Both the position numbers and the translations under genes were made by a program. 64,000 nucleotides of DNA, taken from contig NZ_SCHN01000016.1 in assembly GCF_004120195.1 (NCBI RefSeq), forward strand, positions 1 through 64,000, written 5' to 3'. This stretch comes from Enterovibrio baiacu. GTDB taxonomy: Bacteria; Pseudomonadota; Gammaproteobacteria; Enterobacterales; Vibrionaceae. The stretch's first letter is position 1, and every line of letters starts with the position of its first letter. Positions 1 through 64,000 of the stretch are shown piece after piece. The notes under the pieces are model-generated. The model did no database searches. It had not been told where the DNA came from and saw only the letters and a list, made by a program, of their open reading frames with translations.

Positions 1-1862
1 GACATTGTCGAAGCTCGGGGTGTCGCCGTCATCCACATCAGTGATCGAGAGCGTACCAGAGACACTGGTTTCTGGTGTGTCCGCGCCTAAATCAATGCCG
101 CCAGTAGTAACGCCCGTGACCACAGAAGCATCATCGCTGCCTGTTACCGTGATGGTAATTTGGTGCTCAGAGCCGTCCGAGGCCGTCACTGTGATGGTGT
201 CTGTCGCAGAATCTCCATCACCCAGAGACTGTGCATTGTCAGGGTTGACCGTGTAGGTCCATTCGCCGTCGGTCAGTGTCAGGCTGCCGTATTCACCTTC
301 CACCGTGCCGTTTTCAAGGGTAGGTTGCACGGTGGCATCTGGGTCGCTGATGTTGATAGAGCCAGAGACAGATGCATCGCCGCCTTCAGCCACACTTGCA
401 CTCAAGTCGCCTGTGACGACTGCGGCATCGTCGGTGCCTTCAACCGTCACCGTGATTTGATGGGTGGAGCCATCAGACGCCGTTAAGGTGAAGGTGTCGT
501 TTGCCGATTCACCGTCCGGTAAGGTTTGTGCGTTTTCGCTGTTAACCGTGTAGGTCCACTCGCCGTCAGTGAGTGTAAGGCTACCGTATTCACCTTCAAT
601 CGTGGTGTTACTGATGGTTGGGTTTTCACCGTTATCCACATCACTGATGCTGATAGAGCCCGACACCGAGGTGCCTTGATCCGTGGTGTTGCCCGTCGTA
701 TCGCCCGTCACCACCGCCGCATCATCCGTGCCTGTAATGGTAATCACGATGTCTTGCGTGGTGCCGTCTGAGGCGGTCACCGTGATGGTGTCCGTCGCGG
801 TATCGCCATCAGCGAGTGATTGGATCGATGCGCTGTCCGCGGTATACGTCCAAGCGCCATCGACCAAGGTCAGCGAACCGTATTCACCCGCCAAGGTGCC
901 ATTTGGAATGGTTGGGGTATCGCCGGTGTCTGCATCGGTGATCGTGATGGTGCCCGTCGCGGTTTGCACTCCCACATCTTCAGTGATGCTCGCGGTGCTA
1001 TCACCCGTGATAACCGCCGCATCATCTGCGCCCGTGACATCGACGGTAATTTGTTGCACCGTGCCGTCCGAGGCGGTGAGGGTGAACACTTCTTGCTCGG
1101 TCTGGTTGTCGTTCAGTGCATCCGCTTTAGACGGATCGACCGTGTAGGTCCAGTTACCGTCAGTCAGCGTGAAGGTACCGTAATCGCCGTCGATAGAGAC
1201 ATTGTCGAAGCTTGGTGTGTCGCCGTCATCCACGTCAGTGATCGAGAGTGTGCCAGAGACACTGGTTTCTGGTGTGTCAGCGCCTAAATCAATGCCGCCA
1301 GTAGTAACGCCCGTGACCACAGAAGCATCATCGCTGCCTGTTACCGTGATGGTGATTTGGTGCTCAGAGCCGTCAGAAGCCGTCACTGTGATGGTGTCTG
1401 TCGCAGAATCTCCATCACCCAGAGACTGTGCATTGTCAGGGTTGACCGTGTAGGTCCACTCGCCGTCAGTCAAAGTCAGGCTGCCGTATTCACCTTCGAC
1501 TGTGCCGTTTTCAAGGGTAGGTTGCACGGTGGCATCTGGGTCGCTGATGTTGATTGAACCGGAGACAGACGCATCGCCGCCTTCAGCAACAGACGCGCTC
1601 AAGTCGCCGGTGACAACTGCGGCATCGTCGGTGCCTTCAACCGTCACCGTGATTTGATGGGTTGAGCCATCAGACGCTGTGAGGGTGAAGGTGTCGTTGG
1701 CTGATTCGCCGTCCGGTAAGGTTTGTGCGTTTTCGCTGTTAACCGTGTAGGTCCACTCGCCGTCAGTGAGTGTAAGGCTACCGTATTCCCCGTCGATGGT
1801 GGTGTTACCGATGGTTGGGTTTTCACCGTTATCCACATCACTGATGCTGATAGAGCCAGACA
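1..1862 (-). repeat. 1197-bp higher-order duplication of four VCBS units
   Basis: Bases 1 to about 665 recur with few substitutions at 1198 to about 1862; similarity then fades. The offset is 1197 bp (399 codons, four VCBS units), so the duplication keeps frame. An 83-codon stretch in another frame is even identical at the protein level in both copies (5-256 and 1202-1453). This points to recent segmental duplication or gene conversion within the adhesin. Confidence 0.88.
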
Positions 1863-4800
1863 CCGAGGTGCCTTGGTCTGTGGTGGTGCCGGTGGTATCA
1901 CCTGTCACCACCGCAGCATCGTCAGTACCTTCAATGGTGATCACGATGTCATGGGTATTTCCTTCACTGTCAGTCAGTGTGAGGGTATCTGTGGTGCTTT
2001 CCCCTTCACCGAGTGACTGCCCTGCGCCAGGGTTGAGTGTGTATGTCCACTCGCCGTCGGTAAGGGTCAAGCTACCAAATTCGCCTTCAACCTTGGTGTT
2101 TTCAATGGTGGGTGTGTCACCAGTATCTGGGTCAATAAGCTCAACAGTGCCTGACGCGCTTGGTGCAACAATTCCAGAGCCTTCTGTCAGCGTGCCCGTG
2201 GTTTCACCGGTGAGAACAGCAGCATCATCCGTGCCAGTAACATTGATGATGAGCGTGTGCTCTCCACCTTCTGAATCGGTGATCGTGATGGTGTCGGACA
2301 CTGTGACACCACCGTCGAGTGATTCAGCAAGTTCTGGATCAAGGGTATATGTCCAATCGCCATCCACCATGTCGAACGTGCCATACTGACCACTTTGTGT
2401 GGTGTCAGGTAACGTTGGGTTGTCGCTGGTGTCTGGGTCTTCAATAGACAGGCTTCCGCTCGCGACGAGAGACGCATCATCGTCTGTCACGTTGCCAACG
2501 AGATCGCCACTTATCTCGGCGGCACTCTCGCTACCAGTGATCGTGATTTCAATGTCATGCACTGTGCCGTCAGATGCGGTAATGCTGATGGTGTCTGTGG
2601 CCGTTTCCCCTTCATCAAGGTACTGCGCCAACTCAGGGTCTAGCGTGTATGTCCAAGCGCCATCGACGATTTCCAGCGAACCGTATTGGCCGCTGATCGT
2701 GCTGTTTGGCAAGGTTGGATTGTCGTTTGAATCTGGATCGACAAGGTCTACCGTACCGCTGGCAGTGAGCAGGCCACCTTCAGCGACGGTGCCCGTTGTG
2801 CTGCCTTGCAACACAGGTTCTTGATCTGTCCCTGTAATGGTAATGACGATGTCATGGGTTGAACCGTCAGACGCTTCAATCGTGATGGTGTCGGTTGTGA
2901 TGTCACCTTCGTTCAGTGACGCAACGCTGTCAGGGTTGAGGGTATAGGTCCATTCGCCATCAACAAGGTCTAGTGAACCAAACGTACCGTCTACGGTGAC
3001 ATCTGGCAGGGTAGGGTTATCATCTGAATCAGGGTCGACAATCTCAATCGTGCCGCTGGTCATCAGATCGCCACCATCATCTAAATCGCCTGTCGTGTGA
3101 CCGCGTAGTTCTGGCGCATCGTCCGTGCCTGTGACAGTGATAACGATACTTTGCGTTGTACCATCGGTCGCTGTCAGTGTGATGGTATCGGTGTCTGTAT
3201 CGCCCTCTGGAATTTCTGAGGCAGCGTTTTTATAGAGGGTGTATGTCCATGCACCATCTACCAATTCCAACGCCCCGTATTCGCCTTCGATGCGGGTGTC
3301 TTCAAAACTTGGTGTGTCGTCACCATCAACGTCTGAAATACTGATTTCACCGCTGACTGTCAGGGTTTCACCGGTTGTTGTGTCTGTGAGGTCGCCTGTC
3401 ACTTCCCCGCTAACAACGGGGAGATCATCCGTACCCACAATGTTAATAACGATGTCCATCGGCGTGCCGTCAAGTGAATACACCGTGACAGTGTCTGCCA
3501 GCGGGTCACCCGCGTCTAAGCCGTTCAGCATGTCGTTGTGAGACGGATCTGTGGTGTACGTCCAGTTACCGGCTTTGTCGATGGTGACTTCGCCGTACGT
3601 ACCTGTGTAGGTGCCCGCGTTGAAGAAGTATTCGCCGTAATCGGCGTCCGATACCGTTGCGCGGCCTGAGGTGGAAAGCTGACCGTCTGTTTCGTTGATG
3701 GTGGCAGACTGCATGCCACCAAACGTCGCCACATCGTTTGTGCCATCAATGGTGATGGTGATGCTTTGCATGGTGCCATCTTCAGCGCGCACTGTGATGG
3801 TGTCGGTAAGGTGATCACCTTCACTTAGGCGATCAATCGCGCCTTTTTCATCAGTGGTGCTGTACGTCCACGAACCGTCTTCGGCAATGGTCAGTTCACC
3901 CCATCGGCCTTCAATAGTTTGCGCCGTGAAGGCACCGTCAGTGCCATCAACATCCGTAGACGTCAATGAACCTGTGGTTGACATGGTGCCATCTGATTCA
4001 ATGACCGTACCGGTAATGTCACCGGCAATTTCAGCGGGATCGTTAGTGCCGATAATGGTGACAAGCAGTTCTGTTTCGGTGCCGTCTACAGAGCGCACAG
4101 TGATCGACTCGACCAGGGTCTCACCTTCTGCTAGCGCATCAAGTGCAGAGCTTTGGTCTGGGTCGGATGTGTACGTCCAGTTGCCCGCGCGGTCGATGGT
4201 GACAGAGCCAAAATCACTGAGATAGGTGCCTGCCAGCATGAAAGACTCACCGTAGTCGGGATCAACGGTATTGATTGAGCCGGAGACACTTATCACGTCG
4301 TTGGTTTCGTAGACATCTCGGGTTGAAATACCCGAGAAAACAGGCGCGTCGTTGACACCTTCAAGCGTGATAACGATTTGTTGTTCTGTGCCGTCTTCTG
4401 CACGAACCGTCACGACTTCGGTCAGGGTGTCGCCCTCACCTAGGCGTTCAATTGCGCCAGTCGGATCGGTAGACGTGTATGTCCATGCGCCGTCAGCATT
4501 GATAGTGAATTCGCCGCGCGGTGTCGCAATGGTTTCTGCAATGAAGACATTGTCATTGCCGTCGACATCCTGTGAAGAGAGTTCGCCAGATGTCGATAAT
4601 GTACCGCCGTTATCAACGACAGTCGCGGTAACGTCACCATCAATTACAGCATCATCATTTGAGCCATTGATGGTGATGGTGATTTGGGTTTCGGAACCAT
4701 CAAGTGAGTAAACAGTGATGGTGTCAGTAATATGTTCGCCGTCTGTGAGCGAATTGATGGTAGGTAGGCTGCTGTCGTTTGTCGCATAGCTCCAGTTACC

Positions 4801-7650
4801 TGCCGCATCAATGGTGAGTACGCCATATTGACCATCAATGTCACCGGCTTGCATGAAGGATTGACCCGCATCTGCATCTACCACATTGATAGAGCCTGCT
4901 GCAGACAAGCCGTCTTGACCTTCAGTGATGGTGCCTGTGCTGATGGCTGAGAAGACAGCTTCATCGTTCACCCCTTCAAAGGTGATTTCAATTTGTTGTT
5001 CTGTGCCGTCTGCGGCGCGTACCGTCACGACTTCGGTGAGGGTATCGCCTTCGCCAAGGGATTTAATCACGCCCGTTGGATCGGTAGAAACGTACGTCCA
5101 GTTACCTGCTGCGTCGATGGTGAGTTCACCGCGCAGAGTAGAAACGGTTTCAGCGACAAAGGCATTGTTTTGTCCATCGATATCTGTGGAAGAAAGCTGT
5201 CCTGTTGCCGTCAATCCGCCTTCTGTACCCACGATGGTACTGGAGACCTCGCCCGCGATTTCAGCTGGGTCGTTCGTCCCCGTGATGTTCATGACGATTT
5301 GATGTTCATCGCCATTGCTGTCTACCAAAGTAATAATGTCAACGGCTTGCGCACCCTCTGCAAGTGGTGCTGCGGCTTCTTTGTCGACGGTGTACGTCCA
5401 GTTCCCATCCACTAACACCAAGGTGCCATAATTGCCCTGAACGGAGGTGTTTGCGATGGTGGTGTTGTCATTTGTGTCTGGGTCGGAAATGCTAATGCTG
5501 CCTGTCGCAACCGCATTGCCTTGGGCGTTATCCTGCACTGTAGACGTGGTATCGCCAGTGATTTGGGCGACATCATCAGTGCCTGTGATATCAATGGTGA
5601 TCTGATGCTGTGAACCATCAGATGCGGTCAGTGTAATCGTGTCTGTGCTTTCTTCGCCTTCCGCCAGCGACTGGGTTTTCTCACGGTCAACCGTGTAGGT
5701 CCAATTGCCATCAACCAACTCAAAGATGCCGTATTGGCCTTCGATACTTGTGTTATCAATTGTGGCTGTTTCGCCACTGTCAGGGTCAGTAACAGTAATA
5801 GAGCCCGTCGCTGTTGCAGCGCCTTCGGTGGAATCTTGAACCGCTGCGGTTGTGTCACCTGTTACCACGGCAGCATCGTTAGTGCCAGTTACCGTGATGT
5901 CAATGGTGTGTTGTGAGCCATCCGATGCGGTGAGCGTGATTGAATCAACCGCCTCCTCGCCTTCCGCGAGAGGTTCGGTCTTCTCGCGATCAACGGTGTA
6001 GGTCCAATTGCCATCAACCAATTCTAACGTGCCGTATTGACCTTCAATGCGGGTGTTATCAATCGTGGCTGTTTCGCCGCTGTCAGGGTCGGTAACAGTA
6101 ATAGAGCCCGTCGCTGTTGCTGCGCCTTCGGTGGAATCTTGAACGGTTGCGGTTGTGTCACCTGTTACCACGGCAGCATCGTTCGTGCCTGTTACCGCGA
6201 TTTCAATGGTGTGTTGTGAACCGTCTGATGCTGTGAGCGTGATTGAATCAACCGCCTCCTCGCCTTCCGCGAGAGATTGGGTCTTCTCGCGATCAACGGT
6301 ATAAGTCCAATTGCCATCAACCAACTCAAAGGTCCCGTATTGGCCTTCGATACTTGTGTTATCAATTGTGGCTGTTTCGCCGCTGTCAGGATCGGTAACA
6401 GTAATAGAGCCTGTGGCTGTTGCTGCGCCTTCGGTAGAATCCTGAACCACTGCGGTTGTGTCACCAGTAACCACAGCTGCATCATCGGTGCCTGTTACCG
6501 TGATATCGATGGAATGCTGTGAGCCATCAGATGCCGTTAATATAATGGAATCAACGGCTTCTTCGTCTTCTGCCAACGATTGCGCTTTGTCTGGGTCGAG
6601 CACATAGGTCCAATCGCCATCGACAAGTTCGAAGGTGCCGTATTCGCCTTCAACGCGCGTATTTTCGATGGTGGCCGTTTCACCATTATCAGGATCGGTC
6701 ACTGTAATGGAGCCGGATGCCGACGTGACGGATTCGCCATCGGTGACGTTAGCCGAGACGTCACCTGACACTTCTGCGGTGTCGTCTTTGCCGGTGACAG
6801 TGATGGTTACTTGATGCGTTGAGCCATCTGTGGCGGTGAGGGTGATGACATCGGTTGCTTCTTCGCCTTCGGCAAGCGGTTTGGCTTTATCTGGGTCTAA
6901 GGTGTACACCCAATTGCCATCGACCAGCACCAAGGTGCCGTATTCGCTTTCGACAGTAGTGTTCGGAATCGTTGTTTGATTGTTTGAGTCGGGGTCGGAC
7001 ACGTTAATTGAACCCGTTACGGTGATTGGGCCATCACCATCGTTGTCTTCGAGTTCTGCTTGTGTATCGCCAGACACGGTCGCGGGTTGATCAACTGTCG
7101 AGTCAGGATTAGAAGAGTCGGCGCCAGATCCTGTTGAACCAGACGTGTCGGTTTCATCCGTCTCTTGGTTTGCGAGCAAGCTATAGCGGGAGTTGCTGAT
7201 GGCATCTATCTGTTGGGGCGATAAACCGGCTTCCGCTAACATGGTGCTGATGAAGCGTGGGATGCCTCCCTCTTCACTACTGTCAAATTGATTGCTTTCG
7301 ATAACAACCTGCGCGCCCCAGCTTGAGTCGGAGACCTCTTCGCCTGCAGCGGTTTCAGCATCTTCGACTTGCCCTGGATCTTGCCCATCTTCGATTGCGG
7401 CAATGATATCAATGACATCTGAGGGCAAATTTAGGCTTTCAACGCCGTCTTCGCCGACCAACAATGCGTCGTCGAGAACATCAATTTGTTCTTGGTCTTC
7501 TGTAACAAGCCAAGCATTTTTTCCCTTTGGCACAGAAATTACATCGCCAGTGTTCAGCTGCATGTTTGGTTGAGCAGGGCTTACTTCCCCATTTTTATCA
7601 ACCACAAACGCCTGACCCGCTACCTGGCTAAGCACTAAAGTGACGGCCAT
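1..7650 (-). CDS. Giant LapA/BapA-type VCBS-repeat adhesin, C-terminus beyond window
   Basis: A single open frame runs from ATG at 7650 to the left edge (2550 residues, no stop); GGAGAAGG lies just before the start. Residues 1-160 match the retention module of LapA-type adhesins (start MAVTLVLSQVAGQAFVVD), which holds the protein in the outer membrane. T100-A101-A102-G103 is a TAAG site of the kind cut by the periplasmic protease LapG. After an acidic Ser/Asp-rich linker (about 161-190) come 23 VCBS units of about 100 residues, each with a G-x-W-x-Y-T strand and an ITVTG-like end. The secretion signal and any RTX or ligand-binding domain would be in the missing C-terminus. Inference: a cell-surface biofilm adhesin exported by a type I system. 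No lapD, lapG or T1SS gene is in the window. Confidence 0.93.
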   Translation of the reverse strand, partial: MAVTLVLSQVAGQAFVVDKNGEVSPAQPNMQLNTGDVISVPKGKNAWLVTEDQEQIDVLDDALLVGEDGVESLNLPSDVIDIIAAIEDGQDPGQVEDAETAAGEEVSDSSWGAQVVIESNQFDSSEEGGIPRFISTMLAEAGLSPQQIDAISNSRYSLLANQETDETDTSGSTGSGADSSNPDSTVDQPATVSGDTQAELEDNDGDGPITVTGSINVSDPDSNNQTTIPNTTVESEYGTLVLVDGNWVYTLDPDKAKPLAEGEEATDVITLTATDGSTHQVTITVTGKDDTAEVSGDVSANVTDGESVTSASGSITVTDPDNGETATIENTRVEGEYGTFELVDGDWTYVLDPDKAQSLAEDEEAVDSIILTASDGSQHSIDITVTGTDDAAVVTGDTTAVVQDSTEGAATATGSITVTDPDSGETATIDNTSIEGQYGTFELVDGNWTYTVDREKTQSLAEGEEAVDSITLTASDGSQHTIEIAVTGTNDAAVVTGDTTATVQDSTEGAATATGSITVTDPDSGETATIDNTRIEGQYGTLELVDGNWTYTVDREKTEPLAEGEEAVDSITLTASDGSQHTIDITVTGTNDAAVVTGDTTAAVQDSTEGAATATGSITVTDPDSGETATIDNTSIEGQYGIFELVDGNWTYTVDREKTQSLAEGEESTDTITLTASDGSQHQITIDITGTDDVAQITGDTTSTVQDNAQGNAVATGSISISDPDTNDNTTIANTSVQGNYGTLVLVDGNWTYTVDKEAAAPLAEGAQAVDIITLVDSNGDEHQIVMNITGTNDPAEIAGEVSSTIVGTEGGLTATGQLSSTDIDGQNNAFVAETVSTLRGELTIDAAGNWTYVSTDPTGVIKSLGEGDTLTEVVTVRAADGTEQQIEITFEGVNDEAVFSAISTGTITEGQDGLSAAGSINVVDADAGQSFMQAGDIDGQYGVLTIDAAGNWSYATNDSSLPTINSLTDGEHITDTITVYSLDGSETQITITINGSNDDAVIDGDVTATVVDNGGTLSTSGELSSQDVDGNDNVFIAETIATPRGEFTINADGAWTYTSTDPTGAIERLGEGDTLTEVVTVRAEDGTEQQIVITLEGVNDAPVFSGISTRDVYETNDVISVSGSINTVDPDYGESFMLAGTYLSDFGSVTIDRAGNWTYTSDPDQSSALDALAEGETLVESITVRSVDGTETELLVTIIGTNDPAEIAGDITGTVIESDGTMSTTGSLTSTDVDGTDGAFTAQTIEGRWGELTIAEDGSWTYSTTDEKGAIDRLSEGDHLTDTITVRAEDGTMQSITITIDGTNDVATFGGMQSATINETDGQLSTSGRATVSDADYGEYFFNAGTYTGTYGEVTIDKAGNWTYTTDPSHNDMLNGLDAGDPLADTVTVYSLDGTPMDIVINIVGTDDLPVVSGEVTGDLTDTTTGETLTVSGEISISDVDGDDTPSFEDTRIEGEYGALELVDGAWTYTLYKNAASEIPEGDTDTDTITLTATDGTTQSIVITVTGTDDAPELRGHTTGDLDDGGDLMTSGTIEIVDPDSDDNPTLPDVTVDGTFGSLDLVDGEWTYTLNPDSVASLNEGDITTDTITIEASDGSTHDIVITITGTDQEPVLQGSTTGTVAEGGLLTASGTVDLVDPDSNDNPTLPNSTISGQYGSLEIVDGAWTYTLDPELAQYLDEGETATDTISITASDGTVHDIEITITGSESAAEISGDLVGNVTDDDASLVASGSLSIEDPDTSDNPTLPDTTQSGQYGTFDMVDGDWTYTLDPELAESLDGGVTVSDTITITDSEGGEHTLIINVTGTDDAAVLTGETTGTLTEGSGIVAPSASGTVELIDPDTGDTPTIENTKVEGEFGSLTLTDGEWTYTLNPGAGQSLGEGESTTDTLTLTDSEGNTHDIVITIEGTDDAAVVTGDTTGTTTDQGTSVSGSISISDVDNGENPTIGNTTIDGEYGSLTLTDGEWTYTVNSENAQTLPDGESANDTFTLTASDGSTHQITVTVEGTDDAAVVTGDLSASVAEGGDASVSGSINISDPDATVQPTLENGTVEGEYGSLTLTDGEWTYTVNPDNAQSLGDGDSATDTITVTASDGSEHQITITVTGSDDASVVTGVTTGGIDLGADTPETSVSGTLSITDVDDGDTPSFDNVSIDGDYGTFTLTDGNWTYTVDPSKADALNDNQTEQEVFTLTASDGTVQQITVDVTGADDAAVITGDSTASITEDVGVQTATGTITITDADTGDTPTIPNGTLAGEYGSLTLVDGAWTYTADSASIQSLADGDTATDTITVTASDGTTQDIVITITGTDDAAVVTGDTTGNTTDQGTSVSGSISISDVDNGENPTISNTTIEGEYGSLTLTDGEWTYTVNSENAQTLPDGESANDTFTLTASDGSTHQITVTVEGTDDAAVVTGDLSASVAEGGDASVSGSINISDPDATVQPTLENGTVEGEYGSLTLTDGEWTYTVNPDNAQSLGDGDSATDTITVTASDGSEHQITITVTGSDDASVVTGVTTGGIDLGADTPETSVSGTLSITDVDDGDTPSFDNV
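5690..6540 (-). repeat. Three near-identical 303-bp VCBS units
   Basis: The segments beginning near 5751, 6054 and 6357 are nearly the same over more than 100 bp and are spaced by exactly 303 bp (101 codons). Neighbouring units differ much more from each other. This is a second homogenised block in the array, next to the N-terminal end. Confidence 0.85.
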
Positions 7651-8165
7651 ATCCTTCTCCCGAACGCTTCCGTTTTAATTATGGAATGTGTGTCTCACAA
7701 TCAACTCGCTGTATAAACTTAGTACAGATCAATCGAAGCTGAGAAAACGATCAAGCCATCTCCAAGATAATGATTAATATGTGTTTCATATATGAGACTG
7801 GTGGCATTTAATGAGGATGTTTTTGGTCGAACTGTCTAGAAAAAAAGATAATAAATAACAATAAAGTCGGCATGGCTTTAATGTTTCATAGCAGCCAGTG
7901 CGTAGCAGTGGAACTAAGTAATTGATGAACAGTGGGCAAGTGGAATTGGCAGGTAGGCAAAAAAGCCACTAGTTTTATTAGATAAATACATGCATCCAAA
8001 GTGCGACAGAGAGAAAGGCGTGTACGCCACAAAAACGTTGATTGCGCGGAATGACAGGGGGTTCCTGCCATTGACTGTCCGTTTTATTTACAGCATTTCT
8101 CTTACTCTGCCTTTACGGGACGTTAAGCGTCTGCGCTTAGCGAACAACATCGAAAGGAATGTCTA
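7651..8165. promoter_or_regulatory. Divergent intergenic region between adhesin and phosphorelay genes
   Basis: This is 515 bp without a credible gene, between two divergent starts (adhesin at 7650, phosphorelay gene at 8166), so both promoters should lie here. The part from about 7740 to 7870 is AT-rich. I could not assign a convincing -35/-10 pair on either strand; a TTGACT at 8071 lacks a good -10 partner. Confidence 0.5.
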
Positions 8166-10853
8166 ATGAAAGGTTTGGTGAAAAATGAGCCCGTCATCGT
8201 GCTTGCTGATGAAGATCTTTCTCACATCGATTTCTATCAACAAGTACTCAGCGAAAATGGCTTTTGGCTCCGTTCTGTTGCCACACCTGGAAAACTTAAC
8301 ACCATTCTCGAACAGCACCCCGTTAACATTCTTGTACTGAACATGGATTTCCATTTTTCCGATGGCGAGTCGTTGCAACAAGAGATTCGAAAAATCCGCC
8401 AAATTCCTACTTGTAAAGACACCCGCATTCTTCTTACGACCAACCAATTCTCTTCAGAACAAAAACAATTGGCGTACCGCGTGGGTGCGAGCGACTACAT
8501 GGTGTATCCTATCGCGCCCGATGAGCTGTTTCTGAAAATGGGGATGCATTTGATCGCGGGTGCGCGCAAAGGCATTCCGAGTGCACTTAGCCGAAGCTTT
8601 AATGTGTTGGCTGAAACCAATATGTCGCTGTACCCCTTACTGGCGACGGCGGCAAGTTGCGCACAAATGCTGAAAAAAACATCGCTCAGTAACAAGCAAG
8701 CGGTGTATGTGGATAGCCTTCATCGTGCCACGAAGCGTGCCACGGTGTTGAGCGACAACCTTCAAGATTTTGAAGAGCTTTCTACTCAGTTCCTGACGTT
8801 GGAAAACACGCCTTTTGACCTCGACCAATTGCTTGAAAGTCTGCGTGACTATTTACTGGGCGAAGCTGAAAGCCGAGAAGTTGAATTGCTGTTCAATGTT
8901 CCCCTCGACGTGCCGCGCTCTTTGATTGGCGACCCAGACAGATTGCGCCGCATTCTTCTCAACCTGATTTCAGAAGCCATTTTGATTGGCGAAGGTTGTC
9001 CGATTGTACTGAGCATTAACGCCGACAATCTTTCTGATCATTCAGTGACGCTGCGCGTCTCGATTCAAGAGAACATTGCGGAAAACGACGAGCCGTCAGA
9101 TCACCTTGAGGAACTCGCTGAACGCGCCATGATGGCGATGTCTGAAGTGGACGAATCTCTCCACCTCCTTATCGCCAGCTACCTTATTGATTCGATGGGT
9201 GGTCGCGTATTAATGGACGATGAAGAAGAGGCATCGGGCGTTCATTTCTGCCTCGACATGCAAGTCTCTTCTGTGCCATCAAACAAAAGTTTTGCCGTGC
9301 CTGTCGACTTGCGAGAACTCCGTATTTTAGTGGTTGATGACAACCCCTCATCGATTGCTGTCCATTCCGCAATCATTACGTCTTTAGGTTTTGACTGCGA
9401 AGCGGTGAGCAGCGTGGATGAAGCCTTCAGTGCCATCGAAGAAGGGCACCTTGATTTAGAAGGCGAACCTTTTGACCTTGTGCTGCTTGATTGGCACATG
9501 CCGGGCAAAAAAGGTTACCACCTCTTAGACAAGCTTCAGGCAGACATGCCGAAAGAGAATATTCCCTTAGTGATAGTGATCAGCGCCTTCGATAAAGCAC
9601 ACATCGATCAAGAAAAAGGCAAAGGGAAAATCGATGGCTATTTGCACAAACCGATTTCCGCCTCTGTCATGTTCGACACCATCATGGATGTAATGGGGCA
9701 AAACTTACCGAAAACACACCGCCGTGTGCTGGACGCGCAGAACCGTTTGTCAGGCGTGTCTGTCAATGGCGCAGGCCGCCGTATTTTGGTGGTGGATGAC
9801 ATGCCAATCAACCAACAGATCGCGCAAGAAATACTGATCAGTAATGACTTCCAAGTCGACATCGCACAAACAGGCAAAGAAGCGCTGATGAAGGTGTGCC
9901 CAGCGCCTGAGTTGTATGACGTGATTCTCATGGACTTGGAAATGCCAGAAATGAACGGCTTAGAAGCCACGCGCATTATTCGCGAAACCGCAGACCCCGA
10001 AAACTTACCGATTTTGGCCGTGACGGCGCATACCATGGAGCGCGATCGACAGCGTTGTAGCGATGCTGGCATGAACGACCATGTGGCGAAACCCATTGAA
10101 GCGGAATCATTACTGCAGAAATTGGCGGTACACCTTGGGCTTGCGGTAACGACCACGGATTTACTGGTGTCTGAGACAGAGGAAGAGGAAGACGAATACG
10201 ACTACGTTGATACCGAAGAAGGCATCAAACGTGTGATGGGCAATGACACCCTCTACTTCAAATTACTCAGTGATTTTGTGCATCAGGCGCGTGTGCAAGA
10301 AAACATGCTTTATCAGCACATTGAATCTGGGCAGTTAAAGCAAGCGGCAGAACATGCGCACACCATTGCGGGTAGCGCAGGGAATTTGTCGGTGATTGCG
10401 CTCAGAAAATCCGCGAAGCAATTGCAAAACGTCCTGATGGCGTTGGGCGATCATGATGCAGCGCTGAGCCAGTTCAAGCGTGATGTTGACAATGCCATTA
10501 AAGAAATCGGCCAGATTTTGCTGAAACGTGGCGGCATAGCCATCGATCCTAAACGCGAAGGTGCAACGCAAAACACGGCGGGCGCGACGGACAACGGCGC
10601 AGCGAATGCCTTCATGAACAGGATGATGCATTTTAAAAATCAGGTCATGGCCCAAGATCTCATGGCGATTGATACTTACTACCAACTGCTGGTGGATTAC
10701 TGTGACGTGGCACCCAAGCTCAAACCGATCGGTGACAAGTTGATCAACCTTGAATACACGGAAGCCATGGTCGCTTTGAATGCCTATTTGGACGATGAGT
10801 TAAGCGGAAAACCTCAAGCGGAAGTGGTGGGAGGTGCGAATGATAAACGTTAG
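8166..10853 (+). CDS. Hybrid phosphorelay protein: REC, pseudo-kinase, REC, REC, HPt
   Basis: 895 residues; AAGGA lies 7 nt before the ATG. Domain order: a degenerate receiver (about 10-130, with Asn59 where the phosphorylated Asp would be expected); a histidine-kinase-like region (about 150-367) with a recognisable GDPDRLRRILLNL N-box start (256-267) but no HisKA-type His, and Ser-Glu in place of the N-box Asn; a canonical receiver (about 385-510, D391/D392, D442, K495); a second canonical receiver (about 538-655, D544/D545, D590, K642); and an HPt domain (about 685-765, His732 in AHTIAGSAGN). A 120-residue C-terminal tail follows. It probably relays or scaffolds phosphate rather than autophosphorylating. 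It overlaps the next gene by 14 bp, so the two are co-expressed. No membrane segment was seen. Confidence 0.85.
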   Translation: MKGLVKNEPVIVLADEDLSHIDFYQQVLSENGFWLRSVATPGKLNTILEQHPVNILVLNMDFHFSDGESLQQEIRKIRQIPTCKDTRILLTTNQFSSEQKQLAYRVGASDYMVYPIAPDELFLKMGMHLIAGARKGIPSALSRSFNVLAETNMSLYPLLATAASCAQMLKKTSLSNKQAVYVDSLHRATKRATVLSDNLQDFEELSTQFLTLENTPFDLDQLLESLRDYLLGEAESREVELLFNVPLDVPRSLIGDPDRLRRILLNLISEAILIGEGCPIVLSINADNLSDHSVTLRVSIQENIAENDEPSDHLEELAERAMMAMSEVDESLHLLIASYLIDSMGGRVLMDDEEEASGVHFCLDMQVSSVPSNKSFAVPVDLRELRILVVDDNPSSIAVHSAIITSLGFDCEAVSSVDEAFSAIEEGHLDLEGEPFDLVLLDWHMPGKKGYHLLDKLQADMPKENIPLVIVISAFDKAHIDQEKGKGKIDGYLHKPISASVMFDTIMDVMGQNLPKTHRRVLDAQNRLSGVSVNGAGRRILVVDDMPINQQIAQEILISNDFQVDIAQTGKEALMKVCPAPELYDVILMDLEMPEMNGLEATRIIRETADPENLPILAVTAHTMERDRQRCSDAGMNDHVAKPIEAESLLQKLAVHLGLAVTTTDLLVSETEEEEDEYDYVDTEEGIKRVMGNDTLYFKLLSDFVHQARVQENMLYQHIESGQLKQAAEHAHTIAGSAGNLSVIALRKSAKQLQNVLMALGDHDAALSQFKRDVDNAIKEIGQILLKRGGIAIDPKREGATQNTAGATDNGAANAFMNRMMHFKNQVMAQDLMAIDTYYQLLVDYCDVAPKLKPIGDKLINLEYTEAMVALNAYLDDELSGKPQAEVVGGANDKR

Positions 10854-12606
10854 TCAGGATGCACTCGACAAAGACACCATACTGCTGATCGACCCGTCTC
10901 CGAACAGTATTCGCATACTCAATGCCATTTTGGGTGAGGAGTACCGCGTGATCTTTTCGACCACGGGGAAAACCGCCAGTGTGTTGGCGAAATCTGAAAA
11001 GCCCCGTCTGATATTGATGGATGTCGATTTGCCCGACATCGATGGCTTCGAACTTTGCCAGAAATTTAAAAATGACATTAGCACGCGCGACATTCCCCTC
11101 ATTCTGATCACTGAATCTCAGGAAGACGAAGGGCGCGAGATGGGCATGAAAATCGGGTGTGCCGATTACATCAGCAAACCCGTGTCACCCGCAGAAGTGA
11201 AACTGCGTATTTATAACCAGCTTCGACTTCGCCGCAATGAAGAGCTGATTTTGCAGCGCGCGCTTTATGATTCGCTAACAGGGTTGGCTAACCGAAACCT
11301 GACCCTTGATCGTCTGCGTTACGCAATCACCCATGATTTACGCCGAGGGCAACTCACCGGCGTGATGCTCGTCGACATCGACGGCTTTAAACTGATTAAC
11401 GACACCCTCAGTCATGATGTGGGTGACCAAGTCTTGGTCGAGCTGTCAAAGCGCATCACCAAAGTGGTGCGAGAAATTGATACCGTCGGAAGGGTGAGCA
11501 GTGATGAGTTCCTCATCGTCCTTCCGGGTTTGCACCAAACCGAAAACGCCTGCCAAATTGCGAGCAAGTTGCGCAAGGCCATCAATAAACCCATCTCCAT
11601 TAACGGTGATGGGGAAGTGCATGTCACTGCCAGTATCGGGATTTCGATTTCGCCACTGGATTCGGATGACTTTAAGCGCCTATTTGCGAATGCCGATGTT
11701 GCTAAACAACAAGCCAAAAGTGGCGGAAAAGACTGCTACCGCCTGTTTACGTCTGAAATGAACGACAGCGTCCACGAGCGCGTGCGCATGGAGTATCACC
11801 TTGTGTGGGCGTTATCGAAAAATGAATTTTCGCTCGTTTATCAACCCCTGATAGACATGCAAACCAACAAAGTGGTGGCCGCAGAAGCCTTACTGCGTTG
11901 GAATAACGAAGAGCTTGGCTCTGTGCCGCCCGATAAGTTTATTGCGATCGCAGAGCAGTCCAACCTGATTTATGAAATCGGGAATTTTGTGCTCAGAACG
12001 GCCATTCGAGATTTTGTGAAATTGAAAAATTCCTCGGGTGAGCTGTTGCATTTGGCGGTGAATATATCTCCTCAGCAAATTCGCCAGCCTAACTTTATCG
12101 GCGATCTTGAAAAGCATTTAGACCATGACGGTTTTGACCCGTCTCGCTTAGAGCTGGAAGTTACAGAAGGTCTGTTGTTGACCAAGCAATGTCAGGTCAA
12201 AGAGATGATTGCACACCTGCACGACATGGGTGTGATGCTGTCTATGGATGACTTTGGTACGGGGTATTCTTCGCTAAGCTATCTGCTGCAATTCCCGTTC
12301 GATGCACTGAAAATCGACCGCTCGTTTGTCGATGGTATTACGGATGTGGAGCTGAATGAAACGCTGGCGACAGCCGTGATTGCAATGGCCAAAGGGCTGC
12401 GGATCAAGACGGTGGCAGAAGGTGTTGAAACGGCCGAGCAGTTTGAAATGCTCAAATCGAAAGGCTGTAATTTGGCGCAGGGCTACTATTTAAGCCGACC
12501 ACTGCCGCTTGAAGGCTTCAAAGCTTTCCTTGAGGAAAACAAAGAAATCGTGGTGCCTGAGGCGACAGAAGTCAGCGATGACAAATCGGAAGACTTTTCC
12601 ATCTAG
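10840..12606 (+). CDS. Response regulator with GGDEF and EAL domains (c-di-GMP)
   Basis: 588 residues from ATG 10840, chosen because GGAGG (10829-10833) sits 6 nt upstream; GTG 10834 directly abuts that SD. REC domain about 10-130 with phospho-acceptor D61 and K113. The GGDEF domain (about 140-305) has SSDEF at 220-224 instead of GGDEF but keeps the RxxD inhibitory-site motif (REID, 211-214), so cyclase activity is doubtful. The EAL domain (about 318-570) keeps E349-A-L, NISP, EVTE, DDFGTG, the KID lysine and AEGVE, the residues needed for c-di-GMP hydrolysis. Inference: a phosphorylation-controlled phosphodiesterase taking phosphate from the overlapping upstream relay. Lowering c-di-GMP would favour LapG-type release of the divergent adhesin. 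Confidence 0.9.
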   Translation: MINVSQDALDKDTILLIDPSPNSIRILNAILGEEYRVIFSTTGKTASVLAKSEKPRLILMDVDLPDIDGFELCQKFKNDISTRDIPLILITESQEDEGREMGMKIGCADYISKPVSPAEVKLRIYNQLRLRRNEELILQRALYDSLTGLANRNLTLDRLRYAITHDLRRGQLTGVMLVDIDGFKLINDTLSHDVGDQVLVELSKRITKVVREIDTVGRVSSDEFLIVLPGLHQTENACQIASKLRKAINKPISINGDGEVHVTASIGISISPLDSDDFKRLFANADVAKQQAKSGGKDCYRLFTSEMNDSVHERVRMEYHLVWALSKNEFSLVYQPLIDMQTNKVVAAEALLRWNNEELGSVPPDKFIAIAEQSNLIYEIGNFVLRTAIRDFVKLKNSSGELLHLAVNISPQQIRQPNFIGDLEKHLDHDGFDPSRLELEVTEGLLLTKQCQVKEMIAHLHDMGVMLSMDDFGTGYSSLSYLLQFPFDALKIDRSFVDGITDVELNETLATAVIAMAKGLRIKTVAEGVETAEQFEMLKSKGCNLAQGYYLSRPLPLEGFKAFLEENKEIVVPEATEVSDDKSEDFSI

Positions 12607-12639
12607 TGTCGAATCTGAGCATATTATTTAATCTCACTG

Positions 12640-12661
12640 CCTCGCCGGGTGAAGGGCGAGG
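12640..12661. terminator. GC-rich hairpin between convergent genes
   Basis: A 7-bp perfect stem (CCTCGCC 12640-12646, GGCGAGG 12655-12661) with an 8-nt loop lies in the 65-bp gap between convergent stops. There is no clear U-tract on either side, so intrinsic termination is uncertain. Confidence 0.4.
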
Positions 12662-12671
12662 GAAGCGCGAC

Positions 12672-13382
12672 TTAATTCGGGTAAGGGTTGTCTAACCAGC
12701 CTGCGACGGTTTGAACCGGGTCACCACCCTGAGGAGGCGTTAGCCACACTGCAATCGCATCGACTGAAATGTCGAGCGAAGTAGGTAGCGTATATTCCCA
12801 ATGGTTTTTCCCTGCTTTCTTCGCAAAATCCACCACGACGAAATCATGGTCTAACGTTCTTCCTCGGTTCTCGCCACGCTTAACCTCGGTCGTTTGGTTC
12901 ATTGCCACGAGCGCGATATTAGCAACCAAGGTTTGTGTTCCTTCGTAGTCGAGTCGGAGTTTTTTGTCTGACAGCATCACCGTCAATTTGGGGGCTCTTG
13001 GGCCATTGGCGTAAGGAATGGCTTGGCGAGCGAAAAAACCGCGCCATTCTTGGTCGTTAATGAACCACCCCGGCGTGTACACACCGCTCGATTGCCCTTG
13101 GTTGACCTTGTCTCGCTGACGCTGGCTATACGCGGGATCGGCAAAGGTGTCATCCCAACCGATGTAGTTCCAATAATCGACATGAAAGGCGAGGGGGATG
13201 ACTTTCTTCCACAAATCAGCGTTACGCTCTAGGGCATTGAGGGTGGCTTCTGCAGGCGGGCAACTGCTGCATCCCTCTGAGGTATAGAGCTCTACGACGG
13301 TCGCGGGCGCATCAGCATTTACCCAAGTTTGACCGACGCTTGCAAAAGGAATTGCCGCCGCCATTAGCACTAACTTTTTCAT
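12672..13382 (-). CDS. DUF1223 family secreted thioredoxin-like protein
   Basis: 236 residues. An N-terminal hydrophobic signal peptide (about residues 1-20) is followed by VVELYTSEGCSSCPPAE, a Cys-x-x-Cys motif in a thioredoxin-like start that is the hallmark of the DUF1223 family. Length is normal for the family. The product is probably periplasmic; a redox or metal-related role is suggested by the CSSC motif but no reaction is established. It is convergent with the GGDEF-EAL gene. Confidence 0.85.
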   Translation of the reverse strand: MKKLVLMAAAIPFASVGQTWVNADAPATVVELYTSEGCSSCPPAEATLNALERNADLWKKVIPLAFHVDYWNYIGWDDTFADPAYSQRQRDKVNQGQSSGVYTPGWFINDQEWRGFFARQAIPYANGPRAPKLTVMLSDKKLRLDYEGTQTLVANIALVAMNQTTEVKRGENRGRTLDHDFVVVDFAKKAGKNHWEYTLPTSLDISVDAIAVWLTPPQGGDPVQTVAGWLDNPYPN

Positions 13383-13660
13383 TCGTTGTACCTACACCTG
13401 CATCTTGTTATGTCGATACCCATACAGACCTGATGATGAGTAGATTCCTTTCAGAGGGAGATAGGTGATGCACCATTGCGGAGAAATGTGACTGAACAAT
13501 TGTTTGTGGTGTCTTTTTCTCCGACGAAAAAATTGGCGTGGCGCATACGAACTATCACTGTCATACCAACGTATTACGAATTAATCGCACACACACCGTA
13601 GATTGACTGCAAGGCAGTGGTCATAATAAAAACGACGCAATGAGGAAAGGAAGCAGCAAC

Positions 13661-14302
13661 ATGGCCGAAAAAATCAAAATTGATATTGTCTCTGATGTGG
13701 TATGCCCGTGGTGCATTCTTGGGTATAAACGCCTTGAATCGGCAATTGATGAACTCGGCATGCAAGATGACATTGATATTCAATGGCAGCCCTTTCAACT
13801 GAACCCGAATGTGTCTCCGGAAGGGGTGAATCTTCATCAACACTTAATGAAAAAATACGGCATGTTGAAGATAGATAGCGACCGCAATCGTCAACAACTG
13901 ACAAAGCTGGGCCTGCAGGTGGGTTATGCGTTCAATTTTTTTGAAGACATGAAAACACTGAATACTCGAGACGCACATGTTCTGCTGGCGTTTGCAAAGT
14001 CAGTAGAAAAGCAGACTGCTCTGAAATTGCGATTATTTGATGCCTACTTCAAAGAGAAGCAGGACATTTCCGACCGTGCTGTGCTTTCAGATTTACTCGT
14101 CGACGTTGGCATTGACGCCGAATCGGCCATGGCACAGCTTGATGATCAAGACGTACAACAAGCCTTTGACGCGGAAAATGCGTATTGGAGAGAGCTTGGT
14201 GTTTCTTCTGTACCGACGTTTGTTTTCAATCGAGAAAGCGCAGTGTCTGGTGCTCAACCCGTCGAAACGTTAAAGCAAATTTTGCAGGAACTGGCTTCCT
14301 AG
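13661..14302 (+). CDS. DsbA-family oxidoreductase (FrnE-like)
   Basis: 213 residues from ATG 13661, preferred over ATG 13640 because AGGAAAGGAAG lies at correct spacing before it. It starts MAEKIKIDIVSDVVCPWC; the CPWC active site close to the N-terminus and the lack of a signal peptide fit the cytoplasmic FrnE/2-hydroxychromene-2-carboxylate isomerase-like branch of the DsbA family. The C-terminal VSSVPTFVFN segment supplies the cis-proline loop. Likely thiol-disulfide exchange; substrate unknown. It stands alone and is followed by its own terminator. Confidence 0.88.
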   Translation: MAEKIKIDIVSDVVCPWCILGYKRLESAIDELGMQDDIDIQWQPFQLNPNVSPEGVNLHQHLMKKYGMLKIDSDRNRQQLTKLGLQVGYAFNFFEDMKTLNTRDAHVLLAFAKSVEKQTALKLRLFDAYFKEKQDISDRAVLSDLLVDVGIDAESAMAQLDDQDVQQAFDAENAYWRELGVSSVPTFVFNRESAVSGAQPVETLKQILQELAS

Positions 14303-14328
14303 CCGTCGTACTGACAACGTAAAGAGAA

Positions 14329-14367
14329 ACGCCGCGAAGCATCAATGGCTTTCGCGGCGTTTTTGTT
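14329..14367 (+). terminator. Rho-independent terminator of the DsbA-family gene
   Basis: A 10-bp stem (14329-14338 with 14351-14360, ACGCCGCGAA/TTCGCGGCGT) is followed by TTTTGTTT on the plus strand, 27 bp after the stop codon. Confidence 0.9.
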
Positions 14368-14415
14368 TGAAGGGGCATATGCCGGGCATTTTGAGGTTGC
14401 ATGGGTATTCTTGAA

Positions 14416-15048
14416 TTACATGCGTTGTGTTAGTGCTAACTTCGCCCCTAGCCCAACAAAGATTCCACCAGTGATGCGATTAAACCAAAGAGAAACCACG
14501 TTTTTGGAGAGTGTCTTTTTCAGCACGTTAGCTGTTGTACCGTAAAACATGAGAGATCCAAATGACAATGTCATGAAGGTGATCGTCATGATGAAAAACT
14601 GGGGTGCAATGGCGATTTCAGTGTTTAAAAATTGTGGGAAAAAAGACGCAAAGAAAATAATGGGCTTTGGGTTTGTCACCGAAAGCAAAAGGCTCTCGAA
14701 AAAGTATGCGCGATAGGGTTTTGTAGATTTTGGTTCTATCCCTTTTTCCAATGGGTTTCGATTGCTTGAAGCAATAATTTTAATGCCAAGGTAAATCAAA
14801 TAGCAGGCACCAACGGCTTTAAAAAGAGTAAACAATACCGAGGATGTTGATAGCAACGCACCCAGCCCTAACATTGACACTGCCGATAGCACAAACAAGC
14901 CAATAATGTTTGCCAAACTTGATGTAGCCACCACCGTCAGTTTTCCGGTTAGTCCATTTCGAATCGCGAGTAAAATTGCAGGGCCTGGGCTAGTGATATA
15001 GAAAAACGAGACCGTGGCATAGAGGATAAAAGTGTCCCATTGCATCAT
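14416..15048 (-). CDS. LysE/RhtB family amino-acid exporter
   Basis: 210 residues from ATG 15048, chosen because AAAGGAAA precedes it; an upstream ATG at 15090 would add an unlikely polar leader. The N-terminal FYITSPGPAILLAIRNG is the LysE signature. About six hydrophobic segments are visible, with the conserved NPKPIIFFASFFPQF in the middle. These proteins export amino acids or related small molecules across the inner membrane; the substrate cannot be read from sequence. Monocistronic and convergent with the DsbA-family gene. Confidence 0.9.
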   Translation of the reverse strand: MMQWDTFILYATVSFFYITSPGPAILLAIRNGLTGKLTVVATSSLANIIGLFVLSAVSMLGLGALLSTSSVLFTLFKAVGACYLIYLGIKIIASSNRNPLEKGIEPKSTKPYRAYFFESLLLSVTNPKPIIFFASFFPQFLNTEIAIAPQFFIMTITFMTLSFGSLMFYGTTANVLKKTLSKNVVSLWFNRITGGIFVGLGAKLALTQRM

Positions 15049-15129
15049 GCATTTCCTTTGCGTAACAGTGTCATGTAGAAAGCGTAACAACCGCCCATAT
15101 ACGAATCAGAGTCGGTGCTCAATGGCACT

Positions 15130-15645
15130 TTAACGTAACCCCTTTCCCTTTTTAAAGCGTTGTACTTTTGTTCGTATGTTTTTCATTGGCGAAGAGGTGT
15201 TGAATTGAATCATTCGTCCCAACGTCCACGTTTCATACCAGGGTTCGCCATAAAGTTCATCATCGCTGAGGTGGGCAATGAGCGTCAGAATTTGCGCGGT
15301 CGTTGTATCGAGTTTGTCCAGCAATGCTGCGTATTGCCATTCAATATATTCGCGTTGGAAGTGTTGGGCGAGCAAACCCAGTTGATTCCATTTAAAGCCC
15401 GTGTCGGGAAAATCAACAGGCAGGTCTTGCGATGTCAATGTGTGCCATTTTAACACCAACTGACCCCAACCAATCAGGTACGCCACGGTGTCGCAGACAC
15501 TGATTTGCGTGCCTTTTACGTTGCCTTCCAAACCAAGTTCTCGCGTCATGTGTTCAGGCACAGCGCGGTAATCGCACATTAATTTAGCGTGGGCATCGCG
15601 GATCGCCTGTTCTAATGCATCTTTTGATTGTGGAATGGATGACAT
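15130..15645 (-). CDS. ClbS/DfsB family four-helix bundle protein
   Basis: 171 residues resembling the DUF1706 (ClbS/DfsB) family: an N-terminal SKDALEQAI-type helix, the ISVCDTVAYLIGWGQLVLKW helix and a C-terminal TLGRMIQFNTSSPMKN(I/L)R segment that is typical of the group. ClbS itself is a colibactin self-resistance hydrolase, but most members have no known role, so function should not be transferred. No genotoxin genes are nearby. Small cytoplasmic protein; single gene. Confidence 0.8.
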   Translation of the reverse strand: MSSIPQSKDALEQAIRDAHAKLMCDYRAVPEHMTRELGLEGNVKGTQISVCDTVAYLIGWGQLVLKWHTLTSQDLPVDFPDTGFKWNQLGLLAQHFQREYIEWQYAALLDKLDTTTAQILTLIAHLSDDELYGEPWYETWTLGRMIQFNTSSPMKNIRTKVQRFKKGKGLR

Positions 15646-15804
15646 GCGTTCGCTTCTACGTGATAAGTGATTGGAGAGTCGTCATTAATCGTCACATTGA
15701 AAGTAAGCTGTTGCTCATCGTATTTCAACACTTTAGCGTGCTGATTTGATGGCGGTCTCTGTTAGTATCTCTCCCTCTAAATGTGATAAGGAAAGGCGCA
15801 GCAG

Positions 15805-16857
15805 ATGGCGGTGACACACAGATTATTGATTGGTAGCTACACCCAACCGATGGGCAGCATTGATGGTGAGGGTGAAGGTATTCTTGCCGTTGACCTTAAT
15901 GCTCAAACAGGCGCATTTTCTGCACCGGCTATCGTGTCGCGCTGCGAGAATCCCTCCTATGTGACCGTTGCTGACGAGCATGTATTTGCGGTGACTGAGT
16001 TCGCGCGACAAGAGGGCGCAAGCATCGGATTTCTGACGCATCGCGATGGCATTATCAATGAAGTGTCATCGGTCGCGATTGACGGCGATTATCCGTGCCA
16101 CGTTTCAGTGAATGCAACACAGGATATGGTGGTGGCATCAAACTACGGTTCTGGCAGTTTTAGCGTGTATCGCCTTGAACAAGGGTCACTCACACACTTT
16201 GATACTGTGCAGCACACGGGTGCGGGGGCAAACCCTGATCGACAAGATGCGCCACACGCCCATTTCGCTCAATTTTTGGCAACGTCAAACACCTTAGTCA
16301 CCGTCGATCTGGGCACCGATCGCGTGAGCTTTTACCCTGTGTCCGACGCGCACCTTGATCGAGAGAATGCGCAGCATGTGGTTTTCCCGCCCGGCAGTGG
16401 TCCGCGCCATTTGGTGTTTAATCAGCAAGAAACGCTCGCCTATGTGCTGTGTGAGTTATCCGAAGAAGTGACCGTGCTTGAGAGAGAGGAGAATGGTGTT
16501 TGGAAGATCGTTCAAGCGTTTTCGCCCTTTCAAAAACACAATGATGGCGGCGCTGCGGCAGCGATTCGTCTTTCCAATGATGAGCAGTTTTTATATGTAT
16601 CAGGCCGTCAGCAAAATGTCATTTGCGTGCTTAAAATAGAAAACAACAACACGCTATCTTTACAACAAACGATAAGCACAAATGGTATCAACCCGAGAGA
16701 TTTTAATCTCACGCATGATGGTGAATGGCTGGTGGTTGCTAACCAAAATACCAGCAACCTCGTGAGTTACCGCGTTGATAAAACAACAGGTTTGCTCTCG
16801 CCGTCTGGGCATGAATTTGCGACGGGCAATCCTGTGTGTGTTGCCTTGCTCTGCTAG
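15805..16857 (+). CDS. Lactonase-family beta-propeller (6-phosphogluconolactonase-like)
   Basis: 350 residues; AAGGAAAGG precedes ATG 15805. It starts RLLIGSYTQP and carries repeated propeller blades with the family marks HAHFAQF, GSGPRHLVF and NGINPRDFNLTHDG near the C-terminus, as in the YbhE/Pgl seven-bladed propeller family. In E. coli that enzyme hydrolyses 6-phosphogluconolactone, but other members act on other lactones, so specificity is uncertain. No signal peptide, so cytoplasmic. Single gene followed by a bidirectional hairpin. Confidence 0.87.
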   Translation: MAVTHRLLIGSYTQPMGSIDGEGEGILAVDLNAQTGAFSAPAIVSRCENPSYVTVADEHVFAVTEFARQEGASIGFLTHRDGIINEVSSVAIDGDYPCHVSVNATQDMVVASNYGSGSFSVYRLEQGSLTHFDTVQHTGAGANPDRQDAPHAHFAQFLATSNTLVTVDLGTDRVSFYPVSDAHLDRENAQHVVFPPGSGPRHLVFNQQETLAYVLCELSEEVTVLEREENGVWKIVQAFSPFQKHNDGGAAAAIRLSNDEQFLYVSGRQQNVICVLKIENNNTLSLQQTISTNGINPRDFNLTHDGEWLVVANQNTSNLVSYRVDKTTGLLSPSGHEFATGNPVCVALLC

Positions 16858-16893
16858 TCAGAAAAACGAAGCAATACCTTTGCTTTGAATGCA

Positions 16894-16922
16894 AAAACGG
16901 CGCTCATCGCGAACGCCGTTTT
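16894..16922. terminator. Bidirectional terminator hairpin
   Basis: AAAACGGCG (16894-16902) pairs with CGCCGTTTT (16914-16922) around an 11-nt loop. The A and T runs at the two sides can act as U-tracts for the lactonase gene on the plus strand and the outer-membrane gene on the minus strand, which converge here. Confidence 0.8.
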
Positions 16923-16949
16923 GGATTACTTCATCGCGATGTTGTTGTT

Positions 16950-17486
16950 CTAGAGCTGAAAGCGATAGCCAAACTGCAAGCTAAGGTTCTTCTCCGTAAA
17001 GTCGTCCATAAGATCACTGTCTAACTTACCTTGTGTGTAACGAAGACCGACAAGGAAGTTCGAGAAGTTTCCATCCACACCCGCTCCCCAACGAATGCCA
17101 TCAAGACGTTCACTGGCAGTATCGGAATAGACGCGAAGTGACGAGTATCCGATAAGGCCATACGCATCAATCGCATTTTCACCACCAAGCTCAAAACGTT
17201 TCCCAATTGGCACGTTGGCGGCAAGAGAGTAATCCTCTTTATCTCCCGAGTATCGCTTCTCAAAGTCATCGTTGGTGATTTTTGAAAACGCCAACTCACC
17301 CCCGAGCATAAAGCCGCCTTCGAAGATGTTTTTTCCACCAAAATGGATACCGAACTTTCCACCGGTTTCGTCCGCGAACTCATGCGCACCAAGGCTGGCA
17401 GCCAGGTAGATGTCTTGATCTGCTATGTTCGCGACGGCTGGCGTTGCCGCGAGTGAAAGGCAAATCAACCACTGACATTTCTGCAT
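16950..17486 (-). CDS. Small outer-membrane beta-barrel protein
   Basis: 178 residues. A signal peptide (about 1-19, ending PAVA) is followed by alternating amphipathic strands and a C-terminal strand ending in FGYRFQL, where the terminal aromatic-x-leucine pattern suits BAM-dependent insertion. Size and strand number fit an eight-stranded barrel of the OmpA/opacity type. No peptidoglycan-binding domain. Specific role unknown. Confidence 0.78.
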   Translation of the reverse strand: MQKCQWLICLSLAATPAVANIADQDIYLAASLGAHEFADETGGKFGIHFGGKNIFEGGFMLGGELAFSKITNDDFEKRYSGDKEDYSLAANVPIGKRFELGGENAIDAYGLIGYSSLRVYSDTASERLDGIRWGAGVDGNFSNFLVGLRYTQGKLDSDLMDDFTEKNLSLQFGYRFQL

Positions 17487-17783
17487 TACAAAATCCTTTT
17501 TATTTTATGCTTTTTACTAACCCTTCTTTGTTTGCACCGTTTTCTGCGTGTGTTCCTTTCTTTGCTTAAAAGTCACAACACAGGGCGGAAAAAGTGCGAG
17601 TTTACTGTACATCTACGTTTAGTGATAAATCTGTATCGAAAACAATACTTAGGCGAATAGATATGCACTCACTCAAGGCGAGGTGTGAGGTTGCGTTTGA
17701 AGGGAATGATGAAGGTGATGAGATGTTTAAATGAGAACGAATGTTGATGTTTGTTTGTCGGAATTTGTACTCCAAAACGGCAT
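17487..17783. other. Gene-free gap upstream of the barrel gene
   Basis: A 297-bp stretch without a credible reading frame. It must carry the promoter of the minus-strand barrel gene; no defined motif was recognised. A short open stretch on the minus strand at 17669-17866 is an overlap artefact of the next gene. Confidence 0.4.
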
Positions 17784-18191
17784 TTAACTGAGCGTGCAGC
17801 GAAGCTCAACGGTGTTGCCTTCGGGATCCTTGATATACAGCGAATTCCCATAACCTTGAGCGCCATACCGTTTTGTAAATGCGGGCGTTTCGACGCCGTG
17901 TTGGTTGAGGTGTTGAAGAATGTCGCCTTCGGACCGAGGCGCTATTTGCAGGCAAAAATGATCAAGGTTGTTGCCCGAAGCCTTTGGTGCACCGCCACCC
18001 ATCGCGCCCAGTTCGCTGTCAACGGTGACGATATCAATCAATGCATTGCCAGCACGCAATTGGGTGAGGCCCGTTTGTTCAGACGTTTGACGCTCTATCG
18101 AACAGCCCAGAATGTTCACATAAAACGTGAGCATATCGTCAAGGTGGGTGGTTCTTAGTACGAGATGGTCAATGGCGACGATGTTTATCAT
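17784..18191 (-). CDS. VOC (glyoxalase/dioxygenase superfamily) protein
   Basis: 135 residues. The start IVAIDHLVLRTTHLDDMLTFY and the end SLYIKDPEGNTVELR are standard for the vicinal-oxygen-chelate fold, with candidate metal ligands His9, the His of NNLDHFCLQI and the Glu of TVELR. This subgroup (about 130 residues, N-terminal AIDHLVLRT) is widespread and mostly uncharacterised; it is not a clear glyoxalase I. Single gene. Confidence 0.87.
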   Translation of the reverse strand: MINIVAIDHLVLRTTHLDDMLTFYVNILGCSIERQTSEQTGLTQLRAGNALIDIVTVDSELGAMGGGAPKASGNNLDHFCLQIAPRSEGDILQHLNQHGVETPAFTKRYGAQGYGNSLYIKDPEGNTVELRCTLS

Positions 18192-18201
18192 TGTGTTGCT
18201 C

Positions 18202-18495
18202 TCAAAGGCAGTGAGATTGTTCGAGTCGCTTTCTTAATCGACGTTTGAAGCTTGCTTCTTTGGCATACCAAACCAGCACACTGTAGGTCATGACGACGAA
18301 AACGAATGTGAGTAAGTATAGTGGGAGATAAAGGAAGAGGATGTGAATGAACGAAGGGTCGGCATAGTTGAAAAGGCCAAGGAATGCGCCAATCAGGATG
18401 GGACAAGAAACCAGTAAAAAGAGGCGGAGAACGTACACGAACATACCCTGCTTTCGGCGATGTTTCCAAGTGTGAAATTTATCTTCGCTGCGCAT
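18202..18495 (-). CDS. Small two-helix membrane protein, unknown function
   Basis: 97 residues if it starts at ATG 18495 (MRSEDKFHTWKHRRKQG), with AAGGA about 11 nt upstream; a longer reading from 18621 adds a poorly hydrophobic leader with no better start. A basic N-terminus is followed by two long hydrophobic segments and then a strongly basic tail (KRRLRKRLEQ). It ends 10 bp before the VOC gene. I do not recognise the family. Confidence 0.55.
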   Translation of the reverse strand: MRSEDKFHTWKHRRKQGMFVYVLRLFLLVSCPILIGAFLGLFNYADPSFIHILFLYLPLYLLTFVFVVMTYSVLVWYAKEASFKRRLRKRLEQSHCL

Positions 18496-18770
18496 CGCTA
18501 AGAATGTCCTTATTCTTTGGCAAAAGAGCAGGGTAATCATGAGGGGGGTGATTTGGCATTGGGAGAGGGAAAACTGCGACCGATTTAGTATTGAGTAGGT
18601 ACTAAATTTCTTGTTATTCATCGGCGATCTGACGTTGCTCTCGCCTCCCTTTTTGCTTGCTGCTGGAACCTTTCGCAGTGCCGATACGAGGAGGAACGCA
18701 TTAATTCCTTGGTATAGGTCGCATAACCTGAGACAATCCGCCCGATTTCCTTATACCTGAATGGTCTCCT

Positions 18771-19010
18771 ATGAAACTTCTCGTTCGTAACCTTGCTCGC
18801 ACTACCACTGAACATGAAATCCGTGTTCTGTTTTCTGCTCACGGCTCTGTAGGTCAGTGTTCGCTGGTATTAGACCAAGAAACAGGCCTGTCTAAAGGCT
18901 TCGCATTTGTTGAAATGGCCAATGATGATGAAGCGAAAAAAGCGATCGCTAGCTTGAACATGAGCAGTGTGGCAGGCAACGCCATTCGTGTGAAAATCGC
19001 GAAAGACTGA
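18771..19010 (+). CDS. RRM-domain RNA-binding protein
   Basis: 79 residues that are essentially one RNA-recognition motif: RNP2 is KLLVRNL (residues 2-8) and RNP1 is KGFAFVEM, with the usual beta-alpha-beta spacing. Single-RRM proteins of this kind occur in Vibrionaceae and cyanobacteria, where some respond to cold. No strong Shine-Dalgarno sequence precedes ATG 18771, which suggests post-transcriptional control or leader structure. It is followed by a very strong terminator. Confidence 0.9.
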   Translation: MKLLVRNLARTTTEHEIRVLFSAHGSVGQCSLVLDQETGLSKGFAFVEMANDDEAKKAIASLNMSSVAGNAIRVKIAKD

Positions 19011-19030
19011 TTGCCGAACGCAAGATACCA

Positions 19031-19067
19031 AAAAAAGCCAGTGCCTCAGAGATGCACTGGCTTTTTT
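19031..19067 (+). terminator. Strong terminator after the RRM gene
   Basis: A 14-bp perfect stem (19031-19044 with 19054-19067) ends in six T residues; the A-run on the other side also makes it usable on the minus strand for the facing gene. Confidence 0.93.
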
Positions 19068-19089
19068 GTTTCTGATGTCCTTTCACTCA

Positions 19090-19566
19090 TCAAGCCCGAT
19101 TGGCGAGTTTCTCTCGCGTTTTTATCTTGTTCTTGATGCCTGTCTTTTCGCCTGATTTGATCACAAAATAACTCAGCACCGCCATCAGGGCTGTGAAACC
19201 CGCAAATACCCATACAAAACTGCCAAACTCCTCAAAAAGATCTGACAAAGACAAACCATGATATTGAAACGCGGCCAACACATAGAAGTAGCTTGCACTT
19301 GTCCATACCAAAATGGCGAGCCAACGTGTTTCTGCCGACATCAGGGTTTCAGTCTTATGGCCAAAATAAAAGCCCGTCATCATGGCTGGTACTGCAGTAG
19401 AAATGACGCCTGCACTGGGCACTTCAAACCCAAGCATGTCTTCAATGACAAAAAAGAGTACGCCCATCAAGATAGAAAGAAGGCACAAAGCCAGCGAGAC
19501 GTGCAAGAAGTTTGCAGCCTTTGGCGGGGTACTTTGTTGACGCGGTTTTTCGTTTGTGTACAGCAT
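19090..19566 (-). CDS. Four-helix inner-membrane protein (ABZJ_00895-like)
   Basis: 158 residues with four hydrophobic segments (about 20-45, 50-70, 83-105, 117-140) and a basic C-terminus (KNKIKTREKLANRA). The arrangement, with TAVPAMMTGFYFGHK and a following TRWLAI, resembles the ABZJ_00895 family of uncharacterised bacterial membrane proteins; this assignment is from memory of the family and moderate. Single gene, no informative neighbours. Confidence 0.6.
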   Translation of the reverse strand: MLYTNEKPRQQSTPPKAANFLHVSLALCLLSILMGVLFFVIEDMLGFEVPSAGVISTAVPAMMTGFYFGHKTETLMSAETRWLAILVWTSASYFYVLAAFQYHGLSLSDLFEEFGSFVWVFAGFTALMAVLSYFVIKSGEKTGIKNKIKTREKLANRA

Positions 19567-19785
19567 GGTGACGTCCTTGTTTAACCAATAGTTTCTGACG
19601 AATGAGGGCGTTTGCCTCTTTTTTCGACCATTAAATCACTGATGAAAAAGGGATGTTGGCTTATTGATGGGATCTTCTCGTGCGCGTTTTGCTATCTGCG
19701 GGGGGATTCAGATATTTGGTGATAGGAGGTGCTGTGTCTTCATGGTGTTCTTCAACAAAAGCATGCGCGACACGAGCATGCTTTG

Positions 19786-20619
19786 TTATGCCGTCACGCG
19801 ATTATAAAACCGAGGCGCATCTTGGCGAGGTAGGTGAATAAGGTTGAGGTTTGTGGCGATCGCTGTGTTCACCGCCAACGAAGTGGGGGTGCCGAGCGTG
19901 ATCAATGAACCCACCCCCGCCATGACGGCTTTTTGCACTAACTCAATGCTGCAACGGCTCGTGACTAACAAGGTGTGTGCTGGCTGCAACACGCGGCCTC
20001 GCATTGCGGCCCCCAGCGTTTTATCAAGTGCGTTGTGCCTGCCAATGTCTTCTCTGCACAGTAAAATCTCCCCCTGATGATCAACCAGCATGGCAGCGTG
20101 GATCGCTCCGCTGATGTGCCCGAGTGATTGCCATTGGCGAAGGGTTTCTCGCAGCGCCAAGATCTTGTCGTCATCGAGCGGCTTTTCGCCGCCCATGGGC
20201 GATAAATCAGGAATGGCTTGGCTTAAGGATTCAGCGCCACAAATTCCGCAACCGGTTCGTCCGGCCAAATGCCGTTTAGCTTGTGTGAGGCGAGCATTGG
20301 CGCGGTTAGCGAGTTGAACATCAGCAAGAATGGCGTCGTTTTCCTGATCGAGGCTGATCTCGTGGATCTCGTTGCAATCATTGATGATGCGCTCGGTCAG
20401 TGAAAAGCCATAAATAAAATCGTCGATGTCTTGCGGGGTTGTCATCATCACTGCATGACTGACGCCATTGAAGCTGATGGCGAGTGGCGTTTCGGTCGGC
20501 AAGGTAGAAAAGCAGGTTGAAGCATCTTGGCTACTGATGTAGTGGTGCAGCGAGTGTGGCGCGAGGGTGGAATCACTCTCAAGTTGCGGGATTTCTCTGA
20601 ACGCTTTTTTTTTCTGCAT
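19786..20619 (-). CDS. fdhD: Formate dehydrogenase accessory sulfurtransferase FdhD
   Basis: 277 residues from ATG 20619 (start MQKKKAFREIPQLE), preferred because AGGAAGAG precedes it; the frame stays open to 20757 but the added residues do not look like FdhD. The RTGCGICGAESL motif holds the two sulfur-relay cysteines, and the C-terminal GRHNALDKTLGAA and VTSRCSIELVQKA segments are family marks. FdhD passes sulfur from IscS to the molybdenum cofactor of formate dehydrogenase. It is divergent from soxB, and formate is a downstream product of methyl-group oxidation, so a shared one-carbon role is plausible. Confidence 0.92.
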   Translation of the reverse strand: MQKKKAFREIPQLESDSTLAPHSLHHYISSQDASTCFSTLPTETPLAISFNGVSHAVMMTTPQDIDDFIYGFSLTERIINDCNEIHEISLDQENDAILADVQLANRANARLTQAKRHLAGRTGCGICGAESLSQAIPDLSPMGGEKPLDDDKILALRETLRQWQSLGHISGAIHAAMLVDHQGEILLCREDIGRHNALDKTLGAAMRGRVLQPAHTLLVTSRCSIELVQKAVMAGVGSLITLGTPTSLAVNTAIATNLNLIHLPRQDAPRFYNRVTA

Positions 20620-20907
20620 ATCGTGATGTTCTCTTCCTGACGAGCCTTTCATACGTTCCCTCACTCCCATCATAGCGTTTGGCCGAATGCCGTGCTTTTT
20701 ATTGGTACTAAAAAGCGAGCTCACGCAGTGTCGCAATAACGTCAAACTCAGGCGCAAAACCGCACTTTACCCCACTGGGGGCGCATTACCATGTTTGAGA
20801 TAAAGTCAGCGTTTTTGCGCGTGAGAGCAATGAAATAGCTACACTTTTTTAAGCAACCCGCATGCATCGGGAACGCGTTTGATTCATCAGTGATTCAGGA
20901 CAACGGA
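20620..20907. promoter_or_regulatory. Divergent fdhD/soxB intergenic region
   Basis: 288 bp between divergent starts. A short palindrome CCCCACTGGGG lies at 20770-20780 and could be an operator. No promoter elements could be fixed with confidence. Confidence 0.4.
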
Positions 20908-22158
20908 ATGACAAATTATTCAGGGTTTGGGTTGTTTAAACATGCGCTCACGTTTCACGAAAACTGGCAGCGTGCATGGCGTAACCCTACGCCAAAACCC
21001 TATTACGACGTGATCATTGTGGGTGGCGGCGGACATGGGCTGGCGACGGCGTATTACCTAGCCAAAGAGTGTGGCGTAAAGAACGTTGCTGTGGTTGAAA
21101 AAGGGTGGCTTGGCGGCGGGAATACGGCGCGAAACACCACGATTGTGCGTTCAAACTACCTGTGGGATGAAGCGGCACAACTCTACGAGCACTCACTCAA
21201 ACTGTGGGAAGGGCTCTCGCAAGAACTCAATTTCAACTTGATGTTTAGTCAACGCGGCGTGCTCAACCTTGGGCACACCTTGCAAGACATGCGCGACATT
21301 GAGCGCCGTGTCAGTGCTAACCGTTTGAATGGCATCGACAGTCAAGTGCTCGACACCGCGGGCGTGCAAGATTTGGTGCCGTTGCTCGATTGCTCTGAAC
21401 GTGCGCGCTACCCCGTGATGGGCGCTAGCTGGCAACCCCGTGGGGGCGTTGCCCGTCATGATGCCGTCGCGTGGGGTTTTGCGCGGGCGGCTGACCAGCT
21501 TGGCGTCGACATGCTTCAGCAAACGGAAGTCACTGGTCTTCGCATCGAAGGCGGCAAAATCAAAGGTGTTGAAACCCCGAATGGGTTTATTGGCGCGGGC
21601 AAAGTCGGCTGTGTTGTTGCGGGTAACTCCGGTGAGCTAGCGCGCATGGCAAACATGACGCTGCCGATTGAATCTCATCCTCTTCAGGCCATGGTGTCTG
21701 AGCCACTTAAACCCTGTATTGATACGGTGATCATGTCGAATCAGGTGCATGGGTATATCAGCCAATCTGACAAAGGCGATCTCGTTATCGGTGCGGGTAT
21801 CGACAGTTATAACGGCTTCGGTCAGCGCGGTTCGTTCCCGATCATCGAACATACAATTTCCGCCATTGTCGAGATGTTCCCCTTCCTCAGTCGCGTGCGC
21901 ATGAACCGCCATTGGGGCGGCATTGTCGATACCACACCAGATGCGTGTCCGATCATCAGTCAAACGGACGTGGAAGGGTTGTACTTCAACTGTGGCTGGG
22001 GCACGGGGGGCTTTAAGGCAACGCCGGGCTCGGGCCATGTGTTTGCCCACACGATCGCGAAAGACAACCCACATCCATTGGCTGCGCCGTTCAAGCTCAA
22101 TCGCTTTATCAGCGGCCATTTGATTGATGAACATGGTGCGGCCGGCGTGGCGCACTGA
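20908..22158 (+). CDS. soxB: Sarcosine oxidase beta subunit
   Basis: 416 residues from ATG 20908 (AGGA 7 nt upstream), the usual length of the heterotetrameric enzyme's beta subunit; GTG 20890 is less likely. The FAD-binding GGGGHG loop is at 39-44, followed by [13 protein letters not shown]. His184 in [11 protein letters not shown] lies where the covalent FMN-linking His of this family is expected. The C-terminal [18 protein letters not shown] is typical. It oxidises the methyl group of sarcosine; the product is taken up by the folate domain of SoxA. First gene of soxB-soxD-soxA. Confidence 0.95.
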
Positions 22159-22262
22159 TGGGTGCTCATGGGGATTCACTCAAACAACATACACCGCGTT
22201 GCGCACTTCAAGTGGAACAAAACGCGTGTTGAAGAAGACGCTTTGTTGAGAAAGGAAAAGAC

Positions 22263-22580
22263 ATGCTAAGGATTTATTGCCCTTACTGTGAAGAACTCAG
22301 GGAAGAACCAGAATTTACGTATAGTGGCGAAGCGCACATCATCAGGCCGTTAGATCCTGATGCCTTGTCAGATGATGAATGGGGTCGCTATCTTTTCCAC
22401 CGCAAGAACATCAAAGGCAGCCATCGTGAAATGTGGCAACACACGGCGGGTTGCCGAAAGTATTTCAATGTTCAGCGCAACACCGTCACCTACGAGATTG
22501 AAGCGGTTTATAAAATCGGTGAAAAGCCACCGAGTGATGACAGCGAAACAAACACACCTAACGGGGAGGCACGCGTATGA
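22263..22580 (+). CDS. soxD: Sarcosine oxidase delta subunit
   Basis: 105 residues. Cys6 and Cys9 (CPYC) with His60 and Cys64 (HTAGC) form the zinc site of the delta subunit, and EWGRYLFHRKNIKG and CRKYFNVQRNT are family marks. GAAAGGAAAAG precedes the start. The stop overlaps the soxA start by four bases (ATGA), which implies translational coupling and stoichiometric expression of the oxidase. Confidence 0.95.
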   Translation: MLRIYCPYCEELREEPEFTYSGEAHIIRPLDPDALSDDEWGRYLFHRKNIKGSHREMWQHTAGCRKYFNVQRNTVTYEIEAVYKIGEKPPSDDSETNTPNGEARV

Positions 22581-25500
22581 GCCAGAAAAATCGCCTCTCT
22601 GAGGGCGGGCGCATTGATCGCAATACCTCGCTGACGTTCACGTTCAACGGCAAAACCTTCCAAGGTCATCAAGGTGACACCTTGGCGTCTGCAATGTTAG
22701 CTAACGGCATCAAAGTGGTGGGGCGCAGTTTTAAATATCACCGACCTCGAGGCATTTTGGGTGCGGGCGCCGAAGAACCCAATGCGATCTTGCAGATTGG
22801 CTCAACGCCAGAATCTGAACTACCGAATCAACGTGCGACCCAAACCGAGCTTTATGACGGGTTAGATGCAAAGGTCGTGAATGCGTGGCCGAGTTTGGAA
22901 AATGATGCCTTGTCTGTCATCGGGAAACTCAGTGGCTCCATGATGCCAGCCGGTTTCTATTACAAAACCTTTATGTACCCAGAATCGCTCTGGCCAACCT
23001 ACGAAAAACACATTCGAAATGCGGCGGGTTTAGGTGAAACCCCACGCGGGAATGATCCGGACAAATACGACAAAATGCAACAACACTGCGAAGTGTTGAT
23101 CATCGGCGCAGGCGCGGCGGGTTTAATGGCTGCACGCAGGCTGGTGGGGCAAGGTTTACGCGTTATCGTGGTGGATGAACAGTCGGAAATGGGCGGCAGT
23201 CTTTTGCATTGCCGCGAGACGATTGACGGCAAGCCTGCCACAGAATGGCTTGATGAAACCCTTGAGATACTCAGGGCCGATCATCACTGCATGCTCCTAT
23301 CAAGGAGTACGGCATTTGGCTATTACGACCATAATTTTGTCGGTGTGCTTGAACGCAAAACCGACCACCTTGGCGAGCAGCAAGGCGGGGTTCGTCAGCG
23401 AATTCATCACATTCGTGCCGAACATGTGTTGTTGGCAACAGGGGCGATAGAACGTCCATTGGTGTTTGGTAACAATGACCTTCCGGGCAGCATGCTGACA
23501 TCTGCGGTGTCGATTTATTTGCGTCGTTACGGCGTGGCACCGGGGGATACTCTGCTGGTGATGACTTCAAACGACGAGGGCTACAACGCGGCATTGGATT
23601 GGCATGAAAGTGGCCGCACCGTTGCGGCGATTGTCGATACCCGTGCGTATGCTGAAGGCGATCGTATCGAACAGGCGAAAGCGCTTGGGATTAGGGTTAT
23701 CTTTGGTCATGGCATCGCGAACCTGCAAGGCAGTGCTGAAATTACCGCGGCGGAAGTGGTGCCTATCGATAAAGAAGGCAAAACGGTGACGGGCGTGATG
23801 GAAGTCATTTCTTGTGACACCGTGGCATCGAGTGGCGGTTGGAGCCCGGCACTGCATTTGAGTTGCCACATTGGCGGTCGCCCCGTTTGGCGGGATGACA
23901 TTGCGGCTTTTGTGCCTTCAGATTACGTCAAAGGGATGGAGTATGCGGGCGCAGTCGATGGCGATGGCACGTTATCTCACGCGATGTTGAGCGGCGCGGG
24001 TGCGGCGATGCGCATTTCGGAAAGCCTCGATGTGCACCTGGAAGATATGCCGTTACCTATGGTGGATGATTGGCTTACGGCGCCTGCCATGGCGATGTAT
24101 TTGGTGCCTCACCGATTGCCAGTGAGCCGCGCACCCAAACAGTTTGTTGATTTCCAAAACGATGTCACCGCCGCAGGCATTGAGCTTGCGGTGCGTGAAG
24201 GCTATGAGTCCATTGAACACATCAAACGTTATACCGCGATGGGTTTTGGTACGGATCAGGGCAAGACCGGCAACATCAATGGCATGGCGATCGCGGCGAA
24301 TGCGATGGGTAAAACCATTGCAGAAACGGGCACGACAATCTTCCGCCCGATGTACACCCCTGTCACGTTTGGCGCGTTGGCAGGGCAAGATGCGGGGCAT
24401 TTGTTTGATCCATGCCGTTATACAGCCATGCATGCTTGGCACGTGGAAAAAGGCGCAAAGTTTGAAGATGTTGGTCAATGGAAACGCCCTTGGTATTTCC
24501 CGAAAGGGAATGAAACCATGGAGCAAACGCTAGCGCGTGAGTGCAAGGCGACCCGCGAAGGCGTCGGCATTCTCGACGCATCCACCTTGGGTAAAATCGA
24601 TATTCAAGGCAAGGATGCGCGTACCTTCCTCAATCGTATCTACACCAATGGCTGGGACAAGCTTGCCCCTGGTCGCTGTCGATATGGCTTTATGTGTCAC
24701 GAAGACGGCATGGTGTTCGACGATGGGGTGACCTCGTGCATCAGCGATGATCACTTCATCATGACCACCACATCTGGTGGGGCGGCAGGCGTGCTGCGTT
24801 GGTTAGAGTTGTGGCATCAAACGGAATGGCCTGAGCTTGAGGTGTTCTTCACGAGTGTGACTGACCATTGGGCGACCATGACCATTTCTGGCCCCCACAG
24901 CCGCAATGTGTTGCAGCAATTGGTTGGCGATGAAGATATTTCGGAAGAAACGATGCCGTTCATGAGTTGGAAGACCATGAAGGTAGCGGGCGTTGATGCG
25001 CGTGTGTTCCGTATCAGTTTTACGGGTGAGTTGTCGTTCGAAATCAACGTGAATGCGAACCACGGTCTGTTCGTGTGGGAACATGTGATGAGCGCGGGCG
25101 AACCGTTTGGGATCACGCCTTATGGCACCGAGACCATGCACATTCTGCGCGCCGAAAAAGGCTTCATCATTGTCGGTCAGGACACGGATGGCTCTGTGAC
25201 GCCGCAAGATCTCAACATGGGTTGGATCACGGGTAAACAGAAAACCTACAGCTTCATTGGCCGTCGCTCATGGGCCCGTGAGGACACAATCCGTACCGAT
25301 CGCAAACAGCTAGTGGGTTTGAAGTGTACCGAACCTTACAAGGTGATCCCTGAGGGTGCGCAAGCGGTGAATGACCCCGATGAACCCATTCCGATGACCA
25401 TGGTAGGCCACGTCAGCTCTTCTTACTTCAGCGCAAACTTGGGGTACTCCATTGCGTTTGGATTAATCAAAGATGGCTTGAACCGCATGGGAGAGCACGT

Positions 25501-26212
25501 CTACTTCCCATTGGCCGATGGCACGGTGCTGAAAGCAGAAATCTGTAGTTCGATTTTCTATGATCCGAAAAACGAAAAGGCCGCTGGCGCAGAACCGGAA
25601 ACGCCTGCATCGACGTTGATGGTGCCAGAAAACGGCGCGCGCTTTGAATCAGCGTTACATCATTTAGGTTCCAACGCGGGTACACATGCACCAGGTGTTC
25701 ATTTGCATGAGCACAAAAACGTTAGCCATGTGATTTTGCGTGGTGAGCCAACGGCTGAATTTGCGTCAGCCGCTGAAGCGGCACTGGGACAAGCACTGCC
25801 TATCTCAGCATCAAGGTCTTCTGAAACCGATGAACGCCAAGTGTGGTGGCTCGCGCCGGACGAGTGGTTGATCTTAAGTGCATCGCAATCAGCGGCAGAA
25901 ACAGAAGCGGCGCTGCGCGATAAGCTGCAAGGCCATTATTCGGTAACGGATGTCACCGGTGGGCAAACGCTGGTCACCTTGACGGGCTCTCACGCGAAAG
26001 ATGTACTGAAAAAATCTGTGCCTTATGACGTGGATGACGGTTACTTCCCCGTAGGGAAATGTGTCGGCACCACGTTTGCCAAAGCGCAGGTGTTTATGAA
26101 GCACAACAGTGAAAACAGCTACGATTTGATTGTACGCCGGAGTTTCGCTGACTACATCGCGCTTTGGATGCAAGCCTCTGCCGAGGAATATGGCATGAAC
26201 TGGGACGGCTAA
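22577..26212 (+). CDS. soxA: Sarcosine oxidase alpha subunit fused to gamma subunit
   Basis: 1211 residues, against about 965-1005 for ordinary SoxA. Residues 1-165 hold the N-terminal ferredoxin-like alpha domain (GDTLASAMLANG, GRSFKYHRPRG); GAGAAG at 177-182 starts the NAD-binding region; about 600-1000 is the GcvT-like folate domain that makes methylene-THF. From about residue 1023 (FESALHHLG) to the end the sequence matches the separate SoxG gamma subunit, including VSHVILRG, VTDVTGGQTLV, PYDVDDGYFPVGKC and VRRSFADYIALWMQ. The open frame is unbroken and no soxG follows, so one polypeptide supplies both subunits. It is followed by a terminator at 26233. Confidence 0.94.
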   Translation: MSQKNRLSEGGRIDRNTSLTFTFNGKTFQGHQGDTLASAMLANGIKVVGRSFKYHRPRGILGAGAEEPNAILQIGSTPESELPNQRATQTELYDGLDAKVVNAWPSLENDALSVIGKLSGSMMPAGFYYKTFMYPESLWPTYEKHIRNAAGLGETPRGNDPDKYDKMQQHCEVLIIGAGAAGLMAARRLVGQGLRVIVVDEQSEMGGSLLHCRETIDGKPATEWLDETLEILRADHHCMLLSRSTAFGYYDHNFVGVLERKTDHLGEQQGGVRQRIHHIRAEHVLLATGAIERPLVFGNNDLPGSMLTSAVSIYLRRYGVAPGDTLLVMTSNDEGYNAALDWHESGRTVAAIVDTRAYAEGDRIEQAKALGIRVIFGHGIANLQGSAEITAAEVVPIDKEGKTVTGVMEVISCDTVASSGGWSPALHLSCHIGGRPVWRDDIAAFVPSDYVKGMEYAGAVDGDGTLSHAMLSGAGAAMRISESLDVHLEDMPLPMVDDWLTAPAMAMYLVPHRLPVSRAPKQFVDFQNDVTAAGIELAVREGYESIEHIKRYTAMGFGTDQGKTGNINGMAIAANAMGKTIAETGTTIFRPMYTPVTFGALAGQDAGHLFDPCRYTAMHAWHVEKGAKFEDVGQWKRPWYFPKGNETMEQTLARECKATREGVGILDASTLGKIDIQGKDARTFLNRIYTNGWDKLAPGRCRYGFMCHEDGMVFDDGVTSCISDDHFIMTTTSGGAAGVLRWLELWHQTEWPELEVFFTSVTDHWATMTISGPHSRNVLQQLVGDEDISEETMPFMSWKTMKVAGVDARVFRISFTGELSFEINVNANHGLFVWEHVMSAGEPFGITPYGTETMHILRAEKGFIIVGQDTDGSVTPQDLNMGWITGKQKTYSFIGRRSWAREDTIRTDRKQLVGLKCTEPYKVIPEGAQAVNDPDEPIPMTMVGHVSSSYFSANLGYSIAFGLIKDGLNRMGEHVYFPLADGTVLKAEICSSIFYDPKNEKAAGAEPETPASTLMVPENGARFESALHHLGSNAGTHAPGVHLHEHKNVSHVILRGEPTAEFASAAEAALGQALPISASRSSETDERQVWWLAPDEWLILSASQSAAETEAALRDKLQGHYSVTDVTGGQTLVTLTGSHAKDVLKKSVPYDVDDGYFPVGKCVGTTFAKAQVFMKHNSENSYDLIVRRSFADYIALWMQASAEEYGMNWDG

Positions 26213-26232
26213 ATCTGCCCACACCGTTCACT

Positions 26233-26259
26233 AAGACCCGCATATTGCGGGTCTTTTTT
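26233..26259 (+). terminator. Terminator of the sox operon
   Basis: AAGACCCGCA (26233-26242) pairs with TGCGGGTCTT (26246-26255) around a 3-nt loop and is followed by TTTT, 20 bp after the soxA stop. Confidence 0.92.
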
Positions 26260-26342
26260 CGTCATTCTCATGAGCAAGGCGAAGAATGACGTTGTGTTGA
26301 GCGATGATGACATGCTCACGAACTGCTGTTAAGGATGAATGC

Positions 26343-27110
26343 TTGGCGATCATTACCGACCCGATTTTCTATTTTCTGTCTGTTCCCGCGGTGCTGATTT
26401 ACGGTATTGGCAAAGGCGGGTTAGGAGGGGCACTCGGCATTATCGCTGTTCCCTTAATGGCGTTTGCAGTATCGCCATTGCAGGCCGCAGCGATCTTGTT
26501 GCCCATTCTGTGTGTGATGGATGTGTTTGCGGTGCGCTATCACTACAAGAATGCGGATTACTCGGTAATAAAGAAGATGCTGCCAGGCGCGCTGGTGGGG
26601 GTGATCATTGCAGGTGTTTATATCAATGTGGTGCCGCAAGCAGGTTTGAAACTGACGATTGGTGTGCTGTCCCTGTGGTTCTGTGCTCAGTATGTCTGGT
26701 CAATGTTCGCGAATAGCGCACAGGCAGTGAAAACTAATAGCACTATTGGCGCAACCGTGTGGGGGACGGTGAGTGGATTTTCGAGCACGACCATTCATGC
26801 AGGTGGTGGACCTGCCAGTATCTATTTGTTGCCGCTAAAACTGGAAAAGGTCACCTTAATCGCCACCATGGCGGTATTTTTCGCGCTGCTGAATGTGGCA
26901 AAGCTTGTGCCTTATGCATTAAGCGGCGAGTTTGACGCCACCAATGTGCTGACAGCACTGGTGCTAATGCCTTTTGCGCCTCTCGGCGTGTCAATGGGGG
27001 TTTGGTTGCTACACCGAGTCAGTCAAACGCGCATCTACCAGCTTTGCTATTTGTTCTTGTTCCTGTCCGGCGCAAAGCTCTCGTACGATGGTTTACTGGC
27101 GTTGATTTAA
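26343..27110 (+). CDS. TauE/SafE family membrane permease
   Basis: 255 residues if it starts at TTG 26343, which has AAGGA at 7-nt spacing; ATG 26304 in the same frame adds 13 residues without an SD. About eight hydrophobic segments are visible, with the family marks IYGIGKGGLGG (first half) and STTIHAGGGPASIYLLP (second half). The family (formerly DUF81) moves sulfite, sulfonates or other small anions. After the sox operon, but separated by a terminator, an organic-anion export role is conceivable; the substrate is not shown. Convergent, overlapping the regulator gene by a few bases. Confidence 0.85.
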   Translation: MAIITDPIFYFLSVPAVLIYGIGKGGLGGALGIIAVPLMAFAVSPLQAAAILLPILCVMDVFAVRYHYKNADYSVIKKMLPGALVGVIIAGVYINVVPQAGLKLTIGVLSLWFCAQYVWSMFANSAQAVKTNSTIGATVWGTVSGFSSTTIHAGGGPASIYLLPLKLEKVTLIATMAVFFALLNVAKLVPYALSGEFDATNVLTALVLMPFAPLGVSMGVWLLHRVSQTRIYQLCYLFLFLSGAKLSYDGLLALI

Positions 27111-27940
27111 CCTGTTTGGCTCAAGCGAAACGCCAGTGAAACAGCGAGTGTTTGTGCCAAACACATACTCGCGGCTTGAGAACGAAAAGATTCCACTTCC
27201 GCTTCTTTCACCACAAAACACACATCACTGTTCGCCGCCAGAGGGCTGACTTGGCTATCGGTGAACACAATCTGCTTGGCATTTGATGCCGCAGCGCGTT
27301 CGCATAGTGATACCGTTTCCTCTGAATACGCAGGGAAACTCGCTGAAACCACCACATCGCGTTCAGACACCAATGCCATTTGCTCATTCGCCATGCCACC
27401 AAATCCATCCACCAGCACGACTCGGCGTTCGAGATGACGAAGGGCATAGGCGAAGTAGGCGGCGATACTGAACGAGCGACGCATTCCGACCACATAGATA
27501 GTCTCGGCGTTTTCTAGCAAGGTGACGGCATTGTCGAGCAACTCTGACGGAATCGTTGAAGGCATCTCTTGCAACGCAACGGCATTGGCTTGGCTGAACT
27601 GCATGAGCACATCTGCTGGGGTGTCGAGCGATTGATGCTCGCCCTCGCGCGCCTGAAGTAACTTCGCGCGTTCTGTGTAACTGCTGGTTTCTTCAACGAG
27701 GTTCTTACGAAAAAGCTGCTTCATTTCATTGAAGCCGCTGAACTCAAAGGCATTCGCAAAACGAATCAGTGTCGAAGGGGGAACGCTTGCATGTATGGCG
27801 ATAACGGCGACGGTATCGAAGGCAATGCTATTGGGGTTGTCCAAGACATAATACGCCACCTGTTGGAGGCGTTTGCTTAGGTCATGGTAGCGGTGACGTA
27901 TTTGTTGTTGCAATTCAGCGAGGTGAGTAGCCGTTGCCAT
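27107..27940 (-). CDS. MurR/RpiR family transcriptional regulator
   Basis: 277 residues. The N-terminal helix-turn-helix (about 1-80) contains RLQQVAYYVLDNP and VPPSTLIRFANAFEFSGFNE, as in RpiR regulators. A SIS domain (about 125-260, with YVVGMRRS and VVSASFPAYSEE) should bind a phosphosugar or other small ligand. Its position beside the permease and sox genes makes them candidate targets, but no matching operator was identified. Confidence 0.9.
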   Translation of the reverse strand: MATATHLAELQQQIRHRYHDLSKRLQQVAYYVLDNPNSIAFDTVAVIAIHASVPPSTLIRFANAFEFSGFNEMKQLFRKNLVEETSSYTERAKLLQAREGEHQSLDTPADVLMQFSQANAVALQEMPSTIPSELLDNAVTLLENAETIYVVGMRRSFSIAAYFAYALRHLERRVVLVDGFGGMANEQMALVSERDVVVSASFPAYSEETVSLCERAAASNAKQIVFTDSQVSPLAANSDVCFVVKEAEVESFRSQAASMCLAQTLAVSLAFRLSQTG

Positions 27941-28048
27941 AGAAAATTCCGATTCTTATCATCTCAACTCAGTGTAATGTTTCGAATTGAAATTGAAAAT
28001 GGAATTTTCGTTTCATTGTTAAATCCCGAGATAAGAAGGAAACAGTGA

Positions 28049-28300
28049 CTAGGCTTGGCCAAATGTCATTTGCTGGAAGTGAGGGTTTTTCACCAGCACG
28101 TCGATGGTTTGAATCTGGGTCAGTACCACCTCTGACGTTTGGCGATCGCGGCGGAGCACGAGGCACTCATCGCGGTCTTCATTGTGGGTTGTGTCTTCAG
28201 CTATACCTTCAACCACATCACCAGATTTCAGCGTGATCTTGACGGGGTAGTGGAACAAACAAGCAACTTCTACATAGTCGTAGTCACTGCAATTAATCAT
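28049..28300 (-). CDS. rof: Rof (YaeO)-like Rho-binding antiterminator
   Basis: 83 residues. MINCSDYDYVEVACLFHYPVK matches the start of the Rof family (I-N-C-x-D-Y-D-x-x-E-x-A-C), and the following short beta strands (ITLKSGDVVEG, CLVLRR) match the Sm-like fold. Rof binds Rho hexamers and blocks RNA entry, lowering termination. The internal VEGIAEDTTHNEDRDE segment is the most divergent part. Single gene between the RpiR regulator and the tad locus. Confidence 0.85.
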   Translation of the reverse strand: MINCSDYDYVEVACLFHYPVKITLKSGDVVEGIAEDTTHNEDRDECLVLRRDRQTSEVVLTQIQTIDVLVKNPHFQQMTFGQA

Positions 28301-28460
28301 AGTGTGGCCTCGTGGCGTCGATTGATGTCACTTAATAGAAAGGTCTAAAGGGGATTTTCTTCCATGCCTTAAAGATAGTCGCAGATAAGAGGCAAGGAAA
28401 GTATACACCGCTATATCCAAACGACCTGAAGATGCAATACGCTTTTTCTTGCTTTCGCCA

Positions 28461-28492
28461 AAAATAAACATGCCGCAGTCATGCGACATGTT
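28461..28492 (-). terminator. Terminator at the end of the tad operon
   Basis: On the minus strand an 11-bp stem with one G-U pair (28492-28482 with 28477-28467) and a 4-nt loop is followed by a T-rich run, 26 bp beyond the ompA-family stop codon. Confidence 0.88.
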
Positions 28493-28517
28493 AAGAAGCG
28501 ACGAGAACATATCTGTG

Positions 28518-29234
28518 TTACGGCGTGATAACCAACGCTTCTGAAGACGCAGGCTTAACCACTGGCGTGGTGACCGTCGCGCTTTTTGCTGACGCAACAC
28601 GCACTTCAACACGACGGTTTTGCGTTTGTCCCGCCTTGCTTGTGTTACTTGCGATTGGCTGCGTTTCACCGCGAGATAATGTCGCGATGGTATCGCCTTT
28701 ACCTGTGTTCGTAGCAAGGTATTGTTTGACCGATTCAGCACGGTTTAAACCAAGCTTGAGGTTGTAGGCGTGACTACCGGTGCTGTCTGTATGTCCTTCA
28801 ATAGAAAGCCCAGTGTTTGAGCGCTTAATGTTATCAATGAGGCCCGCCAAGATCTTCTTACCCGTCGATGTCAGCGATGCTTTATCAAAGCCAAAATGCA
28901 CCATCGCAATAAGCTGATTGTGATGTGTTTTCACTGTGGGTGTTTCCCGCGTTAAAAACTCCGCACATTTCTTGTTAAGCCCTGCATTCACTAATGCTTC
29001 AATGAAAAGCGGCGTGGTAGGCAAGCCGTCCACCGGGCGTTCCAGTTGCAGAAACTGCGCTCGGTGGAACAACACTTCGGTGGATTGTCCTAGTGAGACC
29101 GTAAACGCCACTTCCGTGTTTTTATCTGCACAAATATCTTCAAACACAGTGGCAGACAATTCAGCCGCAGCGCTCGAAAACGACGACACACTCATCGCCA
29201 AAAATAAGGCCGGCAGGGTAAAGGCAGTTTTCAT
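28518..29234 (-). CDS. OmpA-family protein, last gene of the tad locus
   Basis: 238 residues. Signal peptide about 1-23 (ending SAAA). The C-terminal OmpA domain (about 108-220) has VHFGFDKASLTSTG, IEGHTDSTGSHAYN and the LNRAESV and NRRVEV peptidoglycan-binding marks. The N-terminal 100 residues with two cysteines are not a standard barrel, so this is probably a periplasmic cell-wall anchor. It starts 14 bp after the TadG stop and precedes the operon terminator, so it is co-transcribed with the pilus genes. Confidence 0.88.
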   Translation of the reverse strand: MKTAFTLPALFLAMSVSSFSSAAAELSATVFEDICADKNTEVAFTVSLGQSTEVLFHRAQFLQLERPVDGLPTTPLFIEALVNAGLNKKCAEFLTRETPTVKTHHNQLIAMVHFGFDKASLTSTGKKILAGLIDNIKRSNTGLSIEGHTDSTGSHAYNLKLGLNRAESVKQYLATNTGKGDTIATLSRGETQPIASNTSKAGQTQNRRVEVRVASAKSATVTTPVVKPASSEALVITP

Positions 29235-29248
29235 AATGTCTCCAATGT

Positions 29249-30571
29249 TTATTCGTAGTTTTTGTAATATAAGTGGCCAACCTCTTCACTAATCAGCTCG
29301 AGAATGTTGTCGTAAATTTCTTGATAAGAGTTGGCAGATTGAACATTTTCAGCACCTGCACATGTCTGTAAGCCCGGGTTTTCAGCAATGTTGTAGTCAA
29401 ATCCAATGACTGCAATTTTTGCCTCAACGGAACGGCCATCAACTTCTAAGGCTTCGAGATCATTAAGGATATTGCTACATAATCCGCCATTATAGAGTCG
29501 CGATGCGGCGTAGCCTGGGTACCTGTCATCATCGGAGTTGTTTTGATTTACCGAATCTTCGCCATCTGACAAAACAATGATGAGTTTCCGAACATTCTCT
29601 CCTTGTTCCAACAATTTTGCGGCAGCGATTATCCCTTCATAAGAAGCAGTACCGTGATTGGGGCTGAATTGATTAATTGTCGAACGGAAGTTTGGGAAGT
29701 CGTCGGTTAAGTCCACTGTTCGAAAATATGAGGAATCATCACCTGAAACTCGACCATTAATGCGTTTAGAACCAGTGTTTAAAGGGTTTGCAATGGTACT
29801 GGCAAAGGCAATGCGAGGCGTGTTAGTCCACCATTCTCTAGACAGGCTTGCGTTGCTTGTGTACGAAACATTACTAAAATATGAGGTCCCATTACTTGTA
29901 TACAGGTTATAGCCAATAAATGCGGCTCGGTTTAGCAGACGTTTTCCGTCTAGCTCTTGCTCAGTAGATTCATTGAATGATTCAAGCTTCTCTGTAATAT
30001 CTTCAATAACGTTGATAACGCCGCGATATTTCGTTTGGCCATTCCATGGGTCTTTCATTGAGCCAGAAAAGTCAGCGACAAAAGCGACATCAATGGTGAA
30101 ACCTTGATACTTTCGAGAGACTGCGTTCGTTCCCATCGTGACAGTCTCGTCAAATCCATGGGCAAAATCATCTTCAGGATACCAAGAAGTAAAGTCAGAC
30201 TTCACAACAACGTTATATTGCGTAAAAACAAGCCCTTCTTCGTCATAGACGTTTGGTTTTCCGCATTGCTCTCCGTATATCTCATCACAACTTTTTTTGA
30301 TAATGCGTATTTTGGACAGATCAATGCTGCCATCGGGCACATATGCTTGAGCATATTCTTTGGCGAGTTTTTTGTTTTCTGAATCTAATGTCGAGGCGTT
30401 TGCAGCAACGGCTAATGACGCCATCTCGACGGCATCACCAAATCGTGCATGTGTTTGTAGATATCTTGTTGCCTCCACACCCAGCACGAAAAGAGCGAAA
30501 AAGGTGGGAAAAATAACCACAAACATGATGGCCGCTACGCCTCTCTGTTTCTTTTGTTGTTGTAGTTTCAT
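29249..30571 (-). CDS. tadG: TadG-like pilus protein with von Willebrand A domain
   Basis: 440 residues. An N-terminal pseudopilin-like part (QRGVAAIMFVVIFPTFFALFVLGVEATRYL, split here by its cleavage-like G|VA start) forms one membrane segment. From about 158 a vWA domain follows, with MIDAS residues DFSGS (D..S.S), a Thr in HGTASYEG and LSDGED. TadG proteins are needed for assembly of Flp pili, and the metal site suggests adhesion or protein contact at the surface or in the periplasm. Sits 6 bp after tadF. Confidence 0.9.
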   Translation of the reverse strand: MKLQQQKKQRGVAAIMFVVIFPTFFALFVLGVEATRYLQTHARFGDAVEMASLAVAANASTLDSENKKLAKEYAQAYVPDGSIDLSKIRIIKKSCDEIYGEQCGKPNVYDEEGLVFTQYNVVVKSDFTSWYPEDDFAHGFDETVTMGTNAVSRKYQGFTIDVAFVADFSGSMKDPWNGQTKYRGVINVIEDITEKLESFNESTEQELDGKRLLNRAAFIGYNLYTSNGTSYFSNVSYTSNASLSREWWTNTPRIAFASTIANPLNTGSKRINGRVSGDDSSYFRTVDLTDDFPNFRSTINQFSPNHGTASYEGIIAAAKLLEQGENVRKLIIVLSDGEDSVNQNNSDDDRYPGYAASRLYNGGLCSNILNDLEALEVDGRSVEAKIAVIGFDYNIAENPGLQTCAGAENVQSANSYQEIYDNILELISEEVGHLYYKNYE

Positions 30572-30577
30572 CGTTTC

Positions 30578-31162
30578 TTACCTACCAAATGAAATGGAAG
30601 CGGATCTAACCCGTTCGTATTCTTCGTCAATTAATGACCCAAACCAGTTGTCTGTGCGGTAACACAACGTGACCTGATAGAGCGTTAATCTGTTGTCGAA
30701 CTGAGTGATTGGTGCGAGTTCTTGCATGTCTGCCAGCGGTTCTATGGCCGGGCATGCATAAGGTCCCAAATTGAAAATGTGCTCATTGGTGTTTTGACTG
30801 ATTGGGTTTTTATCCTCATCAAAACGCTGCTGTTCGATGAGTACACCCAAGCGAGATTCTTCAAAAGGGGCGAGAGTGTTAGTCAATGATTTCCGTATGA
30901 GGTTGTAAGCTTTGGTGGCCTCTTGATAAGATATGGTTTCATCGCCGTCGAACAGCTGAGTGCGTTCGCGCAAAACACTGACGAGTGAATATGAAAGACG
31001 ATCTAGCTTTCCTTTTACTGACTGCTTTGCGACTAAATCCATCGTGAAGACAATCAAAAAACTAAAAGCCAGAAGTACAAAGGCAAATTCAATGATGAAT
31101 ACGCCGTTTTGATTACTGGTGTTGCGACACTTTCTAGTTATATTTTTCATGAGGTTAGGCAT
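30578..31162 (-). CDS. tadF: TadF minor pseudopilin
   Basis: 194 residues. QNGVFIIEFAFVLLAFSFLIV is the TadE/TadF-type N-terminal pseudopilin segment with Glu at position +6 after the processing Gly; it would be cut by the TadV peptidase. Late cysteine pair (YACPAIE, TLCYRT) may form a disulfide. Start uncertain: ATG 31162 or ATG 31150, neither with a clear SD. Operon position between tadE and tadG supports the call. Confidence 0.85.
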   Translation of the reverse strand: MPNLMKNITRKCRNTSNQNGVFIIEFAFVLLAFSFLIVFTMDLVAKQSVKGKLDRLSYSLVSVLRERTQLFDGDETISYQEATKAYNLIRKSLTNTLAPFEESRLGVLIEQQRFDEDKNPISQNTNEHIFNLGPYACPAIEPLADMQELAPITQFDNRLTLYQVTLCYRTDNWFGSLIDEEYERVRSASISFGR

Positions 31163-31177
31163 ACTTTTTAGGGAGAA

Positions 31178-31678
31178 TCACTGACTGAATTCATTGCGTT
31201 CAAATTCTTGAACACCAAATACTTCTCGTGACAATGTGACAGTGTCGCGCGAAAAGTAACCACTAAAAACTAATGAGTAGTCATAGCTGACGCGATATAA
31301 CGCAATGGGCTTATCTTCTCTATCATCGCTCCCCGTAACGCTATCATCAGAGACTTGGTCAAAGGATTCAAAGTACTTTACAGAGACTTCAAACTTTTCT
31401 GTGTCGAGAAATTTTGCCCATAAATTGGTCTTTTTATTTAATTCTTGTTCAAAGATGGCTTTGTAATCTGAATTAGAAGATGTTCTTGCTATTCTTGATG
31501 CCTCTGATATTGAGTAATCTAAGGATGAAGAAATAAAACCCATGATGCATATTTCCGCCCAAAGGAAAAATACATAGAACAGGAAAATCGCTCCGATGGA
31601 AAATTCGATGGAGACAACGCCGCGTTGATTCTTCTTATGTGTTGTAGAGTGTTTCTTCATTCTTGTTGTGCTCACCAT
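31178..31678 (-). CDS. tadE: TadE minor pseudopilin
   Basis: 166 residues. A basic leader (KKHSTTHKKNQRG) precedes the processing site and VVSIEFSIGAIFLFYVFFLW, the TadE-family hydrophobic helix with the conserved Glu. Its ATG overlaps the tadD stop by seven bases, which implies coupling. Minor pseudopilins of this type prime Flp pilus assembly. Confidence 0.88.
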   Translation of the reverse strand: MVSTTRMKKHSTTHKKNQRGVVSIEFSIGAIFLFYVFFLWAEICIMGFISSSLDYSISEASRIARTSSNSDYKAIFEQELNKKTNLWAKFLDTEKFEVSVKYFESFDQVSDDSVTGSDDREDKPIALYRVSYDYSLVFSGYFSRDTVTLSREVFGVQEFERNEFSQ

Positions 31679-33213
31679 TGGATTAGCAATTTATTGCCTT
31701 CTATTCTGTGTTGCGGTCTTCTTTCTACCCCTTTTCTTGCCGTTAAGACGATGCGAATAAAGCTGTTATGCTCTCCAATTTCAATTGAACGTGCTGGGCC
31801 TGTTTTGTAATAGCGCTTTCTCTTGATGGTGAAATTTTTCGCTCCTTGAATATCAAATACCCACTTTCTTCTTTTTTTTAGATGAAGTGTTGTCACTTTT
31901 CCTAAGGGGAAATCTGATGTTGCTATATAAACAAAGCCATCCTTTGTTACTTGTTTTTCTAGATTTGTGAGAAGCATTTTGGGTGCTGGCGCACTTATTT
32001 TTTTCTTACTTTCATTCTTTGTTTTTTCAATTTCATTATTTCTTGCTTCTGTAAGGTGCGCGCGAAGTTTAGCAAGCGCTGTTTGTTCAGGGTTGGCGTC
32101 GGGAATATCCCCGTTTTTCACGGTTTCTATTTCTGTGGGCGTCGATGCTTCCTTTAATCTCTCAATTTGTACGTTGTTAGACGTGCTCTTTGCATTTTGT
32201 CTCTGAGGGTCTGCATCTATGTTTGTTTCGATAGCAGGTGCCTCATGACTGATCTGCTCTACCACACTCTGCTTTAGGGCGAGTTCTTTTTTATTGGTGT
32301 TTTGGACGGCAATGAGTTTGGCTCTTTCAATGCTGGAAATGCCTTCAAGGCTGCCCTTTTTTTCCAATGTTTGCTTCGCTGCGCCTGTGTTATCAATTTG
32401 CTGTTCTTTGTTCTCTAGGTTGGTCTCTATTGGGGTTGCCTGACCATTAAATAGCGTTGAGCGTGATTCACTTTTCTGGCGGCTGCTTGGTTGATTTAGG
32501 TGAGGTTGAGCGGCATTTAGACTTCGATATTTGTCTGCGAGGTGGATGTCGCTTTCGCTGTCCGAAAGCATGTTACTAAAGGCGCGAGTCTTCCCCGTTT
32601 TTGCATATGCGAGAAGCAAGTTAGCTTTAGCAGTATCATCAGCGCGTCCACTTTGAACCAACGGCGTCAATATGCTGATTGCTTCATGATAATTGCCCTG
32701 CAACATTGCAACCATAGAGAGATTGTTTTTCACATATGCGTCGTTATAGTGGTGCACCCTTGCGTTTTCAAACGCACGTTTGGCTTTGTCTAATTCGCCC
32801 TGTTGTGCGGCAATCAGGCCTTGTAGGTTATAGGCTTCACCCAGTTTTGACTCTGAACGTATTGCCATATTTACGTACTGGAGGGACTTTTGATAAGCAC
32901 CTCTGTCGTAGTAAATATTGGCTCGGAGTAGCGAAAGCTCTGCCACGTCAATACTGTCAGGGTCTATCTGGGAAAGCTGAAACATCGCTGCTTCCCCATC
33001 TCCTGAAAGGTAATACGCATTTGCCAGTTTGAAACGGAGTGTGTCAGATTCACTTTCTTTCAAAGAGGCTTCATAACGTGAAATCAAGGAAGCATAATTT
33101 CCTGAATCTATGAGTATTTCTTCCCCTTTCTCTTTGACGAAATCGTTGTCGGAAAGTGTGCTGCTGCAACCGGTAATAATGACTGCCGCAATAAGTGAAA
33201 AGAGTATCTTCAT
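31672..33213 (-). CDS. tadD: TadD-like TPR lipoprotein with C-terminal AMIN-like domain
   Basis: 513 residues, about twice the usual TadD length. Signal peptide with lipobox ITGC (Cys16). Tetratricopeptide repeats fill about 40-230 (ALLxANIYYDRGAYQKSL, AYNLQGLIAAQQGELDKAKRAF). A long charged Gln/Glu/Lys-rich linker follows (about 230-415). Residues 417-513 resemble an AMIN domain: VYIATSDFPLGKV, WVFDIQGAK, SIEIGEHNSFIRIVLTA and NKLLIQW. AMIN domains bind peptidoglycan or secretin-associated sites. TadD is thought to support secretin assembly, so a wall-targeting extension is reasonable. Overlaps tadC by 4 bp. Confidence 0.85.
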   Translation of the reverse strand: MKILFSLIAAVIITGCSSTLSDNDFVKEKGEEILIDSGNYASLISRYEASLKESESDTLRFKLANAYYLSGDGEAAMFQLSQIDPDSIDVAELSLLRANIYYDRGAYQKSLQYVNMAIRSESKLGEAYNLQGLIAAQQGELDKAKRAFENARVHHYNDAYVKNNLSMVAMLQGNYHEAISILTPLVQSGRADDTAKANLLLAYAKTGKTRAFSNMLSDSESDIHLADKYRSLNAAQPHLNQPSSRQKSESRSTLFNGQATPIETNLENKEQQIDNTGAAKQTLEKKGSLEGISSIERAKLIAVQNTNKKELALKQSVVEQISHEAPAIETNIDADPQRQNAKSTSNNVQIERLKEASTPTEIETVKNGDIPDANPEQTALAKLRAHLTEARNNEIEKTKNESKKKISAPAPKMLLTNLEKQVTKDGFVYIATSDFPLGKVTTLHLKKRRKWVFDIQGAKNFTIKRKRYYKTGPARSIEIGEHNSFIRIVLTARKGVERRPQHRIEGNKLLIQW

Positions 33214-34079
33214 ACGCCCATAATCCTCATGATCCCAGGAGCTGTAATGAGTATCACGATCGGAATCATGATGAATATAATGAGAGGAACTGACATTTTT
33301 GAAGAAAGCTTTCCTGCTTTTTCTTCTAAGGAAAGTAGCTGAATTTCGCGAATATCTTTTGCTAAAGTAGACAGCACTTTATAAATCGACGTGCCGTGTT
33401 GCATGCTCTGTGTCAGTGTCATTACAAAACTGTGCATTTCAGGGGAGGGGATACGGTCGTACAATTCCTGAAGCGCTTTTTCCAACCCCATTGTTTGCGC
33501 TCTGTCTCTGAGTCGTTTGAGCATAAATGCCATGTCTCTATCAAACGCAGCCATTTCAGTTGTTAGATAAAATAACGTTGATTCGATAGTCATGCCCGTT
33601 TGAACACAAACCCCCATCATATCGAGTAAGTAAGGCAATTTACGCGTGAGCTTTAGCGCGAGAGAACGTCGACGAAACTCCAGATATAAATCGGGTAAAA
33701 TGACAACAGCAAGAATGAGTAGACTTAGGTAGATAACCTTGTCTTGTATTGTAACAATCCCAAGACTATCTCCCGTTAACAGAATGACTAAAACCCCTAT
33801 GCTACAAAGGGTGTATTTAAGCAGGAAATAATAAGGCGCTACTGCCGTATTATAGATGCCCGCACCGATCAGCTTCTCTGATATTTCATGGCTGGTCCCT
33901 GAGAAAAAACTGGTGGCGACATTGGACAAATTCGAAAATGTATTTGATGTACGCTGAGGTCGCTCAAGCATGTTTGTTAGCTGTTGGCGACGCATATAAA
34001 CCCCAAAGAGTATGGTGAGTATGAATGCGACACCTAAAGCGACGAGTAAAGAGAAAATAAGAATGTGGGCGCTATTCAT
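33210..34079 (-). CDS. tadC: TadC inner-membrane platform protein
   Basis: 289 residues with a type II secretion F-domain: RKLPYLLDMMGVCVQTGMTIESTL in the cytoplasmic part, flanked by an N-terminal membrane helix (about 7-27), a pair near 85-130 and a C-terminal pair around 265-285. With TadB it forms the platform that couples the TadA motor to pilin extraction. Overlaps tadB by one base and tadD by four. Confidence 0.93.
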   Translation of the reverse strand: MNSAHILIFSLLVALGVAFILTILFGVYMRRQQLTNMLERPQRTSNTFSNLSNVATSFFSGTSHEISEKLIGAGIYNTAVAPYYFLLKYTLCSIGVLVILLTGDSLGIVTIQDKVIYLSLLILAVVILPDLYLEFRRRSLALKLTRKLPYLLDMMGVCVQTGMTIESTLFYLTTEMAAFDRDMAFMLKRLRDRAQTMGLEKALQELYDRIPSPEMHSFVMTLTQSMQHGTSIYKVLSTLAKDIREIQLLSLEEKAGKLSSKMSVPLIIFIMIPIVILITAPGIMRIMGV

Positions 34080-35005
34080 TACCTTACACTCCGCATCAGT
34101 AGCGTAATTATCGTCATTCCGATCGCTTCACTGATCAGCATGTAATACAGTAATGGTCGTCCGCTTGGATCGTTCATGACGTAGTCATAATTCTCAGGGC
34201 TCAAGATGGGCATTAGCGCAAAGAGAAAAATGAAAGGAATGGCACAAACGATGTAAGAAGATATCCGTGCTTCAGCCGTCATTGCGAGCTTCTTTTTCTC
34301 GATAGATCGGGCATCGAACAGTACTCGATTCAGCCTTGTAATGACTTCACGAAGTTGGCCACCTCGGTTTACATTGACACGCATTGTAATAACGAAAAAC
34401 TGGAACATAGGTGTAGGGAATCTCAAGCAGGCTTTGCGGAATACAGCGTCTGTTGATTCCCCCATATGCAGACGTTCACCCATCCGCTTAAATTCTTTTC
34501 CAACGACGCTGTCGAGTGAATCTCCAACAAATACGATGGCATGCAGGAGACTCTCCCCTGCAGATACCGAGCTGGCAATCATGTTTAATGCATCAGGGAA
34601 GCTTTGCTCAAACGCGTGGTGAGCTCGGATTTTGAGGTATCTAAGCCCTAGAAACGTAACAACTGGCCATGTTATTAAAACGGAAGTGAGTATCTTCAAA
34701 TGGAACAGCTTTCCCAACATGTAGTCGCCAGCGAATAGCGTGACGCCGTAGAAAACGAAAATCTTAATGGCCGAATAATCGCCAAGGTCTTCCAGCGTGT
34801 TTCCAATGTTTCGTTGTACCCGTTGTAGAAATGTCGTCTCTGTCAACGCATCCATATCAACGGCACGGTTTTCTAGAAATTTCGTCTCAGGCAGTGTGTT
34901 ACTGTCGCGAAGCATGCTTTCACGCCGCTTCTTTAATCGGCTTTGGTTAAACAAGACGTACAAGCCGAATATGATCATTAGGCAATAGATAGCATTTGCG
35001 ATCAT
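34079..35005 (-). CDS. tadB: TadB inner-membrane platform protein
   Basis: 308 residues, F-domain protein with FPDALNMIASSVSAGESLLHA and FRKACLRFPTPMFQFF in the cytoplasmic lobe, an N-terminal membrane helix and two C-terminal helices (about 255-275, 285-305). It is the partner of TadC. Overlaps tadA by four bases, so expression is coupled. Confidence 0.93.
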   Translation of the reverse strand: MIANAIYCLMIIFGLYVLFNQSRLKKRRESMLRDSNTLPETKFLENRAVDMDALTETTFLQRVQRNIGNTLEDLGDYSAIKIFVFYGVTLFAGDYMLGKLFHLKILTSVLITWPVVTFLGLRYLKIRAHHAFEQSFPDALNMIASSVSAGESLLHAIVFVGDSLDSVVGKEFKRMGERLHMGESTDAVFRKACLRFPTPMFQFFVITMRVNVNRGGQLREVITRLNRVLFDARSIEKKKLAMTAEARISSYIVCAIPFIFLFALMPILSPENYDYVMNDPSGRPLLYYMLISEAIGMTIITLLMRSVR

Positions 35006-36285
35006 GCGACGACCTTATTGAAAATACTGTTTAGCTCGGCGTCTAGTCCGAAATACCGTGCTTTTTCATACAAAACAGAACGCTGTAACAAACCCGACGT
35101 TGTAAAGTCGCCTTGCACCTTTCCTTTTTCAGAAATGCCTTGTTGGTCAAAGCGGAAAATTTCCTCCATCACAACGTTAGAACCTTCCATTCCAACCACT
35201 TCACTGATGCTCATGACTTTTCGGCTACCATCGTGTAGACGACTGATTTGGATAATGATGTCAACGGCGCTAACAATGGTTCTTCGAATGGCTTCAAGTG
35301 GAAGAGAGGCCGTTGCCATCATGACCATGCTCTCTATACGGGAAATCGCATCTCGAGGTGTGTTGGCGTGTAAGGTTGTCATTGAGCCATCATGACCGGT
35401 ATTCATCGCCTGCAACATTTCGAATGCTTCTGAGCCACGGCACTCTCCAATAATGATGCGATCTGGACGCATACGGAGTGAGTTGATGACGAGTTGGCGC
35501 TGGCCTATTTCACCAGTGCCTTCGATACCCGCAGTTCGGGTTTCAAGCCTAACGACATGAGGCTGCTGGAGGCGAAGTTCAGCGGCATCTTCAATGGTAA
35601 CGATACGTTCACTTTCAGAAATATATTGAGAAAGTGCATTCATCATCGTTGTTTTACCGGAGCCCGTACCGCCAGAGATAATGATATTGACGCGACAACG
35701 AGAGGCGATAACCATGAGCTTTGCAACTTCTGGGGTCATTGCGCCAAAGTCAATTAAGTCGCTAAAGGTAATGCTTTGCTTTTTGAATTTTCGAATGGAT
35801 ATGGAAGCCCCATCGATAGCGATAGGTGGCAGAACAATGTTTACGCGGGAGCCATCCATCAAACGCGCGTCACACATCGGCATGGAGTCATCAACACGTC
35901 TACCAACCTTTGCTGCAATGCGTTTTGCGACATTTTGTAGTTGGTCGTTATCGATGAAAGTTACAGAAGACTTTTCGACCAAACCATTTCTTTCAATAAA
36001 CACCGCGTTTGGACCATTCACCATGATGTCTGAGATCGACTCATCTTCAATCAGAGTTTGCAAAGGGCCTAAGCCGCGCAACTCGTCATGCATCATTTTG
36101 ACAAATTCATGTTTCAGCGTTGATGGCATTGGCACATTGTCTTGCTCTACAAGAATATCAATGCCTTGTGTTAATTGGCGCTGTAACTCGTCTTTGCTTA
36201 ATGTTGCAATGGTTTCCGCGTCAATGGCATCGAAGATCTTCTCTCGAAGTGAACGGTATAACGCTTTTGTTCCTGAAATGGCCAA
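35002..36285 (-). CDS. tadA: TadA/CpaF pilus assembly ATPase
   Basis: 427 residues. Secretion ATPase of the VirB11/CpaF type: an N-terminal domain (DELRGLGPLQTLIED, SDIMVNGP), Walker A GGTGSGKT at 205-212, an Asp box around VTIEDAAELRL and Walker B/His-box segments RPDRIIIGECRGSEAFEML and TGHDGSMTTLHANTPRDA. It hydrolyses ATP to drive Flp pilin polymerisation. Starts one base after tadZ ends. Confidence 0.96.
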   Translation of the reverse strand: MAISGTKALYRSLREKIFDAIDAETIATLSKDELQRQLTQGIDILVEQDNVPMPSTLKHEFVKMMHDELRGLGPLQTLIEDESISDIMVNGPNAVFIERNGLVEKSSVTFIDNDQLQNVAKRIAAKVGRRVDDSMPMCDARLMDGSRVNIVLPPIAIDGASISIRKFKKQSITFSDLIDFGAMTPEVAKLMVIASRCRVNIIISGGTGSGKTTMMNALSQYISESERIVTIEDAAELRLQQPHVVRLETRTAGIEGTGEIGQRQLVINSLRMRPDRIIIGECRGSEAFEMLQAMNTGHDGSMTTLHANTPRDAISRIESMVMMATASLPLEAIRRTIVSAVDIIIQISRLHDGSRKVMSISEVVGMEGSNVVMEEIFRFDQQGISEKGKVQGDFTTSGLLQRSVLYEKARYFGLDAELNSIFNKVVA

Positions 36286-37542
36286 TTATTTTCTCCCCAG
36301 TAAAGACATTGAAAACAATGATTTAGGTGGGGTGGAGAGATCTTCGCCGATGATGAGCGAGCATAGTCGGCGAATTTGGTTCCCGAGTTTCGACTTGCCT
36401 TCACCCAGATATGTACCGTTTAAGAGGTTTTCTTCTATCGTGACTTCATAAGGGAGGCTGATATCAATCTTGTGGTCGAGATACTTTTCAATTTCAGCTT
36501 CAGTAACGCTGGTAAAGCGTTGTGCTCGATGCTGATTTAATACCAATATAATTCTGAGTGATTTGCTTCGATTGTGCTCGTCAGCGAGTTTCTTCAATTT
36601 ACCTAACGTTGCAGCAGTCTCTCGAAGACAAGCAATCGTTGGTTCCATAACTATGATGGCGATGTCCAACGTTGAGTTGATCACTTGAGGACTCACGTCA
36701 AAGCTGACAGATGCGGAGAAATCATCGATGGTAAAGTTGGTTTCATTTGATAATTGATTGATCACGAGATCATTCATTTCAAACAGGTCGGTTGAACGCT
36801 CATCTTGAAGTCCTAATGCTAGGTAATTCAATCGGTTATTAACTCGTGTGACGAGCGTTTTTGCTGAAGCCTGATCCAACTCGGTGCCGACTTCAGATTC
36901 GTTAATGATGCGTTTTTCGCGGTTTTTCAAACCAAGTAAAATATCGAGACTACTGGACATATAGTTATGATCGACCACTAAGCACGACGTTTGCTTTTCA
37001 TGAGAGAGCATTCTACCTAGCTCGGCAACCAGCAATGAACACCCTACGCCCCCTTTGATGCCAATAACACCCACGCGCTTAGCGCGTCGTCTATTCCTAA
37101 AGTTAGATGCTTCAATGTGTCGTGAGGCGACGGATTGAATGAATTCCGCCAATTCCATCTTTTCTACAGGCCAAAAAAGATAGTAAAAACCGAGAGATTT
37201 TAGTTCTCTGACAACAGATATCGCATCAACGTCGCCGAGTACGATAACCGATACAGATGTCGGCAATCTTGAAGACAGTTGTTTTGATTCTTTTAGCGTG
37301 TCTGGGCATCCGCGAAGATCGAGGACAACCAACTGGGCACCGTGCTCTTCTATCTTTGATGCAATCTCTCTGAATTTATACGGGTAAGCGATAGGGGGGG
37401 GATGACCATCAAACCGAAAGGTTTCTTCAACCAAATCTTTCACTTCTTCTGAGCGAAAAAAATGCAGAGATGAAAGACCTTTTTGAGGTGCACTTGTTGT
37501 TTGGTTTGCGTCTTTTTTTAGTAGGTCGCTAAAATCTAACAT
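36286..37542 (-). CDS. tadZ: TadZ/CpaE localisation protein with altered Walker A
   Basis: 418 residues. An N-terminal receiver-like domain (about 30-145) without a canonical phospho-site precedes a MinD/ParA-type ATPase domain from about 155. The deviant Walker A reads KGGVGCS (163-169): the signature Lys163 is present, but Cys168 replaces the second lysine, so nucleotide binding or hydrolysis may be weak. TadZ proteins place the Tad machinery at the cell pole. Sits between the rcpB-like gene and tadA. Confidence 0.9.
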   Translation of the reverse strand: MLDFSDLLKKDANQTTSAPQKGLSSLHFFRSEEVKDLVEETFRFDGHPPPIAYPYKFREIASKIEEHGAQLVVLDLRGCPDTLKESKQLSSRLPTSVSVIVLGDVDAISVVRELKSLGFYYLFWPVEKMELAEFIQSVASRHIEASNFRNRRRAKRVGVIGIKGGVGCSLLVAELGRMLSHEKQTSCLVVDHNYMSSSLDILLGLKNREKRIINESEVGTELDQASAKTLVTRVNNRLNYLALGLQDERSTDLFEMNDLVINQLSNETNFTIDDFSASVSFDVSPQVINSTLDIAIIVMEPTIACLRETAATLGKLKKLADEHNRSKSLRIILVLNQHRAQRFTSVTEAEIEKYLDHKIDISLPYEVTIEENLLNGTYLGEGKSKLGNQIRRLCSLIIGEDLSTPPKSLFSMSLLGRK

Positions 37543-37555
37543 GTCTCTTCTCTCG

Positions 37556-38092
37556 TTATTGTGTGTTAGGTGATGAGATAGAAAGACGTGGAGTGCCAGA
37601 AAGCTTCTTGTCTGGATAGACCATAGATTGCCAACGCATCACTTGTTGCGTGCAGCCATCGTCGCCATGGTGATATTCGCCAATCACAATCGGCGCACAT
37701 TCAGGGGCTTGAACTTGGTGAACCGTGGTTGACAGCAAAATGCTGTTTTTTGCCAGTGTACTGCTGGAAACCAATTCAGCCTTTTCTGATGGCGTTCCTT
37801 GGCGTAGCAGCCATTGGCGAGCCATATTCGCGAGCGCTTTGCCTTCTTTGCCCTGCCATTTTATTTCTGCGCCATGAACTTGAAGGGCATAACGGTTCTG
37901 TTCTAAATACGCAAAAAGCTCCTGTTTGGCAGGTTGTCGTTTTTTATTTTTAAGGCTGATTTGGTACTCGTAAGTCACGGGTGTCACAAGAACGCTTGAT
38001 GCCTCAATGGATGGTTTGGGCGCACAGCCAAGCATCATGAATAAGAATGTCGATAATAGAATGTGCTGGGTATAAGCTTTGCGCGACATCAT
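37556..38092 (-). CDS. rcpB: RcpB/CpaD-position pilus lipoprotein
   Basis: 178 residues from ATG 38092, chosen because GGAGG in the end of rcpA lies 9 nt upstream and the ATG overlaps the rcpA stop (ATGA). Signal peptide with lipobox MLGC about 22 residues in. The rest (YLEQNRYALQVHGAEIKW, ARQWLLRQGTPSEKAEL, a late Cys pair) is low in similarity to known proteins; the name rests mainly on the location between rcpA and tadZ, where RcpB sits in the Aggregatibacter order. Likely outer-membrane partner of the secretin. Confidence 0.75.
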   Translation of the reverse strand: MMSRKAYTQHILLSTFLFMMLGCAPKPSIEASSVLVTPVTYEYQISLKNKKRQPAKQELFAYLEQNRYALQVHGAEIKWQGKEGKALANMARQWLLRQGTPSEKAELVSSSTLAKNSILLSTTVHQVQAPECAPIVIGEYHHGDDGCTQQVMRWQSMVYPDKKLSGTPRLSISSPNTQ

Positions 38093-39444
38093 TTCTTGAA
38101 GCCTCCAGTTGCTAGGATCTGTTGTTGCCACTTAGACACCTCGGGAGATGCACTTGATTTGATGCCGAAAAAGCGGGAAAGCGTTGATGTACGTTGCATG
38201 CCAGGGATTCTTACGTCTGAAGAACTAATGGGTTCCACAAGCGACACGGTTGCTACGATAATCAGTTCCGTCTTGCGTCGGGTTGTTGACGTGTTTCTAA
38301 ATAAGGCACCAAGGATTGGGACGTCGCCAATGAAAGGTATTTTAGAGAGTTCTTCTTGATCTTCCGTGCTCAACAACCCACCAAGAATGAAGCTTTGGCC
38401 GTCGCCTAATTCAAGAGTCGTTCTTGCTCTGCGCACTTTAAACGAAGGAATATCTAATAATGTGTTACCAAACTGAACATCAACAGAACTCACTTGAGGT
38501 TGTATCGCCAATTTAATTTTGTCATCTCTCAGTACTTCAGCGGCTAAATCGAGGCCAATACCGAATTCTTTATATTGGATTCGATACCCGTCATCGACAC
38601 GATAGGTAACGGGAATCTCACCACCGACGAGAAAGCTGGCAGACTCTCCAGAGATAACGGACACGTTAGGCTCAGAGAGAACTTGGCCGACACTGTCGTC
38701 ATTGATTGCGGATATAAAGGTCGCAACATTTGTTGCGCCGCCACCAAAGCCAGATATACCCCGGAAGAATTGTCCGTTTCCGGCAAAACCATCGGTTAAA
38801 ACCGTACCCCATTCGATGCCTAACTCGTTAACCAAAGCACTATTAACCTCGGCAATGGTGAGCTTGACGTTGACTTGCTTGGTGACCGATACCTCTAAGT
38901 TGTTAACCAGTCCTCGATAGTACCGACGAGCCATGAAGTCGATATCGAACTCTTCGCCTTCATCGGTTTTCCATTCTGTGCGCTTTTCGGTGAACTCTTT
39001 GTTCAATAGTTCTCCAACCATAGAGTAGATGTCGTTTTTTTCTTTTTGAGTCGGCACAAAGCCAGAGAGCACAACTTGCTCTCCTAGATTGAGTACGGAA
39101 ACATTGATATCGGGATATCTGATCGCGATCGTTTGCTCTATGTTTGTAAGACTCTGATTTACAGCTATTTTTCTTCTTAATAACTCTTCGCTACTTTCGC
39201 CGAAAATTATCAATGTCGTGGTGCCAATATCACGTCCAAACACAACAAGACGATTGTTATCAATGACTTGATAATCTGCTACTTCAGGATTGGAAATAAA
39301 CACAGTCCCTATGGTAGATTTGAAACTCAGTGGTCGAGCGTCTCCCGTACCTAAGTTCATGATTCCCGCAGCTTGTACCGTAAGCGACATACCGAAAACA
39401 ATCGTGCACAGAGAAAAAGTGATTGTTTTAATAGAAGGCAACAT
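38089..39444 (-). CDS. rcpA: RcpA/CpaC secretin
   Basis: 451 residues. Signal peptide about 1-25. N-domain with GDARPLSFKSTIGTVFISNPEVADY, then a BON-like/N1 region, and the secretin core with SVISGESASFLVGGEIPV, QPQVSSVD and the C-terminal LGDGQSFILGGLL and IPFIGDVPILGALFR, which are the secretin signature. Multimers form the outer-membrane channel through which the Flp pilus exits. Confidence 0.95.
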   Translation of the reverse strand: MLPSIKTITFSLCTIVFGMSLTVQAAGIMNLGTGDARPLSFKSTIGTVFISNPEVADYQVIDNNRLVVFGRDIGTTTLIIFGESSEELLRRKIAVNQSLTNIEQTIAIRYPDINVSVLNLGEQVVLSGFVPTQKEKNDIYSMVGELLNKEFTEKRTEWKTDEGEEFDIDFMARRYYRGLVNNLEVSVTKQVNVKLTIAEVNSALVNELGIEWGTVLTDGFAGNGQFFRGISGFGGGATNVATFISAINDDSVGQVLSEPNVSVISGESASFLVGGEIPVTYRVDDGYRIQYKEFGIGLDLAAEVLRDDKIKLAIQPQVSSVDVQFGNTLLDIPSFKVRRARTTLELGDGQSFILGGLLSTEDQEELSKIPFIGDVPILGALFRNTSTTRRKTELIIVATVSLVEPISSSDVRIPGMQRTSTLSRFFGIKSSASPEVSKWQQQILATGGFKK

Positions 39445-39455
39445 ATTCTTGTTCT

Positions 39456-40229
39456 CTAATTTAAGGCCTTTGATTGACCGCGAATTTCTACTACTGATTG
39501 AAAATTTGGCAAAACATCATGTGTGTCTGCATTTAAAATCGTACTTTGCCCTGTCGCTTGATTTGTCGTTTTTATTATTTCGACGATACCTATTCGTCGC
39601 GCAATGACCATTTTTGCGATTTGGTGTTGATCTAATTCGATGGTGAGAGGAAGGAATTCATCTTCTACTTCATCTATTGCGAGAACTTTAATGCCCTTAA
39701 ATAGGGGAGATACGGCAAGTGAGCGGAATGACTTGATTGTGTTGGAGGCCGATATATTTGAAATATTTTGTTCATCGGACGTCAATATTATGATATCGAC
39801 TAAATCACCAACATCAACGCCCATACCAATGAAATCCACTTGTCGAATTTTTAAAGGGTATGGTGTCATCCCTTCACCTGTTACAGCATCTAAATACCCT
39901 GGATCATTTGGAAGTAAGAAGTCATTAGCTGTAACGAATTCTGTTGGGTTTATCTCTCTTCTAGAAACCATTCCAGGTACATGCTTAATGTCAATATTGC
40001 CAGCGATACCATTTCTAAGAGCATCGTCTTCGGTGAGTTTGATGTAACGAAGGTTTTGGGGTGTAAGTAACTGTCCTTTGGATAAAGGTTCGTTAATTTG
40101 AGCAACTCTATACACAATACTGGGAGCAATCGCAGCACTTGTTGGTTTGCTCTGGAAGAATCCGCTTAGTCCTAAAAGTCCTATAAAGACAACTAGAATA
40201 GCGAATAAGAAAAAAATGCGCTGGCTCAT
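39456..40229 (-). CDS. rcpC: RcpC/CpaB pilus assembly protein
   Basis: 257 residues. One N-terminal membrane helix (about 5-24) then a SAF domain (INEPLSKGQLLTPQNLRYI; PGMVSRREINPTEFVTAND) and a C-terminal CpaB part (DVGDLVDIIILTSDE, HQIAKMVIARRIGIVEI). RcpC/CpaB proteins are periplasmic, with beta-clip folds that may bind glycan and assist secretin or pilin function. Lies 11 bp before rcpA. Confidence 0.92.
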   Translation of the reverse strand: MSQRIFFLFAILVVFIGLLGLSGFFQSKPTSAAIAPSIVYRVAQINEPLSKGQLLTPQNLRYIKLTEDDALRNGIAGNIDIKHVPGMVSRREINPTEFVTANDFLLPNDPGYLDAVTGEGMTPYPLKIRQVDFIGMGVDVGDLVDIIILTSDEQNISNISASNTIKSFRSLAVSPLFKGIKVLAIDEVEDEFLPLTIELDQHQIAKMVIARRIGIVEIIKTTNQATGQSTILNADTHDVLPNFQSVVEIRGQSKALN

Positions 40230-40232
40230 CAG

Positions 40233-40661
40233 TTAACTCAATTTACTCAGGTAAATACTAAACAAGCTCGATAGGACGATGGGAATACCGTAGGGTACAC
40301 CTCTATCAGCCTTGCTTTCAGAAAAATACTTTTTTACAAAGATAGGTACAGCAACTATCCCTCCAATAAATCCAATCAGAACAATGGAAAGTTGTATATA
40401 TTCAGGGTTGATGACAAGTGAATATACTGCAAATAGCTTTGTATCCCCTGCTGCCAAAAGCCCAACCCTGAATAAAACCAGTCCAACGAGTAACACTAAA
40501 ATTGATTGGTGAAAATGAATTGATAAGCTTGGTTCTTTAATGCCCATCAATATGCACATGATAAATATCGTTAGCACGAGAAAATTACTAATTTTACGAT
40601 ATTTTAGATCACTAACAATTACAGCTACGGAGCTGGTCGTTAAAACAATGTCTAGTAACAT
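40233..40661 (-). CDS. tadV: TadV prepilin peptidase (A24 family)
   Basis: 142 residues. The two catalytic aspartates of A24 aspartic peptidases are visible: SDLKYRKISN near residue 18 and AAGDTKLFA in the middle. Four or so membrane helices; no N-methylation domain, as usual for TadV/CpaA. It cleaves the leader of Flp, TadE and TadF. Located between flp and rcpC. Confidence 0.92.
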   Translation of the reverse strand: MLLDIVLTTSSVAVIVSDLKYRKISNFLVLTIFIMCILMGIKEPSLSIHFHQSILVLLVGLVLFRVGLLAAGDTKLFAVYSLVINPEYIQLSIVLIGFIGGIVAVPIFVKKYFSESKADRGVPYGIPIVLSSLFSIYLSKLS

Positions 40662-40698
40662 TGTTGATGTAACACCAAGTGAATATTAATCACCAGCA

Positions 40699-40923
40699 CT
40701 AGGTACCAGTTGCTGCTTTCAAATTCTCTGTTATTTTAGCAAATGCTGCTTCTAAGGCGCCACCAAGACTAGAGTCACCACCAGTAAAAAGCGCTAGCAT
40801 GATAGCTGAGACTGCCACACCCAATACCGCATATTCAATGGCTGTCACGCCGCGCTCATCTTTGAGGTAGCTCTTTAGATGTTGTTCGTAGATAAAGCAC
40901 TTGGCTTTGTGAAAAATTGACAT
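40699..40923 (-). CDS. flp: Flp-type major pilin
   Basis: 74 residues; GGAG lies 7 nt before ATG 40923. A 25-residue basic leader ends in DERG, then VTAIEYAVLGVAVSAIM: the Flp motif with Glu+5 and Tyr+6 after the Gly cleavage site. The mature pilin of about 49 residues has a Gly/Ala-rich tail. First gene of the tad operon; the long AT-rich region upstream should carry its promoter. Confidence 0.94.
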   Translation of the reverse strand: MSIFHKAKCFIYEQHLKSYLKDERGVTAIEYAVLGVAVSAIMLALFTGGDSSLGGALEAAFAKITENLKAATGT

Positions 40924-41746
40924 GGTTAGACTCCATTCATTTTTTAATCGTTTAATAATTTGTTAATGCAAGGACGACTTTATTTATCCGTACTAACGAT
41001 AGGGCGTCAGTAAAAGCCAGACGATTTCAAAGTCAGTAATTAAGATATATCTCATGTGTAAAATAATCTATATGTTGTCCTCGTCTCACTTGGCTCTTAT
41101 TGAGATCTAATGTCTCATAAATGAGGTGCTTGGGTGGTTGGGGTTAACAAAATAAATATGAAAATAGTTGTTTAAACTTGGCTGTAAATTTGATCGTTAT
41201 CACAATAAAAAATATGAAACAAGTTTGTTTGTCTAATTTGTGGATCATCTAAATTAGCATTTGCCGAGTGATTTTTTTTGAAGGTCTTCACAATAATTTT
41301 TGATGAAAAGTTGTGTTTTATTTTAATTCTTAAGTGTCTAATTTCATTGTTCTTACTTCTATTGGAGCTGAATGATTACATGTCTATACAGGGTGACATA
41401 AAAAATAGTCAGGAATTCCATTTGATATTTTTTATTAGTCGCCAGAATTAAGAAACTGTGTGATTACAAATAATTAACATTGTCATATTTTTTAGGCATA
41501 TTTGACGCGAAATTCGTGTGAATTTATTTAATTATTTCGCATTTATATTTACATTTTGGGTGCACATAGCCTTTGAAGTGGGATGTTGAATTTTTTTGTT
41601 AAAAATGCGGGTGAGAGAATATTAGAGTTTGGTGGTTTTTAACGAGCAGCGCTACCGAGATATAGAATAGGGGAGTGTATGTGTGGTTTGAAGGGTGTTT
41701 GGAGGTGTGCTCTCTGAGAGCCATTACGCCAAACACCGGAGGAAGA
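40924..41746. promoter_or_regulatory. AT-rich gene-free region upstream of flp
   Basis: About 820 bp with no convincing gene on either strand and clearly higher AT content than the flanks, with many A/T runs (41130-41560). It should contain the flp promoter and could be a silencing (H-NS-type) target. I could not fix -10/-35 or sigma-54 elements. It also holds whatever lies downstream of the YeeE/YedE pair; no clear terminator was seen there. Confidence 0.55.
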
Positions 41747-42214
41747 TTATGCGGATTGATGCGTTGTTTCAGTTTGTGGTGTTGAACGCCTCGATGCTTT
41801 ATCAACGACGAGCATGCCCATCGCCATGCTACTTATAAAAAGGACGATATTGAGAGAGCCTGAGCCTAATACTGTTATGGCGGGGCCAGGGCAAATGCCT
41901 GCCAATCCCCAACCCACACCAAAGATGGCTGAGCCCATGAGTAGGCGTCTATCAATATCGTTACGTTTGCTCATGTTGAAGTGCGTTTCAGCAATAGGCG
42001 CGGATCTTGGTTTTATCAGTAGCAGGTATCCCGGTATGAATACCATCAGTGCGCCACCCATGACAAAGGCAAGGCTGGGGTTCCAATTGCCATAAACATC
42101 AAGAAATCCAATGACATTGTCCGGATTGACCATACCTGACACCATCATCCCAGCGCCAAATAGTCCACCAGAGAACAGAGCACCGAAGTAAAACAGTATA
42201 TTCTTGCCTGACAT
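41747..42214 (-). CDS. YeeE/YedE-type sulfur transporter, second half (DUF6691)
   Basis: 155 residues, four to five membrane helices. GALFSGGLFGAGMMVSGMVNPDNVIGFLDV and GWGLAGICPGPAI carry the conserved Gly-rich loops and the Cys of the YeeE/YedE family. It is the distal half of a split transporter; the partner is directly upstream. Such pairs move thiosulfate or related reduced sulfur and are commonly found with persulfide-sensing regulators. Confidence 0.9.
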   Translation of the reverse strand: MSGKNILFYFGALFSGGLFGAGMMVSGMVNPDNVIGFLDVYGNWNPSLAFVMGGALMVFIPGYLLLIKPRSAPIAETHFNMSKRNDIDRRLLMGSAIFGVGWGLAGICPGPAITVLGSGSLNIVLFISSMAMGMLVVDKASRRSTPQTETTHQSA

Positions 42215-42649
42215 TTAGCCTCCTAATACATGCAGTCGAAGAAAGACAGTTATCGCAGCGGCTGCCATAAACGTGGAGGTAGCCACCAATGAGCGTCGCG
42301 AGAATCTACCCATCCCGCAGATACCGTGGCCGCTTGTGCATCCATTCGCGAGCTTTGTGCCTATTCCAACAAGTAGACCCGCTGCCATTGCGATGAAAGG
42401 GGTGATTCCTGCGCCTGACAGTGAGTAGTCAGGAAACCCTGAATTTAAAAAGGCGACGCCTGACCCTGCAATTACCATGCTGATAATGAACACGATGCGC
42501 CAAGCCTTGTCGGGCGTTTGCGAAGAGAGAAGACCTGAAAAAATACCGCTAATGCCTGCAATTTTTCCATTGATAATCAGCAAGCTCAGGGCTGAGATGC
42601 CAAGCATGAACCCACCGATCAATGCCTCCCAAGGGATGTGATAAACCAT
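42215..42649 (-). CDS. YeeE/YedE-type sulfur transporter, first half
   Basis: 144 residues, four membrane helices. The motif ANGCTSGHGICGMGRFSRRS contains the conserved cysteines used for substrate relay in this family (as in the thiosulfate channel TsuA). Its stop is directly followed by the start of the second half, so the two halves are translated together. Upstream lies a palindrome that may be the operator. Confidence 0.92.
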   Translation of the reverse strand: MVYHIPWEALIGGFMLGISALSLLIINGKIAGISGIFSGLLSSQTPDKAWRIVFIISMVIAGSGVAFLNSGFPDYSLSGAGITPFIAMAAGLLVGIGTKLANGCTSGHGICGMGRFSRRSLVATSTFMAAAAITVFLRLHVLGG

Positions 42650-42697
42650 ACGAATTCCTCGTTATACGTAAATATGTGGCGTGATAGGAATACTATA

Positions 42698-42713
42698 ATT
42701 AGCGATAGCTAAT
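42698..42713. promoter_or_regulatory. Palindrome upstream of the YeeE/YedE pair, ArsR/BigR-like operator
   Basis: ATTAGC-GATA-GCTAAT is a perfect 6-bp inverted repeat 49 bp before the start codon at 42649, extended by AT-rich flanks. AT-rich palindromes of this size in front of YeeE/YedE genes are known targets of BigR/SqrR-type persulfide sensors. No such regulator gene is adjacent here. Confidence 0.5.
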
Positions 42714-42977
42714 ATAGCAAATCCTAATTAAATGTTTGACGGATGGTTATGGTTTGAGCAACAGACGTTCTTGTCTCACTTCGATAACAGGGGGGCGCAT
42801 TCTTCAATGGTAAGGTGTGACTTCAAAAGCTAACGGCTTTCTGACGCAAGACCTCAGATTAGAGGCTATTGTTAATAGAACGTGAGTTGAGAAACATTGT
42901 TAAGTGGCGCATGTTAGCCCCTTGTTTTTGATAGTTCTGTGGTTCAGCGAAATGTCTTTATCTGTTTATGCTGTCTG
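42714..42977. other. Gene-free gap after the palindrome
   Basis: About 260 bp with no supported gene. It should hold the plus-strand promoter for the small gene that follows. Nothing else was recognised. Confidence 0.3.
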
Positions 42978-43163
42978 ATGAGGTTATTGGTGAAAGCATT
43001 AGTACGGTTCGTTACTGAGTTCGTAAAATCGATTGGTTCAAGGTTATCTAAGTGGTCCAAAGATCTCGACGCCTATGATAAGCAGGCTAAGCAAATGCGT
43101 CGTGAAGATAGATTAGGCGAAGTAGACTATTCGCCAAGTAAGAATGATGATGCTAAGCAGTGA
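42978..43163 (+). CDS. Small hypothetical protein with amphipathic N-terminus
   Basis: 61 residues from ATG 42978, or 57 from GTG 42990 (GAGG 6 nt upstream). The N-terminal half (LVKALVRFVTEFVKSIGSRL) is hydrophobic and amphipathic, as in a peripheral membrane anchor; the C-terminal half is charged (KQMRREDRLGEVDYSP). I do not recognise the family, and coding status is only moderately supported. Confidence 0.45.
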   Translation: MRLLVKALVRFVTEFVKSIGSRLSKWSKDLDAYDKQAKQMRREDRLGEVDYSPSKNDDAKQ

Positions 43164-43363
43164 TTGTCTTTGCTGTGATCACGACTTTTAAACCTTGATC
43201 TCGTTTTATCTCCTTTCTTTTCTTGTTCTCTCCTTTGTCTTTTCTACGTACCTCAATGGTTTGCTTGAATAGTAATATGCTAGACGTCCCAACTTCGAAG
43301 CGCTGTGTTCGCTGACGTTTCGCCATGCTGTAAGTAATACGTTTGGCGACCAAAGGTGGGTGC

Positions 43364-43804
43364 ATGGTTGCAAAAATTCGTCGGCAATTGGGGCTATTTA
43401 GTTTTTTGGTCGTCGCCTTGTTTGTGTTGACGGCGTCATTGAGTAGGCATGTCCTATCAGCGACGCAGGACGCCAGTGTGTATTTTATTTCTCCTCAAGA
43501 TGGCGACATGCTACCTCATCAATTTGAGGTTGTGATTGGCGTTGGTGATAACGTCAGAATGACAGGGCGGCGCTCACAGCGTGGTGAACGTTACCATGTG
43601 TTGATTAACCTTGATGCCCTTGGCGATTTCTCCGCGCCTCTGCCGAAAACTGGGCACATTCGCCATCTCAGTAGAGGTGAACAGTCAGTGGTATTAACCT
43701 TGCCAAGTGGAAAGCACACGCTGCAAGTGCTTGTCGGTGATGAAAAACATATTCCCCTTCTCCCGCCCGTTATGTCCGAGATAATCACGATACATGTTCG
43801 GTGA
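43364..43804 (+). CDS. DUF4399 family secreted protein
   Basis: 146 residues from ATG 43364, preceded by AAGGTGG. Signal peptide about 1-32. ASVYFISPQDGDMLPHQFEVVIG and the HVLIN, SGKHTLQVLVGDEKHIP segments match the DUF4399 family, small periplasmic beta-rich proteins of unknown function. Single gene. Confidence 0.83.
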   Translation: MVAKIRRQLGLFSFLVVALFVLTASLSRHVLSATQDASVYFISPQDGDMLPHQFEVVIGVGDNVRMTGRRSQRGERYHVLINLDALGDFSAPLPKTGHIRHLSRGEQSVVLTLPSGKHTLQVLVGDEKHIPLLPPVMSEIITIHVR

Positions 43805-43832
43805 TACTTTTTGCTGGTTTGGGTATAGAGAC

Positions 43833-43855
43833 AAAAAAGCCGCGATAACGCGGCT
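43833..43855 (-). terminator. Terminator of the aspartoacylase-family gene
   Basis: On the minus strand AGCCGCG-TTAT-CGCGGCT (43855-43838) is followed by five to six T residues, 38 bp after the stop at 43893. Confidence 0.88.
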
Positions 43856-43892
43856 GTAGAATGGTGGCGATCTGCAGTGACATCGCGAAGCG

Positions 43893-44897
43893 TTAGCTGT
43901 AAGGATGAATGATCCTTGCCACCAATGAACCTGCTGCTCGCATAGATTCGACATTCTGACTCAACAAAATGCCCGATTCCGGCGCGCGGTATTGGTGAAT
44001 TTCTTCACCAAAACTGTCGTATTGGATCGCGAGCAATTGGCCTTCTTCCACAAATTGCATCAGCTCTGCTTGTGGCAAAATAAACCCGCCTTGTTCAGCG
44101 CGAATGCTCGTCACTTTCTCGCCTTCAACGGCAGGGACGAATGTCATTGTTTCGCCCTCTATCATGCCGTGGTGCTTAAAGATGTTCATCACGCCGCGAG
44201 TGGTGCGTTGAACCAATTCGACATCTGTGTAACGGCCCATGCCGACTTCAACGGTAATGCTCGGAATGCCATTTTCATTCCACACGGTTTCCAAAATGCC
44301 CGGATCGCCTGGGTCATTCAAGATGGCATCTGGGTTCATTAAGCGCGCCATTTGCACGGCATCATCAATGCGGAAATCAGCAAACGTGTACAGCGGGTAA
44401 ACCGTGCCTGATGTTTGGGTATGCAGGTCAATCGCCAACTCGGCATTTGGCTGGAGCAAATGATGCCAAAGTGCGTAGATGTAGCGTTGTACATCGTTGC
44501 CCGTAGCATCTCCTGGGAAGAAGCGGTTCAAGTTGCCGTTTGATACATCAGGATCTGATGACACAAAATCACGGGTATGGTGCTTCATTCCCGTCAGGTT
44601 CACCGTCGGCACAATCGTCACGCAACCGGCGATGTCTTTGTCTTTCAGTTCGCGCGCAATCTGTTGTGCGGCGAGAACACCATTGTATTCATCACCGTGA
44701 ACACCCGCCGTAATCACGATGTTCTTGCCCAGTTTGCTGCCTTTGAATACCCAAACAGGCAGGTGCTGATGCTGTGATAACGCATCCGTGGAAATGCGGA
44801 ACCAAAACTTGTGCTGACCTGCTTCAAGTGTGGTGACATCAAGTGCGCTGATGACGTCTAGGCCATCAATTTTGTTGTTTTCAATGTATGTCGTCAT
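43893..44897 (-). CDS. Succinylglutamate desuccinylase/aspartoacylase family protein
   Basis: 334 residues from ATG 44897, where similarity begins; the frame stays open to 44987 but a terminator hairpin lies in that extension. Zinc carboxypeptidase-like M14 fold: VHGDE (ligands His and Glu), NLNRFFPG, the third ligand His in AIDLHTQTSG, and a catalytic Glu in ITVEVG. The family removes acyl groups from amino acids (succinylglutamate, N-acetylaspartate). The upstream permease is in the same orientation, so uptake followed by deacylation of an N-acyl amino acid is a reasonable guess. Confidence 0.87.
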   Translation of the reverse strand: MTTYIENNKIDGLDVISALDVTTLEAGQHKFWFRISTDALSQHQHLPVWVFKGSKLGKNIVITAGVHGDEYNGVLAAQQIARELKDKDIAGCVTIVPTVNLTGMKHHTRDFVSSDPDVSNGNLNRFFPGDATGNDVQRYIYALWHHLLQPNAELAIDLHTQTSGTVYPLYTFADFRIDDAVQMARLMNPDAILNDPGDPGILETVWNENGIPSITVEVGMGRYTDVELVQRTTRGVMNIFKHHGMIEGETMTFVPAVEGEKVTSIRAEQGGFILPQAELMQFVEEGQLLAIQYDSFGEEIHQYRAPESGILLSQNVESMRAAGSLVARIIHPYS

Positions 44898-44913
44898 TGC
44901 GTTTTCTTGCTGT

Positions 44914-44942
44914 AAAAAAGGCGAGATGGTGATCTCGCCTTT
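44914..44942 (-). terminator. Intergenic terminator between YfcC permease and deacylase genes
   Basis: On the minus strand a 10-bp perfect stem (44942-44933 with 44926-44917) and 6-nt loop is followed by a T-run (44919-44914). It lies 17 bp before the deacylase start, so it attenuates read-through from the permease gene. Confidence 0.85.
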
Positions 44943-44979
44943 GTAAATGTATGCGGTATAGCGTGGAAGGCTTTTGCGG

Positions 44980-46509
44980 TTATGCAAAGCCCATCATGTG
45001 TCCACCCACAACGGTGATACTTGCCATGATGAACAACAACAGCATAAAGCGCCACACGAACTTCACCCAATTACCCCAATCAATACGACACACACCCAGT
45101 GTGGCCATCAAAGACGCCGAGGTAGGAACGATGATGTTAGTAAAGCCGTCGCCCAGTTGGAAGGCCAAAACTGAAACTTGGCGTGTCACTCCTGCGATAT
45201 CTGACAAAGGTGCCAACAATGGCATGGTCAACGCGGCCTGACCTGAGCCTGAAGTCACGAAGAAGTTGAAAACGGACTGGAACACATACATCAACCAAGC
45301 TGCCATTGCAGAAGGCAATTCGCTGATTGCGCTGCCTGCGCTGTGCAAGATGGTATTCAAGACGCTTGGATCTTCGGAACCGCCGCCCAACAGCAGCAAC
45401 ACACCCTTAGCAAAGCCAACCAATAATGCCGGTGCTAGCATGATGCCAGCCCCTTCTTTGAAGGCGTCTGCTACATCGTTGAATGTCATGTTATTCAGGT
45501 TGAACGCGATGGCAATGATGGCAACCACAAAGCCCATGGTGAAGAACTGAGACGCGATTTCTGGGATGTACCAAGCGTGCATGACCACACCCCAGACAAC
45601 CCAAATGGTGGTCGCAATAACCGTTAGGATCACCAATGTATCGCCGAATCCCCAACGAGACTCTTGCACATCGATGTCTTTGTTTTTCAGGTAGGCGTCG
45701 GATTCAAAACTGTAAGACGCTGAAGGATTCGCTTTGATGCGCGATGCGTACATCATGGTGAAGCCGATACCCACAAGGGTAAACACAGCCCACATCACCA
45801 TGCGCATCGTCATACCTGACAGCACGGGAACGCCCGCAATGCCTTGTGCAATGGCGACAGAGAAAGGGTTCATCCAAGACGTGGCGAAGCCAACTTGCGT
45901 TGCAACGTAGGTCACCATCACAGTGGTGATGCCATCGTAGCCCAATCGAACCATCAAGGGTGCGATGATGATGGCAAACGCCACGGCTTCTTCGCCCATA
46001 CCGAACACGGCACCGCCCAAAGAAAACAGCAAAAACAAAGCGGGAATGAAGAGTGCTTCGCTGCCTTTGGTCTTGTCGATCAGCTTTAAAATGCCGTTAT
46101 CAATCGTACCTGTGCGCATCACGATACCGAATGCACCGCCGATGATGAGCATGAACATGATAACGCCAATTGCGCTGCCCCATTTTGAGCCTGATACCAA
46201 GCCTTCAAAGGGGAAGTTCATCAAGCCAATACCGCCGCCAGAGGCGAAGAATTGGACTTTGTTATAAACCATTTCGCCGCTTTCGTCGGTCACGTAGCGG
46301 AATGATTCTGGGTTGATGACTGTGCGAGATTTCTCGACACCGTGTGCCATGAATGACACTTGTTGGCTATCGAATTGACCCACAGGGATCAAATAGGTCA
46401 TTGCGGCTGCCAATAACCCAACAATGAAAATCAGGATCAAGGTGTCTGGCATCTGCCACTTTTTTACACCTGATGATGCATCCTGAGTGGAAACATGAGG
46501 TTGAGACAT
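44980..46509 (-). CDS. YfcC-family membrane permease
   Basis: 509 residues from ATG 46509 (MSQPHVSTQD); the frame also reaches 46524. About eleven to twelve hydrophobic segments; WQMPDTLILIFIVGLL, FGMGEEAVAFAIIIAPLMVRLGYD and the late SGSGQAALTMPLLAPLSD and QLGDGFTNIIVPTSASLM are typical of the YfcC (DcuC/AbgT-related) group. E. coli YfcC is annotated as a putative basic amino-acid antiporter; the substrate is unproven. Paired with the downstream deacylase. Confidence 0.88.
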   Translation of the reverse strand: MSQPHVSTQDASSGVKKWQMPDTLILIFIVGLLAAAMTYLIPVGQFDSQQVSFMAHGVEKSRTVINPESFRYVTDESGEMVYNKVQFFASGGGIGLMNFPFEGLVSGSKWGSAIGVIMFMLIIGGAFGIVMRTGTIDNGILKLIDKTKGSEALFIPALFLLFSLGGAVFGMGEEAVAFAIIIAPLMVRLGYDGITTVMVTYVATQVGFATSWMNPFSVAIAQGIAGVPVLSGMTMRMVMWAVFTLVGIGFTMMYASRIKANPSASYSFESDAYLKNKDIDVQESRWGFGDTLVILTVIATTIWVVWGVVMHAWYIPEIASQFFTMGFVVAIIAIAFNLNNMTFNDVADAFKEGAGIMLAPALLVGFAKGVLLLLGGGSEDPSVLNTILHSAGSAISELPSAMAAWLMYVFQSVFNFFVTSGSGQAALTMPLLAPLSDIAGVTRQVSVLAFQLGDGFTNIIVPTSASLMATLGVCRIDWGNWVKFVWRFMLLLFIMASITVVGGHMMGFA

Positions 46510-46752
46510 TCCATCACTTCTCAATATCTATAAGGGGCATAAAATGTCGTTAAAGGCGAATAAAAAGTCAATTGATTTAGCTGTGTAGATATAAATAATC
46601 GATGACTACTTGTTTTTGCTCAAATGCCAGACGAAATAACCGCCTGCAAATTGAACAATTAATGGTGTGTAAGAGAAATGCAGATACGGGAATAGCGTTG
46701 GGAGAAGTGGAAAACAAATGGCGTCAGAAGGAAGGCGGTCGCTAGGTGCCAT
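46510..46752. promoter_or_regulatory. Gap upstream of the YfcC permease gene
   Basis: About 240 bp without a gene, presumably holding the permease promoter. AT-rich around 46560-46620. No specific motif recognised. Confidence 0.35.
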
Positions 46753-46788
46753 AAAAAGGCTGCGATGGAATAGATACGCAGCCTTTTT
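46753..46788 (-). terminator. Terminator of the EamA exporter gene
   Basis: A 12-bp perfect stem (46753-46764 with 46777-46788) whose A-run gives a T-tract on the minus strand, 16 bp after the stop at 46804. Confidence 0.9.
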
Positions 46789-46803
46789 CCCAATCAGTCG
46801 TGA

Positions 46804-47679
46804 TTAAGATCGCGACAATCTTGGCGCTTTCATCACCAAGTACACCGCCAGTGCACAACATGCGAAGCCAATCAATGTGGCACCAGAGAAGGTTTCGTCA
46901 AAAAATAGCCAACCTTGGATGGCAGCCAATGGCGGAACAAGGTAAATGTAGGACGTGACTTTTGACGCTGCGCCTTGACCGACCATATAGAGGTAAAGGA
47001 GAACCGCGATCACTGACAACACAAGTACCGACCACAACATAGTGAGGCTAAAGGTGATTGTCCATGTCACTTGGAAGCCTTGAATGAACCAAACAATCGG
47101 TAAAAAAACGGCAGTCGCTGCGACATATTGCCACATGGCAGAGGCGACCAAATTTATCCCGTGACAAAAGCGTTTTTGATAGAGCGTACCGAATGTAATG
47201 CCAAGCAGGGCGGAGCCGACAAACATGTAGGCGTAAAGTGGTTGTGCATCGAGTCCCCAGCTCATCTTGCCTTGCACCACAAAGGCAATACCGATGATCC
47301 CAGCCGCCAACCCAAGCCATTGCGCGGCGTTGAGTCTCTCTGAGGAGGTATTCACAACGATCACGGCGGTGAGAATAGGTTGAAGCCCCACTAACAAAGA
47401 AGAAAGGCCCGCTGGCATGCCGAGCCCAATCGATGCAAACACGCCCCCAAGATAAAATCCATGGATAAGTAATCCAGATACCAGTGCGTGCACAATCTGC
47501 ATGCCTCTCGGCATGACGGGTTTCATGACCAACAATATTGCGACAAATACCAATACGTTTAGCGTCATGCGGATCAGAAGAAACGTTGCAGCATTCGAAT
47601 CAATGAGCCCGAATTTCGCCCCAACAAACCCCGTACTCCAGAGCAAAACAAAAACAAAGGGAATAGTGGCGTTAAGCAT
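46804..47679 (-). CDS. EamA (DMT superfamily) transporter
   Basis: 291 residues from ATG 47679 (MLNATIPFVFVLLWSTGFVGAKFG), where the family similarity starts; AAGGA lies 10 nt upstream. Ten membrane helices in two EamA repeats, with the VPPLAAIQGWLFFDET segment in the second. Drug/metabolite transporters of this type export amino acids or other small solutes; substrate unknown. Single gene with its own terminator. Confidence 0.9.
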   Translation of the reverse strand: MLNATIPFVFVLLWSTGFVGAKFGLIDSNAATFLLIRMTLNVLVFVAILLVMKPVMPRGMQIVHALVSGLLIHGFYLGGVFASIGLGMPAGLSSLLVGLQPILTAVIVVNTSSERLNAAQWLGLAAGIIGIAFVVQGKMSWGLDAQPLYAYMFVGSALLGITFGTLYQKRFCHGINLVASAMWQYVAATAVFLPIVWFIQGFQVTWTITFSLTMLWSVLVLSVIAVLLYLYMVGQGAASKVTSYIYLVPPLAAIQGWLFFDETFSGATLIGFACCALAVYLVMKAPRLSRS

Positions 47680-47830
47680 GAGCGGGCGATCCTTGCATGT
47701 TGACAATCTAAGACATGAAGATTGATTAAAACCTAAGCAACGCAGGTGCACAAGGTTGAAACACAAGGAAGGTGTGCTTCTCGTGTTGTTTCACGCAGTG
47801 TCTTGAGACAAGGATATGGGTTTGCAGGCA

Positions 47831-48034
47831 CTAAGAGTCGAATTCGTTCCCACAGTGGGTGCATTGGCGGTGTGCTTGCCCTGAAATCATGGAGCCAGAG
47901 AGGCCATTGAAGAGTGATTTGATAAAACTTGTGCCGATGGAGTCTGACGCTTTGTAATTTTCGACATTGGGAAAGTCATGAGGGGTGACAGATTTACAAT
48001 CGGTGCAATAGAGACGGTAATTATAGGTTTCCAT
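47831..48034 (-). CDS. Small zinc-ribbon hypothetical protein
   Basis: 67 residues; AAAAGG lies 7 nt before the start. Cys10-x2-Cys13 (CTDC) and Cys58-x2-Cys61 (CTHC) form a plausible four-Cys zinc ribbon around a short hydrophobic centre. No family recognised. It resembles small zinc-ribbon proteins whose role is unknown. Confidence 0.65.
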   Translation of the reverse strand: METYNYRLYCTDCKSVTPHDFPNVENYKASDSIGTSFIKSLFNGLSGSMISGQAHRQCTHCGNEFDS

Positions 48035-48253
48035 GAGAATGCCTTTTCAGTGACTGCTAAAAGCTAGCTCTATGGTTTTAAAATAGAAAAGAGGTTTGTG
48101 GAAACGATAAAAAATCACACCGTGAGCAAAATCTCATTCCCCAAATAGTCGCGAGAGAAAGTGTGCTTTATGCGTTGTTTTGCGTATTTTCTGGCAGAGT
48201 AAAAAACAAGCGAAGGGCGAAGCGTCAAGATAAAAAAGAGAAGGAAAACGCCC

Positions 48254-48466
48254 TTAAAGCAGGGCGCTTGCAACAACAGTTTGGCTATCAAGCGTCTTTT
48301 TTAGCCGCTTGTTTTTGTTTAACTCGATTCTGTAAGCCATGAGAAGGGCCGAAAGGTCGCCCACTTTTACCGTGCACTCCCCTTCATGGGAGAGAGAGTC
48401 GAGCGCATCTCGGTTGATGCGAGCGAGGGTATTTCGCATTGTCGCTGTATCGGTAATTACCGTCAT
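48254..48466 (-). CDS. Small hypothetical protein
   Basis: 70 residues if started at ATG 48466 (MTVITDTATMRN); the frame is open to 48499. Predicted mostly helical and charged (INRDALDSLSHEG, RIELNKNKRLKKTL). No membrane segment, no motif. Coding status moderate; no family recognised. Confidence 0.45.
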   Translation of the reverse strand: MTVITDTATMRNTLARINRDALDSLSHEGECTVKVGDLSALLMAYRIELNKNKRLKKTLDSQTVVASALL

Positions 48467-48587
48467 GCTTCGTCTACTAAAATGAAAAACCGCCAACATT
48501 TAACCAAAACAAAGGCGAAATGTTTAGCGGTTTACCGAACTTGCCAGCGAGCTTGTTGATAGTTTAATCAATCACCGTTGAATGTGA

Positions 48588-49103
48588 TTAATTTTGCACC
48601 GACAAGATCACCTCTTCAGTATCAAACCCTTTTTCTTCAGCCTGTCTTAAAAAGCGTGCGAGCAACGCATCTGAAACCGTTGGCGTGCGCGACAGTAACC
48701 ACAAATAGTTCGTGTTGTAGCCCGATACAAAGGCATATTCGTAGTCTTCACCGAGGTCAAAAACGACGTAAGAGGAGAAAAACGGGCCAAAAAATGACAC
48801 TTCTAGATGACCGACATCGTCGTTATTGACGAAATACGCTCGACCAACGGCTTCTGACCACGCCTGTTCCTCTGCTTTAAACCCTCGGTTGACCACTTTG
48901 ATGCCGCCGTCTTCCCTCAAGGAGTATTCCGCTGTCACCTTGTTCATACCACGTTCGAAAGAATGGTCTAGGCGAGCGATTTCATACCACTTGCCAAGAA
49001 AACGGTCTTTATCGAACCCAGTGACAGGTGTGACGCCCTCAGGCACCGAATGACACCCAGCAACAACCAATAGCGCAAAGGCAATGACGATTTTTTTAAT
49101 CAT
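48588..49103 (-). CDS. blc: Outer-membrane lipocalin (Blc-like)
   Basis: 171 residues from ATG 49103, preceded by AGAAGAG. Signal peptide with lipobox VAGC, then the lipocalin signature FLGKWYEIARLDHSFERG (the GxW motif), VTAEYSLREDGGI, and the late YAFVSGYNTNYLWLLSRTP, all as in bacterial Blc. The protein binds lysophospholipids or fatty acids at the outer membrane in E. coli. Length is normal. Single gene. Confidence 0.93.
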   Translation of the reverse strand: MIKKIVIAFALLVVAGCHSVPEGVTPVTGFDKDRFLGKWYEIARLDHSFERGMNKVTAEYSLREDGGIKVVNRGFKAEEQAWSEAVGRAYFVNNDDVGHLEVSFFGPFFSSYVVFDLGEDYEYAFVSGYNTNYLWLLSRTPTVSDALLARFLRQAEEKGFDTEEVILSVQN

Positions 49104-49154
49104 ATCTCTTCTTCTTATTATGTGTATTTCCATATTAATACGCTTGAAAAATCC

Positions 49155-49823
49155 TTAGCGATCAACTGCTTTGGGTATTCCACTCGCAAAAGTATGTTCT
49201 AACGCGCTTGCAAGTCCCTCCGCTAAGGCCTTGTGGCCTTGCGCATCCAAGTGTAGTCCATCAATGGGGGAGGCTTCACATACCGAGGCAGCTTCATAGA
49301 ATGTACAGCCTTCTTCTTTTGCGACTGAACGATAAAAATCGGCAAGCTGAAGCGACTTTTCTCGGCCATCAATAAAGCCCGTTGCCCAATTGTTTTGGTC
49401 ATGCATTGGCGGTGGGGAGACGACAAGAATGTTTGGACTTGGATGGCCTGCATTGTCACCTTCACGCACTTGACCAATTAATTTGCGGATGCCTTCAGCA
49501 ATCCAGGCGGGCTCAGATGGGAATTGTGATTTCAAATCGTTCGTGCCGAGCATGATCACGACCCAATCAAGGGGGCGGTGACTCAGTAACAGCATGGGAA
49601 GCGCCGCACTGCCATCTCGATGCGGCTTCATTGGGTCATTCCAAACAGATGTGCGCCCGTTTAATCCTTCTTCTATCAAATGCCAGCGCGCATCGGAGGG
49701 GGCTGGTTCATTCAAGGCAGCAGCCAGGCGAGATGTCCAACGAACACCTTCTGGCCAGCGATGGCCGTTGGAAGGGTTATATCCCCATGTGTTTGAATCA
49801 CCGAAACACAAAATCCTTGGCAT
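49155..49823 (-). CDS. SGNH/GDSL-family hydrolase
   Basis: 222 residues; AAGGAG precedes ATG 49823. All four SGNH blocks are visible: ILCFGDSNTWG (Ser10), GLNG, LGTNDLK (Asn) and the C-terminal DGLHLD (Asp/His). No signal peptide, so cytoplasmic. This group includes arylesterases and carbohydrate acetylesterases; substrate unknown. Confidence 0.9.
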   Translation of the reverse strand: MPRILCFGDSNTWGYNPSNGHRWPEGVRWTSRLAAALNEPAPSDARWHLIEEGLNGRTSVWNDPMKPHRDGSAALPMLLLSHRPLDWVVIMLGTNDLKSQFPSEPAWIAEGIRKLIGQVREGDNAGHPSPNILVVSPPPMHDQNNWATGFIDGREKSLQLADFYRSVAKEEGCTFYEAASVCEASPIDGLHLDAQGHKALAEGLASALEHTFASGIPKAVDR

Positions 49824-50322
49824 GGTTTTCTTTCTCCTTATTCAACCAGGATGAGAGTGTAACCCTAAGAAAGCGAGAGGTGGTATTCGAACATCCACTA
49901 TTGGGTATGGTTTTCAGTGAGCTTTTGACGCGTTTACTCTCCGAGGTGTCGCGGCTGGAATACTGCATATTGAGAATTACACCCATCTTAGAAGCAGGAA
50001 AATGAAAGTGTAAACTGACAGAAAGGCTGTTGATAATACGTACAAAATAACGCACACGCCGTCAATTAAAGACAAATCGGTGGCGAAAAAAACGTGCGTT
50101 AGCCTCGGGCATTGACCAACATCAACCTATTGTACTTGCCGTTCTTGTCTACTTACGCCGCGATGCTTTATGTCACCGTGTTTATTGGTCATCGATCGTT
50201 TAGATGCCAAGAAAAGTACTTTCTAAAGAGCATGGTGAGATGCAATCACTCACGCGCCACCATTCCGACGCACTGGCAGGCTGGTGAATAATAAACATAA
50301 CGCAGTACTGGTAGAGACCACT
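49824..50322. other. Gene-free region upstream of fhs
   Basis: About 500 bp between divergent genes. No gene, repeat or riboswitch fold recognised; I looked for glycine and tetrahydrofolate riboswitch motifs by eye and saw none. Promoters for both flanking genes should be here. Confidence 0.4.
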
Positions 50323-52011
50323 ATGACAATGTTACCCCCTCCCGGCTCGCCGGATATTGATATTGCACGTGCAGTAAAACCGTGGCCTATCTTCGAAGTG
50401 GCGCAACGTAAACTCGGCATTGCGCAGCATGCGTTGATCCCTTACGGACACTACAAAGCCAAACTCGATTTGGCGCAGATTGATACCGATACCACGTTGG
50501 GTAAATTGGTGTTGGTGACGGCTATCACACCAACACCGGCGGGTGAAGGGAAAACCACCACGAGTATCGGCTTGACTGACGCATTAAATGCCATTGGCAT
50601 AAACGCGAGCGTTTGCCTCCGAGAGCCATCTTTAGGCCCATGCTTTGGTGTAAAAGGCGGTGCCGCGGGCGGTGGTCGTGCTCAAGCCATTCCAATGGAA
50701 GATTTAAACCTGCATTTTAATGGCGATTTTCATGCCATTACCTCCGCGCATAACTTGCTCGCCGCATTGATTGATAACCACATTCATTGGGGAAATGAGC
50801 TGAATCTCGACCCTCGCCGCATCACCTGGCGACGCGTGATGGACATGAATGATCGCGCGCTTCGTAACACGCTGGTGGGGCTTGGTGGCCCCGCTCATGG
50901 TCAGCCAAGAGAGTCAGGGTTCGACATCACTGTCGCATCAGAAATCATGGCGATCTTGTGTCTAGCCGAAGACCGAAAAGATCTTCAAAAGCGCCTCGGC
51001 AATATCATCATTGGGCGTAACCGCGATAACCAACCTGTTACTGCGCGAGAACTGGGCGCTGAAGGCGCTATGACCGTATTGCTGAAAGAAGCGATTCAAC
51101 CCAATTTAATTCAGACCCTCGAGCACAACCCTGCGCTGATACACGGCGGTCCTTTCGCCAATATCGCTCATGGTTGTAACTCCGTGATGGCAACCCGAAC
51201 TGCGATGGCATTGAGTGACGTGGTTGTTACCGAAGCGGGATTTGGTGCCGATCTCGGCGCGGAAAAATTCATCGACATTAAATGCCGCATGTCAGGTTTA
51301 ATGCCCGATGCCGTCGTACTGGTGTGTACGGTGCGCGCGCTGAAAATGCAAGGCGGCGTGCCTAAGTCGGACTTGGATGCACCCAATGTGGATGCCGTGA
51401 TTGAAGGAGCTTCAAACCTCTCTCGCCATATCATAAACATGCAGCAATTTGGCTTGACGCCTTTGGTGGCGATCAACCGCTTCCCGACCGATGATGATCA
51501 GGAATTGGCGGCAATCAAAGACGTCTGTTTGTCATTAGGTGCGCCGGTTGAAGAAGCCCAACACTGGGCGGAAGGTGGCCTTGGTGCTAAAGCCGTCGCA
51601 GAAGGGGTAAAAGCCCTGTTGGATGGCGAAAAGCCAGACGTAAAGTTCCTTTATGATAAAGCATTACCGATTGACGAAAAAATTCGCACTGTCGCGACGA
51701 AACTGTACGGCGCTTCGGATGTGCAATTTAATATCGCCGCACAAAAGCAGTTGGACGAAATCCACGCGCTAGGTTTTGGCGACTTACCCATTTGTATTGC
51801 CAAAACGCCTTATAGCTTCTCTGCTGACCCACACATGTTGGGTGCACCAACTGACCATATTCTGCCCGTGCGTGAGCTTCGCTTAATGGCAGGCGCAGGC
51901 TTTGTGGTCGCCATCTGTGGCGACGTCATGACCATGCCAGGCCTGCCGAGAAAACCCGCAGCGTTGAGTATATCGTTGGATGACAACGGCGAAATTGTCG
52001 GGTTGTTCTAA
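50323..52011 (+). CDS. fhs: Formate-tetrahydrofolate ligase
   Basis: 562 residues from ATG 50323 (GGTAGAG upstream); GTG 50284 in frame would add 13 residues. The ATP loop [13 protein letters not shown] is near residue 68-80 and [20 protein letters not shown] follows, both diagnostic of Fhs. It makes 10-formyl-THF from formate, ATP and THF, or runs in reverse. With dimethylglycine and sarcosine demethylation nearby it probably balances one-carbon units. Normal length. Followed by its own terminator. Confidence 0.95.
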
Positions 52012-52057
52012 ATCCTGCTGAAACGTTTTCGCCAATATTGAGGCTAAAGTGACAAAT

Positions 52058-52083
52058 AGCGCGACGTTGGGTCGCGCTTTTTG
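52058..52083 (+). terminator. Terminator of fhs
   Basis: An 8-bp stem AGCGCGAC/GTCGCGCT (52058-52065, 52071-52078) with a 5-nt loop is followed by a T-run, 47 bp after the stop. Confidence 0.85.
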
Positions 52084-52162
52084 TTACTCGGGGTTTGTTG
52101 ATTTGCGCTTGGGGTTCAAGTAGGTAGAGTGCCCTTAAATCAAGAGCTAATAGGGAGCCGTT

Positions 52163-53329
52163 ATGTGCAAGAAGGACAAGCCTTATCAATATCGTGAACG
52201 ACAGGTGGAGCTATATACCGATCGGGCGTTTCGATTTGGCGAAGGGAAAATCAGTGGTTATTTGTCTGTGTTTCTCGGGGCGATGTCTCTGCTTGCCGTG
52301 CTTGCTTACCTCTTTCCTTCCTATTTAACGACTACCGAGTTGCGAAAAGCGTACGATGCAGAAAGCCTGCAACAGGTCTTGAAATACGGCATGTACTTCT
52401 CCCTCTTTTTCGGCGCAATGACCCACTTTCTGAAAAAGTACCGCCGTCTCGGATGCACGGGCATGTTGCTGACACTGATTGCTTTCGGTCTTGGCGGATA
52501 CACTGTCCCTGTTGGGCCCGTAGAACCTAAGTCATTATCCCTCGGTGTTGATTGGCTCATTCTGGCGTTTTTAGGCTCTGCGCTGGTGTTTATTACCCTC
52601 GAGAAACTGCTGCCAAAATACAAAAACCAAGTGATTTTACGTGAAGAGTGGGAGACGGATTTTTTCTATTTCTGTTTTAACCATCTCGCGATTTCCGCCA
52701 TCTTGATTTATGCCAACTACCATACCAGCCACTTTAGTTGGGCGGTGAGTGGATCGTTTCAGGAAACGATTCAATCGCTGCCGACGATTGTGCAATTCGC
52801 GTTGATCGTGATTGCGGCTGACTTTGTGCTGTATTGGGAGCACCGTTTGTTCCATGAAGTGAAGCTACTTTGGCCAATACATGCTGTGCATCATTCAGTA
52901 AAAAATCTCGATTGGTTAGCAGGGTCGCGCGGCCATTTTCTTCAAGTGTTTTCGGAACGCGCGATGGTAATGGTGCCGCTGTATTTATTGGGCCCTTCTG
53001 AAAGTGCGTTGAATGCCTACGTCATCTTTGCAGCACTTCAAGCAGTGCTGATCCACTGCAACACGCGGATGCATTTTGGTGTGCTGAAATACATCTTCGT
53101 CACGCCGCAATTCCATCATTGGCACCACAGCTCTGAAAAACCGGCGATTGACACTAACTACTCTGCGCATTTGGTGTTGTTTGATTGGTTGTTTGGCACC
53201 ATGCACATGCCGACGCAGCATTGGCCGGCGGAATATGGCACAACAAAGCCGTTGCCGAAAACCATCATCGGGCAATTGCTGTATCCCATCAATGCATTGA
53301 GAAATAAGACAAAAAATGAGGGAAATTAA
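52163..53329 (+). CDS. Fatty-acid hydroxylase/sterol desaturase family membrane protein
   Basis: 388 residues; GGGAG precedes the ATG. Several membrane helices in the first 190 residues, then di-iron histidine boxes of the superfamily: EHRLFHE, IHAVHHS and FHHWHHS. The family hydroxylates or desaturates lipids at the membrane. The N-terminal half is longer than in minimal members. Substrate unknown; no clear operon link to its neighbours. Confidence 0.88.
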   Translation: MCKKDKPYQYRERQVELYTDRAFRFGEGKISGYLSVFLGAMSLLAVLAYLFPSYLTTTELRKAYDAESLQQVLKYGMYFSLFFGAMTHFLKKYRRLGCTGMLLTLIAFGLGGYTVPVGPVEPKSLSLGVDWLILAFLGSALVFITLEKLLPKYKNQVILREEWETDFFYFCFNHLAISAILIYANYHTSHFSWAVSGSFQETIQSLPTIVQFALIVIAADFVLYWEHRLFHEVKLLWPIHAVHHSVKNLDWLAGSRGHFLQVFSERAMVMVPLYLLGPSESALNAYVIFAALQAVLIHCNTRMHFGVLKYIFVTPQFHHWHHSSEKPAIDTNYSAHLVLFDWLFGTMHMPTQHWPAEYGTTKPLPKTIIGQLLYPINALRNKTKNEGN

Positions 53330-53492
53330 CGCGTGATTCAACGCCAAATTTTCTGAATATTTTATGGCGTCAGGGGCAGTATATTTCCCTGACGCATTCC
53401 CGCCATAAGTTGTCGCAATCGTGTCGCTGAAATTGAAGCTTGTTGGTTAACTTGGAAGGTATATCAAGGATAAAACCAACAAGGACAGCGCA

Positions 53493-54485
53493 ATGTCGGA
53501 CATCAATCCAGCCGCGGCGAAACTTCACAATGACGCCATCATCATTGATGGGCTCATCATCGCCAAATGGGACAGGGCTCTGTTCGAAGACATGGCCAAG
53601 GGCGGCTTAACGGCGGCCAACTGCACCGTGTCGGTATGGGAAGGCTTTCAAGGTACCATTGATAATATCGTCGAATTTAACCAACTCTTTGAAGAAAACA
53701 GCGACTTGATTCGTCCTGTTCACACCACGCAAGACATCCTCCGCGCGAAAGAAGAAGGCAAAACAGGGGTTATCCTCGGCTTCCAAAATGTGCACGCCTT
53801 CGAAGACAAATTGGGCTACATCGAGATCTTCAAAAAGCTCGGTGTGGGCATCGCGCAAATGGCGTACAACACGCAAAACTTGGTTGGCACTGGGTGCTAC
53901 GAGCGTGACGGTGGTTTATCGGGTTTTGGCCGTGAAGTGGTCGCCGAAATGAACCGCGTTGGCATCATGTGCGACCTTTCACACGTTGGGCCAAAAACGT
54001 CGGAAGAAGTGATTCTCGCATCGAAAAAGCCTGTGTGCTATTCCCACTGTCTACCGCTGGGGTTGAAAGATCACCCCCGAAACAAATCCGACGCAGAACT
54101 CAAGTTTATCGCCGATCACGGCGGCTTTATCGGCGTCACCATGTTCGCCCCTTTCTTGAAGAACGGCATTAACTCCACGATTGAAGATTACGTTGAAGCC
54201 ATTGATTACATCGTGGATCTGGTAGGAGAAGACTGTGTCGGGATCGGCACTGATTTTACCCAAGGCCACGGGCAAGACTTCTTCGAATGGATCACGCATG
54301 ACAAAGGCTACGCCCGAAGATTGGTGAAATTTGGCGAAATCATCAACCCGAAAGGCATGCGCACCGTGGGCGAGTTTCCGAATCTCACGGAAGCCTTGCT
54401 TGCGAATGGCTGGTCGCCAGAAAAAGTGCAGAAAGTGATGGGCGGGAATTGGGTCAATGTCCTCAAAGATGTATGGGGCGAATAG
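53493..54485 (+). CDS. Membrane-dipeptidase (M19) family protein of the dimethylglycine cluster
   Basis: 330 residues; AAGGA before the ATG. The M19 renal dipeptidase fold is indicated by an early DG motif (IIDGLIIAKWD), the mid GFQNVHAFED region, CDLSHVGPKTSEEV, CYSHC and GIGTDFTQGHG. It lacks a signal peptide. In Pseudomonas aeruginosa the homologue lies directly upstream of the DUF5943 gene, dgcA, dgcB and the ETF pair; the same order appears here. Whether it is a true dipeptidase is unknown; its link to dimethylglycine is by context. Confidence 0.87.
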   Translation: MSDINPAAAKLHNDAIIIDGLIIAKWDRALFEDMAKGGLTAANCTVSVWEGFQGTIDNIVEFNQLFEENSDLIRPVHTTQDILRAKEEGKTGVILGFQNVHAFEDKLGYIEIFKKLGVGIAQMAYNTQNLVGTGCYERDGGLSGFGREVVAEMNRVGIMCDLSHVGPKTSEEVILASKKPVCYSHCLPLGLKDHPRNKSDAELKFIADHGGFIGVTMFAPFLKNGINSTIEDYVEAIDYIVDLVGEDCVGIGTDFTQGHGQDFFEWITHDKGYARRLVKFGEIINPKGMRTVGEFPNLTEALLANGWSPEKVQKVMGGNWVNVLKDVWGE

Positions 54486-54553
54486 TTTCTCCATCTGACC
54501 GAACGAACGTCAACAAACCATAACGGAACAGCCAACTGATAAGGAAAAACACC

Positions 54554-55084
54554 ATGGGGCATCATCCACCAGAATTACCCATTAACGTCGACGACGAAAC
54601 CGGCGTTTGGAGCACCGATGGCCTCCCCATGCTGTACGTGCCGCGCCATTTCTTCATCAACAACCATGCGGCAGTTGAAGAAGCGTTAGGCGCAGATGTC
54701 TACGCGGATTTGCTCTACAAAGCGGGCTATAAATCCGCTTACTTTTGGTGTGAGCAGGAAGGGGCAACCCACGGTATTTCAGGCGCTGAAGTGTTTGATC
54801 ATTACATGAAGCGTCTATCGCAGCGCGGCTGGGGACAGTTCTTTATCGAGCAGCTTGATGTGTCGCAAGGCACAGCGCGTGTGCGCCTCGAAAACTCCGC
54901 ATTCGTGTATTACTACGGAAAAAATAACCGCAAGGTGGATTACATGTTCACAGGGTGGTTCGCAGGCGCGATGGATCAAGTGTCCGAAAGCGTGGGATTC
55001 CCATTGAAAACGCAAGCAGTCCAATTGCAAAGCGGCTCAGAAGAAGGCTGCGATGTTGGGGTGTTTGAGGTGAAGCCGATTTAG
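54554..55084 (+). CDS. DUF5943 protein of the dimethylglycine cluster
   Basis: 176 residues; AAGGA before the ATG. The sequence GVWSTDGLPMLYVPRHFF, ALGADVYADLLYKAGYKSAYFWCEQE and FTGWFAGAMDQV matches the DUF5943 family, which has a 4-vinyl-reductase/V4R-like ligand-binding shape. No catalytic residue is evident. The gene is conserved with dgcA in other proteobacteria, so a role in binding or channelling a methylamine-type compound is possible but unproven. Confidence 0.82.
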   Translation: MGHHPPELPINVDDETGVWSTDGLPMLYVPRHFFINNHAAVEEALGADVYADLLYKAGYKSAYFWCEQEGATHGISGAEVFDHYMKRLSQRGWGQFFIEQLDVSQGTARVRLENSAFVYYYGKNNRKVDYMFTGWFAGAMDQVSESVGFPLKTQAVQLQSGSEEGCDVGVFEVKPI

Positions 55085-55185
55085 AAGCAGGTACGAGAGA
55101 TAGGGTAGAGAAAGAGCAGAGTTGAGAGGCGAGAAAAAGCAAAAGCTACAGAGCTTGAGTCGATGCATGGCTTCAACACACTTTT

Positions 55186-55234
55186 TCGAAACTCGAAACT
55201 CGAAACTCGAAACTCGAAACTCGAAACTCGAAAT
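55186..55234. repeat. TCGAAAC tandem repeat upstream of dgcA
   Basis: Six perfect head-to-tail copies of TCGAAAC (55186-55227) and a seventh with the last base changed (55228-55234). The array lies 28 bp before the dgcA start codon and just before its ribosome-binding site. Tandem 7-bp units can vary in number by slippage. Confidence 0.93.
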
Positions 55235-55261
55235 CTGCAATTAAAATAATAAGGAAGTGCA

Positions 55262-57322
55262 ATGTCTCAGTTTGATGCCATTTTTCAACCGCTTGCGATC
55301 AACAAGCTGATGATCAGAAATCGCGTGATCAGTACCGCCCACGCCGAGGTGTATTCGACGGAAAATGGCATGCCGACTGAGCGCTATATCCAGTATTACG
55401 AAGAGAAAGCCAAAGGCGGTATTGGGCTGTGTGTCTGTGGCGGGTCAAGTCCTGTGTCGATTGATAGCCCCCAAGGTTGGTGGAAATCCGTCAACATGGC
55501 GTCTGACGACGTGGTCCCTCACCTGCAAAACCTTGCTGATGCCATGCACAAGCATGGCGCGGCAATCATGATCCAAATTACGCATATGGGGCGTCGCTCA
55601 CGTTGGGATGGTGGCGAATGGCCATCATTGATGAGCCCGAGTGGTATCCGTGAACCGGTGCACCGTGCGACCTGTAAAACCATTGAGCCGGAAGAAATCT
55701 GGCGTGTTATCGGCGACTTCGCAAAAGCCACCAAGCGTGCAAAAGATGGCGGTTTAGACGGTGTAGAGCTCTCTTTCGCGCACCAGCATCTCGTCGATCA
55801 GTTTTGGAGCCCTCGCGTTAACAAACGCACCGATGAATGGGGCGGCAGTTTCGAAAACCGCATGCGCTTTGGGGTTGAAGTGCTAAAAGCTGTGCGTGAA
55901 GAAGTGGGGCCTGATTTCGCGGTCGGTATTCGCATGACGGGGGATGAGTTTCACCCTGATGGCCTAAACCAAGACGACATGAAAGAGATCGCCGCTTACT
56001 ACGACAGCCTTGGCATGATTGATTTCTTCAGCATCGTGGGTTCAGGCTGTGATACTCACAATACGCTCGCGAACGTGATCCCGAACATGACCTATCCGCC
56101 TGAGCCATTTATTCATTTAGCAGCAGGCATTCGCAGTGTGGTCAATGTGCCTGTCATGCATGCACAAAACATCAAAGATCCGGTGCAAGCCGCACGAGCA
56201 CTGGAAAGTGGCTTGATCGATTTTGTGGGCATGACTCGCGCGCACCTTGCAGACCCGCACCTCATCACCAAAGTCAAACTGGGACAGACAGATCAAATTC
56301 GCCAATGTGTTGGCGCGAACTACTGCATTGACCGCCAGTACCAAGGCATAGATGTACTCTGCATTCAAAATGCCGCGACCTCTCGTGAGCAAACCATGCC
56401 GCACATCATCCAAAAAACAGACGGACCCATTCGTAAAGTGGTGATTGTCGGTGGTGGTCCTGCGGGCATGGAAGCGGCACGCGTTTGTGCGGAGCGCGGG
56501 CACCAAGTGACGCTGTTTGAGAAAAACAGCGAGCTAGGTGGGCAGATCACCATTGCAGCGCAAGCGCCACAGCGCGAACAAATTGCGGGTATCACGCGTT
56601 GGTTCGATCTAGAGCTTCGTCGTCTAGGTGTGAACTTAGTGTTTGATGTAACCGCAGATGAAGCCATGATCAAGGCAGAAAATCCTGATGTGGTGTTACT
56701 TGCGGTGGGCGGTAAGCCGTTCGTGAATCAGATGCCTGAATGGGGCGCAGACGATGGCTTGGTCGTGAGCAGCTGGGATGTACTCAGTGGCGCGGTTGAA
56801 CCGGGTAAAAACGTCGTCGTGTATGACACGATTTGTGAGTTTAGCGGTATGTCCGTTGCTGATTTTCTCGCCGCTAAGGGGGCGCAAGTTGAGCTGGTCA
56901 CGGATGACATTAAACCCGGTGTCGCTGTCGGCGGGACAAGTTTTCCTACGTACTACCGAAGCCTGTACACCCGAGATGTGGTGATGACATCCGATTTGAT
57001 GCTAGAGAAGGTCTACAAAGAAGGGGATGCGTTAATTGCACACTTTGAAAATGAATACACGGGCGTGAAAGAAGAACGTGTGGTTGATCAAGTGGTGATT
57101 GAGAACGGCGTCAGACCGGATGAAGCGCTCTACTACGCGTTCAAAGACGGCTCGCGCAATAAGGGGCAAATCGACATTGAAGCGCTGTTCGCCGCGCAGC
57201 CTCAGCCTATTTTCTCCGAACAGGGGGAGGGGTATTTGCTGTATCGCCTAGGCGATTGCAATGCGCCGCGTAATATTCATGCTGCGATTTACGACGCCTT
57301 GCGCCTCTGTAAAGACCTGTAG
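55262..57322 (+). CDS. dgcA: Dimethylglycine demethylase subunit DgcA
   Basis: 686 residues; AAGGAAG before the ATG. N-terminal FMN-binding barrel of the old-yellow-enzyme/trimethylamine dehydrogenase type, 4Fe-4S cluster cysteines in CVGANYCID and CIQNA near residues 345-370, then a dinucleotide-binding domain with VVIVGGGPAGMEAARV (about 397). Fits DgcA, which oxidises dimethylglycine to sarcosine with DgcB and an electron-transfer flavoprotein. No methyltransferase or folate domain is present. Directly upstream of dgcB with an 11-20 bp gap. Confidence 0.92.
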   Translation: MSQFDAIFQPLAINKLMIRNRVISTAHAEVYSTENGMPTERYIQYYEEKAKGGIGLCVCGGSSPVSIDSPQGWWKSVNMASDDVVPHLQNLADAMHKHGAAIMIQITHMGRRSRWDGGEWPSLMSPSGIREPVHRATCKTIEPEEIWRVIGDFAKATKRAKDGGLDGVELSFAHQHLVDQFWSPRVNKRTDEWGGSFENRMRFGVEVLKAVREEVGPDFAVGIRMTGDEFHPDGLNQDDMKEIAAYYDSLGMIDFFSIVGSGCDTHNTLANVIPNMTYPPEPFIHLAAGIRSVVNVPVMHAQNIKDPVQAARALESGLIDFVGMTRAHLADPHLITKVKLGQTDQIRQCVGANYCIDRQYQGIDVLCIQNAATSREQTMPHIIQKTDGPIRKVVIVGGGPAGMEAARVCAERGHQVTLFEKNSELGGQITIAAQAPQREQIAGITRWFDLELRRLGVNLVFDVTADEAMIKAENPDVVLLAVGGKPFVNQMPEWGADDGLVVSSWDVLSGAVEPGKNVVVYDTICEFSGMSVADFLAAKGAQVELVTDDIKPGVAVGGTSFPTYYRSLYTRDVVMTSDLMLEKVYKEGDALIAHFENEYTGVKEERVVDQVVIENGVRPDEALYYAFKDGSRNKGQIDIEALFAAQPQPIFSEQGEGYLLYRLGDCNAPRNIHAAIYDALRLCKDL

Positions 57323-57342
57323 CATCTGGCGAGGTGAGCGAT

Positions 57343-59238
57343 ATGTCCACAACGCTAATTGGTCCTCTTCTTCTCCTTGTGATCGTGCTTGCCGCGGTAG
57401 GAGCAGGGAGAAGAGTCAAGATGTGGCGTCAGGGGAAACCTGACCACGTTCCATTTTTCAACGCCATCACCGCCATTCTTCCTCGCTACCTTCATGATTT
57501 GCATGACGTGGTGGCTCGCGATAAAAAGTTTGCGAACACGCACGTCGCAACAGCAGGGGGATTCGTTGCCTCTATGCTGGTTATGTTGGTGGTATATTTG
57601 TTCGGCGGTGACGCGCCGATAACGTATGGCTTATTGGCCGTCACGTTCTCCGTGATGAGTCTTGGTGCCTATCAGGTGAAAAGGCGCCGCGATAATCCGC
57701 CCGCGAATTTATCGAAAGGCCCTTGGCAGCGCCTACCCTATAGCCTGCTGGTGTTTTCGATCTCAGGCCTTTGTATTTCCCTCATTCAGCTTCTTGGCAT
57801 CGTCAATATTTCTATCGTCGTTACCTTCTTTTTAATCGGCGGGGTGTTGCTTGGGTTAACCGAACTGATCGTGGGCATGGGATGGGGTGGCCCAATGAAG
57901 CATGCCTTCGCAGGTGCATTGCACCTTGGTTTTCATCGCCGACAAGATCGTTTTTCAGGTGGACGCTCTACGGGGCTGAAACCCATCGATTTGAATGAAA
58001 GCAAACTCGGTGTCGAAATGGCGACGGATTTTCACTGGAATCAGTTGCTCGGGTTTGATGCTTGTGTCCAATGTGGGCGCTGTGAAAAAGTCTGCCCTGC
58101 GTTTGCAGCAGGTCAGCCGCTTAATCCGAAAAAGCTGATCCAAGATCTCGTGGTGGGCATGGCGGGTGGCGATACTTCTCACTATGCCGGTAGCCCTTAT
58201 CCAGGAAAGGAGGCGAGCAAAGAAAGCGCGAAATGTGGCGCACCGGATACGCCGTTGTTTGAAAGCTTGTTGGACACAGACACCGTGTGGTCTTGCACCA
58301 CATGTCGCGCCTGCGTAGAAGAGTGCCCAATGATGATTGAGCATGTGGATGCCATCGTGGACATGCGCCGTCATTTGACGTTGGCGAAAGGTGAAACCGC
58401 AGGGAAAGGGTCGGACTCGCTTGATAACTTGATCGCGACGGACAACCCCAATGGTTTTTCTCCTGCGAATCGCGCTAACTGGTCGATTGATTTGAAACTC
58501 GATGCAATGTCGGATGTTGGTCGCGCTGATGTGCTTCTGTGGGCGGGTGACGGCGCGTTTGATTTGGCTTATCAACGCACACTTCGCGCCGTGGTGGCAC
58601 TGCTTCGCCAAGCCAAAGTGAACTTTGCCATTTTAGGCAATGAAGAACTCGACAGCGGCGATCTTGCGCGTCGATTAGGTGACGAAGCAACGTTCCAACG
58701 TCTCGCCAGTGCCAATGTGAAAACCCTCAACAAATACAACTTCGATACCATAGTGACGCCTGACCCTCATGCCTTTCATGTGCTGAAAAATGAATATGGC
58801 GACTTCGGCGGTGACTATCAGGTGATGCACCACACGGAGTTCCTTGCTGAGTTGGTAAAAACCAACAAACTCACCGTATCCGAAACCAAAACACAAGACG
58901 TGACCTATCACGACCCGTGTTATCTCGGGCGGTACAACGGCGGCTATGATGCACCGAGATATTTGCTGCAAGCCATGGGCTTTACGCTCAATGAAATGGA
59001 ACGTTCAGGCTTTCGTTCGCGCTGTTGTGGCGGCGGTGGCGGCGCGCCCATCACGGATATTCCCGGTGAGCACCGCATTGCCGACATGCGTATGGATGAT
59101 GCGCGAGAAACGGGCGCGGATTTGGTAGCGGTCGCGTGTCCGCAGTGTGCGGTGATGTTGGAAGGTGTGGTGATGCCGCGCCCAGATGTCAAAGATGTGG
59201 CCGTGATGCTGTTAGATCGCATTGAGAAAGCGGGGTAG
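57343..59238 (+). CDS. dgcB: Dimethylglycine demethylase electron-transfer subunit DgcB
   Basis: 631 residues from ATG 57343 (GAGGTGA 6 nt upstream); GTG 57334 is in frame but lies in the SD. N-terminal membrane part (about 1-170, with four or more hydrophobic segments), two 4Fe-4S motifs (CVQCGRCEKVCP near 240, CTTCRACVEECP near 317) and a CCGGGGG cluster-type motif near 560 of the CCG/heterodisulfide-reductase kind. It passes electrons from DgcA and ETF to the quinone pool at the inner membrane. Stop is 5 bp before etfA. Confidence 0.92.
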   Translation: MSTTLIGPLLLLVIVLAAVGAGRRVKMWRQGKPDHVPFFNAITAILPRYLHDLHDVVARDKKFANTHVATAGGFVASMLVMLVVYLFGGDAPITYGLLAVTFSVMSLGAYQVKRRRDNPPANLSKGPWQRLPYSLLVFSISGLCISLIQLLGIVNISIVVTFFLIGGVLLGLTELIVGMGWGGPMKHAFAGALHLGFHRRQDRFSGGRSTGLKPIDLNESKLGVEMATDFHWNQLLGFDACVQCGRCEKVCPAFAAGQPLNPKKLIQDLVVGMAGGDTSHYAGSPYPGKEASKESAKCGAPDTPLFESLLDTDTVWSCTTCRACVEECPMMIEHVDAIVDMRRHLTLAKGETAGKGSDSLDNLIATDNPNGFSPANRANWSIDLKLDAMSDVGRADVLLWAGDGAFDLAYQRTLRAVVALLRQAKVNFAILGNEELDSGDLARRLGDEATFQRLASANVKTLNKYNFDTIVTPDPHAFHVLKNEYGDFGGDYQVMHHTEFLAELVKTNKLTVSETKTQDVTYHDPCYLGRYNGGYDAPRYLLQAMGFTLNEMERSGFRSRCCGGGGGAPITDIPGEHRIADMRMDDARETGADLVAVACPQCAVMLEGVVMPRPDVKDVAVMLLDRIEKAG

Positions 59239-59243
59239 CTGTG

Positions 59244-60506
59244 ATGAGCGATGATACCAAACAAAGCGTACCGCTGAGGCGGAATCGACGGCTCGAATAC
59301 ATAGCGCGTAATCGCCTGCACCCTGAACACGCGGCGTTAGTGGCATCTCAAAACATCATGCTGGGCGGTACAAACCGAAAAGACCCTCACCGTGTTGGTT
59401 TCTTCACTCCCGATGGCATTAAGCGGGTCGATCGATCCGGAGAAACCTCTGCGGCAGCAGGGATCGCGGCAAAAGCCGTTGAACAAAGCTTGCCAAGAAA
59501 ACACATCGCATCGCCATCGGATTATGTGGTGGTAGTCTCGGATGGCGACAGCGAAAAACTATCAACGCTCGATAAAGACATGCTTGGCTTGGCACAGCAA
59601 TTGTCTGCGAGAGCGGGTGAAAGCACCGCCGTGCTTTTGGTCACTGTGTTCACGCGCCAAGATGATTTTGCGGCAGCAGGCGCTGATCGTGTGCTGGCGC
59701 TCAATGCGTCAATGTCTTATGCCCCTGAGCAATGGCTCTCTGCATTACTTTCACTTGAATCATCCCTTTCGCCCGTTCATTGGGTGTTCCCCGATTCGGG
59801 CTTGGTGGGCGGTGATTTGGCACGCAAACTCAGTGTGGAACTCAATGAGAGACCCGCAACGCGAGTAAGAGGCGTGATCGATGCACCAGCAGAAGATGTG
59901 CGGATCGAATGCGCGAGCGGTGATGCGGGGAAAACCGTGACGCGGCAACTCGCGCGCGTTTTGCTGGTGGAAGAACAAGTGGCAGACCCGATTTCGGGCT
60001 ATCTCACTGACGCGTCGCCTTTGGAAGAATCACCCCTTGATGTTACCCACGCTTTCAGCGACGTGTGTGCCATTCAAGATGCTGGCAGCGTGGCAGTTGA
60101 CCCGAAAAACATCCCATTGCCGGAAACGGGCTTTATTTTGTCTGGCGGAAACGGCGTGCGAAATTGGGCGTTGTTCCATCAATGTGCAGACGCATTGGGC
60201 GCGACAGAAGGGGCAAGCCGTGTGGCGGTGGATAATGGGCACATGCCCAGAACGACACAAGTGGGAGCATCAGGCACTTATGTTAACGCCAAAGTGTATA
60301 TCGCCGTGGGGATTTCAGGGGCGATCCAGCATCTGCAAGGAATGACGCACTGTGACACAGTGATCGCGATAAACGCAGACCCTGCTTGCGACATGGTGAA
60401 ACGTGCTGACCTCAGCATCATCGCCGACAGTTCAGAAGTGATGCAAGCCCTCGTGGATGCAGCACAGGGTGCGACAACCAACAAGGAGATCAGTGATGCA
60501 AGTTAA
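59244..60506 (+). CDS. etfA: Electron-transfer flavoprotein alpha subunit (dimethylglycine cluster)
   Basis: 420 residues, longer than ordinary EtfA, as is usual for the methylamine-linked ETFs. The N-terminus carries a charged extension (RRNRRLEYIARNRLHPEH). The C-terminal FAD domain has ILSGGNGV, GASRVAVDNG, QVGASGTYVNAKVYIAVGISGAIQHLQGM, the ETF alpha signature. ATG 59244 or the overlapping GTG 59241 may start. Overlaps etfB by 11 bp. Confidence 0.92.
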   Translation: MSDDTKQSVPLRRNRRLEYIARNRLHPEHAALVASQNIMLGGTNRKDPHRVGFFTPDGIKRVDRSGETSAAAGIAAKAVEQSLPRKHIASPSDYVVVVSDGDSEKLSTLDKDMLGLAQQLSARAGESTAVLLVTVFTRQDDFAAAGADRVLALNASMSYAPEQWLSALLSLESSLSPVHWVFPDSGLVGGDLARKLSVELNERPATRVRGVIDAPAEDVRIECASGDAGKTVTRQLARVLLVEEQVADPISGYLTDASPLEESPLDVTHAFSDVCAIQDAGSVAVDPKNIPLPETGFILSGGNGVRNWALFHQCADALGATEGASRVAVDNGHMPRTTQVGASGTYVNAKVYIAVGISGAIQHLQGMTHCDTVIAINADPACDMVKRADLSIIADSSEVMQALVDAAQGATTNKEISDAS

Positions 60507-61269
60507 TGACGACATCATGGTGCTGGCCTCTTGCGGGCATCATCCACTTTCAGGCCGAGAGCGTCGCGCTGATCGTGATGCGCAAGCACTCGAAATTGCG
60601 CTGCAACATACGGCTTCGCCCCACGTGGTGTTTGCCGGTGATCCTGAATGCTCGGCATTGCGTGAATATTTGGGAATGGGCGTGCCTGAAGTCAACGTAC
60701 TCATCCAAACCGCCGAATCCGATGTCAGCGCGGCGCTTGCCAGTTACGCCCATCAAAAATCGCCCCGTGTCGTCTTGTGCGGCCACCGCGCAGAACAAGG
60801 CGAATCGTCAGGCATGGTGCCGTATTTGGTGGGAAAACGCTTGAACGCGGCTGTGGTGCCAGACGTGGTGGATATTCTTGCGCAAGATGCAGAGTCCGTT
60901 GAAGTGCTTCAAGCGCTCGCGGGCGGGCAACGTCGTCGGTTACACGTTCGACTTCCCGCAGTGTTAATCGCCAGCGCATCTGCCCCTGTTGCTCGGCAAA
61001 GTGCCTTTACCAAAGCGAGAGACGGAGTGATTCATTCACTGAGCGTGGCAGACGTTGAAGATACCGAGTTGATCACATGGCACTGGCAGGCAGCGAAAAA
61101 GCGCGCGAAACGCGTTAAAACCGTCGCAGCATCGTCCTCAAGCCGAGATCGTTTCCGTGCGGCAACCGCAGCGTCCGCCTCAACAGGGGGTAAAGTTCTA
61201 CAAAATCCCAGCCCTGAAGAGGCGGCTGACGCTATTATGCAGTTGCTCAAAGAGAAGGGCGTCTATTAA
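60496..61269 (+). CDS. etfB: Electron-transfer flavoprotein beta subunit (dimethylglycine cluster)
   Basis: 257 residues from ATG 60496, chosen for AAGGAG at 7-nt spacing; an earlier ATG 60457 lies inside etfA. The N-terminal DRDAQALEIAL and VVLCGHRAEQGESSGMVPYLVGKRL segments match the beta subunit. The C-terminal part is divergent from housekeeping EtfB and carries an Arg/Lys- and Ser-rich stretch (KKRAKRVKTVAASSSSRD). It completes the dgcAB-etfAB set. Confidence 0.9.
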   Translation: MQVNDDIMVLASCGHHPLSGRERRADRDAQALEIALQHTASPHVVFAGDPECSALREYLGMGVPEVNVLIQTAESDVSAALASYAHQKSPRVVLCGHRAEQGESSGMVPYLVGKRLNAAVVPDVVDILAQDAESVEVLQALAGGQRRRLHVRLPAVLIASASAPVARQSAFTKARDGVIHSLSVADVEDTELITWHWQAAKKRAKRVKTVAASSSSRDRFRAATAASASTGGKVLQNPSPEEAADAIMQLLKEKGVY

Positions 61270-61377
61270 AGAAACGGTCGAGTTCTCCGCGGTAATTCAT
61301 TAGACTTCCGTTTATCCCAATCAGCTTTTGTGAAAGCCATTGGGGGCAATCTGAATACGATGAACTCTGGAGGCCGC

Positions 61378-61605
61378 GTGAAGCGCATTACCATCTATAC
61401 CAGCCGACAATGTGCGCACTGCAACGCGGCAAAGCAATTTTTTGATAGCAAGAAAATCACCTACAGAGAGTGCGATGTAGGCACGCCGCGCGGGAAAAAA
61501 GAACACGCTGCCTTGGGCGCACGCGGCGTTCCCGTGATCAAAATCGGCGATAAAGTGCTGCATGGATTTTCCCCGAAAGCGGTCGAACAAGCCCTCAAAT
61601 CGTAA
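61378..61605 (+). CDS. Glutaredoxin-family protein
   Basis: 75 residues from GTG 61378, with GGAGG 4 nt upstream (short spacing); ATG 61360 is a weaker alternative. TIYTSRQCAHCNAAK holds the CAHC redox motif and GVPVIKIGDKVLHGF the cis-proline and TVP-like region. Small NrdH/glutaredoxin-like thiol-disulfide carrier. It lies between the ETF genes and arsR; partners unknown. Confidence 0.85.
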   Translation: MKRITIYTSRQCAHCNAAKQFFDSKKITYRECDVGTPRGKKEHAALGARGVPVIKIGDKVLHGFSPKAVEQALKS

Positions 61606-61649
61606 CCCTCTTCTGAACGCAATCACCTGCTGCCATGCAATCGTCACTT

Positions 61650-61671
61650 TACATATGGAAAAACATATATA
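61650..61671. promoter_or_regulatory. ArsR-type palindrome upstream of arsR
   Basis: ACATATGGAAAAACATATAT at 61651-61670 is an imperfect AT-rich inverted repeat located about 40 bp before arsR. The same ATATGG-A(4-5) core occurs in front of the arsenite pump gene, which supports a shared operator. Confidence 0.6.
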
Positions 61672-61708
61672 AAGTGGCGGTATTCAATGTAAAAATACCG
61701 AAGGCCTC

Positions 61709-62053
61709 ATGTCACCTGTCAATTTCTATAAATGCCTCGCTGATGAAACGCGCTTGAAAACCCTGTTGTTGTTGGAGCGAGAAGAAGAGTTGTGTGTCTG
61801 TGAATTGATGGCGGCGTTAAATGAAAGTCAGCCAAAAGTGTCTCGTCACCTAGCCCAACTGCGAAAGTGTGGCCTTCTGACAGACCGACGCCAAGGCCAA
61901 TGGGTGTTTTATCGCATCAATGCAGATTTGCCGGCGTGGGCGAAAGACGTGTTAACCACCACGATGAAAGCGAATGCTGTGTTTTTAGAAGAAGACATGG
62001 CGCGTTTATGCCGTATGGGCGATCGCCCAGCGCGCGCTTCTGCATGCTGCTAA
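61709..62053 (+). CDS. arsR: ArsR-family arsenical repressor
   Basis: 114 residues. Winged helix with ELCVCELMAALNESQPKVSRHL; the Cys-Val-Cys in the DNA-recognition helix is the arsenite-binding site of the E. coli ArsR type, and a final Cys-Cys pair may take part. It should repress both itself and the pump gene through the two palindromes that flank it. Confidence 0.93.
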   Translation: MSPVNFYKCLADETRLKTLLLLEREEELCVCELMAALNESQPKVSRHLAQLRKCGLLTDRRQGQWVFYRINADLPAWAKDVLTTTMKANAVFLEEDMARLCRMGDRPARASACC

Positions 62054-62068
62054 AAAAATTTAAATTGA

Positions 62069-62091
62069 TATATATGGAAAACCATATGTAT
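62069..62091. promoter_or_regulatory. ArsR-type palindrome between arsR and the arsenite pump
   Basis: ATATGG (62072-62077) and CCATAT (62082-62087) form a perfect inverted repeat around AAAA, with matching outer T/A bases. It lies 37 bp before the pump start, and closely resembles the element at 61650. Confidence 0.65.
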
Positions 62092-62123
62092 CGGGTTGGT
62101 TTGATAAAAAAGAGGGCGACTTA

Positions 62124-63137
62124 ATGGGAATGTTTGAACGCTACTTGTCCGTTTGGGTAGCGACATGTATTACTGCTGGGGTGATATTGGGAAACCTTGT
62201 TCCATCTGTGTTTGCATCCATTGCAGGCTGGGAGTTTGCACACGTTAATCTTGTTGTCGCTGTGCTGATTTGGGTCATGATTTTCCCCATGATGGTTCAG
62301 GTGGATTTCAGTGCGGTAAAAGATGTCGGCAAAAAGCCAAAGGGGATTGCGCTGACGTTAATCATTAACTGGTTAGTGAAACCTTTTACCATGGCTGCGC
62401 TGGGTTGGCTGTTCTTTAAAGGGATATTTGCTGACTGGGTTGACCCGCAAACGGCCAGCGAATACATCGCTGGGATGATCTTGCTTGGCGTCGCGCCGTG
62501 TACCGCCATGGTCTTCGTATGGAGTCAGCTGACCAAAGGTGATGCGAACTACACCTTGGTGCAAGTGTCGGTGAATGACATCATTATGGTGTTTGCGTTC
62601 GCACCCATCACGGCATTGCTACTCGGTGTCAGCGATATCTCTGTGCCTTGGCAAACCCTGGCCAGTTCCGTGCTTCTCTATGTTGTGCTGCCGCTTGTGG
62701 CAGGCGCGGTTGTTCGCAAAAAATTGCTTGATAAGGGCGAGGACAAACTCAATACTTTCCTCGCCGCGACAAAGCCATGGTCGATTGTCGGTTTGCTCGG
62801 CACGGTTGTACTGCTCTTCGGCTTTCAGGCGGAAACCATCGTTAGCCAACCGCAATCTATCCTCTTGATTGCCATTCCACTGCTGATTCAAACCTACGGC
62901 ATATTTGCCATTACCTATGGTGTCGCAAAGTGGATGAAATTACCGCATAACGTGGCGGCGCCAGCAGGCATGATTGGCACATCAAACTTCTTTGAATTGG
63001 CCGTCGCTGTTGCGATTTCACTCTTTGGCTTACATTCCGGTGCTGCGCTTGCAACTGTTGTGGGTGTGCTGGTGGAAGTACCTGTGATGCTGTCATTGGT
63101 GTGGTTTGCGAATCGCACGCGTCATTGGTTTGCTTAA
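62124..63137 (+). CDS. arsB: ACR3-family arsenite efflux permease
   Basis: 337 residues with about ten membrane helices. Family marks are [22 protein letters not shown] and [20 protein letters not shown] with the essential Cys of ACR3 pumps, and [27 protein letters not shown] split by loops near the C-terminus. It exports arsenite driven by the proton motive force. The name arsB is used loosely; it is the ACR3 type, not the E. coli ArsB type. No arsC is adjacent. Confidence 0.94.
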
Positions 63138-63158
63138 CACCTGCTTAAAACCTTGATG

Positions 63159-63184
63159 AAGCCCTGAATTTTCAGGGCTTTTTT
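63159..63184 (+). terminator. Terminator of the ars operon
   Basis: AAGCCCTGAA (63159-63168) pairs with TTCAGGGCTT (63171-63180), followed by TTTT, 21 bp after the stop. Confidence 0.92.
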
Positions 63185-63450
63185 GTCTCTATGAATACGT
63201 CCATGGCGAGGTACTCAGGGGGTATTTGCGTTTCACTTCACGATTGTTGGATGTCATTACTAATAACGCTATCAATGTGTTTTCAATCGGCGATAATTCT
63301 GACGATTCGGCCTCATATCAGTAAGTTACGCTTTGCGTTGTCTTGCAAAACCACAATGTAACGCCGTTGGGTTTGCGAACTGATTTTCATACTGTCGAAC
63401 ACGCCAGACCCTCGACCCCAACTTCAAAAAGACATGTAAAGGAATTCACC

Positions 63451-64000
63451 ATGAAACGATCCTTCGATCTCATCGGCGCACCGTTCAATCAGTTTGGCTC
63501 TGTAAAAACAGAGAAAAACACATTGGAAGAGCTGCGACGACTGGATGAGGAGCGTTGGTTGGGCTTGACTGAGTGGTTGGAAATGCGCAATTTGCGCTGG
63601 AACACGGATATTCAAGATAAAGGCGATGTGTTGCCCGACAACGAAGCCAAATTTCTCGTCAACCATGGGGAAGATATCGCGGCGTTGACGCGTTATGCCG
63701 AGCAGTTAAAACAGACGGTGATGCAGAGCTACCGAGAAGGACGCGTACCTGTTGTGGTAGGTGGCGATCATGCGATCACGGTCGGCACGGTGCAAGCGAC
63801 ATTGGAATACTTTCAAAAAGAGAAAGGCGAAAAGGTGGCCGTTGTGTGGGTGGATGCCCATGCCGATTGCAATACGGGACGCGGAAATTTACATGGCAAA
63901 CCCCTTGCGTTACTGATGGACAAATACCCTCACGACAATTGGACCGTGCCTGCTGATATTCGTTTATCACCGCAAGACATTTACTACGTGGCGGTGCGTG
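63451..64000 (+). CDS. rocF: Arginase-family ureohydrolase, 3' end beyond window
   Basis: 183 residues to the right edge. The manganese-site motifs GGDHAIT and VDAHADCNT of the ureohydrolase superfamily are present. The start FDLIGAPFNQFGS fits arginase rather than agmatinase. AAGGA lies 9-10 nt before ATG 63451. The enzyme would hydrolyse arginine to ornithine and urea; formiminoglutamase remains a possible alternative without the C-terminus. The 266 bp upstream hold no gene. Confidence 0.85.
   Translation, partial: MKRSFDLIGAPFNQFGSVKTEKNTLEELRRLDEERWLGLTEWLEMRNLRWNTDIQDKGDVLPDNEAKFLVNHGEDIAALTRYAEQLKQTVMQSYREGRVPVVVGGDHAITVGTVQATLEYFQKEKGEKVAVVWVDAHADCNTGRGNLHGKPLALLMDKYPHDNWTVPADIRLSPQDIYYVAVR

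Follow-up and report, generated by a model that had tools for sequence, protein, structure and literature searches.

A conserved fusion of the sarcosine oxidase alpha and gamma subunit genes in marine Vibrionaceae, probably yielding a three-chain enzyme

Among the described systems closest to the locus reported here are the heterotetrameric enzyme that Corynebacterium sp. U-96 uses as sarcosine oxidase (1vrq, 3ad7–3ada) and its relative 2gag/2gah, all four parts of which are recognizable in our sequence. Also close are the soxBDAG operons found in bacteria such as Pseudomonas and Vibrio natriegens. Alpha and gamma are separate chains in the Corynebacterium sp. U-96 enzyme, and the soxBDAG operons (PMC12093977) share the gene order found here but have a separate soxG. 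In contrast, the window analysed here (64,000 nucleotides of Enterovibrio baiacu contig NZ_SCHN01000016.1) encodes alpha and gamma as one chain, from a gene that we call soxAG. This fusion is real and is kept from species to species within the genus as well as in some Photobacterium, and it can reasonably be inferred from the sequence that the sarcosine oxidase is made of three chains. Taken as a whole, soxAG is very probably a natural gene fusion of a tetrahydrofolate-linked sarcosine oxidase that has three chains (alpha–gamma, beta and delta) and arose once in the Vibrionaceae. Our search of the open-access literature found no description of a soxA–soxG fusion.

The fused gene and its operon

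The soxAG open reading frame starts with ATG and runs for 1,211 codons with zero internal stops (Table 1), and both remaining reading frames are closed across the soxA/soxG junction. Residues 2–1002 match the SoxA model TIGR01372 at 1424.3 bits in a profile search of the protein (cut-off 1164; 1417.9 bits when the whole genome was searched), and residues 1061–1202 match PF04268 at 122.4 bits (cut-off 21), bearing out the proposal of an earlier note that SoxA and SoxG share one unbroken frame of 1,211 residues. The SoxG model TIGR01375 scores 132.2 bits over residues 1054–1204, slightly below its cut-off of 143.95; because the SoxG part falls under the NCBIfam soxG cut-off while the SoxA part lies well above its own, soxAG is likely to be named SoxA alone in these species and soxG reported missing. 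SoxA carries the domain set of heterotetrameric sarcosine oxidase (Fer2_4-like, FAD/NAD-binding, A3, GCV_T and GCV_T_C), with residues 8–101 and 150–1001 matching residues 11–106 and 107–961 of 1vrq_A. The gamma part is likewise present, containing VTDVTGGQTLV and PYDVDDGYFPVGKC, matching PF04268 and aligning over residues 1033–1205 with the solved gamma chain 2gag_C. The departure from the heterotetrameric type is that the four products would not all be separate, SoxA and SoxG being one frame.

Table 1 Features of the soxAG locus and of related genes in the window
Feature	Position	Strand	Evidence or remark
fdhD, formate dehydrogenase accessory protein, divergent from soxB	19786..20757	-	profile match
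soxB, beta subunit	20890..22158	+	TIGR01373, 698.4 bits
soxD, delta subunit	22263..22580	+	TIGR01374
soxAG, SoxA (alpha) + SoxG (gamma)	22577..26212	+	1,211-residue single frame
SoxA part	22580..25582	+	TIGR01372
Linker, about residues 1003–1040	25583..25696	+	length and sequence variable
SoxG core	25757..26182	+	PF04268
Terminator-like inverted repeat and T run, directly 3' of soxAG	26233..26259	+	by eye
TauE/SafE family permease, downstream	26304..27110	+	profile match
RpiR-type regulator	27107..27940	-	HTH_6 + SIS
Formate--tetrahydrofolate ligase (context: C1 units from sarcosine)	50284..52011	+	
dgcA-dgcB-etfA-etfB-like four genes (dimethylglycine to sarcosine)	55262..61269	+	candidate naming

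The order soxB-soxD-soxA-soxG is kept, with soxD and soxAG overlapping by 4 bases. SoxB, SoxD and SoxG match chains B, D and C, respectively, of the Corynebacterium-type enzyme, and both SoxB and SoxD are intact and retain their cofactor residues: SoxB His190 aligns with His173 of 2gag_B, which we take to be the covalent FMN site, and SoxD Cys6, Cys9, His60 and Cys64 align with Cys/His residues of 1vrq_D that are presumably zinc ligands. In a predicted structural model, the stretch that separates SoxA from SoxG (residues 999–1023) has pLDDT below 50, pointing to a disordered linker, and SoxG itself is modelled with confidence. The model matches 2gag_C with a TM score of 0.84 by target length, and its overall pTM of 0.46 is too low to place SoxG relative to SoxA. 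The joined SoxG domain would presumably occupy the site of the free gamma subunit. A flexible linker of some 25–40 residues, reaching about 50 in Photobacterium, would hold it to the C terminus of alpha, and alpha and gamma would thereby be forced to 1:1 within a three-chain assembly. The role of the enzyme would be as before: within the dimethylglycine/glycine betaine pathway, it would oxidize sarcosine to glycine and hand the methyl carbon on to tetrahydrofolate.

The earlier note had also stated that there is no separate soxG. This stands for the operon and for the PF04268 family, a search with which across the whole genome found no SoxG besides the one in soxAG, but not strictly for the genome, because a different contig (G000:C5) holds a second soxBDA operon, a paralogue of this one, with a very divergent SoxG-like open reading frame standing separately behind it. 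The product of the latter could in principle serve as SoxG.

Distribution and ancestry of the fusion

The earlier note had called for a search for the same fusion in related genomes, and we surveyed its distribution by searching with PF04268 and noting for every match how long the enclosing open frame is. Within the genus, 12 of 18 genomes have SoxG, and it is fused in 11 of these 12 (10 at full length and one interrupted by a contig end); the twelfth, Enterovibrio sp. JCM 19048 (G005), has frames broken along the locus, including soxB and fdhD. Four Photobacterium genomes also carry the fusion (four of six SoxG copies, found in five genomes), among them Photobacterium proteolyticum, which has a fused operon and a second, unfused one. 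The fusion occurs in some marine Vibrionaceae (Enterovibrio, Grimontia and a few Photobacterium), and a single Rhodocyclaceae metagenome-assembled genome (MAG), PRO19, also has an apparent SoxA–SoxG fusion. Matches to PF04268 were found in 31 of 369 genomes of a class sample and 90 of 398 of a phylum sample, with a frame longer than 1,000 aa only in the window's own genome in each; both draws are samples that missed the Photobacterium fusions. Among 337 genomes of a class inferred to be Alphaproteobacteria, 123 matched, and no frame among the matches listed exceeded 372 aa bar one, a weak match in an 823-aa frame (E 2.8e-8). Relatives of the Rhodocyclaceae MAG gave matches in 10 of 150 genomes including the MAG, which alone had a frame longer than 1,000 aa. 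Frames of about 700–880 aa matched weakly (E 2.8e-8 or weaker) and were rejected as fusions on the assumption that they encode other GcvT-type proteins, as was a 667-aa frame (E 1.2e-9). Single-piece tblastn matches on plasmids of Methylobacterium, Mesorhizobium and Rhodobacteraceae were also rejected, these being annotated as separate adjoining genes; the annotation check covered 7 of 871 matching records, including one from Halomonas that carries no annotation at that place.

Phylogenies (LG+G4) place the 15 Vibrionaceae fusions in one clade of the SoxA+SoxG tree (support 95/89) and 13 of them in one clade of the SoxB tree (99/99). For these trees, 68 of 80 named loci were projected and 12 excluded by eye (L147, L164, L165, L170, L175, L176, L180, L201, L203, L205, L206 and L207), among which are many short, near-duplicate or MAG loci as well as L203, whose frames are broken; adding the window and 10 loci gave 79 rows, from which 53 were hand-picked for the SoxA+SoxG tree and 51 for the SoxB tree. 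In the SoxA+SoxG tree the branches that bear the fused clades are long, and L148, L139 and L190 were flagged as long branches. Both trees favour one Vibrionaceae fusion event over two, which we prefer, although the strong divergence between Enterovibrio and Photobacterium linkers counts against it.

The soxG ATG overlaps the soxA stop by 8 bases in 62 of 69 unfused relatives, and a small indel would therefore fuse the two genes. The simplest account of a single Vibrionaceae origin would be such an indel in the overlap, by which the soxA stop was lost and soxG brought into frame. The fusion in the Rhodocyclaceae MAG seems to have arisen independently. We entertain only tentatively the broader proposal that the same 8-base overlap gave rise to a three-chain sarcosine oxidase with fused alpha and gamma at least twice, in the Vibrionaceae and in a lineage of Rhodocyclaceae; were this true, subunit fusion would have a mutational hotspot in the overlap, and the fused enzymes would follow another assembly route, gamma being no longer free to dissociate.

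Alternative readings of the junction

A free SoxG might still be made from the fused gene, by internal initiation or by cleavage of the linker, leaving a four-chain enzyme. The predicted disorder of the linker is compatible with this, as are an in-frame ATG at residue 1015 in the window and ATGs near the former soxG start in L076, L078 and L082. However, an in-frame linker ATG with a Shine–Dalgarno match of at least 4 bases occurs in 0 of 16 fused genes, whereas such a match precedes the soxG ATG in 62 of 62 overlapping unfused loci; this start signal has been lost. In-frame GTG or TTG codons with a 4- or 5-base Shine–Dalgarno match do lie in the linker or at its edges in 13 of the 16 fused genes, 4-base matches being frequent by chance, and in three of four Photobacterium genes (L111, L114 and L116) such a GTG lies near the former soxG start. 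Yet only closely related genes share these sites, which are absent from L081, L113 and L190. We regard continued production of free SoxG as unlikely, and we infer a three-chain enzyme because SoxB, SoxD and SoxAG are intact and no conserved ATG start exists for a free SoxG.

Far less probable is that the fusion is a relic, with SoxG decaying within a longer SoxA tail and having no role. SoxG is less conserved than SoxA (59–67% versus 78–82% identity between the window and fused genus members, the near-identical G009 excluded), and SoxG dN/dS is 0.398 in one Photobacterium pair (L111/L116), but in unfused relatives, too, free SoxG shows lower conservation than SoxA. Moreover, the SoxG frame is open in 15 Vibrionaceae fusions, broken only in G005 where soxB and fdhD are broken too, and 31 columns are invariant in an alignment of 15 fused plus unfused SoxG. 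Across eight chosen pairs, dN/dS is 0.003–0.155 in SoxA and SoxG wherever dS is defined, with the exception of SoxG in L111/L116; SoxG values are 0.04–0.16 in the other four defined pairs, and SoxG dS is saturated in three of the eight. The comparison set comprised 54 rows, 12 of them fused (the window and 11 loci) and 42 of them SoxA or SoxG pieces from 21 unfused loci.

Least credible is an error of sequencing or assembly in what are truly two overlapping genes: a one-base slip would nearly suffice, the unfused genes overlapping by 8 bases in different frames, and G005 does have broken frames, but the junction is likewise open in the 11 genus and four Photobacterium genomes, whose linkers have diverged and carry neither the stop nor the soxG start signal. 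This refutes an error for the Vibrionaceae and settles the earlier note's concern over a missed or added base near 25630–25660, although an error could still account for the fusion in the Rhodocyclaceae MAG.

Comparison with known systems

The candidate dgcA and dgcB genes lie about 29 kb from the fused operon; these provisional names follow the gene layout in PMC12093977, and both etf matches beside them score below NCBIfam cut-offs. In V. natriegens, dgcAB lies about 28 kb from soxBDAG (PMC12093977). In annotated records and in PMC3691474, purU or glyA adjoins several soxBDAG operons, but neither adjoins the fused operon of the window.

With alpha and gamma fused and probably three chains in all, the sarcosine oxidase of this locus is a modest variant of a well-known enzyme. 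Because one genome carries both fused and unfused enzymes, P. proteolyticum offers a natural experiment on tethering gamma, in which assembly and activity are directly comparable. Precedent for oxidase and folate modules in one chain exists within the same superfamily in dimethylglycine oxidase/dehydrogenase (1pj5 and 4p9s), which the window protein also matches. We take these two to consist of joined beta-like and GcvT-like modules, whereas in the window it is alpha and gamma that are joined.

The fused gene in its operon

As the earlier note had proposed, sarcosine oxidase SoxA and SoxG are fused in a single frame, soxAG, whose product matches both families. Residues 2-1002 make up the SoxA part (TIGR01372, 1424.3 bits; cut-off 1164), with Fer2_4, FAD/NAD-binding, SO_alpha_A3, GCV_T and GCV_T_C domains, and residues 1061-1202 the SoxG part (PF04268, 122.4 bits, cut-off 21; TIGR01375, 132.2 bits, slightly below its cut-off of 143.95). 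PDB sequence matches include the alpha chains 1vrq_A and 2gag_A, and the gamma chain 2gag_C aligns with residues 1033-1205 (E 2.2e-14; 5e-28 by profile search). Both other frames are closed at the soxA/soxG junction, and a terminator-like repeat lies 3' of the gene. SoxB carries an aligned His that we take to be the FMN-carrying His, and the aligned residues in SoxD are presumably the zinc ligands.

Features of the fused sox operon, its surroundings and related loci
Feature	Coordinates	Strand	Description
soxB	20890-22158		upstream of soxAG; above NCBIfam cut-off
soxD	22263-22580		between soxB and soxAG; above NCBIfam cut-off
soxAG	22577-26212	+	one open frame, 1211 aa
Tad-type pilus-like cluster	29249-40229	-	TadE-like, ATPase, secretin-like; identified by eye
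Second sox-like operon (L225, L226; own genome)	G000:C5:214150-221167		purU-folD-soxB2-soxD2-soxA2 + divergent SoxG-like ORF
GcvT-type protein gene (Photobacterium)	L111:7533-8870		446 aa; adjoins fused gene

An AlphaFold model spanning residues 12-1211 (mean pLDDT 73) gives no prediction of SoxA/SoxG packing (pTM 0.46). Because Foldseek matches it to alpha (1vrq_A, 2gag_A) and gamma chains (2gag_C, TM 0.84 by target; 1vrq_C, 0.77) and pLDDT falls below 50 at linker residues 999-1023, both folds are present, joined by a flexible link; the SoxG part, from about residue 1041, scores mostly near 90. Across eight chosen pairs, dN/dS was low in SoxA and SoxG wherever dS was defined (SoxG dS was saturated in three of the eight, and one Photobacterium pair gave 0.398 in SoxG) and looser in the linker (0.05-0.91). 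Synonymous divergence between the window gene and its nearest relative, the G009 locus, is 0.85 in SoxA and 0.11 in SoxG, which suggests that recent recombination replaced the 3' end.

Distribution of the fusion

SoxG (PF04268) occurred in 12 of 18 own-genus genomes searched (this one and 17 others), lying inside frames of 1208-1226 aa in 10 of the 12. In G001, an 821-aa frame ended by the contig start holds both domains; in G005 (Enterovibrio sp. JCM 19048), the locus is broken into several frames across fdhD, soxB and soxA-G. Members of this genus include Enterovibrio norvegicus FF-33, E. calviensis, Enterovibrio sp. ZSDZ35, ZSDZ42 and JCM 19048, together with Grimontia marina, G. indica and G. 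celer. Operon frames are broken in the drafts of both JCM 19048 (L203) and Photobacterium sp. JCM 19050 (L137), which are probably low-quality assemblies.

In the wider family, SoxG was present in 41 of 329 genomes. Five Photobacterium genomes hold six copies. Four of these are fused (1246, 1235 and 1235 aa, the fourth 956 aa where the contig ends) and the other two separate, with P. proteolyticum carrying one of each on different contigs; in genera g12 (23 genomes, including Vibrio pelagius and V. penaeicida) and g13 (one genome), SoxG frames span 189-269 aa. A GcvT-type protein gene adjoins the Photobacterium fused gene in L111 and occupies the same place in L113, L114 and L116; the L111 protein, the one copy scanned, best matches dimethylsulfoniopropionate demethylase (260.7 bits; cut-off 410).

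The base missed or added at the junction that the earlier note had considered does not account for the fused frame, which is kept in genus relatives and Photobacterium; this recurrence rules out sequencing or assembly error as its source. The fusion is old enough to be common to a genus and part of another. Among the best 80 of at least 569 confirmed loci from a pattern scan, 11 were fused (7 Enterovibrio/Grimontia, 3 Photobacterium and 1 Rhodocyclaceae MAG); the window's own genome and fused relatives G001, G009, G016 and G832 stand outside these 80. No other strong SoxG match in a long frame appeared among the matches listed for the class, phylum and G465-class samples. The Rhodocyclaceae MAG, PRO19 (L190), has a fused frame of 1231 aa in which the soxA stop is lost at the junction, the sole fused case in a set of 150 relatives, 10 of which have SoxG. 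It is probably a genuine fusion, graded no higher because a single high-G+C MAG could hide an indel.

Origin of the fusion and the fate of free SoxG

Of 69 unfused loci, 62 have an 8-base overlap between the ATG of soxG and the stop of soxA (ATGTCTGA or a close form), placing soxG one frame over from soxA. Exceptions are L139 (11 bases), L150 and L159 (same motif, the script having picked a nearer ATG), L177 and L186 (later soxG start), and L137 and L203 (frames broken). The genes would have been joined by loss of the soxA stop plus a one-base shift of soxG, or a gain of two.

The fused state requires two changes on the SoxA+SoxG tree (53 rows), in which the 15 Vibrionaceae fused rows form one clade (95/89) and L190 is placed with Thauera, away from them. 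SoxB, whose sequence bears no mark of the fusion itself, likewise unites 13 Vibrionaceae fused rows (51-row tree; 99/99). Vibrio penaeicida, unfused and on a long branch, weakly adjoins the fused clade in the first tree (92/73) and is not beside it in the second; a published DgcA tree (PMC12093977) also places Grimontia, Enterovibrio, Photobacterium and V. penaeicida on a divergent branch. Two nearby origins within Vibrionaceae, instead of one, are still conceivable because the Enterovibrio/Grimontia and Photobacterium linkers are dissimilar.

It is unlikely that fused genes still yield free SoxG, by internal initiation or linker cleavage. A Shine-Dalgarno match of at least 4 bases precedes the soxG ATG in all 62 unfused loci with the 8-base overlap, whereas none of 16 fused genes scanned (the window, ten genus relatives, four Photobacterium and L190) has an in-frame ATG between the domains with such a match; ATGs near the old soxG start in L076 (G. 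celer), L078 (G. indica) and L082 lack this signal. Counting for free SoxG, one or more GTG or TTG codons with a 4-5-base match occur in 13 of the 16 by raw count; these positions are common only to close relatives, and in three of four Photobacterium genes, a matched GTG lies near the old soxG start.

The earlier note's observation is upheld, and so is its main interpretation that the enzyme would be a complex of three chains. The soxA-soxG fusion is a new variant of an already known enzyme, and no description of it was found in the open-access papers searched. Its surprise is moderate, since fusion of genes for complex subunits is a known type of evolutionary event (PMC4009401).

A second operon and the metabolic setting

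TIGR01372 identified two SoxA proteins in the window's own genome (soxAG and soxA2); its other matches were a shorter GcvT-type protein and ten weak hits. The second sox-like operon is unfused and lies among ectoine-degradation genes (doeA, doeB); its divergent SoxG-like ORF matches Pfam GCV_T below cut-off (E 9.7e-5) and the SoxG profile at E 2.2e-5 (probability 76). Because SoxA2 scores 870 bits, below the soxA cut-off, its operon may have a substrate different from that of sarcosine oxidase proper.

Another gene in the window encodes a formate--THF ligase; purU is absent beside the fused operon, and two purU genes score above cut-off elsewhere in the genome. The Tad-like gene run sits between the sox operon and dgcAB-etfAB-like genes about 29 kb downstream. 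Vibrio natriegens, for which growth on dimethylglycine and sarcosine has been demonstrated, has the same layout, its two clusters for glycine betaine being separated by about 28 kb (PMC12093977).
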